DNA of 64,000 nucleotides from Tachypleus tridentatus (lineage: Eukaryota > Arthropoda > Merostomata > Xiphosura > Limulidae), in the NCBI RefSeq assembly GCF_004210375.1, contig NC_134837.1, positions 15,011,798-15,075,797 on the forward strand. Direction: 5' to 3'. Under the pieces are notes generated by a model that saw only the letters and a list, made by a program, of their open reading frames with translations, did no database searches and had not been told where the DNA came from. The number at the start of each line of letters is the position of its first letter. The first letter of the stretch is position 1. The translations under genes were made by a program, and so were the position numbers. Positions 1 to 64,000 of this stretch are shown here, piece after piece.

Positions 1-2591
1 ATCAAGAAAGGCCACTATGAATACAAAAGGCAACCAAACACAATGACGTACAAACTTGTATGATATCAAAACTGTACAGTTTAATCAAGAAAATACAATA
101 ATAAAAAGTTTGAAAGTTCCAGAAGCAGCGTGACACCCATAAATATGCCAGCTACATGAAAGATGGTTGAACTGACTGCAGAATCTTGTGATTTTAAGCA
201 CATGAATAACACTTGTTTGCTTAGAAGATTACCAGAAACACCACCTGAAAAAAATTACATAAGGCATGCCATTAGAAAGTTGATGCAGACAGAAAGTCTT
301 CAGAAAGTTTGCAAAATTACAACTGCCTGAGCTCACCATGAATAACAAAGAAAAGAAGGTTGCAAAAAAAAAAAAAAGAGAGAGAGTACAACAGACTTTT
401 AAGGAAACAAGTGGCCACTACAAAAGAAGGCAAAACTGTATCAAGTGTTAGCTGGACAACTGCTTCACCACAACAGTAACTTGATTTCAATGTTGTTTTT
501 GTTTGAAAACTGGTCAGAAATGAATAGTAAACTTTCTTTAAATAATAATACATGTCACAGTGTAAAGAGTACACTTTTGGTCTTTGGTATCACTGTAAAT
601 GTTAATAATTTGGATGAAGTTGTATCATAGTCGCGCATGCATGAGTAGTTAGGTTATACATACACAAACAACAGCATCACTTAAATACACGTGAATTAAA
701 GGTATGTAAATGAACTACTAAGCTGTTTAGGACTATTTCATAACAACACATGATCATGAAAGTTTGAAAACAGACGAACAAAAGAAGCTATCATTCCTGT
801 GTGCAGTCAGCAGACGTGATACAATTTTGTTTTGTGGAAATAGTTAAATCGTTGCAGGTAATCATCAATAATAAATTACTTTCCGTGTATGACACTTTGA
901 AACTGACGAATCTTATCAGAGAACAAATTTGATTATACATTCACACGAACTCTTAACTCTGGTTAAACCCTTTATGAACTCGCATTTGTGTTCGTAACTG
1001 GACCTTAAAATGCTGCCTCCTACAAAAGATGCAGTACTGTACAACATGCTTACAGCTATCTTTCAGGCTACAATGTGGGTTAGAAATGATGTGACAATGC
1101 CAGATCTTTTTCTGATTGACTGAATGAACACAAACTGTATGTAGCTATTGTTGAAAATACCTTATCTGGTAACTGTAGAAAATGGTGGTATAAATCTGAA
1201 AAATTACTATTTTACAATGGTTCATGTAAGTGTAGGAAAATGTAGAAATGGTTGGTAAACCAGGACAGAAACAGATAAAGAACAATTTTAAGACAATCTT
1301 GTGTTCATATTGATGAGCAAAATGTAAAACTATGGAAACAAAGAAACTGATTTGGTGAAATATGAGAAAAACTTGTATACAAGGAAGGACATAATGATTT
1401 AAAGATATCAAAAAATGTCATAAATTCAAGGACAACAGGCAATGAAAGCCTTACAATGTAGATAACATATGGTCCACGAGCCCGTAAGTGAAGACCACCA
1501 TTATTGTCCTAGTGTCACAAGGTGTCTTAAGTCTTTTCAGCAATTGATGACAAACTCAAGTGTTTAGAATTCAAAAAATGATTCTATATTAAATTCATAC
1601 CTACTAGGATGAACAAAACTTTAAAATTATGAAATCTGACTAAATTTGATGGCCATTTTGGATTTTTAACCACTTTCAAAAGGACAAATATTTTGCCACT
1701 ATTCAGATTCATAGCATATTAAAAAAAATTACATTTTGGTAACAAAGTAGTGGATATTTTTTCGAAGCAGGCTCCTAGACTATTTCTGTTAAGTTTCCAT
1801 TGTTTCCCCAATCTCAATTTTTTTTTGGTTAGAACAATAACACCCAACACTAAGACCAATAACTATGCATAACTGAGATTATTAGATATATATTTCAGAG
1901 ACTCTAGAAAGAAGACTGTTCTTCAGTGAGACCAAATATGAAAATAAAAGCCAACAAGTTAGCTGATTATAATGTTGTTCCTACTAAATAAAGATTTATC
2001 TTGTACCATGCAGAAAACTACAAGCGACATGGTGAAGAAGGATGCACATATACACAGATTTTAACATTCAATTATTTTATAGCACAAAAGGCTACAAAAA
2101 TCATGGTGTGATATACATAACCAGTTTTTAACATTCTGTAGGTCATGTTATCTAATATGAAAAACTAAAACAAACGTGCAATTTCTCGAAGTACTTCATT
2201 TTTCTTTCTGGTAGCAGTTTTTGATGGATGTAGCTATAACAAAAGTCATAAAACTACATAATTATGGCCTACACACAAACAGGGGGGAAGAAAAGGAAAG
2301 CTAGTTTTGAAATAACTTGGTAATTTATATTGCTGAACATTAGATTAACTACTAAAAATACTGAATGATAAAAGAATGAAAATAAAAGCCCCAACCATGA
2401 ATAAATTAAACAGACATAACAATACTAACTATCAAGTGAAACAATATTTGAAAAAGTTTGCCATAGCAGATACACCAAGTATTAACAAACTTTCTCAGTG
2501 ATGAATGAAGGATTATTTATTAGTGATACAAATAACCTTAATCAAGTACACAACAGACAAGAAGTTTGTTTTGTTTACGAAGACAGTAATC
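1..2591. other. AT-rich sequence downstream of the hnRNP M-like gene
   Basis: There is no recognisable gene or named repeat here. Short open frames at 317-574 and 1145-1411 have no family resemblance and look random. It may include more of the 3' UTR if a more distal polyadenylation site is used. One short exon-like segment at 2165-2233 is discussed in the findings. Confidence 0.5.
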
Positions 2592-2597
2592 TTTATT
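2592..2597 (-). promoter_or_regulatory. candidate polyadenylation signal of the hnRNP M-like gene
   Basis: AATAAA on the minus strand, about 930 nt after the stop codon. Others occur nearby (about 2516), and the true 3' end could be further left. The 3' UTR between here and 3528 is AT-rich and shows no convincing ORF. Confidence 0.3.
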
Positions 2598-3528
2598 TAA
2601 AAAAAAAACTACGACTTAATAATTGAAGGCAACACTAAAATGTTGACACATCTACAAAGTACAACTGATATGAAATGACGCAAGGAAAAAAAAAAGATAT
2701 TCTAACAAGAAAAGCATTTCCAAAAACCAAATCCACAAAAATCAAGACAACAGAAAGATTATAGTATTAACGTTTTAATACACCAAGATCAAGCACTGAC
2801 ACAAACAAAAATGTTCACCTTGTAAGTGAATTGTTTCTTTTATAGATACATAATTTTCAAGTTTAACAATAACAGCAGATAGTTAAACACCTACTAACAC
2901 AAGACACCTTAAATAAAGACTATACAGTTACATTTACTTTAAAGTGATACAAAGCAATCATACTCTAGGTGTCAAGACAAAACTGATATGTGAATTGTCC
3001 CAACATGTTTTCATTACAACTACTATAATCCAGCATTCACAAAACATTTACTATAATGAATTTTGTTTTTACAGAAAGGCAACTAAAAACACCATCTACA
3101 ATAACAACTACCAGTGAAAAGTTTAGATTACAAGCTATATTAACTCAGTCACAAAAATTAGGATTATACACTACTAACAACTACAAAACTTGTACACGCC
3201 CACTACTTTTTAACCAAATTGCAACCTTGCTTCAATAAAATCCACTGACATCAGGTCTTCTAATCTTCCACAGGATGTTATTGAACAGTCTATGACAACA
3301 ACAAAAATAATTAAAAGACCACAGCTAATTTTCAAACAGCTCCAATATGAAAACAGCCATTCTTTTCAACAATAAAATACATTTTAAAAAAAGGATCCCT
3401 TTACTGGTGTTCAAATGAAAGAAGTTCCACAAACAAAAAGTAAACAAAGATGATTCCACGAATAAGAAAAATGCAACAGGTGTTAAAACCCTGGCAGTTT
3501 CAAACCACTGAAATATGCAATAAGAAGT

Positions 3529-3584
3529 TCAGTACAAGCGAACCTGAATTGGGCGACCGTCGATGCGAATTCCATTCATTAAAT
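3529..3584 (-). CDS. HNRNPM: hnRNP M-like exon 14: end of RRM3 and stop
   Basis: The acceptor is ATAAATTCAG. The exon encodes DLMNGIRIDGRPIQVRLY and then TGA (3529-3531). This corresponds to MMNGMKLSGREIDVRIDRNA at the end of human hnRNP M. The 3' UTR follows at lower coordinates. Confidence 0.92.
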
Positions 3585-6500
3585 CTGAATTTATGTCAAG
3601 AAATTTTCACATTTTACATTAGATATATTAATCTTAATATAATATATTACAGTTTAATACAGATGATGTGATATAATTTCACAAATAACAATATTTTCAA
3701 CTGAACCTTAATGTTTTAACAAAAAATAACAAGAATGCTCATCTTATGCAATGACATTTGACTTCAGACACAAGGTATCAGCAAAATCTAACTCAAATAC
3801 TAAAACTGACATCTTATACAATTTTATTAAATGTAATATAAATATTTATTACAATATGAAGTTTTGATATATTTTATTTTTAGAACCTATCTAGTAAAAA
3901 AAAAAAAAAAGTACTACAATCCATGTATGCACCAAAGACTTTAGATAGGTATAATATATTATCCACTCCTGTTTTTCTACATTCATAAGTAGGGCTATTT
4001 CAAATAGTCATCCCTAGCTTTGGCCTTTCCAGTCCTGGTTTTGGATTATGTGTCATTACAGCCATTATCAAAAGGTAAAGTAATAAAATATTTAAAAGAC
4101 ATGTAGCAAAATTGTAATAATCATTTGCGAAATGATTTTGGTAAAAGATATACTAGTTGTGAACTTTTATCCAAGATTCCTTCTGGCTTTGACGTCTTAC
4201 CCACTTAGCATGTGCATGAGCCTGTTGGAAAGAGATACGGTTTGAAAGTGTGGGATATTTACAGAAATTATCCCAGGCCCATTTTTGAGCCTTCTATGCC
4301 ATGTGGCAGGCAGGATTCCACCACGGATGAGGATATCATGGAAAACGTGTTGAGGGTTTAGGAATACACTGAGCAGCTACTTGTATGATAGTCAATAACA
4401 GCACTTCCCCAGAAGGGATGACGTCCATTTAAGTCCTCCAGGATTAGAAAGGGAGACGGCAACTGTTCAATGAGAACATCAAGGTTTGATTGATCATATG
4501 TCTCTCCAGGTGACAGGTAGAGAGAACAAACAATGAGTTTATGACCCAAGGAAACACGGATGGCTATGGCCTCCAAGGGTGTGTTGAGTGACAAAGACAG
4601 GGTGGGCACATGCTGATCAACCAACAGAGCCACCCCTCTATGTACTCGTGCATCACACAGCCTGTGATTTTTGTACAGAGAAAACTGCCAAAAGGTGACT
4701 GTATTGGCAGGTTTCAGAAATGTTTCTTGTAAGGAAAGACATACAGGATGGTAGGAAGCAATCAGTGTTTTGATGTCATCCAGATTAGAACGTAAACCTC
4801 AACAGTTCCATTGTATCAAGGTGGGCATTTTTAATGATGGGTAGGCAAAGTGGCTGGAGAACCCTTCTGTTTACTATCACGTCTTTTTTCCTTACTGTCC
4901 TTATTCGGAGGACGTCTATCGACCTTCATGGATCCTGCCCTGAATCGATTGGGCAGGTCTTTGTTGTTGGAAGGGGATTCCAGTGACTGAGGACATGAAC
5001 GAATGATTGTTTTGCATCTTGGGGTGGGAGAAAAGATGTATCTTAAGAAATGCCTGTATCTGAAACCAAAGGATGTGGATCTTGGGGTTCGGTGGAATGT
5101 ATGGGAGGAACAGAGATGGGTGTAGAAGTTGATTCATCAACCTTTTTAACCATGGAGGTCAAAAGGCTTTTCATTTGTTTTGAAAACGATTCTTTTGAAG
5201 ACACAGATAGATATGTCTGCACTCCCACTGTAGTTGTGGAACAAAGTGCAGCAGCATATGTCTGAGATGAAGTGGCAGACAGCAATTTTCAAGCCTCAGG
5301 ATAACTAATGTTATGAGTCGTTTTCAAATGCTGCACCTCTTTTTCCTCCAACCATTTCAGGCAAGAACAAAAGTAGGAAGGGTGAGAACCATTGCAGTTG
5401 ACACAATGTGGGTCTGTTTCACACTCATAGGCATCGTGGTCCTTGCCATCACAACGCACAACGAACATATATCAGGGAACCAAGACATGACGTCTTTGAG
5501 TGACCGAACCTCTGACATTGGAAACATCGGAAGGTTTGGAATGTACAGCCGTACCCTGCAATTTAGATAACCTGCCTTGATAGTGATGTAAATGTCAAAA
5601 CAAGGATATTTGTCGGCAGTGTAACTCCATCTTTGTGGGTGGTGATGCGCCTCACTGCAGAAACTTGAGTGGAGAAACCAGAGAAAATCTCTGTCTTGGG
5701 GACGTTCTTCAAATTCCTCTCAACAATAACTCCTCGTGATGAATTCAAGGTAGCATGAGGGGTAACCTCAATAGGTACATCCCCAAATGTCTTTGAATTC
5801 AAGAGGAGTTCACTGTGTTGGGATGTGGATGTTTCAACCAATATGTCTCCAGATCGAAGCTTCTTTACTGACTTTGGAAAGCCAGCAAGTCCCTCTGGTC
5901 TCTTCTGAATAAAAAAGGGGGACATTTGCCCTAAAGGTTTATCTGAAAGAGAATGTAATATAAGAAAATGGGGTACGTGTGTTACAGATGTTGAAGATTG
6001 CTGCTCAGAGTCTTCAAGACGTGGGTTATTTACCTATTGACTGCTTTTTCACTATTTTATTTAAATTTTTCGTAGGAGGATCCATAGGAAAAAAGGAAAA
6101 TTTCGGTACACACTGACCCCACCCACCATGGAGCCCTAGAAGGGGATGCACTACAATGTCATGCAAGGACATTGCAGCAATGCCAGGGTTTTGTGAGCAC
6201 TATACCCAAACACCAGCATCAGACACAATGTCCACAACACCCATTTAGAACTTCCAACAGTGGTACTTAGTTGACTAGTCCAAGTGGACCAGCCGATTGA
6301 CCCAAGGGAGGCCAACCCAAAGGCTGCCCGTCTACAGGAATTCAAGGCCAAAGTGGTGTGTTAGAGTTGGATCCCTCAACCACCAGGATCCTCTCCTTCT
6401 CTTCATGGGTTGCCATGCACAGCAAACATGTGGGTGGATGTTTAGATCCCAGAGGAGGTAACCAGAAAGAACAGAACCTTCCCTGGGAGATCCCCTCACC

Positions 6501-9500
6501 ACGTACAGGAATCCACACCAAGAGGCAATATGCACATAACTATAAACTTTTAATTATGAAATGTACACAACCCTAATTTAAAACTCACACACTACAGTTC
6601 TACAATATGTATTTCTACTCAATATGAACGCAACTACAAACATTTAATTATAAAACCAGAACCAAATCCATCAAACACTAAAAGGATACCAACAGCCCTC
6701 TGAGCAACTCGTTCAGCTTTAAATCTAATAAGACCAGAGCCACGTCCCTTCATCTCGGCAAACCTTACATCACCTAGGCAGACACATGTCAACAATTACA
6801 ATGGAACCTAACATTAATATCAATTACTAGAGACATCAATAAAACAATTCTCTCTCTAAGTATAAAAAATGTACATGACATAACCAAATTATTTACAGAA
6901 TCACACAATCACGTAATCATAGTAAAACATAGTATACATTCTGCAGAGCTTCAGGTGTCTTTACAAAATTGGGTAAGTTTCACTAAACATTGTCTTTTAT
7001 TTAAAAGAAATAAGGTTTAATTAAATATCTCTACCATTGTCCATAATTATATGTTACCAGAATTTTCACTATTGAGTGCAAAGTAGTTTTCATCTTAAGA
7101 TTAAACAACTTTTCTTCCTCTGAACATTTTCATATTTCACTTGTGCAATCCCTAAAACCTCCTTAGTAAATATATTTTTTTCATAACTAAAATGTAAAAA
7201 TTCAGTGTTCTTGTTGCAAAAGTAATTTGAAAGCATAATATATAGATAACTACACAACCACATTTCAAACTAACTGAATTACTCACCCACATCCCTGAAA
7301 CGATCCCTCAATGCTTGCCATGTGTATGATGCAGGGAGCTATCATTAAACAATACTGTATTAGTTGGAGAATAAAGTGCATCATGTTTTCTTGAATGTGC
7401 TTTAACCCTCAGTTAAATCAAACAATATATAGTAGATTTACATCAACAAGTTTTTAATTCATTAACCATTTAGCACAAAAAAACCCATTAAAATCATTCA
7501 AAATTTGATACAAAAAATACAAAATGGGGAGCATGTTCTTTTAAAATAACTGAACATATTTCTAAGCACTATCCAAATCTATCTTAAACATTTAAAATAG
7601 CTTATGAAATGGAACTTCAGCCATACAGGTCTGTATACTCAAACAGTTTGCATATAATGTTTTTGCAACATCAGAGAAAAAAAACTACTTCCACATAAAG
7701 TTTCAATTAATATGTGATTTTTGGTTTTATACTCTTGAAATTCATTTTTACCACTGAATGTTTTAAAAAACTATACAATTGAATCAACATATTAGGATAA
7801 ATATTGTTTCTGTGGCTGTTAAAAATTATTTCCAAATTGTTAAGTATTTGAGATTTGCCACGATTATGGACCAGGTTCACAAGCAAGAACAAAGTTTAGA
7901 TAAAAAACAACATATTATGCTTCAACAGCACTTCTATAAACAATACACCACTTGTACAGGAGGAAAACAAAATACTGTTTGAGAAAGGTAACTCACATTT
8001 TCAACCATAACTGTGTCTGAACTCTGTGTGGACTGGTTAAAACTTAATCTGTTCATGTCTCCAAAAGACCCTCCAGTGTTGGGGATTCCAGCCCCAAGTC
8101 CTAGAGCTGTACCTGCCCCCATACCTGTTGCTCCACCTCCCATAGCTGCCATCATGTTAGTGTTGGTAGCTAAACCCATGTTAGCTCCAGTTGCTCCAAT
8201 TCCAAGTCCTGCAGCAGCACCCATGTTCCCAGTAAAACCAGTACCCATGGCTGCATTCATACCCATATTACTCCCCATAGCTGTATTTAATCCCATTCCA
8301 CTTACAGATGCCATGGCATTCATATTATTTGCCATCATGTTACCCATATTACCCATGTTACCAGCCCCCATTCCCATTCCCAAATTAGTTGCACCTCCTG
8401 CCATTGCTCCTAAACCACCTGCAATGAGATAAAAAATTATACATACATAAATATAAAAAATGGTTTATGGAAAGGAAAAAAAATTGTACACTAAACAAAT
8501 AAAGGAAAGTTTATGCCCAATAACAAAACAACACTTTTAAATTAACATTTACTGGATCAAGAACTTTGGACAAATAAAAACTCAAAGAAGTATTAGTTAG
8601 TACCTGAGAAGAAATGAACTAATACAATAAATGGTTACTGATAGAACAATTTTACAGGGGTCAGGGGTCAAAAGTTAAGGCACCACATTTATGGACTCAC
8701 ACTCAAAATTTTACCCAACCACTGTCTTATAAATGTATGTCAGTAAGTTTGATATCAAATAATAATTCAAATTTTAGTATTATACACAAGTTACTTTCTT
8801 AATTTCAAAGTAAATATTAAGTATCAATGTGTGTGGGTCATTGGGTATGTCCAATGTAACATTGGTTTGAATTAATGTTCACGTACAATGTATAATTTCT
8901 CATGAATTCAAGACAAATTACCAACAGCGATAAGTTTGACATAGAATAAGAACCTACCACCTTTTCTATTTGCCAAAATACTACTATATTTAGCAAATCA
9001 AAGCAGCCCTACCCACTTCTTCCACTTCTTTGGAAATAATTCCTTTCATACACTGCTTTGCTACTTTATGGCCTTGTGTATAAACAATGAAAAGCTCAAA
9101 ACTCCTCTCATTAATTTTTTTTTTTTTTTACCTTGTTGAAGGTTCCTAAGATTTGTTCTTTTTGTCTTGTTTTAACAAAGAAATGGTAAATGAAAATGTC
9201 TGAAATCTCATAACATTTAGAATCAAATACAACTTAATTTCTAGACCTAAAAATTACAGTAGATATCTGTCATTCATATATTAATTGATTTTTTGTTACT
9301 TTAAAATTGATATATAAAAAAAACCGAAACAAATTACTTTGTTTCACATCCACTACATGCAAAACATGACAAGACTGTGCACATAATTGTGAGCAGCAAA
9401 TTATTATAAAGTTTGTAACTAGAAGAGACAACTGTTCTCTATACTAGAATTTATGTTACACTGTAACTTTCATGTTACACTGGAACATGAAGCCAAGACA

Positions 9501-12500
9501 GGTCTCCTTGTAAGTGCTAGTTTTATACCACTGTATACATGTGCAAAAGCATTGCACCATTGTAAATACTATAATGTTGCTGACATACAGCTGAAAGGTC
9601 AACAAATAAAAATTACATGTATACGTGTGTGTGATGTATAATGTTAAAAAATTTAAGCTATTTAGACCAAATATTAGTTGTAATAACTTGTCTCTTTCTT
9701 TATGGTGGTTACAGGTAATATCAACCAAACCCATACAGAAATATAATATTGAAAATAACAAAATATAGTTTTTTCTAAATAAATGTGTTCAATAATTATC
9801 CACAAATTATAAACATTTTGCACGTAAAATTTGACACTTTTCTAAAAGTATTTTTAATCTTAAAAGCAAAATTACTACACATGTTGGACAATCAACATTT
9901 CAAAAGAAATAAATACGTGAGTAAATCATTATTTCACCCTTTCACAACAGGTTCGGTATGATACACGAGTTCATCTACACATATGCATATTATGTATTTG
10001 CACTATAACTTTTGATACAGCATGTGTATCTTCACAACATTTGGTAGACTTTTAGTAAAGATTACACATTTTTATGTCCTCAAAAGATCGTATTTTTTTC
10101 TTAGATTTGTTTGTAAAAATAGTTTTATTACCAGTCCAAGTGCAAAATAATTTCATGTTATAATTAAAATCTATCATTTGTCACCAGAATCTCAATTATT
10201 ATTTCTGTAATCTCTAAAACCTCCTCAGTACATCTCAAATAATTGTTTTCAACAAGACTTTATACTGTATTTTACATACTCAACCATGTGGAGTCTGTCA
10301 ACTAATCAACCTCATAACCACCATAAAAAACTAGAAATATAACATAGGTTAACCTGAAGATGACCTAAGGTAGAAATACTTTACTTTAATAAAAGTTTTA
10401 ATACCCTAACCAGGCACCTTGATGTACATCTTTATTTCAAGCAAGTTTCTCATCATCATGAAATTTAAATTATTTTTTGTTCTAGAACGACTAGTTATTA
10501 TAACAGAATTGTTTAGTCTAAGTACACTAAGTCTCATAACACTATATATTTATATACATTTCTTATTTTTTTAATATACTAACCTTTCAGTAAACCCTAG
10601 CTAACATTACTTGCATTGATGTGGTGCACATTCACTGATGTTACTGTATTCAACAATATAATGACTACTGGTCTTGCCTGTCTTTGTTCTTTTAGTGGAC
10701 CAGTATTTTGTATTTTACAGTAACATTTAAATTATTACATATATGTACATAGAGTAGAAACAAATCAAACTTTTCTTAAATATATAACAATAAATAATGG
10801 AATAAAACAATCATCTCTTCCAGCTACAACCTCTGGATGCTGCTAAATACAGAGGTAAGTTGGTTGGTTTGATGGTGCAAAGCAGCTAGGCTACCTGCAC
10901 CAAACATCCAGCAAAAAGTTAAAAATAAAATTATTAAAATTTGTAAAAAGAAATCACAGTAAAACAAAAAGCTTAATTTTTGAATTAAAAATATAAATAG
11001 CATTAAATCCAATTCTAATATCTAGTTTAGAACAGTAAGAGAGAAACTACAAGAATGAAAGTTTTAAAAGACTTTCTATAGCATAATTTTAATTATCATA
11101 ACTCACTAGCATGACTAACAGGTCAGTTCAAACACCAGCATTAGATACCCAAACTTAACCTTTCTAGTCCTGGTTTTCAGTTATTTGATGTTACGGCCAT
11201 TTTGTAACTTCAAATCGAACTAATTGTACTTTTAATTGTTAAAAAAGGTCTAATTTATAAATCAAAATCTTAAATAGTATTAAAAAGATGAACAGTCTTT
11301 AAAAAACTAAAAAACATTTGTAAAGTGGACAGTGTCACCATCACAAATGACAGTCTAATGTCATGGATAAACCTTGGGACAAAACATGTTTAAAAAGGTG
11401 TCATCGTTGAGAGAAGTAACTATGGCAAGATAGTAAAATGCGACTTATTGTAACCTGCGTGTCACACAGACAACATATTATTGATGCATCAGTCCAGGTT
11501 TAAAAAAAAAAAGTTGAAAACTGTGACCAATGCGTAGTATAGTTATGACAACTTCCTCTTTCCCATTCTTACGTAAGCAAGTCAGCCAAAGTCTAATAAA
11601 TGGTTTTGTTTGGAAAAGCTTGTTTTGACATTGCTCACTCCAAGTCAACTGCAAACTGGTATTGAGCCAAGCCTTGAATACAGGACCATAGTCCATGTAT
11701 AAAACAAGTACAGCAGTGATAGTACCAGAGCAGACTGCTTTAGTTGCTGTGTCTGTGAGCCTGTTCCCAATAATACCAACATGGCCTGGCATCCAGAAAA
11801 ACTGCATAGAAGTAGATAATAAAAAAAAAATGGGCCAGTCAGTTTTGAGTATCGTTAAGAACAGGATGAGAACTAACATGAAGTGATTCCAGGGCCAGTA
11901 GAGAACAAAGCGAGTCAGCATAAATAGTGCAGTTTGAGCACTGCTTCACTTCTATGTGATCCAGTTCAGCAGTGAATGCACAAACTGTAGAGGGGATTCT
12001 CTGCACAACCACCAAACTACAATAAATCATTGGAGAGCCCACAGCCACCAGATTTAAAACCATCTGTATAAATAGGAATAGAAGGATGGTTTGAAAGATG
12101 TTCAACAAATAAAAGACCCTACTTCCAACTGGGAGTATCTGCTTTTCTCAGATAACTTAAACAAAGGTCACATTTGGAGACTGTAATAAGCCATGGTGGG
12201 ATGGGCTGACCAGAGAATACAGCAATGTTATCCAAGTATAGACCCAAGTCACCCAACTGCAGCTGGATACAAAGGCCAAAAGGAACAATGGCAGAACATC
12301 TGTTCTGAAAAAGCATGGCCCACTGAGGAAGGAAAACACAACCCCAGATGTGATGTTATAAGGATCAAAGTTTAGAAGCATACAGTTGAGACAGTTCCAA
12401 ACGACAGAATCTCAAGGTTCATGAGACGATGTATAAGCTCTGTACTGGGGCACAGGGAACCATGGCAGATTGTTTGTTAGCATTAATTTACACACTGGGT

Positions 12501-15500
12501 GGAAACTCATATAAGCCAGGAGGAAACTGACAAAGGAGGTATAATTACATTGTGAAAGTAACATCCAACACCTTATTTACTGCATCACTGATCAGTTTAT
12601 GATGGTGGTTGTTTGATAAACAGCTCTACACACCAGACATTACCTTCAAAAATAAATGTTTTATGGACTGGAGAAGTGCAGAAAGCCCCGGCACAAAGCC
12701 AAAGTTCCTAATGATGATTGAGGTCCAGCATCTTCAAGGCCGAGGTCCTGGCAGAGGCACAGATCAGTGGCCCAGGGTCTAATTTGATCAAATAAGAGCA
12801 CGATGTATTTTGAGCAAACAAATCAAGCTGTTTCCCAACTGGTGGAAGAGAGAACACAGAAGATGCTCAGTGCTCTTGTACATTTGACTTGTAGCTGCTT
12901 GATGTGTGGTATAATGGTCACCTTACAGTCAAAGATAAGCCCCAAGAACTTTGTCTCAGGGAACACAGGTACCACAACTTCACCAATACAGAGTTCAGGA
13001 TCAGAGTGAATGCCCCATTAGTGGCAAAAGTTCATGCAAATGGTTTGAGAAAGAGAGAGAAGTTAAAACCATTTGTTGTGGTCCACTTCAGTAAATGACT
13101 GAGGGCAGTCTGTAGCTGCAGCTCAATATACCTCATGGTCAACGATTGACATGAGATGTGAAAGTCGTCAACATAGAACTTCCTTCTTACAAAAGTAAGA
13201 GGGAGTTGTTCAGTGATGGCATTAATCTTTGTACTAAAAAGTGTGACACTCAAAACACAGCCCTGAGGGACTCCAAGTTCCCATAAAAAAAACAACAGAA
13301 AATTGTCGAACCCACACACACTTGGAATCACCTGTCCATTAAAAAATTAATAAAAATGGGCAAATGACCATGTAACCCACATAAATGGAGGTCTCACAAA
13401 ATGCCATACCTCCATGTCGTATCACAAGCCTTCTCAAGGTCAAAGAATATTGATACAAGATGTTGTTGAAGAAAGGCTTCTCTGATTGACGCTTCAAGCT
13501 GAATCAGGTGGTGCATGGTGGAACACTGTCATCGGAATCCACACTAGGTGGGCAAGAGGCGATTGTTTGATTTGAGGAACCAACAAAGCAAGACAAGCAT
13601 TAACCATTCTCTCTATGGTCTTACACACACACCTTGTCAAAGCAACTGGATGGTAGTTATACTGCCCATTGACCTTTCAAATCTTATACTATACCACTTT
13701 GGAACTAGTGGTAGAAGATATGCTGGTTGTGAACTTAATCCAAGATTCCTTCTGACTTTGACATCTTACCTGCCAAACACATGCACAGGCCTGCTGCAAA
13801 GCAATGCAGTTTGAGAGTGTGGAATATCTACAAAAAGTATCCCAGGTCCATTTTTGAGCATTCCATGCTATGTGGCAGGCAGGGTTCAACCATGGACAAG
13901 GATATTGTGGAAAACTTGTTGAGATTTTAGGAATACATTTAAGTGTTCCTTAATGTTGGTTTAATTTTGGTTTTAGTTGTTGTAAAAGAGTAGGTATAAA
14001 GGTGTTCCTTTATACCTATACTAATTAATAACCTAACATCCAACTCCAACATCCCCTACAATCCCATATCTGTTTATATTCCCATCCCTAAGATTTGCCA
14101 AGCAACGATAGTTGCAAACTTTCTTTATTAACCTGAAGAGTACCTAGGAAGGTTGAAATGTTCTCTGCTCATCAATAAAAGTGTTAACACCCACACCAGC
14201 CATTCTAAGATTTTTTTTATTTCAAGTGGGTTCCTTGTCATCAAAAACCAACTAGTATTGTTTTAAACCCCCCATTAACTGCTGAACTAAAAAATAATTT
14301 AGCCTCTATTAGATGTCAAAAGGTTTATGGTTTTTAACATTAAAATTTATACTAGAGACATTAAATTAGACTGTTAATCAGTGATTCTGCTGGCAAAGCA
14401 AAATTACTGAAGCTATTGTCTTTAAATCAATTTCAGAAAAGCCCAATGAAATACTGCATTATTTCCTATCACAGTGAAACAAAGCATTACAAGCTGACAA
14501 CATTCTAAATTTTAATTACACTCCTGAAACAATTTAAGACCCAACTGTCAGAACAGCACATTTGGTCACTTGCCTACTATGATCTTTAACTTTACTCTCC
14601 AGTTAGCATAAAAGAGTTGGAAATAGACTGGAATCTAGTTCTTGGAGCAAAATATTAAGATTTTATCAATCAGAACACCCTAGAACCAACAATAAAGGAG
14701 GTTTTGTCTACAAAGGTGCCACAAACACTTTGGTTAAAAACAAAAATTACAGCACCTAATTCTCTCTATATATATAATTTCAGTTGTACAGTGCTAGTTT
14801 CACTCACTGGCTGGGATGATGGATATCTATGATTATTACATGGAAACATACATCTTGATATGTAATCCAATGGTCAACAAAGAATACTTCTCTGTGTACA
14901 ATGAGAGTTGGTGTCTAATGAAGCTATATGTCCAAGTAATTACCATGCAGTCTCTTTTCTCACGTTACAACTCAGTCATTGTGTAAAATTAACAACTTTT
15001 TGTGGTTATCAAGTTTCATTCACCCACAAAAAAAACTAAAATACAAAACATGGTGATATCATACATTCCTTGAAGGGAGTTTTAAACTACCACCAACATT
15101 TATTATGGGAAGCTTATAAAAAGACAATAAAGCTGAGAGTATTACTGTAGTATATTTTAAAGGTGAGGTTATAATGAACTTTTTAAAGGCAATTAGCTAT
15201 CCATAAACTTAACTTCATTCAAATAATAAGCATTAAATCAATTAACAGATTACTTCACAATTATTCATTGTGTATCAATTTATTACTTCAACACAGACTA
15301 TGCTCACTTGACTTTAATAAGTTTAAAGGACATGTTAATGTTTTTGTACTACATTTAATTAGAACAAGCCCTCACAGGACCAAAAACCCTTTAAAAGGAG
15401 AGGATTCTTGAAGTAAATTAACCCCATTTTTCCACCACTTATGTACAAAAGGGCAGTGTCACTCCTCCAACCAAACCATATCCAAAGTTTGATTTTAAGT

Positions 15501-18500
15501 ACACATCTGGATATCTTTTTCTGCTTGCATCTACATTATAATCTCGAAACCTGCCATATAGTTGTGACAGAGCAATTTTCACCAACACTGCAACGAATTT
15601 GGCTAACTTGGATGCAACTGTATGTTTATTGCATTTCACAAAGCTATTCAACCGTCTCTTGACAGCCACCAGCTACTGTGGTAAGTTCAACTGCTACTAA
15701 TGACAAATGTCTTACTCAGATGCTTTTGCCAGATAAGTATTATGTCTCTAGAACCTGAGGTAGATGTTTTAGTGTTAGACTTTCCACAACATGTAATGTT
15801 TGTTTTCTGTAAGACATACTGAGCAACAACAACACACACAATACTTTTCTTGCATTTTATTTCACTTTCTTTTAATATTAAAATTGGTGAACACAAATGT
15901 TTTACAGATTATATTTCAAGAACTGTCAATAGGTAAGAATCACTAATTCAGACATCTCACTGACGTAACTGAATCCATCCAATAACTGTTAACTTACCGG
16001 ATGATGCTCCACCCATTCCTATAGCTGAAGATCCACCAGACACAGCAGCAGATGTGGCTCCTAAATTTGCTACATTAAAAGATTCTGCAAAAAATCCATA
16101 ATTTAATGACAATCTATGAATGTGAATTTTATGAGGAAGTACTGTTATCAAGCTTTGATTAAATTAACCCTAACTTTAATTTTTATCTGTAGAAAACTAG
16201 AATGGATGTTTAGAAGACAACTTTCAGTTTCTGAGAAAAACAAAGTTTGAAATTTCATCTGAAGATTAGATGGCCAACATTATGGACAATCAAAAAAGAA
16301 AGATTAATTTCTTATGACCACTGCCACACATTTCAGTAAAAGTGTTATAGTCTGTATAAAAACTTTTAACATATTAAGTTTGCATTAAAAACAGTTATTA
16401 AATTTTCACTGACTGATAGCTAGCTAGTACTGTAACCTTAGATCAATATACATAAAAAACTGTTACATCTGATGTGATGAAAATAGCTGAATGAATAAAA
16501 CACAATGACATTTAACAGGTTTCATTCCAAAAACATTAACCTTACTAATCAATATCTCTTTCATCAGTACACTAAACTAAGTGGTGCAAATTCTGTGATA
16601 AATCTACATTGTATTTTGTCAAGAAAATCTTAATATAGCTTCAAATTAGACCTGTTAAAAAGCCTTACAGAATATCATGTGCAACACAAAGCAAAAAAGT
16701 ATTTTCACATTCATTTGATTTTTTACATTCTGGCTGCACTAAGAAACAGGAAGATTGTGGTTACAGTTTAAGAATGGAAAGTTCACACCAGTGTATGTTT
16801 AAAAATATAAAAACATTTACATCAAAACAAAGCACACAATTTTAAAATAAAAACACTTTCTTAACTTCCTATTTCACCAGAAAAAGCTAGTCAAATGGTG
16901 CTACAGATACATTAACCACGTTTTTAAAAATTTTGTAACTGAAGTTACTGGTAGTGCAATTAATCAGAAATAAGCTTACAAAACTGTCATCTTATTACAG
17001 GTCTAGCTAGCATGAAATTTTCTATTTATACAGGTACATAAAATAACTATTTTCTGCTCATATTGGACCCTTACTAAAAACAATACTTACTGTTTAAGTT
17101 CAATGGCTGACCACCAGCTCCCAGACCCTTTCCCACACTCTGTAGACCAGCTGAAATAAAAATAATAAAACACTCAATGAAGTGTTTGAAATCTTATACT
17201 GGTCTTTATATGAGTACACAAGTGTCCTTGAAACAAGAATAGCAATCACTCTCGGATATCTCTGGAAGTTACAGTGGAAGTATTAAAAAATAATTTTTCA
17301 TAAAATGACACAAACAACTACATATAAATTGTACACAAAGACAACAAATTTCTGCTGCAATTTAACACTGATAATAAAATTTTCAGAATTTCCTACTTTG
17401 TAACAAATGTGAAAGCACTTATTTCAAGTCATCTAATAATATATTTTGTAAAATTATTCCTAGAGGAAATTTTCAAGTGTGTCTGTATTGTAGGTGACTT
17501 GTATTCAAGTAAAATTTGGAGAACTTCATACTACCAATACTTCTATGTTATATAAATGTGATCCATTTTTATCAGTTGCTTTCAAAGTAAATATAATTTA
17601 ATAGCTGCTTGAAATTTTAGGTTCATCAAACAAGTATTAAGAGGCAATTATCTTCACAAGTTACTGTACCTCACAAAATTTCTGAGTTGTTGCTATACTG
17701 CATACATTAAATTTTCATATAATAGCCATATAATAGAATTTTTCTTTTGTTTCTGATACTTCAGTTTCATATAACCCTTCCACAATGGGCTTGGTATAAT
17801 ACACGAGTTTCTCTACACATTTGCACATTAAGTATTTGCACTATAACTTTTGATATACTATGTACATCTTCACAAAATTTGGTAAACTTTTAGTAAAGAT
17901 TACAAGATTTTTTGAATACAGAAAATCAAATTTTTTCAATTAAAGATTTGTACTAGTCTTAGTACAAAGTGGTTTTGTGTTATGATTAACAAAAGAACTT
18001 CCAAATAATCTCAGATATTATTTGCATAATCACTAAACTTTCCTAAATACATTTCAAATGTTTGTTTTCAGTAAGACTTCATATTTCACGTTACTTTCTA
18101 TACTCTATATGGGGTCTACCACTTAACCAACCTTATAAAAACTAAAAAAAGAAATATATATTTTTTCATGCTAGAATGACTACATATTACACACAAAAAT
18201 ACAAAAGTTTAGTCTATGTAACTTCATGTTTCACAGCACTATATAATTATGTAAATATTTATTTTTTATTATATTGACCTTCCAGTCACACATAACATTA
18301 CATAGCTTGCACTGATATGGTGCATGTACACTCATATTATGTATCCAGTAATATAAAACTGACCTTTAGTCTTCCCTGTCTTGGCTGTTTTAGTAGACTA
18401 ATATTTTATAATATATAATGAATAATAATTGAAATGTGCCTATATGTATTTAGATTATTACTATTTAGAAATAACTTATTAAAATTATTTATCTTAGAAT

Positions 18501-21500
18501 GTAGAACAATAAGCCAAAAAGTAAAGCAAACAATTATCTTTTCTTTCTACAACCTTTGTACTTGATTGCAGCTGGACATTAGTTGTTAAGCTTTTCAAAA
18601 TTTTGTATGAGGCAAACAAAACTTTCAGGTTTTACGTGTGTATGGTATGGAATTTCGCTATAATTTATTAAGCTTAGTAACTAAGATGCATTTAGATTTT
18701 AAAAATAAGAAACTTCGAGCATATTAAAGACAAACTACCTCATTAAAATCTTAAATCAAAAGAGCATGGTAGTCTTTTCAAAGATTAAAATGACTGAGGA
18801 AACAACTCTGGGAACATTCTAACATGTCAATTGGTTACTCACATGTCATACTGAAGTAAATGTATATAATGGACTGTTTCCAAAAATGAAAAGAGATGAA
18901 TGGGACACCACCATGTTTGGTTCAGTACATAAACCATATCTTAGCAAAATAAAAAAATACAAAGTTCTTATTTTATATTCCAGCTTGATAATATTAGTAA
19001 TTTGAATTCTTAATTTGTACAAATTTATAGACTTAGTATTTCTGCATCAAAACCATCTAAATTTAAACACTGTTGCATTCAATATACCATGACTCACTAA
19101 AATATTTGAATTTTTTGTTTTTAATATTTACTTTTAAATTAACTCAAATATAGTGTTAAAGTTTAAATTACTATCTACAATTTGATTCCAAACTTGACAA
19201 ATTCATAAAATATCAGTTCAATAATATTTTGAATGCAAGTCAACAAACATGTTGATGTCCTTTGATCCATGACCTGTAGCCAAAAGGGTTAATATATAAC
19301 AAAAATTTAATTTAAAATTTCAAGGTGCAAGAAACATTAACAAACATATACACAAAAAATTGCCAAAGATATGTAATATTCTGGGTAAAAGTCCAAACTG
19401 AATAATATGCTCTCTACTATTTGGTAAGAATAAAAAAGGCTTACACTTACTTGGTAATTTAGCTGGAAGTCCATCAGATTCATCACTTTTAAATTTGTCC
19501 TGAAACATATCAAATTTACTTATAGAGAAATAAAACTAAATATAAATACTAGCACTTGGCACAAAATTCATAAATAAAATTAAGTTAACAAATTTGGTAA
19601 ACTAAAAGAAGAATACAAAATAAGTCAAAGTCTTTTGTCTTTTAAAACTTAAGATAAAAACAAACTTACCATTCGAACACTCATTGTTCTAGCAAATAAT
19701 TTTTGGCCATTAAACATTGCTGTAAACCAAGTCAAGAGTCAAACTTTATAGACACTACACAATGCAATCTCGAGTCTTTTTTACAATTACACAATTATCT
19801 TCAATCTAAATACTTGCATACAATTCAGTGTTTCAATATTAAGAGGCAGTGAAGGTTAAAAACTACTGTTTATCGTGTGAAACTAAATTTATATCTCTAA
19901 CAGTGAGTATTATACTCAAAATATTTCTGGCAAAAAATGATTCTTTCTTGCAATACAATTTTCATTTACATTTATTTAAAAAAAAATTAACATTTTGTCC
20001 TTACATCATCAATGACAGCTCACATAGATACTACAGCTACAAACCAATGACACAAAGGATACAAATAGCTTGGACAGCTTCCACTGGGTGATCAAAAGTT
20101 ACAGTACCATGACCTTTACTGTTGCCTTCTTCATCTGTCTTTAAATCTATGTTAACAACTTTTCCTGATAACTTAAACACTTCTTCTAATTTCTTACTGT
20201 CCACCTTGTAGTCAAGCTACAACAAACATTAAGACATGTACAAGACCTTATAAACTATTGTTTTTTTTCATCCAGTATCAAAATTCATTAATGACGATTT
20301 GAAAGACTAAACAATTTATCAATTATACAAAATGATCAATCAGAAAAACAATTAAAAACACTACAAGGACACCATGATCTTAAAATATTATCATTTTAAC
20401 CCTACTGTTACATGTCACAAGCCATGTCATCACATTTGTTGATTTCTTTTCCAAGTTTTACTGAACTATTATTTTATGAATTTATGCCAATAGTTTTGAT
20501 AAACATTTTAACCCTACTGTTACATGTCACAAGCCATGTCATCACATTTGTTGATTTCTTTTCCAAGTTTTACTGAACTATTATTTTATGAATTTATGCC
20601 AATAGTTTTGATAAACATTTTAACCCTACTGTTACATGTCACAAGCCATGTCATCACATTTGTTGATTTCTTTTCCAAGTTTTACTGAACTATTATTTTA
20701 TGAATTTATGCCAATAGTTTTGATAAACTGTAGATAATTCAAATTTTAGTGTATTATAATAGTTAATTTCCTAATTTAAAAATAATTATTAGAAAAACAC
20801 ACCTAAATCATTTTTGAGTCACATGGTATGTTGAAAACACCACAAGTTAACTTTATGTCTATGATGTCAAAATACCAAGTCTGTAGTTTTTTACAGATCA
20901 GAAACTCGTATTACCAATATTGACAAGCTAGAACATAAAATAAGAACTGCATACCTTTGCTAGATATCACCATATTTGGTGAACCCACCCACCACTTCAT
21001 CTTTTGAAAATACTTGTTTACCCATACCTACTTCTATTAAGTGTGTTTAAAACCAATTGAAAGAACTCATTTCAAGCCATATAAGCTAGTCAATCAAAAC
21101 ATGTACATGAGTAAAGCCATTGTAACAGCTGAGTTTGAAGTGTCACAAACAAGGCAGTATTTTAATTGGAAATATTTATTTAGACCCAAATACAGCTTAT
21201 GTACAGCCTGATACATTACAGTGGATTTTTGTGGTATCAGTGCACTAATTTATTTTTTGTAACTGAAAAAAATGCACATATAAATAAAATCCACAAAGTA
21301 TTTTTTCACAACTTCCACATTGAAAATATGACAAAGCTTGACACGTATGACACAAGTGCAAAAAACTAATATTGTAACAAGTATGGATTAGTTCTCTACA
21401 TGTATTTATTGTTCTATGCTTTACAAAAAAAACCAAAAAAACTGGAATTTAAGAAATTTATTTTAGAGTCACAAGATACACACACGTTACATAAAGTAAC

Positions 21501-24500
21501 TAAGATGTCACTGTTTTACAAAATAGTGGTAAACTAATGATAAAGATAAGAAATTTATACATTTTAGGCCAGTTTTTATGTTCATCAATAAGGATACATG
21601 AGATGCACAAATGCCACATAAGTAGCTTGTGTGGCAGGGTTATTAATTACATATGGTTCAAAAGTCAATAACTACATATATATATAGTTACAAGCTTTAA
21701 ACTATTTAGAATAAAAAAACTGTGGTTTCCTGTTATGATCTGCAGTTATTTCAGAAAGAAAAAAGTAATTTAGATTTCCTAATTTGTTTACAGTGAGTAT
21801 AAGGTCAGTCAAACCAACCAACCTGGTACACAGTTAAGGTTTAGAAAACATGTGAACTAGAAGAAACAATTGATACTTATCTAAGAGGTTTTAGAGATTA
21901 CATAAATGAAATTTGACAATTTTCTTCAGAAGAAACATTTTTAATCTGAAGATCAGAATTACATGTTGAGTAGTCAATTTTCAAAAAGAAAAATGCACAA
22001 ATCAAATCATTAATTTAAAAAATCTTAGAACAATTAAAAAAACCTAACACTACAAAAACCTCACAATATTTATTGACGATCTTCAAAATTATAAGGTATG
22101 TGTAAATTTCAAAAACTTACAGTATAACTGCCGTTTGAAATCCCCCTACATGTATTAAAAGTGTTAATGAATTTAGAACTTTACTTTTCCAGATTTTATA
22201 GTTCCATATAGACTAAAAGAGTTTGGTAAACAATAAAATGGGTGTTTTTGAAAGACTTACATTAGCAACAAATACTTTACAGGTCAATGGTCCCTGAATT
22301 CCTAAGGATTCTAGAAACTGAGGACTAAGTCCATAGGTGTTGTACTGACTGGACGAACCACTCCCAACTATACCTCCTCCAAAGTTGTTATTCATAGACA
22401 TCCCTCGTTCTCTGCTGGTTCTAGTAATAGGCCTACCGTGTTTGTCTCTTTCTACTTCAAAGTCCTAACAAAAACATAGTACATATTGCAAATAAAAACA
22501 ATAATATTTATTATATTTTTCACAAGTTACCACACGTTTTAAAGATAAAACAATGAGCAGGATAGTGCTACAACAGAAGAGAAACTAACAAATCTCCACA
22601 CACACTAGCTACAAGCAGACTTAAGAACATGCCTCAATCAATTTGCACATCATCTTCCACTGAAAAGTTATATGCAACTTGCATAATAATCTTTACTACT
22701 GCAGCTGAACCTCACACTGTGTATTCACTAAAAATACATATATAACATGCTCTCTTGTTTTCTAAATATAATACACTTTATACATTACATAAAACCAGAA
22801 ATAGTGTGGTATAAAATAAACACGTATCTTGAACAATAAACAAGAAATTAATTTTACTAAAATCTTAAGGAAAAAAGTCCTTGGATCCATCCTCAAGATG
22901 TAGAACATGCTTTAAGTTAAAAAACAAAAGCTCTTAAAAGTGTTTGCAAAAGTTATAAAAACTAAAACATATTAAACAAATCAATTTTTAATACAAATAT
23001 TAAGAGAATAAACTTTTCTTATGGTTCCTTATCCCCTTTTATAAGACTCCTATTAAATTTTGCTACAAATTCCAAAGTTTTTATCTGTTACACAGTATTT
23101 AGTTTTGGCATAAAGATTCTTACAATTGAATTAAAACTCTGATGAAATTTTAAAATTCTGCTGCACAAAATGGTTTAAAAATAAATGTAAAAATTTCATT
23201 TCAACTGTTCCATTTCAAACATCAAGCCATTTCAACTTAATATTTGTTAATATTTTCATATATTTTATGCTAACTGCAATTATAATCACTTCTAGCTATA
23301 AAATGAACAAAACATGGAAAGCAACTAGATTTATTAATGACCTACAACTAGACTTTCCACACTGATGTCAGGGTTACCTTTATCAGGGTAGGTGAACTTT
23401 AACAATATTCTTGTTAAAATTAATTTATATGTAATAAATACATCAGCAGAGTATTTTGCAACCATCCACCATTTTTACAAAACCTCACTAGGATTACCCG
23501 CATGTCTGTCCAATCCTAGACTAATTAAATTTCTATAACCTTCAAACAGACATAATTTAAAATAAAATTTTCAAACTATAAACCCAAATCTAGAGTTGGA
23601 TTTTAAAATATTCTAAACTTCCGATGAGATTCTTATGTTAATCTCTGAACATCTCATTTTTCCACATTTCTCTTACCACTTTATTTACCCTACACACTGA
23701 CAACTAGTTCATAACATGCTCTATCCAACAGTATAAAATTGTGCTTCATTGGTGATTGTGTAGACATGTTGTAGCATCATAAGATAGGTGGGAAAGACTT
23801 TAAAACTTCAGAAACAAAATATAGCTAAGAATGTTCTGAAGGAATAATAGGTTTAGCAAATACACATCTATATTTAGATGGACCAAAAAACATCAACTGT
23901 TTACCATACAAGGATCCTTAAAAAACTACAAAAATGTGCAACAAGTTTTAGTATTTTGTTTCTCTTAGTGAATTACAATAAATCTAACAAAATTACAGCA
24001 ACAAATCTAGTATTTTTGATCGAAAAATTGTTTAGAAATAGAATTATTCTGATATATATGTGCACTACACCCAAAAGGTGTTCACTTCTCAAAACAAGGT
24101 TAAACAAGTTCACAGCTAAGCCTACTTCACCTCTTTAACAACTAAAGTTCTCCCTCTGTATTCATATTTATGCAAGGTATCAATTGCTTTTTGGACTGAG
24201 GCATTGTCTTTCATCTCCACAACTCTATATTAAAAAGAAAATAAATTTGTAATAAGAATGTCTTAGATACCATTAAGCATAGTGAGCTTACTATACTATA
24301 AAAATAAATCAACAATAATATAAAGTAGAACAATGTATAACAAAAATACTGTCTGCATAATTCACTACTGTAAAACCTGTGTATATCTGAAAAGCTTTTG
24401 TCTATCTTCATATGATAAAAGCACAAACTGTAATTTTAAATAAAAGAATGGACAAATATTTCCACACTACACCAAAAACTAAGCAGAAACATTTAAAAAA

Positions 24501-27500
24501 TAAACAGCTTTGTTCTTATATTTAAGATAGAAAATGAATATTTTCATAATTACTATTCCTATTTTTACAGCAGCATAATCAAAAACCCAACAGCCACCAG
24601 CAGTCTATTGGTATTTTATATATCACTTTATATACAAAACTTTAAAATACAACCCAAGTATTGAACAACTATAGGCCTTTTCAACCATTCTGTCTAAGCT
24701 AACCTGTTCAAATTAGTCCCAAATGAACTCCAAATCTCAAAAATAAGAGGTTGACTCCTTCACCCCAGACTCAGTCAAGGAACAGTTTCATAATGTTTTG
24801 TGCATGTTCTAACTTTCATGTTGTAAGTTTTAATATAAGAAGCATATCTTCAAGAAAGTTTACAGATTATAAGTAAACATTACAAGGTATTTATATACAA
24901 AATACCTATTTTATGTTATGTTTTTCTAATGCTTTCATAAGAACATTGATTTTAAGATTGAAAATATTTCCATGTATCAGAAAATTTAAATTTTTCACAC
25001 AAAATTTTGATAGCATCCAGATAATTATCAAACATTTATACAGAAAACAAACTTGATATTTTATCTCTTACTTTTGCTACTGTACCTTTGTACAGGGACA
25101 GTCAATTTAACTGACTTTCTAATCAGAAAATAGAAATAAATTATGCTTTTTTCATTCTAGAACAACTACAAACTACAACACAAAAACAACTGCTTATTTA
25201 TAAATTGACGTATAGGTGTGTTTAATATTTACCTTTGACCATGATCACAGGTATACCCATGTCAGTGAGGTTAAGTTTGATTTAAAATAAATCTGGTTTA
25301 TAAAGGTACAAACTTTCCAACATCCAATATTGTACAGTTAAATATTTTTGAGAAATCCAAAAACCAGATATAACAGCTATTTGTCTTAAAAGATGAAACT
25401 GTAAAAAGTGCACAAACACCCACAAATTAAATAGTTGTATATCCAGCTAAACTATAAACATATTTTAAAATGATAATAAAGTGTGAATGAATTAGTGACA
25501 TCATTGTGAGCCCAAAACATAAACTAAGGTATACAAAATCAGGAAAGTTGAATAATTTGGTGTTCATTACAACCACTATCTATTCCCAAGTTTAACACTA
25601 TACAACAACGGGTGCAGTTCCTTTCTTTAATCTGGATTTTCTTCAACAAAAGATTGTTCATTGTTTTTTCTACACACATTAAAAATATTGGACAAGTGTA
25701 ACCTTTGGAAACAGCACTGTGTGCTCCACTAATGTCTTATTAAAATATTTCTTTGTTAATGTAACTTCAACTGCTAACTAACCATTGTATGTCTTAAAGA
25801 AAATGTTTCATTTCTATACATAGCTTGTATTACTTCCAATACTAAAAGAATTTAAACATGTAGAATATTTTACTTGATTCTAGACTGGTTTAGCATCACA
25901 GTCGCAATGAAAACTGTATGACTTCAAACTGAAAACACTTTTTTCACATATTTCCGAATTGAAAATTTGGATGCATCTTAAATTCAATGTAATACTTTCA
26001 CTCTTTCAAAGTTTGAAAACATTTTCCTCAAAGATTTTTTAAAAAAGAATAATGCATTAACAAACACATCGGATTATATTTTAAAAAGAACTTCAGTTAG
26101 AAATACTAAAAAAAACATGTACAAAATGTCAAATTTGCCTCTGTGAGGATCTCTGGTGGTGTAATTGGATATTCTCAATCTTCATCCAACTTTCCTATTG
26201 TTCAGATGTTATTTTATTGTGTTCGTTATTTTCCTTGCATTTTTTTACCTTTGGAAAAGTGTTTTACATACAATACCAAATTTAGAAGAAAAGTTATTTT
26301 GTGCACCAAACAGATTGGAAATTGTACAGCTGGTAAAAAGTGTACAGTGAGTGAGGCAAATGTATGTATGTCATTGTTGTTTTCTTGCAAGTGCAAAGCC
26401 ATTTTCAGGTCTAAGAAAAAGAAGACATCCTGAAATTAATGCCACTGTTTTAACATATTTCATAGTTACAAAATACAGGTTGGTTGTTGGGTGTTTTATG
26501 GCACAAAGTAACTACACCATCTGTGCCAAACATCCAATAAAAAGTTAAAGTAAAATTATTAAAATTTGTAAAAATGAATCAAGATTAAGAAAAACAATAG
26601 AGTTTAATTTTTGAATTAATAACAAAAAATAGCATTAAGTCCAATTTTTATATCTAGTTCACAGCAGTAAGAGAGAAACTACAGCAATACAAGCTGTAAA
26701 GGACTTTCTGTATCATTATTGTAATTATTATAACTCACCAGGATGACTCACGAGTAATTTAAAACATCAGCATTTAGTCACCTGAAATTGGCCTTTCTGG
26801 ACCATGGCTTTGAGTTATTTCACATCACAGCCATTTTCAGAACATAAATTTTTATACAAGTTTTAAAACACTTTCTGTACCATAATTTTAATTATTATAA
26901 TTCGCCAGGATGGCTAATGGGTAAGTTCCAACATCAGCATTAGACTCCTGAACATGACCTTTCCAACCCTGGTTTCAAGTTATTTGGCACAAGTTACGGC
27001 AATTTTCTAATTCCAAATCAAACGAACTGTACTTCAATTCTTAAAACGAAATCATATTAAAAAAAGGTCTAACTTACAAATTAAAAACTTAAATAGCATT
27101 AAAAAGATTATGGCCTTTAAAAAACTAAAAATATTTGTGAGGTGGACAGTATCACCATTGCCAATGACACTGTCTAACATCATGGATAAACCTTGGGCCA
27201 AATCATGTTTAAAATGGTGCCGTCGTTGAGAGTTGTAACAATAGCAAGACAGTAAAATGTGGCTTATTGTGACCTGAGTTTCACACAAACAACACATTAT
27301 TGGTGCATCAGTCCTAGATAAAAAAAAAACAAGTTGAAAAACTGTGACCAATGCGTAGTATAGTTAGGACAACTTCCTCTTTCCGATTCTTATGGAAGCA
27401 AGTCATCCGAAGTCTAATAGAAGGTTTTATTTGGAAAAGCTTGTTTTCACATTCCTCACTCCAAGTTGACGGCCAACTGGCATAGAACTGAGCCTTAAAT

Positions 27501-30500
27501 ACAGGACCATAGTCCACGTATGGAACAGGCAAAGCAGTGGTAGTGCCAGAGCAGACTGCTTTAGCTGCTGTGTCTGTGAGCCTGTTCCCAATAATACCAA
27601 CATGGCCTGGCATCCAGAAAAACTGGATAGAAGTAGATGTTAAAAAGAAATGGACCAATCAGTTTCGAATATCGGCGAGAACAGGGTGTGAACTAGCGTC
27701 AAGCAATTACAGGGTCAATAAAGAACTAAGCAAGTCATAAATAGTACAATTTCAGTACTGCTTAGCTTCTATGTGATCCAGGGCAAGAGAAATGGTGTAT
27801 AGTTCAGCAGTGAACACAAACTGTAGAGGGAACAAAACAAATGGCTGCCTGTAACGAGAAGTCTTAATGTTAAAAACAAAAGAATGTGCAGGAAACTGGT
27901 ATTTCTTTCAAGGCTAGTCATGACTGGTGTGAGAATTAATGAAAAGAAAAGGTTTATTATTACAGCAAAGGACAACAATTAGTCAAAAATTGCTGTCAGG
28001 TTTTGAAGATGGAACACAAGATGGCATTCTTTGGGACAGCAGTGAATCAAGCAACAAAGATGCTTCAACTTCAGAATGTAATAACAAGTCAGAAGAAAGA
28101 GTAATATTTTGATTAAATAAAGTAGGAAGAAACATTATTGTAATGAAAACTTTAAATTTCATGTATATATTTTTTCTTCTAATTTCATTTTAAATACATT
28201 AAAATTTTTTTTGTTAATAAAATCTCAAAACATATTTACTCCTTTCTAATTATCATCCATTTTTTTCCTAAAAATTCCTTTTTTAAAAGTGGATACAGTA
28301 CTTCAAAGTTCAATATTGTGTATTAGAATAAAAATACATTAACTATAAATCATGTTTTCAAAAGAATATCATAACTGAACACGTGTAAACCAAAACCTTT
28401 TTATCATTTACATTTAAATGTTCAACAACTAATTTCAGTTAAACTGGGAGTTTAATGCTGTACTATCAAGTTATTAAATCACAATGGTGTAATCACATAC
28501 CTAAAGAAGCCTTACACATGTGTAAATTAAAATGCAAGTGTTTCATTACCAACTAAAAGGTTGAGTTTCTAAATTATGTAGCTGTTATGAGAGACTTCAA
28601 CCCATCTATCAACTGGTTGTAATTTTCTGTTCAAATTCTAAAACAACAGGGAATCCACAAAGAACCATAGCACTTGAAATTCTTTTAGGCAGGATTAGAG
28701 TAAAGTAATCTCTACCTTTTTAAAAAAACTCTTTATTACCTATATTTCTGTGTGCTAGCAATACTAAACACAGGATGTGCATATACCCGATTTGATTTTA
28801 GTACTCATTAGGATCTCTACCAATCTACTCTAATCCTGCTTAAAATAATTTCAGTTAAATTATCCTACAAGTTCTTTGGCATAGCCAAATAGATCAATGA
28901 TTTGGAATTTCTCATTTGCTATGAATACAAGTTTCTATTCTGGTTCCTTGGCTATCACCCTCATACAAAAAAAGTTTAAATATCTAGTTTTTTGTTACCA
29001 TTTTCCATCATGATGATAAAAATTATCATTTGATTTAAATATTAATTTACATTATATGCAAAGATAAAAAAGGTATGTATCAAATTTTTATTAAGTATCT
29101 CCCACCAACTGTCAGAAAGGAAATGTTATGTAATACAACACTACAGTGTAATAAATATCACAGAAAAGCCCTCAAACACAGTACTCTTTACACAGTCAGA
29201 GGTGTTGGATAAGTGATCTCTAACTTACAGCTACTAAGTTGAAATACGATACCCATAGAAGATGTGTATACTTTTAAAACCAGACACACCTTCATACCAA
29301 GGTGGCTAAGAACAGATGAAAACAGTGAAGTAACCACAGTTTTAAGTACTTCTTTGTACAATGTATCAGTTTCCTTAATATTTTTTCTTGTTCCTTGCAT
29401 CATAGTATTGCTAAAAACAAAATGTACACACATTCTAAAACTTGAAACCATAATGTAACAGTTACTACAGCTTCATAAACTAGTTTATAACTAATTTTAG
29501 TTTAATACATAGTTTATTAAGTGTCTTATCCACTTGCCACTACATTGTTGTTTCTTTGGTAACAGATTAATAGCATCCTGTGTAACTACATCCTGAATTA
29601 GGTACAAATTGCAGAGTAAAGGAATTTTACATGTTTCATACAAATATTGTGACAGTTATTAAAATGATTCATACTGCACTAAGGGAATCCTGGCATTTTA
29701 AAAATATAGTGAGTATATAAGTGGCAGCAAAAGTTAAAAGTAGCAATTATATTTTATATATTTGGATACAAGTGCTTGTGTACAAAATAACTAGTCAGGA
29801 AGAAAAGAGGAAACAATAAACCTAAGACTAAATCTATGAAAGATGATTTTTGAATTCTACATTCTACTCTGTGTAAACTCATGTGCTCTTTGTTTTCAGC
29901 TACTTTATTAAACTTCAACCCTTGTACTTCCTGTTAAATGTGAATTTTAATTTTACTTTAGCAAAGAATGGTACCTACTGCAAGATATGCCTTTAGGATA
30001 CACTAAAATCACTTTTGTGATTATAATATTACACCATTTCCACTGATCTTTGTACTTGTTAGTGTGTGTGTGCACGTGCGTGAGCTTGTCACAAGCCAAG
30101 AGGACTAGAGATTACAGACACAATCCTAACATGTGGCAATGTTACATCACAAGAACAGTCAGTCAGATGTGTCTTTAAAAAGCTGATACTATAAAAGGAA
30201 CATCAAGTACCTATTTTATTATTCAATTAACAATTAGAAATTCAAACCAAATAAATGACATTAAAGAGAGAAAACATGTTCTAGGCTGATTATGGAAACA
30301 GATTGGTCTCAAAGAGCATGTCATCATGTTTGTAGATTTGTATTCAAAATTTTATTCAAGTATTATTTTTACATGCATGTCACTATGTTTGTCACTTGAA
30401 ACTCTAGATTATATTTCCAATTTTATACCTCTGTTAGTTTCTTAAAGGTACATATTAACAAAAGGAGGATAAATACCACCTTTGTGTCATGTTGTACACA

Positions 30501-33500
30501 TCCTTTGGAGTTTGGCAAGAATACATTTTATGACACCCACAAAACGTTTATACTTTCTTACAAATTAAAAACTCAAATTTACAATACTTGCAAGCTAGAA
30601 TATAAAAATAAGAATGTCCCACCTTTTCTATTTGTACAGATATTTCAATATTTAGCAATTACACCACACTGGTTCTGCCACCATTTCATCATTTGAGAAG
30701 ACTTGTTTATCTACATCAACTTTTGATTCTCAATAACTTTATAACTAATTTATAGCTCTATAATTCTACATAACTCTGTCACTCTAAGTTATTTACAAGA
30801 CAAGCTCTTACCATTATAAAGTTTGAAGTATTATGGTAAAGGTAATTTACTGAAAAAAAAGATTGTTTTGGACCCAAGCAAAATTTAATTAGGAAGCTCA
30901 GTAAATTACAGTGGACTTTTGGGGTAGTGATACAGTAACTTTTATTATTTAATTTTTTTTTCATCTCCACAGGTGAATTAAAGAGTTAGCAAGTATGACC
31001 AATGAATGCAAACAAAGACTTTGTATCATAGAGATCTGTGTTTCACAAACATTTCTTTCTTTACTGTTTTATGTTTTTAAAAACATTACTGACATTTAAG
31101 TATTCATTTGAAAACAATATATCTACATAATGTAGTGTCATAACCATGTTACTGTGTTTTACAATATACTGGTCCACTAGATGTGTACCTTGTTTTCTTA
31201 CAGATGTTTTATAACATTATTGTACATTCAAACAACAAATCACTAATTTGTTTCTGAAGTAAAAAACAAGAAGACTAAACAAAAAATACTAAATCATATT
31301 TATATTACTGGCAAATACATAGTAACCAATCACTGTGTATTTATATCATTGGCAATTATACACAATTATTGGTTACAGCGTAATCGCGGTAATATAGGAA
31401 AGAGCATAATCATAAGCACTAAACACTTTTACAGCTACATTAACACTAAATCATGACCATCCAGGAGGTTAACATAGTAAGTTCATTGGATCAGAGCCAG
31501 CTCTGTAAAGAACCATATTGTAACTAGTTTCATTCACTTTCATACAAATACTTGAGAATTCTTGTTGCAAGCACTGTACTCTAAAGTTGATAAATTCTAC
31601 CACATTGTGTTCTCAGAGTTTGAAGACTTTGCAGGAAATGTCCAATTATTGACTTACTCGATCAGTCTGGACTTCCTACAAACTCGTGAACATTTCATAA
31701 TACCACAGACAATTGCTGTTGAAACTGTTAGTGTCAATAAGTTGATAAATCCAACTCCAGCATGCTTATCAAGCAGTGGATGTTCTGGGAGTTTCACCAC
31801 ATAAGCTTATTTAATGTTGATGTTATCAAACTAAGTAAGGATGGCACTTCACTACTTCATATTCAGCAGGTTTCTACTTCAACTGATAACAATACATTAA
31901 GCATAGAAAATAGGTGTGAAATGATTAGAATAAACTCGGGAATTTTACTTTGAAACTCAGTGATCCATAATGAAAAAGACAAGATTATTCATTTTGTTTT
32001 GTCTAGTTTCCAAGTCAGTAACTAACAATAAAACTACAAAAAATAAGTGTGAAAAGGCAAGAAGTGTAAACTAACCACAAGTAATTTGAAACTGTTATCA
32101 ATACTAATAACACTATACATTTTATTACACACTTTGTAAATAATTTCATTATACTTTGATAACTTCTCTTACAACCTGTAGAATCAAGTATAATGTTACA
32201 GCAGAAAGAATGACAGATAAAATATGAAACTTTGTTGAAAGGAGTGTTTGATATTTAATTATAATTTTGTTTTTCATGTTTCCTAAAAATGTGAAAATCA
32301 AAAGTTTAGAAATGATAACGAAAAAAATAATCTTCACAGGGTATACATGCTAGCTACTGGTACATTACACTACTTGATACTGTGGCAGGACCTGCAAGTC
32401 AACCATGTAATTTCTAATCTGTGTGTATTTCTATCCAGAAATCCTCTAGTTCAGAGGTTCAAACAAGAAACCAAAAAACCAACAACAAACAAATACACTG
32501 TTACAAGAATTAACCTATTTAAAATAAACATTTGTGGTTTCTTATTACAATTTGCAGTCATTTTAGAACAAAAGAAAAATTAATTTAGATTTATTTCCTA
32601 ATTTCTTTTGTTTGTGAGGTCAGTAAAATTGACAACATATAGGGGTAAAGACAAGAACAAATGAAAGTTTTACTGAAACATACATTTAAAGTGTATTCAG
32701 GTTTTAGAAATTATGTAAATTAAAGTTTTGTTTTTTTTTACATAAAGAAAAGTATCTTGAATCTTGACATGAAAATCACTTTGCACTCAAGACTAGCAAA
32801 AGAGATTCGTAAACAAATATTTTTTAGTATATTAAAAACATTTCTAAAATCTAAATTTTGTGCATGTGAAATATTTGTGATGTTTACTAAGTCTGCCAAA
32901 TTTTGTGAAGATGCACATTATACTAAATGTTAGTAAGTACTATCAAATCTGTAAAAACTTTAGTAAACATGTACAAAATAGTCATGTGGTCAATCACTGA
33001 CTGAGCCTGGGTGGAAAAAGTTAAAAATTACCTTTAAAAACTCATAACCCTCATTCTTTATTTTGTCTTTTGCAAGTTTCAAAAAACTTCAACCAGTAGG
33101 CACATTAACTTACATTGAAACTACTTCTAAACATCACAAGATGACACATCTAGCATTATGATACCAGTTACTGAATTTTAACCAAATAAAGTATGCTATT
33201 AGTTTAACTGTCTTATGAGTTTCATTACAGGGCAATTGTAACCTGAAAAGAATTTACTAAACTCAATTAATACACCAGAATAGCATAATAAACAGAATAG
33301 AGGTACATTAAGAAAATAAGATAACTAAGCAAAAAATTTTTTAGTAATTTTTATCACTACAACAGAATAAAACATTACATCTTTGTATGGCATTTTAAAA
33401 TATATAAAATGCCATTATAAAATTGGAATTTCACAAAACTATTTTTACAAATAATATCACACACTAAGATAATACTTACCCACAGCCTCTGAACTTTCCA

Positions 33501-36500
33501 CTTTCATCTTGAAACAGTTCTACATAATTTACTTCACCAACTGAAAGAAAGACAGCTGTGAGAACACACAAACATTTTACGTACTTATGTAAAGAGACAC
33601 ACAAGAGCTGGTTCATTAAATGTACATTAATTAATGTATCAACAGTCTCTGGTAGATGAGACCCATGAATTACAGGTCTTATAGAAGATTGAAGGCCTGG
33701 ATTAGAAATTTATTTCAAATCTTGTAGCCTCATACATAACATGACCAAAAATAGTCATTTACGTGGTTTTAGACTTATACCAGACCAACGTAATTCCGGA
33801 AGGCAAAGACTTATCTTTTTCCACTGTTGCAACTGTGACATAAATGGTGGAAACTTTGTGGAAAGCCCATGATTTGTTCTGGTCTTCAAGTTTTATTCCA
33901 AAGCATGTTAAATAAATTTATTTTGACAAATTCTTTTATGTTTTGACTTTGTTTCATTAGAACTAACATAACTGAACATGTTTGGGTTGTTAATATTATC
34001 ATTTATTGGAGCTATTCAAATAATCAAAATATTGCTAGTATGCTTGTTTTTAAGCATAAAGCTGCACAGTAAGCCACTGTGCTCTGTCCATACATCAAAG
34101 TTGTTTCCTGAGCCATGGTTATCAGGAAATGTTTTGTTTCTAGCAGTCTCATAAGAATAAACACTAGTAGAATGTAATCTATCAAATAAAACTCCAACAA
34201 TTATCCACTGGTTACAATCACAACACAGTACAATATCAGAGGTATTAAATATTAGCAAGACTTAGCTAATAATAGACAAGTACAACAACTTCTTTGCCTA
34301 AAGTGCCACAACAAAGTTTTCTTGCATCATTTGTTTATAATGTACTAAAATGCATAAATAATCACATTTTATCTTCAGTACTTTATTTAGTATTTTGAAA
34401 ATTTATTAATACAAACTAATGTGAGAGTCACTGCATTTATAAATCAAATGTTTATTGTATAATACAAACTTTCATTCTTGATGCCATAGGAGTCATATTT
34501 AAAGATTTACACTCACTCCACAAATACCACATCTTTGCATTTATATAGAAACATCAAGATGTTTAATGACTCTCAAAAACAAAAACTTCAACTTTGTTTT
34601 CATTGGAAAACAGAAATACCTGCATGAATTGTATTAAGTTGAATAATGTATATTTGAGTAATCAGTACTAACATCTTGAAAAATTCTAAATCATTTTTGA
34701 AACATGCTAACTGTAAATGGTTTTAAATATTGAGAACAAGTCAAAGGATTTTGCCAAACAGTAATTAACTTATTCCATTCCACAAAACAAGAAATAAGCA
34801 CACAATATTAAACTACCTGCTGTCATTATTGTGATCATGTTCTGTATTTGTGCTGTTTTGAGGATTACATATTGTAAAATATGAAACTAAATTTCATCAT
34901 ATTGAAGTTACTAGAATCTTTATCTCAAAGATTTTAAGGGTTAAATTCAACCTAGTAAAGCTATCAATTGCTTGTAAAATGTCTTCAAACCTCCAAACTT
35001 GCTACACTCATATTCCTATAGGAATGCTTTCTTTTATCAGTTATTCATGATTGCACCATGAAATAGCCATTCATTGGATTGTTTTTTTTTAAAACATATG
35101 TACTACAACAAAGAAGTAATTTACAAAGTACAAATTTAATCTTACATTAAAACACAAGTTTCCTTTGACAATTACACTCTGTGTAACACAAGACATAATC
35201 CAACCTTTGAACAAGTTAAAAACAATTCCTCAAAGCACTTTACCTTCTTTACGGAAAAGATCTTTAACTTCAGTCCACTTAGATTCATAGGGAATGTTTG
35301 CAACATACACACGATGATTATTTTGACCTCTTGAACTTCTGTTATCATAACGCCCACGACCACCTCTAGATCCATCCCTACTTCCTCTTTCCTTTTGTTC
35401 AACTGGAGATCTGGATCTGGATCTAAATAAATAATAAATCCACAATGTGAAAAAAGGTGACTATTTCCACTTTAAACTACCATTAAAGAAAATTATGCCT
35501 TTGTAACAAATTTATTATGCAATTTAGGAATGGGTCTTTGAAAACTAAAGAAACATTTGCATAAACGAGTTTAGCTTTTGGAATTTTTTAAGACTCAATT
35601 TAGACCAATATTTTAACTAAATTACACAACTCAGCTGGTGTACTTAGAAAACAAAAACCTTACTATAACCATTTTAATTCATTCCTTGACTGGCCATACC
35701 ATCTGCTGTGAACCAGTTTTTGCCTATTCAAGACTTCCCAGCACAGCATGGGTCAGCAAACCAAATACACTTATGCTTCTTAAAATGGTCATTTTACAAA
35801 ATTCATAATGTTTTTTAACCTTTTTTAATTCACTACATAGTATCATAAATTAATCAAAGTGTATCAATAACAAATAAAAACAGTTGGTCTACTCTATAAT
35901 ACTGAATAAATTAGGTATTATGTAAAAACAGTTGGTCTACTCTATAATACTGAATAAGTTAGGTATTATGACATTATTCACACACACATTACATTCCTAC
36001 AGTATGACAGAAAGGTTTTGTTTATGTAGCAGCATGAAGCAGACTTAACTTTTATGCACCTAAATGTGTTAAGTTTTGCACCACCAGTGCTACAATGTTA
36101 AGTTAGCTCTTACTGATCTTGTTGAACAAAAAAACTGTCAGAAAAGGTAAAACAATACATGTATAAATTAATGTATGAAATGGCTTTAAAATTTCTTAGG
36201 TACATTATGAAACATTTAGAGTAAAAATGTTTTTAACAATTTATTGTAATAATGTTATTGCTATATACCACTTATAATACATACAGTAAATTGCTTGTGA
36301 GGTTTACTGAATAAAATTAGATAGTTCACAGCATTATAAATTTAAACAATGTGGAAAGGAAAGATCTTTTCATGTTTTCTTAACATGAAATATCACATCA
36401 ATTCAAACTTTTGGTTCCAAATTTACACAAATATCACAAAAACAAGTTTCAGATACATCACCAATAATTTTTTCTATATTGCTATAAAACATGTAAACCA

Positions 36501-39500
36501 TATTAATAAGTACATCATAACCACACTGGAATGTCCGAGTTACATTACATGTTAACTCCATTGAAATGAAGGCCTCAAGCACAAATTTGTATTGAAAATA
36601 TTCTTAAAACAACTGTTAGAAATAAGTATTTTAGGCTAATAAACATCCAGCACCTTTAGCCAATTATAATCTATCTTAAGTGATCAATTATGTAGGTTAT
36701 ATCATTACGTGCTCTGTTTTGCACACAACTAAGTACACTAAACATCTTAAAGTGAGTGTTTGTTTTGAATTTTATCCAAAGGTACACAAGAGCTATCTGT
36801 ACTAGCTGTTCCTAATTTAAGCAGTGAAAGACTAGAGGGAAGGCAGCTAGTCATCATTACCCAGCACCAACTCTTGGGCTACTTTTTTACCAATAAACAG
36901 TGGAATTAGCCATAACATTATAATACCCCCACAACTGAAATGGTGAACATGTTTGGTTATATAAGGGTTACATACAGAAACAGTTTTAACCAAAATCTAC
37001 ACACAGAAAAAAAGTTTGTTTTCTCTGTAAGTAGACAATTTGTCATTCTGAATAATCGCACATATTCAGTAATAATTCAATCTTCATTGTAAAATAAGGT
37101 TACCACAGCATTCATAAATCTAACTTATCACTTTGCATAAAAGTAAACATGGACAAATAAAGACCAAAATACATGAATGCATATACACTAAAAATCCAGT
37201 CCAATATAAAATTTGGTAACAGTTTAGGGGAAGTTGTATTCAGTATTTTATTCTGGTAAAATGGACACAAACCTAACAGGAAAGATAAATATACCTTTGT
37301 TACTGAAGTATCTTTAGAAACAGGACCAAAAATACAGTTTGTTTTTTTCAATTTCACCCAAAGCTACACAAAGGTTATCTGCACCAGCTGTCCCTAATTG
37401 AGCAATAAAAGACAGCTTTGCTAGTCACCACTGACCACTGCCAACTCTTAGGCTACTCTTTTATCAATTGATATGATTGATCATCACATTATAATAACCC
37501 AAACTACTGAACTGACAAACATTTGGTGGGACACGGATTCAAATCCACAACCCTTAGGTTGCAAGTCAAATACTCTAATGACCTTGCTATGGCCTATAAA
37601 GCAAAATATTTAGATCTGAAATGTTAAAATTACAAATTAAAATCAATCATACATAAATTTATCACAAGTTCATAACACAGTCCTTCTGTTTTATTAACCT
37701 GCCACATGAGCCAGCCCATCATTTTTTAATACTGAGCTTAAGATAGTCAACAGGAGAGTTATTTGGGAAACTAGTGATTTAAGGCTATTTCAACAGACAT
37801 ATCAATGAATAAAACTTGACAACTTATAAAATAAATTGTCACTCTTCATCACAGAGGTGGCATTTTAATTTGAGAATCATTAAGAAAATCATATTTACAC
37901 AATATTGGAAGGAAGAATTTCTTATAGAATTCCATTCATTTCAAACAATAATATTGTGCCCACTGTTTTATGTCACTGCAGTAATTTGATGAATCTCCAA
38001 TTCAGCTGGTATGTAAAATCAATTGGGATATTTTCTAATACATTTTTCTCTCATCTAACCTGTATCAAAGGTTTGGCTTAATAAACTTAACCATCACATC
38101 TCGAACATTAAATATTATTCACTGCTGTATTACTTTACAAAATAACTTTTCCATGTTGGCTCTGATGAATATTTCACACTTTAATTTAATTAATAAAACA
38201 GAACTAAAGTGGACTATCAGACAGACCATGTGGTGTGATGGAGATGCATACTGAAATAAGCATTTGTTAAGTCTATTACTGTAAATGTGCAATAGTTTAC
38301 AACATGTAGAAGTAATTCTTAGAGATTTAAAAAAAGTCCAGACATAATTTTTGAAATTATTTAGCAAATACCACTAGTTCTATGATCACCTAAAATATAA
38401 CACATTAAACCATGAATACAATTACTAGCAACATCAACTCTATTAAGAGAATTACGAGTTTCAAATAAAAAAGAACTAATTTTCAAAAACTTAATGTTAC
38501 AAGATGAAATTGATTTGTTTTTTTATCCTAATCCACAATTTGCAAGAACATCTTTTGGAAACTGAAACACTGAACAGACTTGGGTTTGCCACATTCTTGC
38601 TGCATGCTCATTAACAGCAAATTCTTCCCTGCTAAGTCATACTTTTATTATTTAGCATGAACTGTCCTGGGATCAAGATAAGCCATGTCTAAAAATCTCA
38701 ATGCATTAGCCAATCAGCATTGATCTACTGATTGGTAATCAGGTGATGCCCTCCCACACTGTCATTGACATGAATTTCATGAGAAATTATATAACCATAA
38801 TACAGTAATAAAAAATTTCCCAGGTCAATGTCAAAAAAACACTTGTGTTGGCACCACTTTAAGATGGCCAGTGTGGTTACATATTTTTAAATCTGGTTTT
38901 AGATCAGTCACATCACTTTAAGGTGGCAAAATATCAGTATTTGAAAACATTTGTTCAGAGTAGTTTTGATGTTTGACTGACATTAAACAAGTTGCATTTT
39001 GATTTTGACTTGCTGGGGAAGTTTGACATTGTTTAGAATATTTTGTACACTAACCACAGGATTATATATAAATAGAAGTAAAGAAACCATAAAAAAAATA
39101 TATTAAGAGAGGGAGAGCAGTGCAATAAGCAAAATTTTGAACAGAAAGCAGTAAAATTTTACTACCACAAATGATGGTACGACAACAATTGATGAATTTA
39201 CATAAGGGAGGGTTTCTACAGATTTTAAATAGCCAAATTACACATCACAGTATATAATTAGATTGATACTGCAACTTAAATTATGTATTCCATGATTAAC
39301 AAAAAAAAATATTGTACCTGTAAAATGACATTTTACATCATGTAATTAACTTAAAGAATGCAAATATAATTGCATTATCTGGTGTCCTGAGGCATTACAT
39401 GAAATTCATAACAAGATAAAAATGTTATGCTAATAAAATACTTCAATTTAAATCTTATAAACAAACTCATATTAACAGAAGAAATTAAAACCATCCACAA

Positions 39501-40977
39501 ATATTAAATACAATGTTTGAACTTAACATACTTACTTATTAAACCTTTTCACAATGTGATTGGTATAAAATATGTTCCTATACAATTGCACACATCAAGT
39601 ATTTATACTAAGCCTTCAATGCTGTATGTGTTTGCGAAATTCCTGAGTCTGTTTCATTACTTATCAAAGTGAAAAGTGATTTTCATGTTACAATTAAAAA
39701 TTAATCTTTGTCTCAACAATTATTACTGTAGTCACTTAAACCTGCTAAATTAATTTCAAACATTTGTTTTCAGTAAAACTTTATATTCAGTCTGCTATTT
39801 TTCTTCACCCTAACTATATGGGATATGTCAATATGTACGTATTTTTATTACTATTTGCATAACAAAAATTGATTATTAGTTTTAAACATTCACTTTTAAA
39901 TTAAGAAATTGAATAACGTACAACACTAAAATTTTAATTATAATCTGCAGTTTGACACCAAAGTATTCATAAAATAGTTGTTCAATAACGTTACGAACAC
40001 AAGTCATCACACAGAGTGGCATGACCTTTGACTCATGACATGTGGCAAAACGGTTAAAGTAACAGAGATTTTGTATTCACAATGATCTCATAACTGACAG
40101 ATAAGTACCTGCTGTAACATGAAACTGTTTGACATCCCATCAGTCTAAGTGACAAATTATCAAATAAGGACCATAAAGTTCATTATATGGCTTCTTTTTT
40201 AAATTAAATGATCAATGGATTTTGACAATAAGAATGAGGCCTTTATCTCTGTATAACTACTTGTTTCAGTATTTTAAGTTTTTTCTGGATGTTATTGTTT
40301 TCATTTTTAATATCATCCAGCCATGGAAGACAACATTGCATTCAAATAAAAATAAGTTATGTAAATCTTATATATTTTCAACGTAGTATTAATTTCCCAT
40401 AAAAAAAGTTGGTGGTCACACGTTTTTTTTTCACTACGTATACAGGTTAGTACTAGACTGAACAGACATATACTTTTTTAAAAAACAATTGCATATTGGT
40501 TTCAAACGCTATTTGGCATTTAACACACCAATCTGGTGTTCCTACATACAGAAAAATAATAAATACATTTTTTCTCCAGTGTTCACTACTACCCATCTTA
40601 CAAGCTACACTACAATACTGAATTTCAAATTAAGTTTCTAACAAAATTACTTAATTAGTGAAAAGTTCTAACTCCTAAAGCAATTAAAATTTAAATAATT
40701 TTGCTGAGGTGTTTGAATCATGTAATTTAATAAAGAAACACGATAGTAATAAAATACGAACTAAAACAACATTTTGATTTTCTAATTCAAATAAACAGTT
40801 TTAGTATTTTATCCTCTTTAATGTTGCAGTTACTGAGTTAGGCCTATTGTCATTGTCTACTCTTGGAGTTTCGTTAAAAAATGTCAGAACAGGAATTACT
40901 ATCATGGAAAACGTTTACCTATTTTCTCGTTTCATTTCTAAACTTGATGACCCATTAACATCTTGATCTTGATCCAT
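3529..40977 (-). CDS. HNRNPM: hnRNP M / MYEF2-like RNA-binding protein, 14 coding exons (complete CDS with introns)
   Basis: Joining 14 exons gives 1611 nt, 536 residues plus TGA, with no frame break. Residues 1-56 are hydrophilic with RSRSRS and RGG-type stretches. RRM1 is about 57-131 (RNP2 VYVANI 58-63, RNP1 KFRGCGVV 95-102). RRM2 is about 194-267 (RNP2 KVFVAN, RNP1 SKGHGTVTF 232-240). Residues about 270-465 are rich in Gly, Met, Ala and Asn. RRM3 is about 469-536 (RNP2 VMVENL, RNP1-like GRGSGLIRF 500-508), and the protein ends VRLY. This RRM-RRM-linker-RRM order, with the last RRM at the C-terminus, is that of hnRNP M, a nuclear pre-mRNA-binding splicing regulator; in flies rumpelstiltskin binds localized mRNAs. 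It is shorter than human hnRNP M (about 730 aa) because the Met/Gly linker is short and lacks the ERMG-type repeats. The start is the first ATG of exon 1, followed by MDQDQDVNGSSS. Family assignment is confident; paralogue and isoforms cannot be judged. Confidence 0.93.
4358..4833 (-). pseudogene. LINE ORF2 AP-endonuclease domain remnant
   Basis: It begins MPTLIQWNC followed by a stop, then GLRSNLDDIKTLIASYHP and LSLQETFLKP (the catalytic QET motif). A longer frame holds GVALLVDQHVP, IAIRVSLGHKLIVCSLYLSP and LNGRHPFWGS, the DFNGRHPLWGS motif of APE-type LINE endonucleases with one change. The domain is cut short after HPFWGSAV. Confidence 0.75.
5040..5925 (-). pseudogene. LINE ORF1 (gag-like) remnant
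   Basis: It opens MSPFFIQKRPEGLAGFPKSV and continues KKLRSGDILVETS, GDVPIEVTPHATLNSSRGV and SAVRRITTHKDGVTLPT. This is the typical ORF1 of RNase H-bearing I/Nimb-clade LINEs in arthropods. After a frameshift near 5565 a Cys-rich zinc-knuckle part (CDGKDHDAYECETDPHCVNC) and the tail KLLSATSSQTYAAAL can be read. It would bind RNA in an active element. It is decayed here. Confidence 0.75.
6690..6773 (-). CDS. HNRNPM: hnRNP M-like exon 13: RRM3 core
   Basis: 84 nt, acceptor TCTGCCTAG. It encodes DVRFAEMKGRGSGLIRFKAE and RVAQRAV plus one base. The donor GTATCCTTT is U12-type, as at exon 6, and the intron falls at the equivalent position of the RRM fold. Confidence 0.92.
7287..7338 (-). CDS. HNRNPM: hnRNP M-like exon 12: RRM3 first helix
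   Basis: 52 nt, acceptor TTAATGATAG, donor GTGAGT. It encodes LPASYTWQALRDRFRDVG (last codon split), aligning with LPFDFTWKMLKDKFNECG of human hnRNP M RRM3. Confidence 0.92.
7997..8418 (-). CDS. HNRNPM: hnRNP M-like exon 11: Met/Gly/Ala/Asn-rich domain
   Basis: 422 nt, the largest exon (residues about 333-473). The acceptor is CTCATTGCAG and the donor GTGAGT. It encodes a low-complexity region built from NMGNMGNMMANN, GMGAGTALGLGAG and similar motifs. It ends with NRLSFNQSTQSSDTVMVEN, which starts RRM3. It is the counterpart of the long Met/Gly repeat domain of vertebrate hnRNP M, in a shorter form without the regular ERMG repeat. Confidence 0.92.
9936..10855 (+). repeat. interspersed repeat family R1 (copy a)
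   Basis: It begins CACCCTTTCACAACAGGTTC and is homologous over roughly 900 bp to 17776-18590, with shared blocks such as TTTGCACTATAACTTTTGAT. It is cut on the right by LINE copy 2. No coding capacity is seen. Confidence 0.6.
10345..10450 (+). repeat. Penelope-type terminal fragment (family 2)
   Basis: A short copy of the same terminus as at 14120-14230: AACCTGAAGATGACCTAAGG, then AATAAAAGTTTTAATACCC and TTTATTTCAAGCAAG. It is embedded in R1 copy a. Confidence 0.45.
10858..13940 (-). mobile_element. I/Nimb-like LINE copy 2, 5'-truncated (linker, RT, RNase H, 3' UTR)
   Basis: In intron 10, in the gene's sense direction. Readable parts: the endonuclease-RT linker (13940-13690, NPACHIAWNAQKWTWDTF), the RT palm (13331-13032, GVPQGCVLSVTLFSTKINA and YVDDF), RNase H (12108 to about 11500, ending in QFFWMPGHVGIIGNRLTDTA), KNGKEEVVITILRIGH, and a 3' UTR ending in the GTGC/ACCAAC-type tail shared with copy 3. 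Many stops and shifts show it is dead. Confidence 0.8.
13935..14250 (+). mobile_element. Penelope-type element tail fragment (family 2)
   Basis: It contains GTATAAAGGTGTTCCTTTAT, similar to the sequence after the GIY-YIG frame in the Penelope-like copies at 48 and 56 kb. It then has AACCTGAAGAG..AAGGTTGAAATGTT, a decayed form of the terminal hammerhead-like core. It abuts LINE copy 2. Confidence 0.5.
15998..16084 (-). CDS. HNRNPM: hnRNP M-like exon 10: linker
   Basis: 87 nt, acceptor TTTTTTGCAG, donor GTAAGT. It encodes SFNVANLGATSAAVSGGSS and AIGMGGASS. As with exon 9, the length is a multiple of three and both edges are phase 1, so it could be skipped without a frameshift. Confidence 0.86.
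17091..17150 (-). CDS. HNRNPM: hnRNP M-like exon 9: glycine-rich linker
   Basis: 60 nt, acceptor TTTATTTCAG, donor GTAAGT. It encodes GLQSVGKGLGAGGQPLNLN, resembling the GGIGMGLGPGGQPI stretch in vertebrate hnRNP M. Skipping it would keep the frame (60 nt, phase 1 at both ends), so it could be an alternative exon. Confidence 0.87.
17776..19290 (+). repeat. interspersed repeat family R1 (copy b, longest readable plus-strand copy)
   Basis: About 1.5 kb, filling most of intron 8. Left end ACCCTTCCACAATGGGC, right end GTAGCCAAAAGGGTTAA, so the termini are imperfect inverted repeats. No transposase is visible, which suggests a non-autonomous DNA element. Confidence 0.55.
19451..19499 (-). CDS. 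HNRNPM: hnRNP M-like exon 8: post-RRM2 linker
   Basis: 49 nt, acceptor ATGTTTCAG, donor GTAAGT. It encodes DKFKSDESDGLPAKLP, in the position of the acidic DERALPKGD linker of vertebrate hnRNP M. It leaves one base of the next codon. Confidence 0.88.
19670..19719 (-). CDS. HNRNPM: hnRNP M-like exon 7: end of RRM2
   Basis: 50 nt, acceptor GTTTACAG, donor GTAAGT. It encodes SMFNGQKLFARTMSVRM, the second helix and last strand of RRM2, parallel to human ISMFNGQLLFDRPMHVKM. It ends at a codon boundary. Confidence 0.92.
19720..20062 (-). other. HNRNPM: U12-type (minor spliceosome) intron in RRM2
   Basis: This 343-bp intron starts GTATCCTTTG, matching the U12 donor consensus RTATCCTTT. Near its end lies CTCTTGAC, one mismatch from the branch consensus TCCTTRAC, with the branch A (19732) 13 nt before exon 7. 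It ends AG. It interrupts the codon after QAI in phase 1. Confidence 0.85.
20063..20216 (-). CDS. HNRNPM: hnRNP M-like exon 6: RRM2 core
   Basis: 154 nt. The acceptor is GTTGTAG. It encodes LDYKVDSKKLEEVFKLSGK through RNP1 SKGHGTVTF and ends in VEAVQAI plus one base. The donor is GTATCCTTT, the U12-type consensus, rather than the U2-type GTRAGT used at the neighbouring exons. Confidence 0.92.
20392..20727. repeat. perfect tandem triplication, 112-bp unit
   Basis: Three consecutive copies start at 20392, 20504 and 20616. I see no difference between them. The unit begins CATTTTAACCCTACTG and ends AGTTTTGATAAA. It is the terminal segment of R1 copy d. Confidence 0.95.
20392..22060 (-). repeat. 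interspersed repeat family R1 (copy d)
   Basis: The reverse-oriented copy in intron 5. It starts TTTTAACCCTACTGTTACAT, matching the reversed right end of copy b, and near 21890 it contains GGTTTTAGAGATTACATAAA, matching the reversed left part of copy a. Its terminal 112 bp is triplicated. Confidence 0.5.
22261..22464 (-). CDS. HNRNPM: hnRNP M-like exon 5: inter-RRM linker and start of RRM2
   Basis: 204 nt (68 codons, phase 0 at both ends), acceptor TTTGTTAG, donor GTAAGT. It starts DFEVERDKHGRPITRTSRER and continues through a Gly/Ser/Asn-rich linker and a helix-like SPQFLESLGIQGPL. It ends with RNP2 of RRM2, CKVFVAN. Confidence 0.92.
24131..24224 (-). CDS. HNRNPM: hnRNP M-like exon 4: end of RRM1
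   Basis: 94 nt with acceptor TAATATAG and donor GTGAAG. It encodes VVEMKDNASVQKAIDTLHKY and then EYRGRTLVVKE, the second helix and last strand of RRM1. The exon ends at a codon boundary. The position that carries a minor-class intron in RRM2 and RRM3 (after KAI) is uninterrupted here. Confidence 0.92.
26477..27960 (-). mobile_element. I/Nimb-like LINE copy 3, 5'-truncated (RNase H and 3' UTR)
   Basis: In intron 3, sense to the gene. The RNase H segment reads QFFWMPGHVGIIGNRLTDTA, then AKAVCSG, NRKEEVVLTILRIGH, and a Cys/His tail (MCCLCETQVTISHILLSCYC). About 550 bp of 3' UTR follows, in which a block of about 180 bp occurs twice in tandem (about 26700-26840 and 26875-27010). It begins within RNase H, so it was 5'-truncated on insertion or later. 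Confidence 0.8.
30290..33025 (-). repeat. interspersed repeat family R1 (copy e, diverged)
   Basis: In intron 3. It shares the blocks at 30580-30710 with 20905-21010 and 8920-9050, and its right part (32690-33020) matches the reversed start of copies a and b. It ends TGGAAAAAGTTAA. The limits are approximate and other insertions may lie inside. Confidence 0.4.
33480..33540 (-). CDS. HNRNPM: hnRNP M-like exon 3: RRM1 middle
   Basis: 61 nt with acceptor TTTCTTTCAG and donor GTAAGT. It encodes VGEVNYVELFQDESGKFRGCG, covering beta-2 and most of the RNP1 motif. It closely matches the hnRNP M RRM1 core. Confidence 0.93.
35244..35422 (-). CDS. HNRNPM: hnRNP M-like exon 2: RS/RGG region and start of RRM1
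   Basis: The acceptor is TATTTAG and the donor GTAAAG. It encodes RSRSRSPVEQKERG, an RGG/RYDNRSSRG tract, then the RRM1 beta-1 strand HRVYVANIPYESKW and the first helix through FRKE. The 179 nt leave one base for the codon completed by exon 3. Confidence 0.93.
35876..35970. repeat. tandem duplication, 48-bp unit
   Basis: Two adjacent units containing CAGTTGGTCTACTCTATAAT, starting at 35881 and 35929. They differ by one base (AATAAATTAGG against AATAAGTTAGG). The duplication lies in intron 1. Confidence 0.9.
36758..36968 (-). repeat. tRNA-headed SINE, head missing
   Basis: Body and tail of the window's main SINE: CAACTCTTGGGCTACTTTTT, CATTATAATACCCCCACAAC. It lacks the tRNA-like part. In intron 1. 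Confidence 0.75.
37341..37596 (-). repeat. tRNA-headed SINE, diverged full-length copy
   Basis: It spans from the tail (AAAGCTACACAAAGG) to the tRNA-like head (GGATTCAAATCC B box, then TTGCAAGTCAAATACTCTAA). It lies in intron 1, antisense to the SINE's own transcription on the plus strand. Confidence 0.75.
39536..40056 (+). repeat. interspersed repeat family R1 (copy c, internally deleted)
   Basis: It has the same two ends as copy b (TTAAACCTTTTCACAATG at left, GGCAAAACGGTTAAAG at right) in only about 520 bp, so the middle is deleted. TTAA abuts both ends. It lies in intron 1. Confidence 0.55.
40919..40977 (-). CDS. HNRNPM: hnRNP M-like exon 1 (coding part)
   Basis: This exon encodes the N-terminus MDQDQDVNGSSSLEMKREN and two bases of the next Arg codon. 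The donor is GTAAACG, directly after AATAG. The 59 coding nt join exon 2 in frame. A 5' UTR must lie at higher coordinates, but its start cannot be fixed from sequence alone. Confidence 0.85.
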
Positions 40978-41150
40978 TGTTGATGGTTTTTAGTTAACAA
41001 ATAATCTAATATTCAATACAAAAGCAGGTAACTAAACTTTCGTAGTCCACAATTAAATTCTACAACCGCCACAAAAAAGACAAGAAAAACGGGGTTCACA
41101 ATAGCAAGTCCAGAGAATAATCTACTACAGCTCCCTCTCTCAGATTTTAA
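40978..41150 (-). promoter_or_regulatory. likely 5' UTR / promoter region of the hnRNP M-like gene
   Basis: This is the sequence directly before the start codon. It has no clear TATA box and no upstream ATG-rich stretch, and it includes a CT-rich patch (CTCCCTCTCTCAG on the plus strand, about 41132). The placement rests only on position. Confidence 0.3.
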
Positions 41151-41667
41151 AGGTTGAAGAAAATTTATCGATTTATCAAAATTGCAAAATTACGACAAAA
41201 TTAGTAATATTTCATGAAAAATTTTCCAAAACGTGATTCATAATATGAATTGTTTGAAAAGCACCAAATATTTTAGAGAGTTTGTTTTATACCATTTCAG
41301 TGAACTGAAATTCATTCAACTATAAATTGTGTTTCAATTACAATATCTACTATACTGATATATACGAAATAGCAGAACAAACCCATTGTTGACCAATGAA
41401 AGATTCAGTTAGAGAGCCGAAAGTTTTCAAACAAAAGTGTTTTAACGTAAAGAAAGGTCCGTATATAATTCTACATATTAATTGACGTACGTTATAAGTT
41501 TTAAACAACTGAATAAACATATTCAGTACCACCATTTAATTCATTTGAAAGAAATAACTGTTTGAGAGAAATATACTTTTTGTTTGTTTTGAATTTTGCG
41601 CTCATACATTGTGAGATGAGCGTCCCAATCACCAGCCCATGCTAGACACTCCGTAATCAGAGTAAAA

Positions 41668-41944
41668 AATTGTTTGTTTATTTTGAATTAAGCGCAAAGC
41701 TACTCGAGGGCTATCTGCACTAGCTGTTCCTAATTTAGCACTGTAAGACTAGAAGGAAGACAGCTAGTCATCACCACCCACCGTCAACTCTTGGGCTACT
41801 CTTTTATCAACGAATAGTAGGATTAACAGTCACATCATAACGTCCTGACAGCTGAAAAGGCGAGCAAGTTTGGTGTTCGGGAATTCGAATCTGCGACCCT
41901 CAGGTTCGGAGTCGAGTACCTTAACCACTCAGCCATGCCGGGCT
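41668..41944 (-). repeat. tRNA-headed SINE with target-site duplication
   Basis: A nearly complete copy just upstream of the hnRNP M-like gene. The tRNA-like head ends CCATGCCGGGC on the plus strand and the B box appears as GAATTCGAATC. It is flanked by GAGTAAAA at 41660-41667 and 41945-41952. Confidence 0.85.
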
Positions 41945-44602
41945 GAGTAAAAGAATTACGTCACTGGTAAAATTTGAACTATGGAAATGACTGATGTATA
42001 GTAAAAGGAACTACACTGATAAAGCATATTAGAAGAAGAAAAATGGGATAAGTCAAAAGGAAATAAATTAAATCTTAGAAGAATCCTTAAAAAATAAAAC
42101 AGTTTAATAAGAAGTCATGAGAAAAGCAATATGCATCGAATAGAAGAGAAAACTAATAGAATATATAAATGCATACAATACAGTTTTATTGAAAGAACAA
42201 AAGACTAAAGAAGTGGATAAGAAAAGCCCTAGCAAAGTTAATATATTGAGAGAAAACAATCTCTATGTGAATATATGTAGATGGGAAGCAGTTTTCACAT
42301 TAGTGCAAATTATAGAATCATCAGATGTGTTCGAGAAGTGGTTTGTGAAACAACAAACTTCCGTATTGAAGAAACTTTAGAGTTTCAGTAGTTTTGGATT
42401 TTCGCCCATATATTTTATTTCACCAGATTCTTTAACATAAAATGGAATAAAGAAAACTTAAGAAGAGTCCTTTGAATAAAATTTCGTAAACGACGTGCCT
42501 GGAAGTTGGCGTGGTTTAGATTTGATGAAGAGAACACGAAGAACTAAAACAGTTGTTTCGCTTTCAAACAAAGTAAACATTTATTCACAAACTAAAACTA
42601 AGTCACGAAAAATCTGTAATCTTATGTGACTTTGTTAAATAAAAATAGAGCTAAACAAATACAAGTACAAACAATACAAAGTTACTCAATACGAGATATA
42701 GTTTTTCCATTGCACTCAAGAAAGGTTGTTATATCGTGCGCCATAAGGTTTTATGTACATATTTTCCCTTGGTGGACTCAGCAGTTAGTCTTATGCGGCT
42801 GGCTTTGTTATAAGAAAACACACACACATACACATTTATACATACAAACATATATATATAGCCATTAATTAAACTAAATAAAATATCTTTTTTATTAGTT
42901 TCAGTATGACCGTCTTACGACATAAGTGTTAAAAAACACCTTTTTTTCCCTGGGCTTAATTATAACACAAACAAACAAAAATCATGGCAGGGATTTGGTT
43001 TAAGAAAGTGGGGCACTCCTAACAACCAGGGTGGTCGAGAACAAATGTTTCCCTTCTAACCCGCTCGAGAGATTATTAGAGTGACATGGCTGAAGTTTGG
43101 TGACTGAGATGACGGAGTGGAGGAACCTGTTGCCGGTGTGAGCTGCGAAAGAGACCGGAGAAGGAGCGGAATCGGAAGAGACCAAGGCTGCGGTTAAGTA
43201 GAGAGTTCTTGGATTGATATTCAACAAAGAGTTCGGTTGACTGAAAGGAGAAAGGTAGTTTAGATTTTTTCTTCCTTTCTTTTAACAGATAGAAACTGTA
43301 GTTATTGAGATGTGAATAAGTTAAGCAGCTGAGATCGTGGTTAGATGACGGACTCTCTTCAGTGGAGGCGGCGACCGAAATCCTATGCCTAAAATTTAGA
43401 TGTGAGGGGAACTGGAGTGCTCAGAGAAAACCCACTTTCATAGGACAGACACCGAATATTCCATCTATTTTGTGCTCCAGCTGAAAAAGAGAACATGATG
43501 TTTAATAACAATAAAAACAAGATAAGTTAGGCTCAGTTTTTGTTTGTGTTTAACATTTCTAGAAAGATATTGTAAGGAGAGATTTATTTAGTTGGAGCGC
43601 CAGTGATTGTGTGTAGTGAGGCAGTTGGTTTGTTTCTTATTTCTACTATCTTGTAGTATTTTAGTGTTAGCTCAATTAGTCTGTTTTTTATCGTGTGGAA
43701 ACTGTTGATATTGTGAATGTATCTTTCAGGAACGAAGTTAGGCAGCTTTAGGGCTAATCGCAGAACCTCGTTTTGTTAAGTTTGGAGCTTCTTGTAGTTA
43801 TGTTGTAGGTCATTTGGCATCCATACTCGAAGAGAGGACGAATGAAAGCTTTGTATATGTGCAGGGTAGCGGAAGGTGTACAGTGAGAGCGTTTGCCTGT
43901 TATTAATATAATGTAGTTAATGCGTTGGTTAATCAGAATGTGGATGTACGGAATGAGTTCATTTCAAGTTAATCTAGTGTCGAAAGTGATGCTCAAAAAT
44001 TTGATATTGTTGCTGACCATTATTTGTGAATTTGCAAGTTTAAGTTTAATTTTGTTGAATGATTCATTGTGTTTACGAAGGTTTCTGTGGAAAAAAATTG
44101 CTTGAGGTTTGGTTGGGTTAAGTAACACTCGTCATTTATTGCATCATGTCAAAATTGTGTCTAGTTAATTTTGTACGTGTGATGCGCTAAATAGAACTTC
44201 CATATCGTCGATGTAATGTGGAAAGTGATTTGGGGGGAAGGTACATCATTGATAAATAAAATATATAGAAAGGTGGAAAAGGACAGAGCCTTGAGACACT
44301 CCTGCTGTTATGTTAGATGATTCTGAGAGAGTTTTGTAGACTTTGATTTGTGCTGACTAACTGGATAGAAAGTTATATAGCCATCTGAAGCTAGATTAGT
44401 TTATATTTAATTGAGTTGTGCCATACACTGGCGGAAGTTTTTTGACATCAAAGAATACTTCAACAGTAGCTTGGTTGTTGTTAAAAGACTTGTAAGTTGA
44501 TTCTTTAAGTCGCATGAGCTGGCCAGTTATTTGTCTTGAGACGTTTTGGTATTCTGGAAGAAGATTATTTGATTCACGAAAGAGTAGAAGTCTGTTGTAG
44601 AT

Positions 44603-45915
44603 AAACGCTGGCCAAAATCTTAAGGCCAACGAACATAAAGAAAAAATATGCATTTTGCGTTGTTAGACTCAACCATTTATTTGAGTAGAGCTTCAAAAGT
44701 TGAAGATATGAAAAGGGGAAAATAAAAAAAAAAAAAACTTTTTTATCATTTAATAGGGAAAATGTGAACACTATGAAATTAGCCTAAATACAAGCTAGTC
44801 AAAAATTTAAGACCATACCAAAAAGAAGACCTAAACAGGGTAGAAAATGCCCAACAAGAGGTCTCAGTAGTGAGTTGTAAGGCCGTCATTGCGAATAACT
44901 TCAAACATTCGCTTTGGCATGGTCGATATGAGCGTTTGCAGAAGGCTGGCTGAAATGTTATTCCAAGTGCTGAAGATGGCTTCACGAAGATCATGCATTG
45001 TTTGGAATTCACGTCCATTTCTATAGATTTCCCTTGCCATCCACCCCCAAACATTTTCAATGGGGTACAGTTCGGACGAATACACTGGATGGTCCAAAAG
45101 AATCACGTTATTCGCCATGAAAAAGTCCTTTGTCCTGCGGGCATTATGGATTGCAGCGTGTCCTGCTGAAAGATCCAGTCATTTCCACACAAGGAGGGCT
45201 TTCAGTCAATAAGGATGCTCTCTCCAACATGCTAATGTAGTCAGATGCTGTTTGACGCCCCTGTATAACCTGAAGCTTCATTGTTTCATGGAAGGAGAAA
45301 GCACTCCAGATCATGATAGAACCTCTTCCACTGTGTCGTGTAGAAAATGTCTCCGGTGAGATATCCTTATCGTGCCAGTAACGTTGGAAGCCATCTGGAC
45401 CATCCAGGTTAATTTTTTTCTCATGAGAGAACAAAACCTTCGTTCACTTTTCTACGTTCCATGTTTGGTGCTTCTCAGGAAAGTTTAACCGAGCTGTTTC
45501 GTAGTGTGGAAGGAGGCGTGGCCTTTGAAGACGTTTACGGTTTTAAAATCTTTTTCTCGTAGATGTCGTCTTATTGTTCTTGAGCTGTATTCTGCATCCG
45601 TAAGGGCCTTAAACTGGTTCAACGATCGGCTGGTTTCTTGCCGGACAACCCGTCAAATCTTCCTGCTCAACGCCGGCGAAATTTTCTTGGGCCGACCACT
45701 TGAAGTTCTCGTTCCATATCCCTCGTTACTTATTTACCGATTAACACTTTGTTTCAGTATAGTCTTAAATATTTGACAGGGAAAATGCTGAAAAGTTTTT
45801 ATTTTTGTTTTCTTTTTCATCTTTCGAAACTCTACTCAAATGAGTGGTTGAGTCTAACAACGCAAAACACATATTTTTTCTTTATGCTTAATGACCTTAA
45901 GATTTTGGCCAGCAG
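44603..45915 (-). mobile_element. Tc1-like DNA transposon, decayed, inserted in the LINE RT
   Basis: About 90-bp inverted termini: CTGGCCAAAATCTTAAGG at left and its reverse CCTTAAGATTTTGGCCAG at right, each followed by AAAGAAAAAATATG and GTTGTTAGACTCAACC. The transposase is on the minus strand in broken frames: [30 protein letters not shown], then VYSSELYPIENVWGWMAREI. The family normally shows a catalytic D before KKINLD-like sequence; here it reads HEKK. Confidence 0.82.
44864..45434 (-). pseudogene. Tc1-like transposase remnant, C-terminal two thirds
   Basis: Two overlapping frames (45434-45144 and 45118-44864) together give the end of a Tc1-family DDE transposase. They include [50 protein letters not shown] (the terminal glutamate motif) and STMPKRMFEVIRNDG. 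A frameshift separates them, and the QDN-type second aspartate motif is lost at the junction. Confidence 0.8.
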
Positions 45916-46159
45916 TGCATGTTTTTTTTCCATTAGTTTACCCCCAACTTATCAAACGTATAGGGTAAAAGTTATCAGGTTTATAAATATTTGTTTTTTG
46001 AGTATAGGGGTGATAATAGTTTTCTTCCAGGTGTCTGAGTAATATCCGCTTTGTAGAGAAAAGTTTATAATGTTAGTGAAATGAGCGAGAGGAAGATATA
46101 AGTCGCATTTAAGGATAATATCTGTAATTCGATCATGACCGGGGGCGTAATTGTATTTT

Positions 46160-46275
46160 TTATGTTTATTTGTTTTCTTATAGCAAAGTCACATCAGGCT
46201 ACCTGCTGAGCCCACCGAGGGGAATCGAACCCTTGATTATAATATTGTAAATCCATAGACATATCACTGTACTAT
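46160..46275 (-). repeat. second tRNA-related SINE family fragment
   Basis: TTTTCTTATAGCAAAGTCAC, CCCACCGAGGGGAATCGAAC and CTGTACTATTGGGAGG on the plus strand. It closely matches 63125-63245. Confidence 0.6.
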
Positions 46276-46684
46276 TGGGAGGTAGAGAGGCGCACTTATC
46301 GAGGGCTTATAAAAGTGAAAATAAGGATTCTATGCCCGCGATGGACAGGAGCACATCGAGCCCATTTTCCAGCTTTCACCTCAACAACTAATAAACTGAA
46401 TTAATAAAAGATGGAAGAAAAGTAATAATGAAGATTTACCGAGTGATCACCTCGAATATCCGCACACAACGTTTATTCATATACTTTTGTATTTCACAAC
46501 CGAAGAGTTTTTAAAACGATGTTGTATCTGTTTTCATTGCTGAAGTTATAGTTACTTCACAATGCACTAAATGCGTTATACGTTCTAAAATTTATCGTTG
46601 GGCGATAGGGGCGGATCGTATTTCGTTAACCTTATCCCTCATTTGAATATATGTATCATGGTTTGAACAAATGATTCAATTGGT

Positions 46685-46767
46685 AAAGCCCCCCAGTGGT
46701 ACAGCGGTGAGTCTGTGGACTCACACCGCTAGAGAGCGCTAGTTTTGTGCTTAATTACAAACAGATG
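46685..46767 (+). repeat. second tRNA-related SINE family, truncated
   Basis: CCCCAGTGGTACAGCGGTGA head with A-box-like sequence, cut and joined to TTTTGTGCTTAATTACAAAC tail. Related pieces occur at 57060-57260, 59645-59775, 46160-46275 and 63125-63245. Confidence 0.6.
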
Positions 46768-46788
46768 GTAGTTTTTATTTAAGTGGGA

Positions 46789-47063
46789 GGCCTGGCATGG
46801 CCAAGCGCGTAAGGCGTGCGACTCGTAATCCGAGGGTCGCGGGTTCGCGCCCGCGTCGCGCTAAACATACTCGCCCTCCCAGCCGTGGGGGTGTATAATG
46901 TGACGGTCAATCCCACTATTTGTTGGTAAAAGAGTAGCCCAAGAGTTGGCGGTGGGTGGTGATGACTAGCTGCCTTCCCTCTAATCTTACACTGCTAAAT
47001 TAGGGACGGCTAGCACTGATAGCCCTCGAGTATCTTTGTGCGAAATTCCAAAACAAACAAAAG
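46789..47063 (+). repeat. tRNA-headed SINE, well-preserved copy with target-site duplication
   Basis: The head GGCCTGGCATGGCCAAGCGC has an A box, an anticodon-like loop reading CTCGTAA, and B box GGGTTCGCGCC. The body GAGTTGGCGGTGGGTGGTGA and tail CAAAACAAACAAAAG follow. TTAAGTGGG flanks both sides (46779-46787, 47064-47072). The anticodon position reads CGT (Thr-like), but this is a SINE, not a tRNA gene. Confidence 0.88.
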
Positions 47064-47569
47064 TTAAGTGGGTGAAAACAAAGGATTTCAGAAAAAAAAA
47101 CGACGGCTGGGAAAATTTATCACAATCATTGAAATACTTGCAAACGTTCAACCGTATTTTATCCTTGGTACATGTGTGTGCATGTATAAATAAAATTATT
47201 TTTTTCAGATATTCGCACAAAGTACGAAAAACTACTTGCTTATAGCTGACCCTAATTTTGAACTGATAAACTACAGGGAAATCAGCAACTCTATGGACGA
47301 AGGAACCAGGAGAAACGGAAATAAGACGTTTGGTAGGGAAAGATTGGTAACTGTTATTAATATCTGGTTTCCCGTACACTACATATCCGCGTTTTATCAT
47401 CACATTTTATAAACTTTTCCATTTGAAAAAGTTAAAGTGAATTTTACACTTTCTTGGGCCCTTACCCCTGATCCTCCTATGTTTATGCCTTGCACGCACT
47501 TTAAACTTCACCCCTTTCTTCTCCCGGCAATTTTTATTTCCTTCACCTCTATAGCGAACAACACCTACC

Positions 47570-47645
47570 GCTAACTTTTGGGCTACTCTTTTAACAACGA
47601 ATAGTGGAATTGACCATTACATTATAACGTACACCTGGTGCTGTA
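47570..47645 (-). repeat. tRNA-headed SINE fragment
   Basis: A body piece only: TTTTGGGCTACTCTTTTAAC, GAATAGTGGAATTGACCATT. It is followed by a poly-A-like run. Confidence 0.65.
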
Positions 47646-47794
47646 CTTAAAAAAAAAAAAAAAAGGTAAATTAATAATGATTTTTCCAAACTGTCAGTTT
47701 GATATTTACTTATTAATAAAAGACGTGTAATAAAACATAGAATATTATTCTTGGTGACGAGAAACCCAATTAAAATAAAAATGTATATCAGTAC

Positions 47795-47865
47795 GGCTGG
47801 TATGGGTGTAAACACTTTTATTGATTAGGAGAGAACAACGTTTCGATCGTTCTGAGATACATAGA
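47795..47865 (-). repeat. Penelope-type terminal fragment (family 2)
   Basis: On the minus strand it reads GATCGAAACGTTGTTCTCTC and then AATCAATAAAAGTGTTTACA, like the fragments at 10.4 and 14.2 kb. It is better preserved in the GAAACGTTGTTC block. Confidence 0.45.
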
Positions 47866-48186
47866 ATGTTATTATTGCATTTTTGTTACGTATCCCTTCT
47901 AAGGATGTAACAAAAAACTGCTTGAATTATAGAGAAGATCAGTTTCAAACACTTGTAGTTTAAAATGGAGATGTTTTGCTGGTCTATGTTGCACCAACTA
48001 CTTTGTAATAAAAGGTATAGAGGGGTGAACTGAAGAGGATAACAATACAATCCTTGCTATTTTTATCTTCTCAGACACTGTCATAAATCTTTCTCAAATT
48101 TTGATAAATGTAAAAAGCAGAGGCAAATGTATAGCTGACTACAAGTTGAATATTTGTGTAAAAACGGCTCGTTTGTTTTACGTAGA

Positions 48187-48231
48187 GGAGCGAACAACGT
48201 TTCGACCTTCTTCGATCATCGTCAGGTTCAC
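48187..48231 (-). ncRNA. hammerhead-ribozyme-like motif in Penelope copy A, left terminus
   Basis: On the minus strand: GTGAA, C, core CTGACGA, an extra T, stem GATC, loop GAAGAA, stem GGTC, core GAAA, a tiny stem (AC/GT, loop GTT), then TTCGC, which can pair with GTGAA. This order (stem I, CUGANGA, stem II, GAAA, short stem III) is that of a type I hammerhead. The extra T after CTGACGA departs from the simplest consensus. Confidence 0.5.
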
Positions 48232-48436
48232 AAAGAAAGAAAGAGGTAACTTACTGGAAACTGACCACATGTTTGAAAAGAGGTGTGTAGCTGAGTGTCG
48301 GAATGTAGAGGGCGGGCTTAAATGTTGGAATATATAATTTTATATTATTTATTTTATTATTATTATTTATTATATTATTATTTTTTAAATATAGGTACAA
48401 AGATGTTCCTTTGTATTGGTTTATTTTGGGCTTAAG

Positions 48437-49110
48437 TTATTGTATAAGTAAGGCTTCTTTAATTTTGCGTTTGTTTATGTTTGTTTCTTTATTTAGTATT
48501 TGAGTGTTTTCTATGGTTATGTTGTGTTTATTTGACTTGCAGTGTTCGAAAACGTGTGAAGGTGACTTTTTATGTTCTTTGAATCTGGTTTCCATTTTTC
48601 TACTTGTTTCTCCAATATAGAAGTCGTGGCAGTTATCACATTGTATTTTATAAATAATGTTGGTGTGGTGTTTGTCAGTGTAGTTTTTACATAGCATAGA
48701 CCTCAGTTTTGTGCCTGGTTTTTGAATAAATTTGGTATAAACTGGAATGTCATATTTTGTTACTAGTTTTTGCCAAATGTTGGTTATTTGTCTGCTGATG
48801 TCAGGAATATATGGTATACAGAGTATATGGTTTCGAGATTTTTTGATTCGTGAGATATATTTACTTTTGTTGGTTCATTTTGCTTTCTGTCTAGGTGTGT
48901 GCGTACAATGTTTTCTACGGTTTGTAGAGGAAACTTATTGATGTTGATAAAGTATTGTTTTATTCTGTCTAATTCATCGTTAATTTTATCTGGTGAGCAT
49001 AGTTTTTTTGGCTTTGTTTATTTGGTTTCTTAGTATGTTAATTTGTTTTTGTTTCATGTGCTGAGTCCCAAAAAATGTATAGTCCAGTATGGGTGATTTT
49101 TCGGTGGATT
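48437..49110 (-). pseudogene. Penelope-like RT C-terminus and GIY-YIG endonuclease remnant
   Basis: The clearest frame (48697-48437) reads TNIIYKIQCDNCHDFYIGET, then SRKMETRFKEHKKSPSHVFE, HCKSNKHNITIENTQIL and KRKIKEALLIQ. IIY..YIG is the GIY-YIG core, followed by the catalytic-type R in TRFKEH. Upstream, in shifted frames, lie IPYIPDISRQI, a segment common between the RT thumb and the endonuclease in Penelope-like elements, and FPLQTVENIVRTHLDRK. In active elements this nuclease nicks the target for reverse transcription. Confidence 0.8.
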
Positions 49111-49198
49111 TCTGTTGTAAATTGTGTTTCGACACTCCGTTACACAACCCCTTTCAAACATGTGGTCAGCTTCCGGTCAGTTACCTCTTTTTTTCTTT

Positions 49199-49243
49199 GT
49201 GAACCTGACGATGACCGAAGAAGATCGAAACGTTGTTCGCTCC
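49199..49243 (+). ncRNA. hammerhead-ribozyme-like motif in Penelope copy A, right terminus
   Basis: The inverted counterpart: GTGAAC, CTGACGA, T, GACC, GAAGAA, GATC, GAAACGTTGTTCGC. One stem II pair is mismatched (GACC against GATC). Confidence 0.45.
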
Positions 49244-49714
49244 TCTACGTAAAAAATCTTCTCAACTCAAACGAGCCGTTTTTACATAAATATTTTTTTC
49301 TACAAGAGGGTTTTCTCGACATCACTGATGACTACAAGTTGATTAAAACTATAATCGGTTTGTGATAGGCCATTCACACTTCATTCTGTAAATAGTTGCT
49401 TGTTTATTCACACTATAGGAGTGGCAGCCCTTTAGGCTCACCTACTGTCACGTGATATGTTGGCATAGTGGGGTGCGAGCGTGGTTAATTAACTAATTAA
49501 TGATCTATTCGACACATAGAAGATTTTCGTTAAACGGAATCGCAATTATGCAACCCAGAACGTATAACTGGTGCTAGGAACAACCAGGAAATATAAATTA
49601 TGGGCTGGTCTGATTCATGACTAATCATTAGCTAAGCTGCATTACTTGTGAGAAATGTAAAAAACGTGTGAAGAAAGTGAAGAGTTTCTTATTTTTCTTC
49701 AACCGCTTCCTCTT

Positions 49715-50080
49715 TCCTCAGAGCTTAGCGGTAAACTTGCAGGCTAATAACGTTGCTATCCAAAACCCAGATAGCCCATTGAGTAGCTTGTGTTTAACAA
49801 CAAATAAAACATTTCTTCAAGATATTTATTAAACAACCGAAAATAGAAAAAATGTAAGACGTAAAGTCAAATAAGTAGTGTTATTGGTTCAATTAGTGAG
49901 ATTTTGAAGGGTAAAGTATAACAACGTTTCGATTTCAAACGCAACGTTATCTACTTTGCTTGAAACAAGTCACAATACATTTGGTCTGGTTGTCGTTAAG
50001 CAGAGAGCTACATAAAGGACTATAAATATCATCCCCATCACAGGTATCGAGACCCAGTTTTTGGCATTGTAAGCCTGTGC
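49715..50080. repeat. pieces of the second tRNA-related SINE family
   Basis: At 49725-49815 GCGGTAAACTTGCAGGCTAA and CCCAGATAGCCCATTGAGTA, in plus orientation. At 49980-50075 an opposite piece with AGGTATCGAGACCCAG. Both are short and diverged. Confidence 0.45.
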
Positions 50081-50639
50081 ATGTTTGTTATTTTCTTGTG
50101 TTTTTTTTTCAATCGCTGTCCATACAGACTGGTTCAGTTACTTTAGAACACAATTAACATGTTGGAATATTCTTCTAAACTCTGTTATTAGAATGCAGTC
50201 TGTGATCATTTTACTTTATAAGTTTCTACTACACGTTTCTTTATGACTAAACACACAGTCATCTAGTTTATATCTGTCTTTCGAACTATATTTTTTATGC
50301 GTACTTATACCCCAACAGAAGTCTAGAGTACTCAACACACTGCTAGATGTTATGATACAATAATACTCAAAGAATACAATGAAAAACTGAGAAGGTTCTG
50401 GTGACATGTCGCAATAACATAACGACCACCAATTCATAACTATTCAACTACGTAACATATGTTTCGTAAACAGCAATGTAAACACACTTGCCATAAACTA
50501 TCGCTTCTAAATATAACTAAATGTAACACTTGTGCTATATAACTATGTAACTATTTTTATAGTCGCTACAGGTGTATCAGAGTGGGTTCTTTCATTATCA
50601 CCGTTTACTTTTATAGTTACTCAGCAAGTTATACTTATT

Positions 50640-53018
50640 ATTTAACACTTGTAACTCATACCTATCCTTTATCACTGTAACTCATACTTATCCTTTATCA
50701 CTATAACTCATACCTATCCTTTAACACTGTAACTCATACCTATCCTTTGTCACTATAACTCATACATACCCTTTATCACTGTAACTCATACTTATCCTTT
50801 GTCACTGTAACTCATACTTATCCTTTATCACTGTAACTCATACTTATCCTTTATCACTGTAACTCATATTTATCACTTATCACTGTAACTCATACTTATC
50901 CTTTAACACTGTAACTCATACCTATCCTTTATCACTGTAACTCATACTTATCCTTTATCACTGTAACTCATACTTATCCTTTATCACTGTAACTCATATT
51001 TATCACTTATCACTGTAACTCATACTTATCCTTAACACTGTAACTCATACTTATACTTTATCACTGTAACTCATACTTATTCTTTATCACTGTAACTCAT
51101 ACTTATCCTTTATCACTGTAACTCATCCTTTAACACTGTAACTCATACTTATCCTTTCTCACTAGAACTCATACTTATCCTTTATCACTGTAACTCATAC
51201 TTATCCTTTAACACTATAACTCATACTTATCCTTTGTCACTGTAACTCATACTTATCCTTTGTCACTGAAACTCATACTTATCCTTTATCACTGTAACTC
51301 ATACTTATGCTTTATCACTGTAACTCATCCTTTAACACTGTAACTCATCCTTTAACACTGTAACTCATACTTATCCTTTATCACTAGAACTCATACTTAT
51401 CCTTTAACACTATAACTCATACTTATCCTTTGTCACTGTAACTCATACTTATCCTTTAACACTATAACTCATACTTATCCTTTATCACTGTAACTCATAC
51501 TTATCCTTTATCACTGTAACTCATACTTATCCTTTATCACTGTAACTCATACTTATCCTTTAACACTATAATTACTATACTTATCTCTTTATCACTGTAA
51601 CTCATACTTATCTCTTATCACTGTAACTCATCTTATACTTATCTCCTTATCACTGTAACTCATACTTATCCTTTAACACTATAACTCATACTTATCCTTT
51701 GTCACTGTAACTCATACTTATCCTTTGTCACTGTAACTCATACTTATCCTTTATCACTGTAACTCATACTTATCCTTTATCACTAGAACTCATATCTTAA
51801 CACTGTAACTCATACTTATCTCTTTTCTGTACTGTAAACTCATACTTATTCTTTTTCACTAGAACTCATACTTTATCCTTTATCACTGTAACTCATACTT
51901 ATCTCTTAACACTATAACTCATACTCTATCCTTAACACTGTAACTCATATACTTATCATACTTATTTCTCACTGTAACTCATACTTATCCTTTCTCACTA
52001 GAACTCATACTTATCTCTTAACACTATAACTCATACTTATCTCTTATCACTGTAACTCTCATACTTTATCTTATCCTCTTATCACTGTAACTCATATACT
52101 TATCCTTTTATCACTGTAACTCATACTTATCTCTTAACACTATAATCTACTTATACTTATCCTTTGTCACTGTAACTCATCTTATCCTTATACTTATCCT
52201 TTGTCACTGTAACTCATACTTATCCTTTATCACTATCACTAACTCATACTTTATCTTATCTTTTATCACTGTAACTCATACTTATCCTTTATCACTAGAA
52301 CTCATCCTTTAACACTGTAACTCATACTTATCCTTTCTCACTGTAACTCATACTTATCCTTTCTCACTGTAACTCATACTTATCCTTTATCACTAGAACT
52401 CATACTTATCCTTAACACTGTAACTCATACTTATCCTATTTCTCACTGTGAACAGTAACTCATACTTTATCCTTTCTCACTGTAACTCATATCTTTATAC
52501 TTATCTCTTTCACTGTAACTCACTTAACACTGATACTTATCCTTTATCACTATAACTCATACTTATCCTTTAACACTGTAACTCATACTGATCCTTTAGC
52601 ACTGTAACTCATATCTATCCTTTCTCACTGTAACTCATACTTATCCTTTAACACTGTAACTCATACTTATCTTATCACTTATCACTGTAACTCATCCTTA
52701 TCCTTTAACACTGTAACTCATACTTATCCTTTATCACTACAACTCATACTTGTCCTTTAACACTGTAACTCATACTTATCCTTTGTCACTGTAACTCATA
52801 CTTATCCTTTAACACTGTAACTCATACTTATCCTTTATCACTGTAACTCATACTTATCCTTTGTCACTGTAACTCATACTTATCCTTTATCACTGTAACT
52901 CATACTTATCCTTTAACACTGTAACTCATACTTATCCTTTGTCACTACAACTCATACTTATCCTTTAACACTGTAACTCATACTTATCCTTTCTCACTGT
53001 AACTCATACTTATCCTTT
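50640..53018. repeat. minisatellite, 26-bp unit CACTGTAACTCATACTTATCCTTTAT, about 90 copies
   Basis: About 2.4 kb of head-to-tail units (first 20 bases CACTGTAACTCATACTTATC, then CTTTAT). Common variants are TATCAC, AACAC, GTCAC and CTCAC before TGTAACTC, TGTAACTC changing to TAGAACTC or TATAACTC, and short 19-20-bp units lacking ATACTTATC. The first 0.9 kb and last 0.5 kb are regular. About 51560-52520 contains many irregular insertions. Confidence 0.97.
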
Positions 53019-53352
53019 ATTAAATAGCTATGTGAATGCCCTTTCTATGAAAATAAGAATTATGAACAAACGGAACATAATATCGTGAACAAGTAACTTA
53101 TCTATGTCGTGCCAAGAACTGGTTCCACTCTTCCAGATGCATTTGGCATTAGCTTCAAACGATGCACCTGTCACATGAACGACCTCGTATCCTGAGAGCG
53201 AGGTTATTAACCTAGATCCACATCACTTTTCTTAAAGAGATGTCGTCTCGAGCATAAAAAAATACGCAGTGAGAGTTCTGTGTTGGAAGGCGGAAACGTC
53301 TGAATCGAGAACGTGAAAAGGATCTAGGTAACGGGAAGTTTTCAATATAGCT

Positions 53353-53421
53353 GGATGTATGTCACCATGTTTGATGGATGTATGTCAGCATATTTGGTGG
53401 ATGTATGTCACCATGTTTGAT
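53353..53421. repeat. tandem repeat, 23-bp unit, three copies
   Basis: GGATGTATGTCACCATGTTT plus GAT begins at 53353, 53376 and 53399. The middle copy has a few changes. Confidence 0.85.
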
Positions 53422-53684
53422 TTGGGGGTTTAGTTGAAGTAAGACGATGGTCGCTTTCTATTATTCGCTTGTTCACGTTTAACACTTGTACCCATCGTGA
53501 GTATGAAACCACGATATATAGTGTTATAAGTTCCCAAGATTGCCGCAGAGCCACAGGGAGAGAAAACACTTTCTACAGCTGCCCAATTTATGCGTTACTT
53601 ATCCGTGAGTTTCGTGGTGAAGTGTCTTGATATAATCAATAAAATAATTTAAATATCTAAGCCTCATTATAATAAAATTTGATA

Positions 53685-53932
53685 GAAAGCTACACGAGGG
53701 CTGTCTGCGCTGGCTATCTCTAATTTAACAGTGTTAGACTAGAGGAAAAGGTGCTAATTACCACCATCCACTGCCAACTTTTGGGCTACTCTTTTACCAA
53801 AGAATAGTAGGATTGACCATCACATTATAACGCCCCCATGGCTGAAAGGACGAAGATGTTTGGTGTGACGGGGATTTGAATCCGTTACCCTTGGATTACG
53901 AGTTGAGAGCCTTAACCACCTGGCCATGCCAA
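53685..53932 (-). repeat. tRNA-headed SINE
   Basis: A full-length, moderately diverged copy: tail AGAAAGCTACACGAGGGCTG, body TTTTGGGCTACTCTTTTACC, B box reversed as GGGGATTTGAATCC, head ending CACCTGGCCATGCC. Confidence 0.82.
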
Positions 53933-54159
53933 GACCGAAATGTTTGTTGTCTTCATAAATAAGAAAGTGGAACACGAATCTGCAAGTTACAAAATATGTC
54001 GGTTGGGCAGAATCAGTTCATATTTTCAAACCTTGTTGAGGAATACCATTGTTTTTTGGCTCTGCTGTTGGTCATGCATATTGGCTTTGTAGAATAAAGA
54101 AAAAAGTAACTGAAGCATACACAAAACGAAGAAACCCCATTTGTAGAGATATATACATA

Positions 54160-55781
54160 CAGTCATGTGAAAAGTTAGGACACTCTATGAAAGCCTATGT
54201 ATTTTTGTAACATTTTTGGATATATAGATATTTATTCTCAATATTAACAATACTGAGAGATTATAGTATTATAACTAAACAATTAAAACTGAAGAAAAGA
54301 CTTTTCAAGATCTTCTGTAAATGTAATTCTACAAAAATGCATATTCTAACTGAGGAAAAAGTTAAGACACCCCCACATATATTCCCACGTAAAATGGCTC
54401 AACTCACACACAGGTGTATCACACTAGGTGCACATGATTAGAAGATCGTTACTCAGCATTGTGAATAAGGCTTGCCCTGTTTAAACCTCAGACATTTAGT
54501 TTGGTGTGCTCCTGACTGTTGAAGTGAGAGTGAGCACCATGGTGAGAGCAAAAGAACTGTCTGAGGCCTTCAGAAAGAAAATTGTAGCAGTTTATGAGTC
54601 TGGTAAGGGATTTAAGAAGATCCCAAAACATTTTGAAATCAGCCATTCCATTCTCCGGAAAATAGTCAACAAGTGAAGGGCTTTCAAAACAACTGCCAAC
54701 ATGCCCAGGTCTGGTCGTCCAAGCAAGTTTACCCCGAGAGCAGATCGCAAGATGCTAAAAGAGGTCTCCAAGCACCCTAACATGTCATCAGTGGACCTAC
54801 AGCAGGCTGTGGCTACTGTTGATGTGAAAGTGCATGCCTCTACAATCAGAAAGAGACTGCACAAGTTTAACTTGCATGGGAGGTGTGCAAGGAGGAAACC
54901 TTTGCTCTCTAAGAAAAACATCAACGCCAGAGTGAAGTTTTCCAGAGAGAATGTAGACAAAGAACAGGACTTCTGGAATAATGTTTTTTGGACAGATGAG
55001 TCCAAAATTGAATTATTTGGACACCAGAACAGAGGACATGTTTAGCGTAAACCAAATACAGCATTCCAGGAAAAGAACCTCATACCAACTGTGAAGCATG
55101 GAGATGGAAGTGTCATGGTTTGGGGCTGCTTTGCTGCAGCAGGACCTGGACAGCTCACAATCATAGAATCCACCATGAATTCTTCTATGTATCAGAGAGT
55201 GCTTGAGGATCATGTGAGACCATCTGTAAGAAAATTAAAGCTGAAGCGGAACTGGACCCTGCAACACGACAATGGCCCAAAACATACTAGTAAATCCGCC
55301 AAGAACTGGCTGAAAACTAAGAAATGGAGAGTCCTGGAATGGCCGAGTCAAAGCCCAGATCTTAATCCCATTGAGATGCTGTGGGGTGACTTGAAACGGG
55401 CTGTACATGCAAGAAACCCCTGAAACATCTCACAGCTGAAAGAATTCTGCATTGAGAAGTGGGGCAAACTTTCTTCAGATCGATGTAAAAGACTGGTAGA
55501 TGGCGACAAGAAGCGTCTCACTGCAGTTATTTCAGCCAATGGGGGTAACACTAGCTACTAGGGGGTAGGGTGTCCTAACGTTTTCCTCAGTTAGAATATG
55601 CATTTTTGTAAAATTACATTTACAGAAGATCTTGAAAAGTCTTTTCTTCAGTTTAAATTGTTTAGTTTTATTCCAATAATTTCTCAGTATTGTTGAAATT
55701 GAGATTAAATATTTATATATCCAAAAATGTTACAAAAATGTACAGGCTTTCATTGGGTGTCCTAACTTTTTCACATGACTC
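54160..55781 (+). mobile_element. Tc1/mariner element, nearly intact, inserted in Penelope copy B
   Basis: 1622 bp flanked by TA (54158-54159, 55782-55783). The termini are about 210-bp inverted repeats with the IR/DR layout: an outer motif GTGAAAAGTTAGGACAC and an inner motif GGAAAAAGTTAAGACACCC in each. It carries a 340-codon transposase frame with three in-frame stops and no frameshift. Confidence 0.93.
54539..55561 (+). pseudogene. Tc1 DD34E transposase, full length, three nonsense codons
   Basis: 340 codons from MVRAKELSEAFRKKIVAVYE to NGGNTSY. The N-terminus carries helix-turn-helix sequence (KGFKKIPKHFEISHSILRKI) and the GRP hook motif (PRSGRPSKFTPR). The catalytic triad is complete: D153 (FWTDESK), D244 (LQHDNGPKH) and E279 (LNPIEMLWGDLK), with 34 residues between the last two. 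Stops are at codons 46 (TGA), 169 (TAG, where Tc1 relatives have Trp) and 295 (TGA). The frame is otherwise continuous, so the element died recently. It would cut and paste its own termini; as read, it makes no full-length enzyme. Confidence 0.93.
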
Positions 55782-55823
55782 TACGTAAAAACGGCTGATA
55801 TGGATAGAAAAACTCTATGTAGA

Positions 55824-55868
55824 GGAGCGGACAACGTTTCGACCTTCTTCTGTCATCGTCAGGTTCAC
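55824..55868 (-). ncRNA. hammerhead-ribozyme-like motif in Penelope copy B, left terminus
   Basis: On the minus strand: GTGAAC, CTGACGA, T, GACA, GAAGAA, GGTC, GAAACGTTGTCCGC. The cleavage triplet position reads GTC, the classical hammerhead triplet, where copy A has GTT. One stem II pair is lost. Confidence 0.45.
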
Positions 55869-56059
55869 AAAGAAAGAAAGAAGTAACTGATCGATAGCTG
55901 ACAACATGTTTGAAGGGGGTTGTGTAACTGAGTATAGGAATTAGAGGGCGTGCTTATATGTTTGATTATTTTTATTAATATAGGTATAAAGGTGTTTCTT
56001 TGTATTGGTTTATTTTGGGCTTGAGTTGTTTTATAAGTAAGTTGTTGTATATCCCATGA

Positions 56060-56440
56060 ATTAAAAAATCACGAAACCATATACTGCTGCATACCATATA
56101 TTCCCAATATCAGCAGAAAAATAGCCAATATTTAGCACAAAAACTTAGATCTATCCCATGTAAAAATTACACTGACAAATACCACACCAACATTATTAAT
56201 AAAATACAATGTGATAACTGCCACGACTTCTGTATTGGAGAACAATTTAAAAAATGGAACTCAGGTCCAAAGAACACAAAAAGCCACCTTCACACGTTTT
56301 CGAACAAATAAACACAACATAACCATAGAAAACATCCAAAACTAAATAAAGAAACAAACATAAACAAACGCAAAATTAAAGAAGCCTTACTTATACAACA
56401 ACTCAAACTCAAAATAAACCAATGCAAAGGAACACATTTA
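56060..56440 (+). pseudogene. Penelope-like GIY-YIG endonuclease remnant (copy B)
   Basis: In shifting frames: KNYTDKYHTNIINKIQCDNC, HDFCIGEQF (YIG changed to CIG), then KETNINKRKIKEALLIQQLK and LKINQCKGTHLY. It is collinear with copy A and more damaged. Confidence 0.75.
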
Positions 56441-56558
56441 TACCTATATTAATAAATATAATCAATTATCTTAGTACGCCCTCTACATTCCTATACTCAG
56501 TTACACAACCCCCTTTAAACATGTGGTTAGCTATCGGTCAGTTACCTCTTTCTTTTTT

Positions 56559-56603
56559 GTGAACTTGACAATGACCAAAGACGGTCGAAATGTTGTTCGC
56601 TCC
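56559..56603 (+). ncRNA. hammerhead-like motif, degenerate, Penelope copy B right terminus
   Basis: GTGAAC, TTGACAA, T, GACC, AAAGAC, GGTC, GAAATGTTGTTCGC. Stem II (GACC/GGTC) is perfect, but the CTGANGA core has two changes, so it is unlikely to cleave. Confidence 0.35.
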
Positions 56604-56785
56604 TCTACATAAAAATTTTCTCAACCCAAACCGCCGTTTTTACATATACATTTTTCTCTACAAAACGAAGAAATGATCAGTTCGTGACAAATTCATTAAT
56701 ACGAAAATAAGAACACGTTGAAATTGATGAGTTATTCAAGTTTTTGAACTACCATATTAAAAGCATTCGTCAATTCCTCTAGGGC

Positions 56786-57052
56786 CCTGCATGGCAAGGT
56801 GGTTAAATCATTCGATTCGTAATCTGAGGGTCGGAGGTTCGAATGCCCATAACTCCAAACATTCTCGTCCTTTCAGCTGTGGGGGCGTTATAATGTGACG
56901 GTTAATTGCACTATTCCTTGGTGAAAGAGCATTTCAAGAGTTGGCGGTGAGTGGTGATGACTAGCTGCTTTCCCTCTAGTCTTACCCTGCTAAATTAGGG
57001 ACAGCTAGTCCAGATAGCCCTCGAGTAGCTTTGCGAGAAATTCAAAACAAAC
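56786..57052 (+). repeat. tRNA-headed SINE
   Basis: Head CCCTGCATGGCAAGGTGGTT, B box GGAGGTTCGAATGCC, body GAGTTGGCGGTGAGTGGTGA, tail AAATTCAAAACAAACAAAAC. Full length. Confidence 0.85.
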
Positions 57053-57059
57053 AAAACTT

Positions 57060-57265
57060 TCCCCTAGTGGCTTAGCGATAAGTCTGAGTACAGCGTTAAA
57101 AATCCGGTTTTGTTTAACAATAAACAAAAAAAAATCGAAGTTCTCTCTCCTTGACTCAATGGTAAGTCTGAAGGCTTATAACGCTAAAAGACAGGTTTTG
57201 ATACCAGCGTTGGACATAGCATAAACAGTCTATTTGATAGCTTTGCGCTTAATAATAAAAAACAC
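57060..57265 (+). repeat. two pieces of the second tRNA-related SINE family
   Basis: CCCCTAGTGGCTTAGCGATA ending in AATAAACAAAAAAAA (57061-57133), then TTGACTCAATGGTAAGTCTG ending in TTTGCGCTTAATAATAAA (57152-57260). They are adjacent, same-orientation fragments. Confidence 0.6.
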
Positions 57266-57453
57266 AAAGTATTTAAGGGCCAGACATATTCTTGACGTAC
57301 GTTTTGTTTTATCCAAAATGTTGTTTGTGCCATGCTACATTTTGATAGTTCTTTCTAGGACTAGAATTCCGTGAAATTTCGAATTTGCTTTCTAGCCTAC
57401 CTGCAAATAAAAACATAGGTGTATTTACAAAGGGTGACTAATTTTCATGGTCC

Positions 57454-57517
57454 ATAACCTAAACTAGTCCTATTAATCGATAACCTAAACTAGTTCTCCT
57501 AATCCATAACCTAAACT
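57454..57517. repeat. tandem repeat, 26-bp unit, 2.5 copies
   Basis: ATAACCTAAACTAGTYCT-type units begin at 57454, 57480 and 57506. Confidence 0.8.
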
Positions 57518-57857
57518 TCTATCTTTCCTTCCTTGTTTCCTTCAAAAACAGTTCTAACATTAGTTTTTATCAACGTTATCTAAATCTAAATATAATCAAC
57601 AAACTAATCTTTCATTAGACTCTTCCACTAACCATCTGGTAGGTCAAGATGGCGCTGAGCTATTAGAATTCGTCGTATATCTTTTGTTGTTGACTTATAT
57701 TGTCATTCAATTAAAACCAACATACAGATCAAAGAAAGAAAACTAGTTCACAAATAAAAAGTTTTAATTCTGTGTTATTCATGTTTATTCATATCAGGTT
57801 TTATTCCAAAGTACAAAATTAAATCTGGTTCTTTGTTTAATTATTCAACTTTCTCAG

Positions 57858-59634
57858 CTGTCGTCCGAAGACTTTACATCCACCACGCTGTACATTAAAA
57901 GTGAGATTAAATGTTTTTACATTACTATGATGTGATTAGAAACAAATCGGTAAACAGTACTAACTTATGGTGATGGCCCGTTTCTAAACAACCTATTATA
58001 GTGTTCTAACCAGGACATTGCAATTTTCAATTAAAACATAGTTTGACCAATAGCATTGCGATGACTTTCTTAACCTATAAAGTTTATCAACACCAAATTA
58101 CTTCACTTCTGTTTAGAAATGATAAAATAATAGACGATCGAAGGTAAACTTTTTATTTAGTAAATCTGTTTGTTTTGGTTGAATAAGTCATGTTGTTGTT
58201 AAAAGAACGAACCGTCTACTAGGTTGTGTCGTGTCTTTTTTCTAAACAAATATTTTCTATATCTCTTTTTTTTTCTACAGTTAAACTCCAAAAATGCACA
58301 GAAGAACAACAGCAATTATCTTGTCCAGGGTTTCTTAAATGTAAAAATATATGGTGTTACTGTTGCTTTATCCGTGGTAATGTTTTTTCCTTAGTTCTTA
58401 CAGTTGACTAAGTTCTCAATTTAACGAAGACTAAGGGCGCCAGGTGGTTTTAGGAAAATATTTTGTCGATGAGAAGAACGTGACTTACAAACCAGAATAA
58501 CAATAAAAAGAGAACTTTGGGTTTGGCAGGTAAGGAAATTGAGTGGGAGAGTCCGAAATGGTGATCATAGTGCGGTTATGTTATGCAAGCAAACCTGGTT
58601 CAATATCTAGCGACGTCCTTCGTATTTCTGATGAGCTGTACTTTAGACCAGTCCAGTCTTACCTCTATGTTGAAAGCGTTATGACCTGATTCTAAGCGAA
58701 AATAAAATAAAAATTATGCACCACTTAGCTTTCCTTATTTAGATTCATGGTACATAGTACGATACAAACAAGTTTCAGGCCGTTCTGTACACAATACGAA
58801 TTTTTAACCACTATGAAAATAAAAATGGGTCAAATATAATAATATAGAGCGCTATTGTGAAAATTTTTAATTTCAAACGAAGAAGGTGGTTTTCTTAGAG
58901 CTGTTTAAATTCCGTTCATATTGTTTTATCTAAGTTAAATTTCCTTGTTTACTTTGTTTGTTTTTGAATCTCGCGCGAAGCTACACTAGGGCTACCTGCG
59001 CTAGCCCTCTCTAATTTATCATTGTAAAACTAGCTAGTCACCACCACCCACCGCCAACTCTTGGGTTACTCTTTTACCAACGAATAGTGGGATTGACCGA
59101 ACATTATAACGCCCCCGCGGCTGAAAGGGCAAGCATATTTGGTGTAACGGGGATTCGAACCTTCGAACCTCAGGTTACAAGTCGAGCACTTTCTCTTGCA
59201 AGATAGTAATTCTTTTAAGGCAACCAGTAAACAAATATATTTAGATTTTACTGATTACAAAATAACTAAAGCGATAGCATATCGACAGGAGATGTTGGAA
59301 ATTATGTAACATTAGCGGAGAAGGAATACATCCCTAATACATGGGGTTTATCAGTAAACCTTCGGCATTTGTATTTTTAATGTGCTATAAAGCCGTCATT
59401 TTTTATGAATTACAAACTTAATTTATCCAATATATTTTCTGTTTTTAATAAATTTTGAACCAATATTCAAGGAGCCCCATTGAAAAGATTCTGCCCCAGG
59501 AAAGTGAGCGTCAGGCCACAGTACACAACTACGGGTCAACAACAGAGGGTCTACAAGAAAACTTTGTGGAAAAGTTTACAAGTATCCCGGATGAAAAAGA
59601 AGGATATGTTATAGCCAGTATTTTTAGACAGTGA
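57858..59634 (+). other. possible host-gene exons (three short segments)
   Basis: Segment 1 (57858-57900) follows TTTCTCAG and ends before GTGAGA. Segment 2 (58281-58376) follows a T-rich tract and CTACAG, ends before GTAATG, and is in phase with segment 1. It reads KLQKCTEEQQQLSCPGFLKC, resembling the first half of an LDL-receptor class A repeat. Segment 3 (59472-59634) follows TATTCAAG and has an open frame SPIEKILPQESERQATVHNY continuing to DEKEGYVIASIFRQ and TGA. However, the frame implied by segment 2 is a different one. I do not recognise a protein, and this may be chance. Confidence 0.2.
58955..59195 (-). repeat. tRNA-headed SINE, head cut
   Basis: TTGAATCTCGCGCGAAGCTA tail, CAACTCTTGGGTTACTCTTT body, GGGGATTCGAACC B box reversed. 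The first bases of the head are missing. Confidence 0.82.
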
Positions 59635-59644
59635 CGCTCATCTA

Positions 59645-59775
59645 AGTTGTTGTTTTTGAATTAAGTACAAAGCTACACAATAAGCTATCTGTGCTTTGCC
59701 CACCATGGGTATCGAAACCCGGTTTTTAAAGTTGTAAGTCCGCAGACATACCGGTAAGTCACTGGGAGGCCGCTG
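59645..59775 (-). repeat. second tRNA-related SINE family
   Basis: GAATTAAGTACAAAGCTACA, GGGTATCGAAACCCGG and ACCGGTAAGTCACTGGGAGG on the plus strand. A near-complete copy. Confidence 0.65.
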
Positions 59776-60424
59776 ATCTATGCGTTTGAATAAACTCTGA
59801 ATGCTACATTGAAGCCGAAGTTGTTAACTGATCATCCATCGTACAGTGTACAGTTTATTAAGGTATTTTTGTATTTCCAACTAAAAAAGCATCTTATCTG
59901 CCATCAAATCGGTAACCTCTTGAAGTCAGGCAATATGTAGAATTGTTGATCAAAAGAGATGGTTACAAACCAGCTCTAACTCATGCTCACACGGCTGGTA
60001 TTAACGAAATAGCAATATTAACAGTCATTTTCTACAACGTTGAGGACCTGAGGGACTGAACGTGTTCAGTCATATATCGCGACTCGAACCATGGACTTTC
60101 AGATCTTCAGCCTAGTACACTAATCAGTAATTAACAAATCATTCGTTGCTATTGGTATCTTCTCAGTAAACTATTACCGAATATTTTACTGCACTAAATG
60201 TTGGTACAACAAACTTTCAGTTTGTTGGGGAAAGAGATAAGTTTCCTCAATTACATTGTTAAAATCTGAGGTTCAATTCTGTGTGGTGGACGCAACAGAT
60301 AGTAGAAAATCGAATTGTACGGTTACTGGCAAAAATTATTAGGTGCTTGATCTTTAAAATAGTTAACAATTCATACTTTCATTATCTTTGATAGTTAAGT
60401 ACGTTGAGGCTGAAAATCAAAGGG

Positions 60425-60596
60425 TGAAATATACGATCGTAACCTGAGGGTCGCTGGTTCGAATCCCCGTTACCAAACACACTCGTATTTTCAGCCGTGG
60501 GAGCGTTTTGATGTTACAGTTAATCCCACTATTCGTTAGTAAAAGAGTAGACCAAGAGTTGGCGGTGGGTGGTGATGACAAGTTGCCTTCCCTCTG
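60425..60596 (+). repeat. tRNA-headed SINE, interrupted by a second copy
   Basis: CGTAACCTGAGGGTCGCTGG, TTCGAATCCCCGTTACC and GAGTTGGCGGTGGGTGGTGA to CCTTCCCTCT. It stops at 60596, where another full SINE begins. Confidence 0.8.
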
Positions 60597-60872
60597 GCTC
60601 GGAATGGCCAGGTGGATAAGACACTCGACTCGTAATGTGAAGGTCATGGGTTCGAATCCCCGTCACACCAACAATGCTCGCCCTTTCAGCCGTGGGAGCG
60701 TTATAATATGACGGCCAATCCCATTATTCGTTGGTAAAAGAGTAGTCCAAGAGTTGGCGGTGAGTGGTGATGACTAGCTGCCTTCCATTTAGTCTTACAC
60801 TGCTAAACTAGGTATGGCTGGCGCAATTAGCCCTCATATGGCTTTGCTCGAAGATTTAAAACAAACAAATAC
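60597..60872 (+). repeat. tRNA-headed SINE, full length, abutting the previous copy
   Basis: Head GGCTCGGAATGGCCAGGTGG, anticodon-like CTCGTAA, B box GGGTTCGAATCCCC, tail GATTTAAAACAAACAAA. It is among the best-preserved heads in the window. Confidence 0.87.
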
Positions 60873-61239
60873 ATGATATTTATAGCAGTTCCCATTTATA
60901 GCCCATATAATAATATGAGATCTGTGAAGAACCCCTATAAATTTGTATCTTCCGTTAATTTGTTAAGCTACGTTATTGTATTATTAAAAATAATTTCTAG
61001 TGACGTATTTTCCGTACTTACTTTGTCCACCATTATAAAAATGAGCTCGAAATTCGGTTTTGTGGATAGAAATATTTACGTGTGTTTGTTTCTGAGGACA
61101 AAATTATACAATGGGCAGTCTGCGATATGCCCCTTGTGGATATCAATTCCCTTTTATTAAAATTATAAGCCCTCAAGCCAATCCCAAAATTATCTGCGTA
61201 TAGTAGTGATATCAATGCACTATTTGTCACACAATATAG

Positions 61240-61385
61240 CAAAGATACTAGAGGAAAGACAACTAACTAGTCAATACCTACCAATGCCAACGTTTTGGGA
61301 TAATCAACGAATATTGGAATTGACTGCCACTTTATAAGAGCTGAAAGAGCGAGCATGTTTGGTGACTGGATTTGAAATGACGTCC
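61240..61385 (-). repeat. tRNA-headed SINE, strongly diverged fragment
   Basis: CTAGAGGAAAGACAACTAAC, AATCAACGAATATTGGAATT and GAAAGAGCGAGCATGTTTGG keep the order of the SINE body. Confidence 0.6.
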
Positions 61386-61454
61386 CAAACACTTTTTAAA
61401 AGATGAAATTCAGCTGAGACATCCAAAAGAACTAAGGATTTTTACTGATATTGG

Positions 61455-61735
61455 CTTGTTTTGTATTTCGCGCAAAGCTACTCCAGGTCTACCTGCACTA
61501 GCCGTCCTTAATTTAGCAGTGTAAGACTAGAGGGAAGGAAGCTAGTCATCACCACCAACCGCCAACTCTTGGGCTACTTTTTTATCAACGTATAGTGAGA
61601 TTGATCGTCACATTATAATGCCCCCACGGCTGATAGGGGAGCATGTTTGGTGTGACGGGGATTCGAACCCGCGACTTTCGGATTACGAGTCGAGTGCCTG
61701 AACCACCTTGCCATGCCGGGCCGGTTTTACTCAGA
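61455..61735 (-). repeat. tRNA-headed SINE, full length
   Basis: TTTCGCGCAAAGCTACTCCA tail through AACTCTTGGGCTACTTTTTT to GGGGATTCGAACCCGCGAC and CATGCCGGGCCGG. Well preserved. Confidence 0.87.
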
Positions 61736-61889
61736 TAACGATGTTTAATATGTTTCCAGTATTTGCTGCCAAAGAGTAACAACCCTTGTTACTTTCTCCG
61801 AGAAATAAAAAACAAAAAACTTTTTTTCCCTATCGTATTTTAAAATAAACCGATGCGCTCTGTGCCTCATGATATGTTAGATCAACTAT

Positions 61890-62730
61890 GCTTGCGTGAA
61901 TATGATAACAACTAAAGCGAATAAACTTCGGGAGATCGTGACATTAAACTGTTATTCAACAACATAGTACATCTTAGCGGTACTTGGCTCGTTTTGGGGT
62001 CAGGAGGTAGGATAAAGCAGAGGTGAACAGAGTTAGCAAGTTCTATTTGAAATCTTATAGGTGGCGTTACCTTGCCCCTGGCGTTAAAACTTGTCCGCCA
62101 GATGGTGGGCATGTATGTTGACTAGGGGAACAACTATTACGTTCGCCCACGGCTCGTACCTGGAACTTCTCTTCTTGGATTTTTACGGTATTTCGTACAG
62201 TTACAGGTAGCAGTCTACAGGCCTGTTCAGGCTTTCTTCACGAACAAGTGTGAAGACATAGTGAACATTTTACAATAGTCACAAGAAGCCATTTTGTCCT
62301 GGAAAACGTATTTTTGAAGATCTTCTCATTGTTACCCTTCAAGTTTTCAAATCTAAGAATAAAAGGTACAGGTAGGAAGCAGTTCAAGTACTCTACATAT
62401 TTTTTCCCCAAAGTGCTAAGCCTATTGCTTTCTACAACAATGACGAGGCCTTTCGAACTTTTATCAGTAATTTTAAATTCCTCCCAGTCTTTGGTGAATA
62501 TATGTGTAGTAATTTTAAATAGGTGGTTTTATCCTAAAAACTTTAAATTATTTCAATGTAATTTCCAAGAATTATAAGATACACTAACGAAAGGCCATAA
62601 ATAAAACATAACATTAAATTATTTATAAACGTATGTTGTAAAATTACGTACCTACTAAATAAATGTTATTTTTAAAACTTGTCAACACGTTATAAACGTG
62701 TAACTTAAAGTTAGAATGTACGACTTTTCG
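61890..62730. other. single-copy-looking sequence with no recognised feature
   Basis: A stretch of mixed composition. Short open frames (61912-62112 minus, 62314-62577 plus) resemble nothing I know. Part of it (62100-62300) is less AT-rich than its surroundings. No repeat is recognised. Confidence 0.4.
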
Positions 62731-62734
62731 AAAA

Positions 62735-62865
62735 GAAAAGCCTAAGAGTTAGCGGTGAGTGGTGTTGATTAGCTGTCTTCCCTCTAATCTTTCTTTGTTA
62801 CATTAAGAACGACTATTGTAGATAACCCTGGAGTAGCTTTGCGCGAGATAAGACAAACAAACAGA
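62735..62865 (+). repeat. tRNA-headed SINE, 3' half
   Basis: CCTAAGAGTTAGCGGTGAGT through CCTGGAGTAGCTTTGCGCGA and AGACAAACAAACAG. The head is absent. Confidence 0.75.
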
Positions 62866-63124
62866 ACATATGTGTCTGCCTTCTTGCATCATCAGCTGCT
62901 ATGAAACCAAAATGACGTAATGAGTACAACTCCTGGATAGCATCCAATAAGTACACCAACGTAAAGCAACACTGCTGTACCCATTTCCTTGTTTGTATCA
63001 TTACGAATGCTCCTTTTATCTACCTATCTTTATCCGCCTACCTATCACTACCTGTATGCTCGTATTTCTATCTATTAATATAGTTTGACGGTTTTGCGTG
63101 GTTGGGGAACACCAAGTGGAGTGT

Positions 63125-63245
63125 GTGTGTATGTGTTTTCTTATAGCAAAGCCACATCGGACTATCTGCTGAGTCCACTGAGGAGAACCAAACCCCTAAT
63201 TTGAGCGTTGTAAATCCATAGACTTATTGCTGTACCAGCTGGAGA
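63125..63245 (-). repeat. second tRNA-related SINE family fragment
   Basis: TTTTCTTATAGCAAAGCCAC, CTGCTGAGTCCACTGAGGAG and TGTAAATCCATAGACTTATT, matching 46160-46275. Confidence 0.6.
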
Positions 63246-64000
63246 CAAACCAAGTGGAATAAAAAACATTTGTCGTAATGAAATATCTTTAATCCAAAGC
63301 AATAAACAACATGTATGACATTACGAATCGTAGAAACTAATTAATAAATGCTGTGACGTCACTAGTTCACACACCATTGTAGCATTCATTATTTCAACAG
63401 AACCGTGTGTGTAAAAGCTGTACCTTATGCTTTAGCCTTTCACTGATAGCTTGACCTCTTTTTTCCCTTAAAAAGAAGGTTAAATATGTGTGTGTCAAGT
63501 TTTGTTACTCCAGTTAATTACCGCTACTTAGGTGATAAAAATAGAAAGGTTCTGCACAGTAGAATTCCTTGCACCGAAGAGACTGTTCTATAACAAGAAA
63601 GGTAAGGCAGCCTTTCAGAAGGGTGAAACTACAAAAGTTTGTGTTAAGTTTGTGCTGTATTCTCTTTCTTTATTGGAGTTCATGTTTATTATACCTTATT
63701 TTATCATGTTTAAAACTAGTAATTTGAAGAAAAAAAAAGATGGCGAATAGAAAGTTCGGGCAATAATAACATTTTTCGTACCAGTTACATAAATTAAGCC
63801 TAATATAAACAGAGTACAGGATAAAACGCTTTTACTGACATTGTTCCTCACATATCTTACAGTTGTTCGTTTTTTTAAGTTATATTACAGTAGTTTTTAT
63901 TATCGTTTCGCGAAACGCTGATTTTAAAGCGAGTCGCACGAAAGCACGAAGTTAATGTCCTGTAGGAATCACTCTGCACACTGGGCTTATTTTGAAGTTG

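What the first reader, a model, noticed from the sequence alone, without database searches (positions are those of the whole stretch)
3585..20062. Paired U12-type introns at the same position in RRM2 and RRM3 of an hnRNP M-like gene
Of 13 introns, only two have donor GTATCCTTT (intron 6 at 20062 and intron 13 at 6689), and both have a TCTTGAC branch element 12-13 nt from the 3' splice site. Both fall in phase 1 after the equivalent alpha-2 residues (QAI and RAV). RRM1 has no intron there. This suggests the minor-class intron predates the RRM2/RRM3 duplication, or was constrained at both sites. It would also make a splicing regulator's own mRNA depend on the minor spliceosome at two points.
Basis: partly seen in the sequence, partly recalled or inferred. 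Interest (0 to 1): 0.8.

Follow-up and report, generated by a model that had tools for sequence, protein, structure and literature searches.

The report
Twin minor-class introns in repeated RRMs
An animal gene for an RNA-binding protein of the hnRNP M type carries two introns of the rare U12 class at exactly matching places in its second and third RNA-binding domains, and two related genes in the same genome carry the same pair, which suggests the rare introns are old and were copied along with the domain.

Summary
Confirmed and strengthened. I placed 12 introns of the minus-strand hnRNP M-like gene. Ten have ordinary donors (eight GTRAGT). Intron 6 (20062-19720) and intron 13 (6689-3585) have donor GTATCCTTT and a TCTTGAC branch element. 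Both are phase 1 at the same column of RRM2 and RRM3. The donor 9-mer alone is as frequent as chance (2 found, 1.98 expected); its position and partner signals carry the weight.

Best reading: the introns came through RRM duplication rather than two insertions. Against: a weak domain tree joins RRM1 with RRM3, no second species was examined, and the human HNRNPM figure legend I read marks one U12 intron. Splicing itself is untested.

The parts
20063..20216 (-). Exon 6: RRM2 from LDYKV to ...VEAVQAI plus first base of the Ser codon
   Evidence: human HNRNPM RRM2 (PDB 2do0) aligns without a gap across the exon 6/7 junction with VQAISMFNGQ identical
19720..20062 (-). Intron 6, U12-type GT-AG, phase 1, 343 nt; donor GTATCCTTT, branch TCTTGAC with 12 nt after the A
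   Evidence: same site and class in loci C8 and C4
19670..19719 (-). Exon 7: rest of RRM2 alpha-2 to beta-4 (SMFNGQKLFARTMSVRM)
6690..6773 (-). Exon 13: RRM3 from GDVRF to ...AQRAV plus first base of the Asp codon
3585..6689 (-). Intron 13, U12-type GT-AG, phase 1, 3,105 nt, last intron of the reading frame; donor GTATCCTTT, branch TTTCTTGAC with 11 nt after the A; holds what looks like a retrotransposon remnant
   Evidence: same site and class in C8 and C4
3529..3584 (-). Exon 14: end of RRM3 (DLMNGIRIDGRPIQVRLY) and stop codon
   Evidence: PDB 2dh9 and 2dgv, HNRNPM RRM3
20217..22260 (-). Intron 5, ordinary GT-AG, phase 0, after RNP2 of RRM2 (KVFVAN|L)
7339..7996 (-). Intron 11, ordinary GT-AG, phase 0, after RNP2 of RRM3 (VMVEN|L): same column and phase as intron 5
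19500..19669 (-). Intron 7, ordinary, phase 0, at the end of RRM2 beta-4 (MSVRM|D): same place as intron 4 in RRM1
22465..24130 (-). Intron 4, ordinary, phase 0, end of RRM1 beta-4 (LVVKE|D)
33541..35243 (-). Intron 2, ordinary, phase 1, RRM1 (KE|VGEV); one codon from intron 12 in RRM3
6774..7286 (-). Intron 12, ordinary, phase 1, RRM3 (DV|GDV)

Best explanation
Introns 6 and 13 are genuine minor-class introns removed by the U11/U12 spliceosome. They descend from one U12-type intron in an ancestral RRM-coding unit that also had ordinary introns at other positions. When the RRM unit was duplicated to build the three-RRM hnRNP M gene, the introns went with it; RRM1 later lost the alpha-2 intron, while RRM2 and RRM3 kept it. 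The pair was then copied with the gene, so that three loci of this genome carry it. Functionally (inferred), each intron must be removed to complete the last part of its RRM. Keeping intron 6 puts a stop after 8 codons with many exon junctions downstream, so nonsense-mediated decay is predicted. Keeping intron 13, the last intron of the reading frame, puts a stop after 18 codons with no known junction downstream, so a protein with a broken RRM3 is predicted. Shown: sites, class signals, presence in three loci, shared positions. Inferred: actual use by the minor spliceosome, and the order of duplication and intron gain.
For: Donor, branch and phase in the window. Two divergent paralogues with both introns at the same codons: GTATCC in 6 of 6 introns, CTTRA branch core in 6 of 6 with 10-14 nt after the A (read by eye from the rows). 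The last 40 bases of intron 6 are 31 of 40 identical between C8 and C4, against 14-21 of 40 for five ordinary introns (a sixth, intron 3, gave 12 of 40 with a boundary a few bases off). One U12 snRNA hit (127.7 bits) with GAGTAAGGA, and two U11 hits (94.4 and 84.8 bits) with AAAAAGGG at the 5' end. RRM2 and RRM3 share 2 of their 3 intron sites exactly; random placement gives this in 4.6e-4 to 4.7e-4 of 400,000 trials, and 3 or more exact coincidences over all RRM pairs in 6.6e-4 to 8.3e-4. No BLAST similarity between introns 6 and 13 within or between loci, so no sign of recent copying. Published: one clear-cut U12 gain was found in a multi-genome survey, losses being far commoner (PMC2831892, passages); parallel gain accounts on average for about 8% of shared intron positions between species (PMC3488318, passages).
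Against: A domain tree of 14 short sequences joins RRM1 with RRM3 (88/87, drawn open), with RRM2 on the other side near yeast PABP domains. The human HNRNPM figure legend marks a single U12 intron (PMC10853781), so one of the pair is absent, converted or unrecognised there, or gained here. PMC3488318 also says that ancient eukaryotic paralogues lack conserved introns (passage), so sharing between old duplicates is not the norm. The last 40 bases of intron 13 are only 13 of 40 identical between C8 and C4. All three loci come from one genome and count as one lineage. No RNA evidence.
Confidence: 0.6

Rival explanations
1. Independent origin: one of the two is the old U12 intron shared with vertebrate HNRNPM/MYEF2, and a second U12 intron was gained at the matching site of the other RRM in or before this lineage, for example at a favoured insertion site or by copying between the two domains.
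For: One U12 intron is marked for human HNRNPM (PMC10853781, legend) and one is named for mouse Myef2 (intron 8, PMC5063418); which domain these lie in I could not tell. A reconstruction hints at some minor-intron gain in the chelicerate ancestor (PMC10639083, passage), though this organism is not identified. The domain tree does not support RRM2/RRM3 as sisters.
Against: RRM2 and RRM3 also share an ordinary phase-0 intron site, which a U12-specific gain does not explain. No similarity between the two introns. Clear U12 gains are very rare (PMC2831892).
Confidence: 0.27
2. Constraint at the site: RRM alpha-2 exon sequence favours intron presence and U12 retention at this position in any RRM, so the match reflects site preference rather than descent.
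For: The last exon bases are alike at both sites (GCNNTTT at RRM2, GCWGTTG at RRM3). The census of other RRM genes in this genome that would test it did not complete.
Against: RRM1 of the same three genes has no intron there.
Confidence: 0.1
3. The introns are ordinary U2-type introns with chance resemblance to U12 signals.
For: The donor 9-mer is no more frequent in the window than in shuffles; intron 6 has only a partial match to the long branch consensus; ordinary-looking GTRAG sites lie 39 and 58 bases into intron 6 and 101 bases into intron 13 of the window gene.
Against: Positions +4 to +6 are all wrong for U2 donors. GTATCC is kept in 6 of 6 introns at three loci and branch cores in 6 of 6. 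The C8 and C4 introns, 4 of 6, have no ordinary-looking donor from 60 bases before to 120 after the site. The exon 6/7 junction given by GTATCC reproduces the human protein exactly.
Confidence: 0.03

Closest known systems
U12-type intron of human HNRNPM and mouse Myef2 (intron 8)
   Same: Same gene family; a minor-class intron bound by ZRSR2 in human cells (PMC10853781, section 15 and Fig. 4 legend read) and reported as U12-dependent in mouse Myef2 (PMC5063418, passages seen).
   Different: One U12 intron is marked or named there and its domain is not stated in what I read; here there are two, at equivalent sites of RRM2 and RRM3.
[quoted passage not shown]
   Same: Two minor introns in one gene, in most mammalian members, with copies multiplied by gene duplication (PMC2831892, passages seen). 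That these proteins have repeated domains is recalled.
   Different: Whether the channel introns sit at equivalent repeat positions I did not read (Wu and Krainer 1999 not held). Here the repeat is an RRM in an RNA-binding protein.
Minor introns in general (pan-eukaryotic survey PMC10639083; passages and section 24 read)
   Same: Phase-1 bias in animals and plants, conversion from minor to major, density of about 0.3% in vertebrates; Limulus and arachnids named as relatively rich.
   Different: What I read does not treat minor introns shared between repeated domains of one protein.

Membership tests
U12-type (minor-class) introns | Donor [AG]TATCCTTT (consensus recalled) | tested here: met
   Exact in both window introns, 4-6 mismatches in the other 10; GTATCC in 6 of 6 introns over three loci, with GTATCCATC and GTATCCTTC in the C8 copies
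U12-type (minor-class) introns | Branch element near TTCCTTRAC some 10-20 nt from the acceptor | tested here: met
   CTTRAC with 12 and 11 nt after the A in the window introns, 2 of 12 introns; CTTRA core in 6 of 6 over three loci, final C in 3 of 6 (by eye). Intron 6 differs from the 9-mer consensus at 3 positions
U12-type (minor-class) introns | Host genome has the minor spliceosome | tested here: met
   U12 and U11 snRNA hits over the Rfam cut-offs; U6atac did not complete, U4atac and minor-spliceosome proteins not asked
U12-type (minor-class) introns | Removal depends on U11/U12 in cells | not testable with these tools
   No RNA data
hnRNP M family | Three RRMs with a long Gly/Met-rich stretch between RRM2 and RRM3 (layout recalled) | tested here: met
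   Pfam RRM_1, three stretches, E 3.4e-46; exon 11 codes a G/M/N-rich stretch
hnRNP M family | Best sequence match to HNRNPM domains | tested here: met
   PDB 2do0 (RRM2) first, E 1.5e-25; 2dh9 and 2dgv (RRM3) third and fourth, E 4.3e-13 and 8.4e-13; a yeast poly(A)-binding protein with four RRMs ranks second, E 2.2e-22. No HNRNPM RRM1 chain is among the 60 of 123 hits shown
Introns inherited through domain duplication | Domains share several intron sites, of both classes | tested here: met
   RRM2/RRM3 share two exact sites, RRM1/RRM2 one, RRM1/RRM3 one within a codon
Introns inherited through domain duplication | Domain phylogeny places RRM2 and RRM3 together | tested here: inconclusive
   RRM1 groups with RRM3 at 88/87, an open fork on short sequences with long branches; so a direct RRM2-to-RRM3 duplication is not claimed, only descent from a shared ancestral RRM unit

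The most novel reading that the evidence does not exclude
The three RRMs keep parts of one ancestral intron set (RNP2 phase 0; alpha-1/beta-2 phase 1; alpha-2 phase 1 of U12 class; beta-4 end phase 0). The U12 intron would then be older than the expansion of RRMs that made hnRNP M, a relic of minor introns datable within one polypeptide. Its persistence at two sites of a protein whose human form is enriched on U11 snRNA would allow the protein to sense minor-spliceosome activity through its own transcript.
Probability: 0.35. Interest if true: 0.75.

Novelty: new variant of a known kind. Interest (0 to 1): 0.5.

Why it matters
Minor introns are hard to date because they are lost or converted independently. 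A pair at equivalent places in repeated domains of one protein gives an internal clock: if both descend from one intron, it must be older than the domain duplication. The gene product is itself linked to the minor spliceosome: human HNRNPM is enriched about eightfold on U11 in eCLIP (PMC7137325, passages seen), though the same passage says preliminary analysis found no specific change at U11/U12 introns on knockdown. A feedback loop is therefore testable but not shown.

Tried and rejected
Rejected: ordinary introns with chance signals; recent copying of one intron into the other, as BLAST finds no similarity between introns 6 and 13 in any of three loci. Considered and not settled: RRM2 and RRM3 as direct sister domains (leans to RRM1+RRM3, weakly). 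Led nowhere: viral contigs for other hnRNP M genes (no relatives confirmed); Rfam scan of the window (0 matches); papers on rumpelstiltskin with U12 and on U12-type with domain duplication and intron position; one search listed three papers that I judged from titles and did not open. The ten paper searches and the papers opened from them showed no paired U12 introns in two RRMs of one gene; supplementary tables could not be opened, and most subscription papers are not held. The human intron's domain could not be identified from the text read.

Known faults of my own steps: the acceptor printed for the tandem C13 copy is a failed lookup, so for that copy I rely on its donor and its exon 14. One search used approximate boundaries: the donors of introns 2, 11 (C8) and 12 and the C8 acceptor of intron 3 are off by some bases; only the last-40 figure of intron 3 is spoilt by this, while both intron 12 ends are short by the same base. 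One search also found one 40-base BLAST match inside ordinary intron 5, so conserved stretches are not confined to U12 introns. C8 exon 10 and C4 exons 8 and 10 were not located.

Unfinished: U6atac (RF00619), the RRM census (PF00076) and the coagulin family (PF02035), meant to hint at the organism, did not complete; the species remains unidentified.
Full report
What is there. The minus strand carries an hnRNP M-like gene. I placed exons 2 to 14 between 35422 and 3529, choosing the exon ends by eye; they give an open reading frame of 516 residues ending in a stop. Pfam finds three RRM_1 domains. By sequence the best solved relative is human HNRNPM RRM2 (2do0, E 1.5e-25); HNRNPM RRM3 (2dh9, 2dgv) ranks third and fourth behind a yeast poly(A)-binding protein with four RRMs. 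Human RRM2 aligns without a gap across the exon 6/7 junction, with VQAISMFNGQ identical, which fixes that junction. Exon 1 was not found.

Intron class. Of 12 placed introns, 10 have ordinary donors, 8 of them GTRAGT without mismatch. Introns 6 and 13 alone have GTATCCTTT. The same two of 12 have TCTTGAC in the branch window. At minus-strand AG sites of the window this occurs in 6 of 3,688 cases, those two included. The donor motif by itself is not rare in the window (2 matches, 1.98 expected). With a 9-base branch consensus intron 13 has one mismatch, but intron 6 has three, and 6 of the 10 ordinary introns do as well or better; for intron 6 the branch evidence rests on the CTTGAC core.

Paralogues. 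The window lies in a 2.17 Gb genome at C13:15011798-15075797. A protein search gave 7 matches: the window's own three, two of a tandem copy nearby, and one each on C8 and C4. Around the last two I found further exons of related genes, with identities to the window protein between about 36 and 81% per exon match. Both carry both introns at the same codons: C8 intron 6 GTATCCATC with TCCTTAAT; C8 intron 13 GTATCCTTC with CCTTAAA; C4 intron 6 GTATCCTTT with TCCTTAAT; C4 intron 13 GTATCCTTT with GCTTAAC. The split codons are Ser at the RRM2 site and Asp at the RRM3 site in all three genes. The six intron lengths run from 343 to 3,105 nt. Between C8 and C4 the last 40 bases of intron 6 are 31 of 40 identical, against 14-21 of 40 for five ordinary introns; intron 13 gave only 13 of 40, its branch element lying at a different distance. 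The donors of the other introns that I saw in C8 and C4 look ordinary; C8 exon 10 and C4 exons 8 and 10 were not located.

Minor spliceosome. The genome has one U12 snRNA hit (127.7 bits, cut-off 53) with GAGTAAGGA, and two U11 hits (94.4 and 84.8 bits, cut-off 39) whose 5' ends read AAAAAGGG. That these segments pair with branch and donor is recalled knowledge. U6atac did not complete.

Shared intron positions. On a MAFFT alignment of the RRMs made without intron data, the alpha-2 U12 site falls on column 59, phase 1, in RRM2 and RRM3 of all three genes. RRM1 and RRM2 share a phase-0 intron at the end of beta-4, and RRM1 and RRM3 have phase-1 introns one codon apart (columns 24 and 25), close to an alignment gap. 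RRM1 has one further intron of its own (phase 2). Under random placement of three introns in each 70-codon RRM, two or more exact matches between RRM2 and RRM3 arise in about 4.6e-4 of trials. This test was made after seeing the pattern and ignores insertion preferences, so it is a guide, not a strict probability.

Reading. Descent of these introns from an ancestral RRM unit explains both classes of shared site at once. A U12-only gain at one RRM would leave the RNP2 match unexplained. Against descent through a direct RRM2/RRM3 duplication, the domain tree, built on short sequences with long branches, joins RRM1 and RRM3 at 88/87. The simplest reconciliation is an intron set older than all three RRMs with different losses; RRM1 would have lost the U12 intron. 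A review notes that ancient eukaryotic paralogues generally lack conserved introns (PMC3488318, passage), so this would be an unusual survival.

Consequences of retention (stops from sequence, effect inferred). Read-through into intron 6 meets a stop after 8, 12 and 12 codons in the window, C8 and C4 genes, and into intron 13 after 18, 7 and 28. Short read-through is expected in AT-rich introns and is no evidence of regulation. Because intron 13 is the last intron of the reading frame, its retention is predicted to escape junction-dependent decay, unlike retention of intron 6.

Known background. Human HNRNPM has a U12-type intron contacted by ZRSR2 (PMC10853781, section 15 read). Mouse Myef2 intron 8 is called U12-dependent and is retained after SMN depletion (PMC5063418, passages). 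HNRNPM is enriched on U11 in eCLIP, 8.1-fold in K562 and 7.6-fold in HepG2, without a specific knockdown effect on minor introns in preliminary analysis (PMC7137325, passages). [quoted passage not shown] So a U12 intron in this family is known; the matched pair in RRM2 and RRM3 I did not find in the ten searches made.

Verdict. A real and well-formed pair of minor-class introns, present in three loci of one genome, most likely inherited with the RRM unit. Confidence is limited by the lack of RNA data and of any second species.

Noticed in passing
window 709-12326; genome C13:14949798-14962640: A tandem copy of the gene's 3' part (exons 11-14 with the U12 donor of intron 13) lies some 61-63 kb downstream on the same strand, 96.4-99.0% identical over four blocks. 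It may be a segmental duplication offering a second RRM3 end, or an uncollapsed haplotype in the assembly.
   Followed up: partly
window about 4100-6500, 11478-13400 and 27040-27830, minus strand: What look like remnants of a non-LTR retrotransposon family inside introns 13, 10 and 3, with broken coding stretches; the second and third are related (82.9% match of 26858-27781 to the tandem copy of the second). Classed by eye only.
   Followed up: no
window 54701-55423, plus strand: Two adjacent reading frames resembling a Tc1/mariner-type transposase; named from recall, not searched.
   Followed up: no
window about 20390-20710, minus strand: Three near-identical tandem copies of a unit of roughly 120 bases within intron 5, seen by eye.
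   Followed up: no
window 6773-6690 (RRM3): RRM3 of all three paralogues lacks five to seven columns of the loop before RNP1 that human HNRNPM RRM3 or RRM2 has.
   Followed up: no
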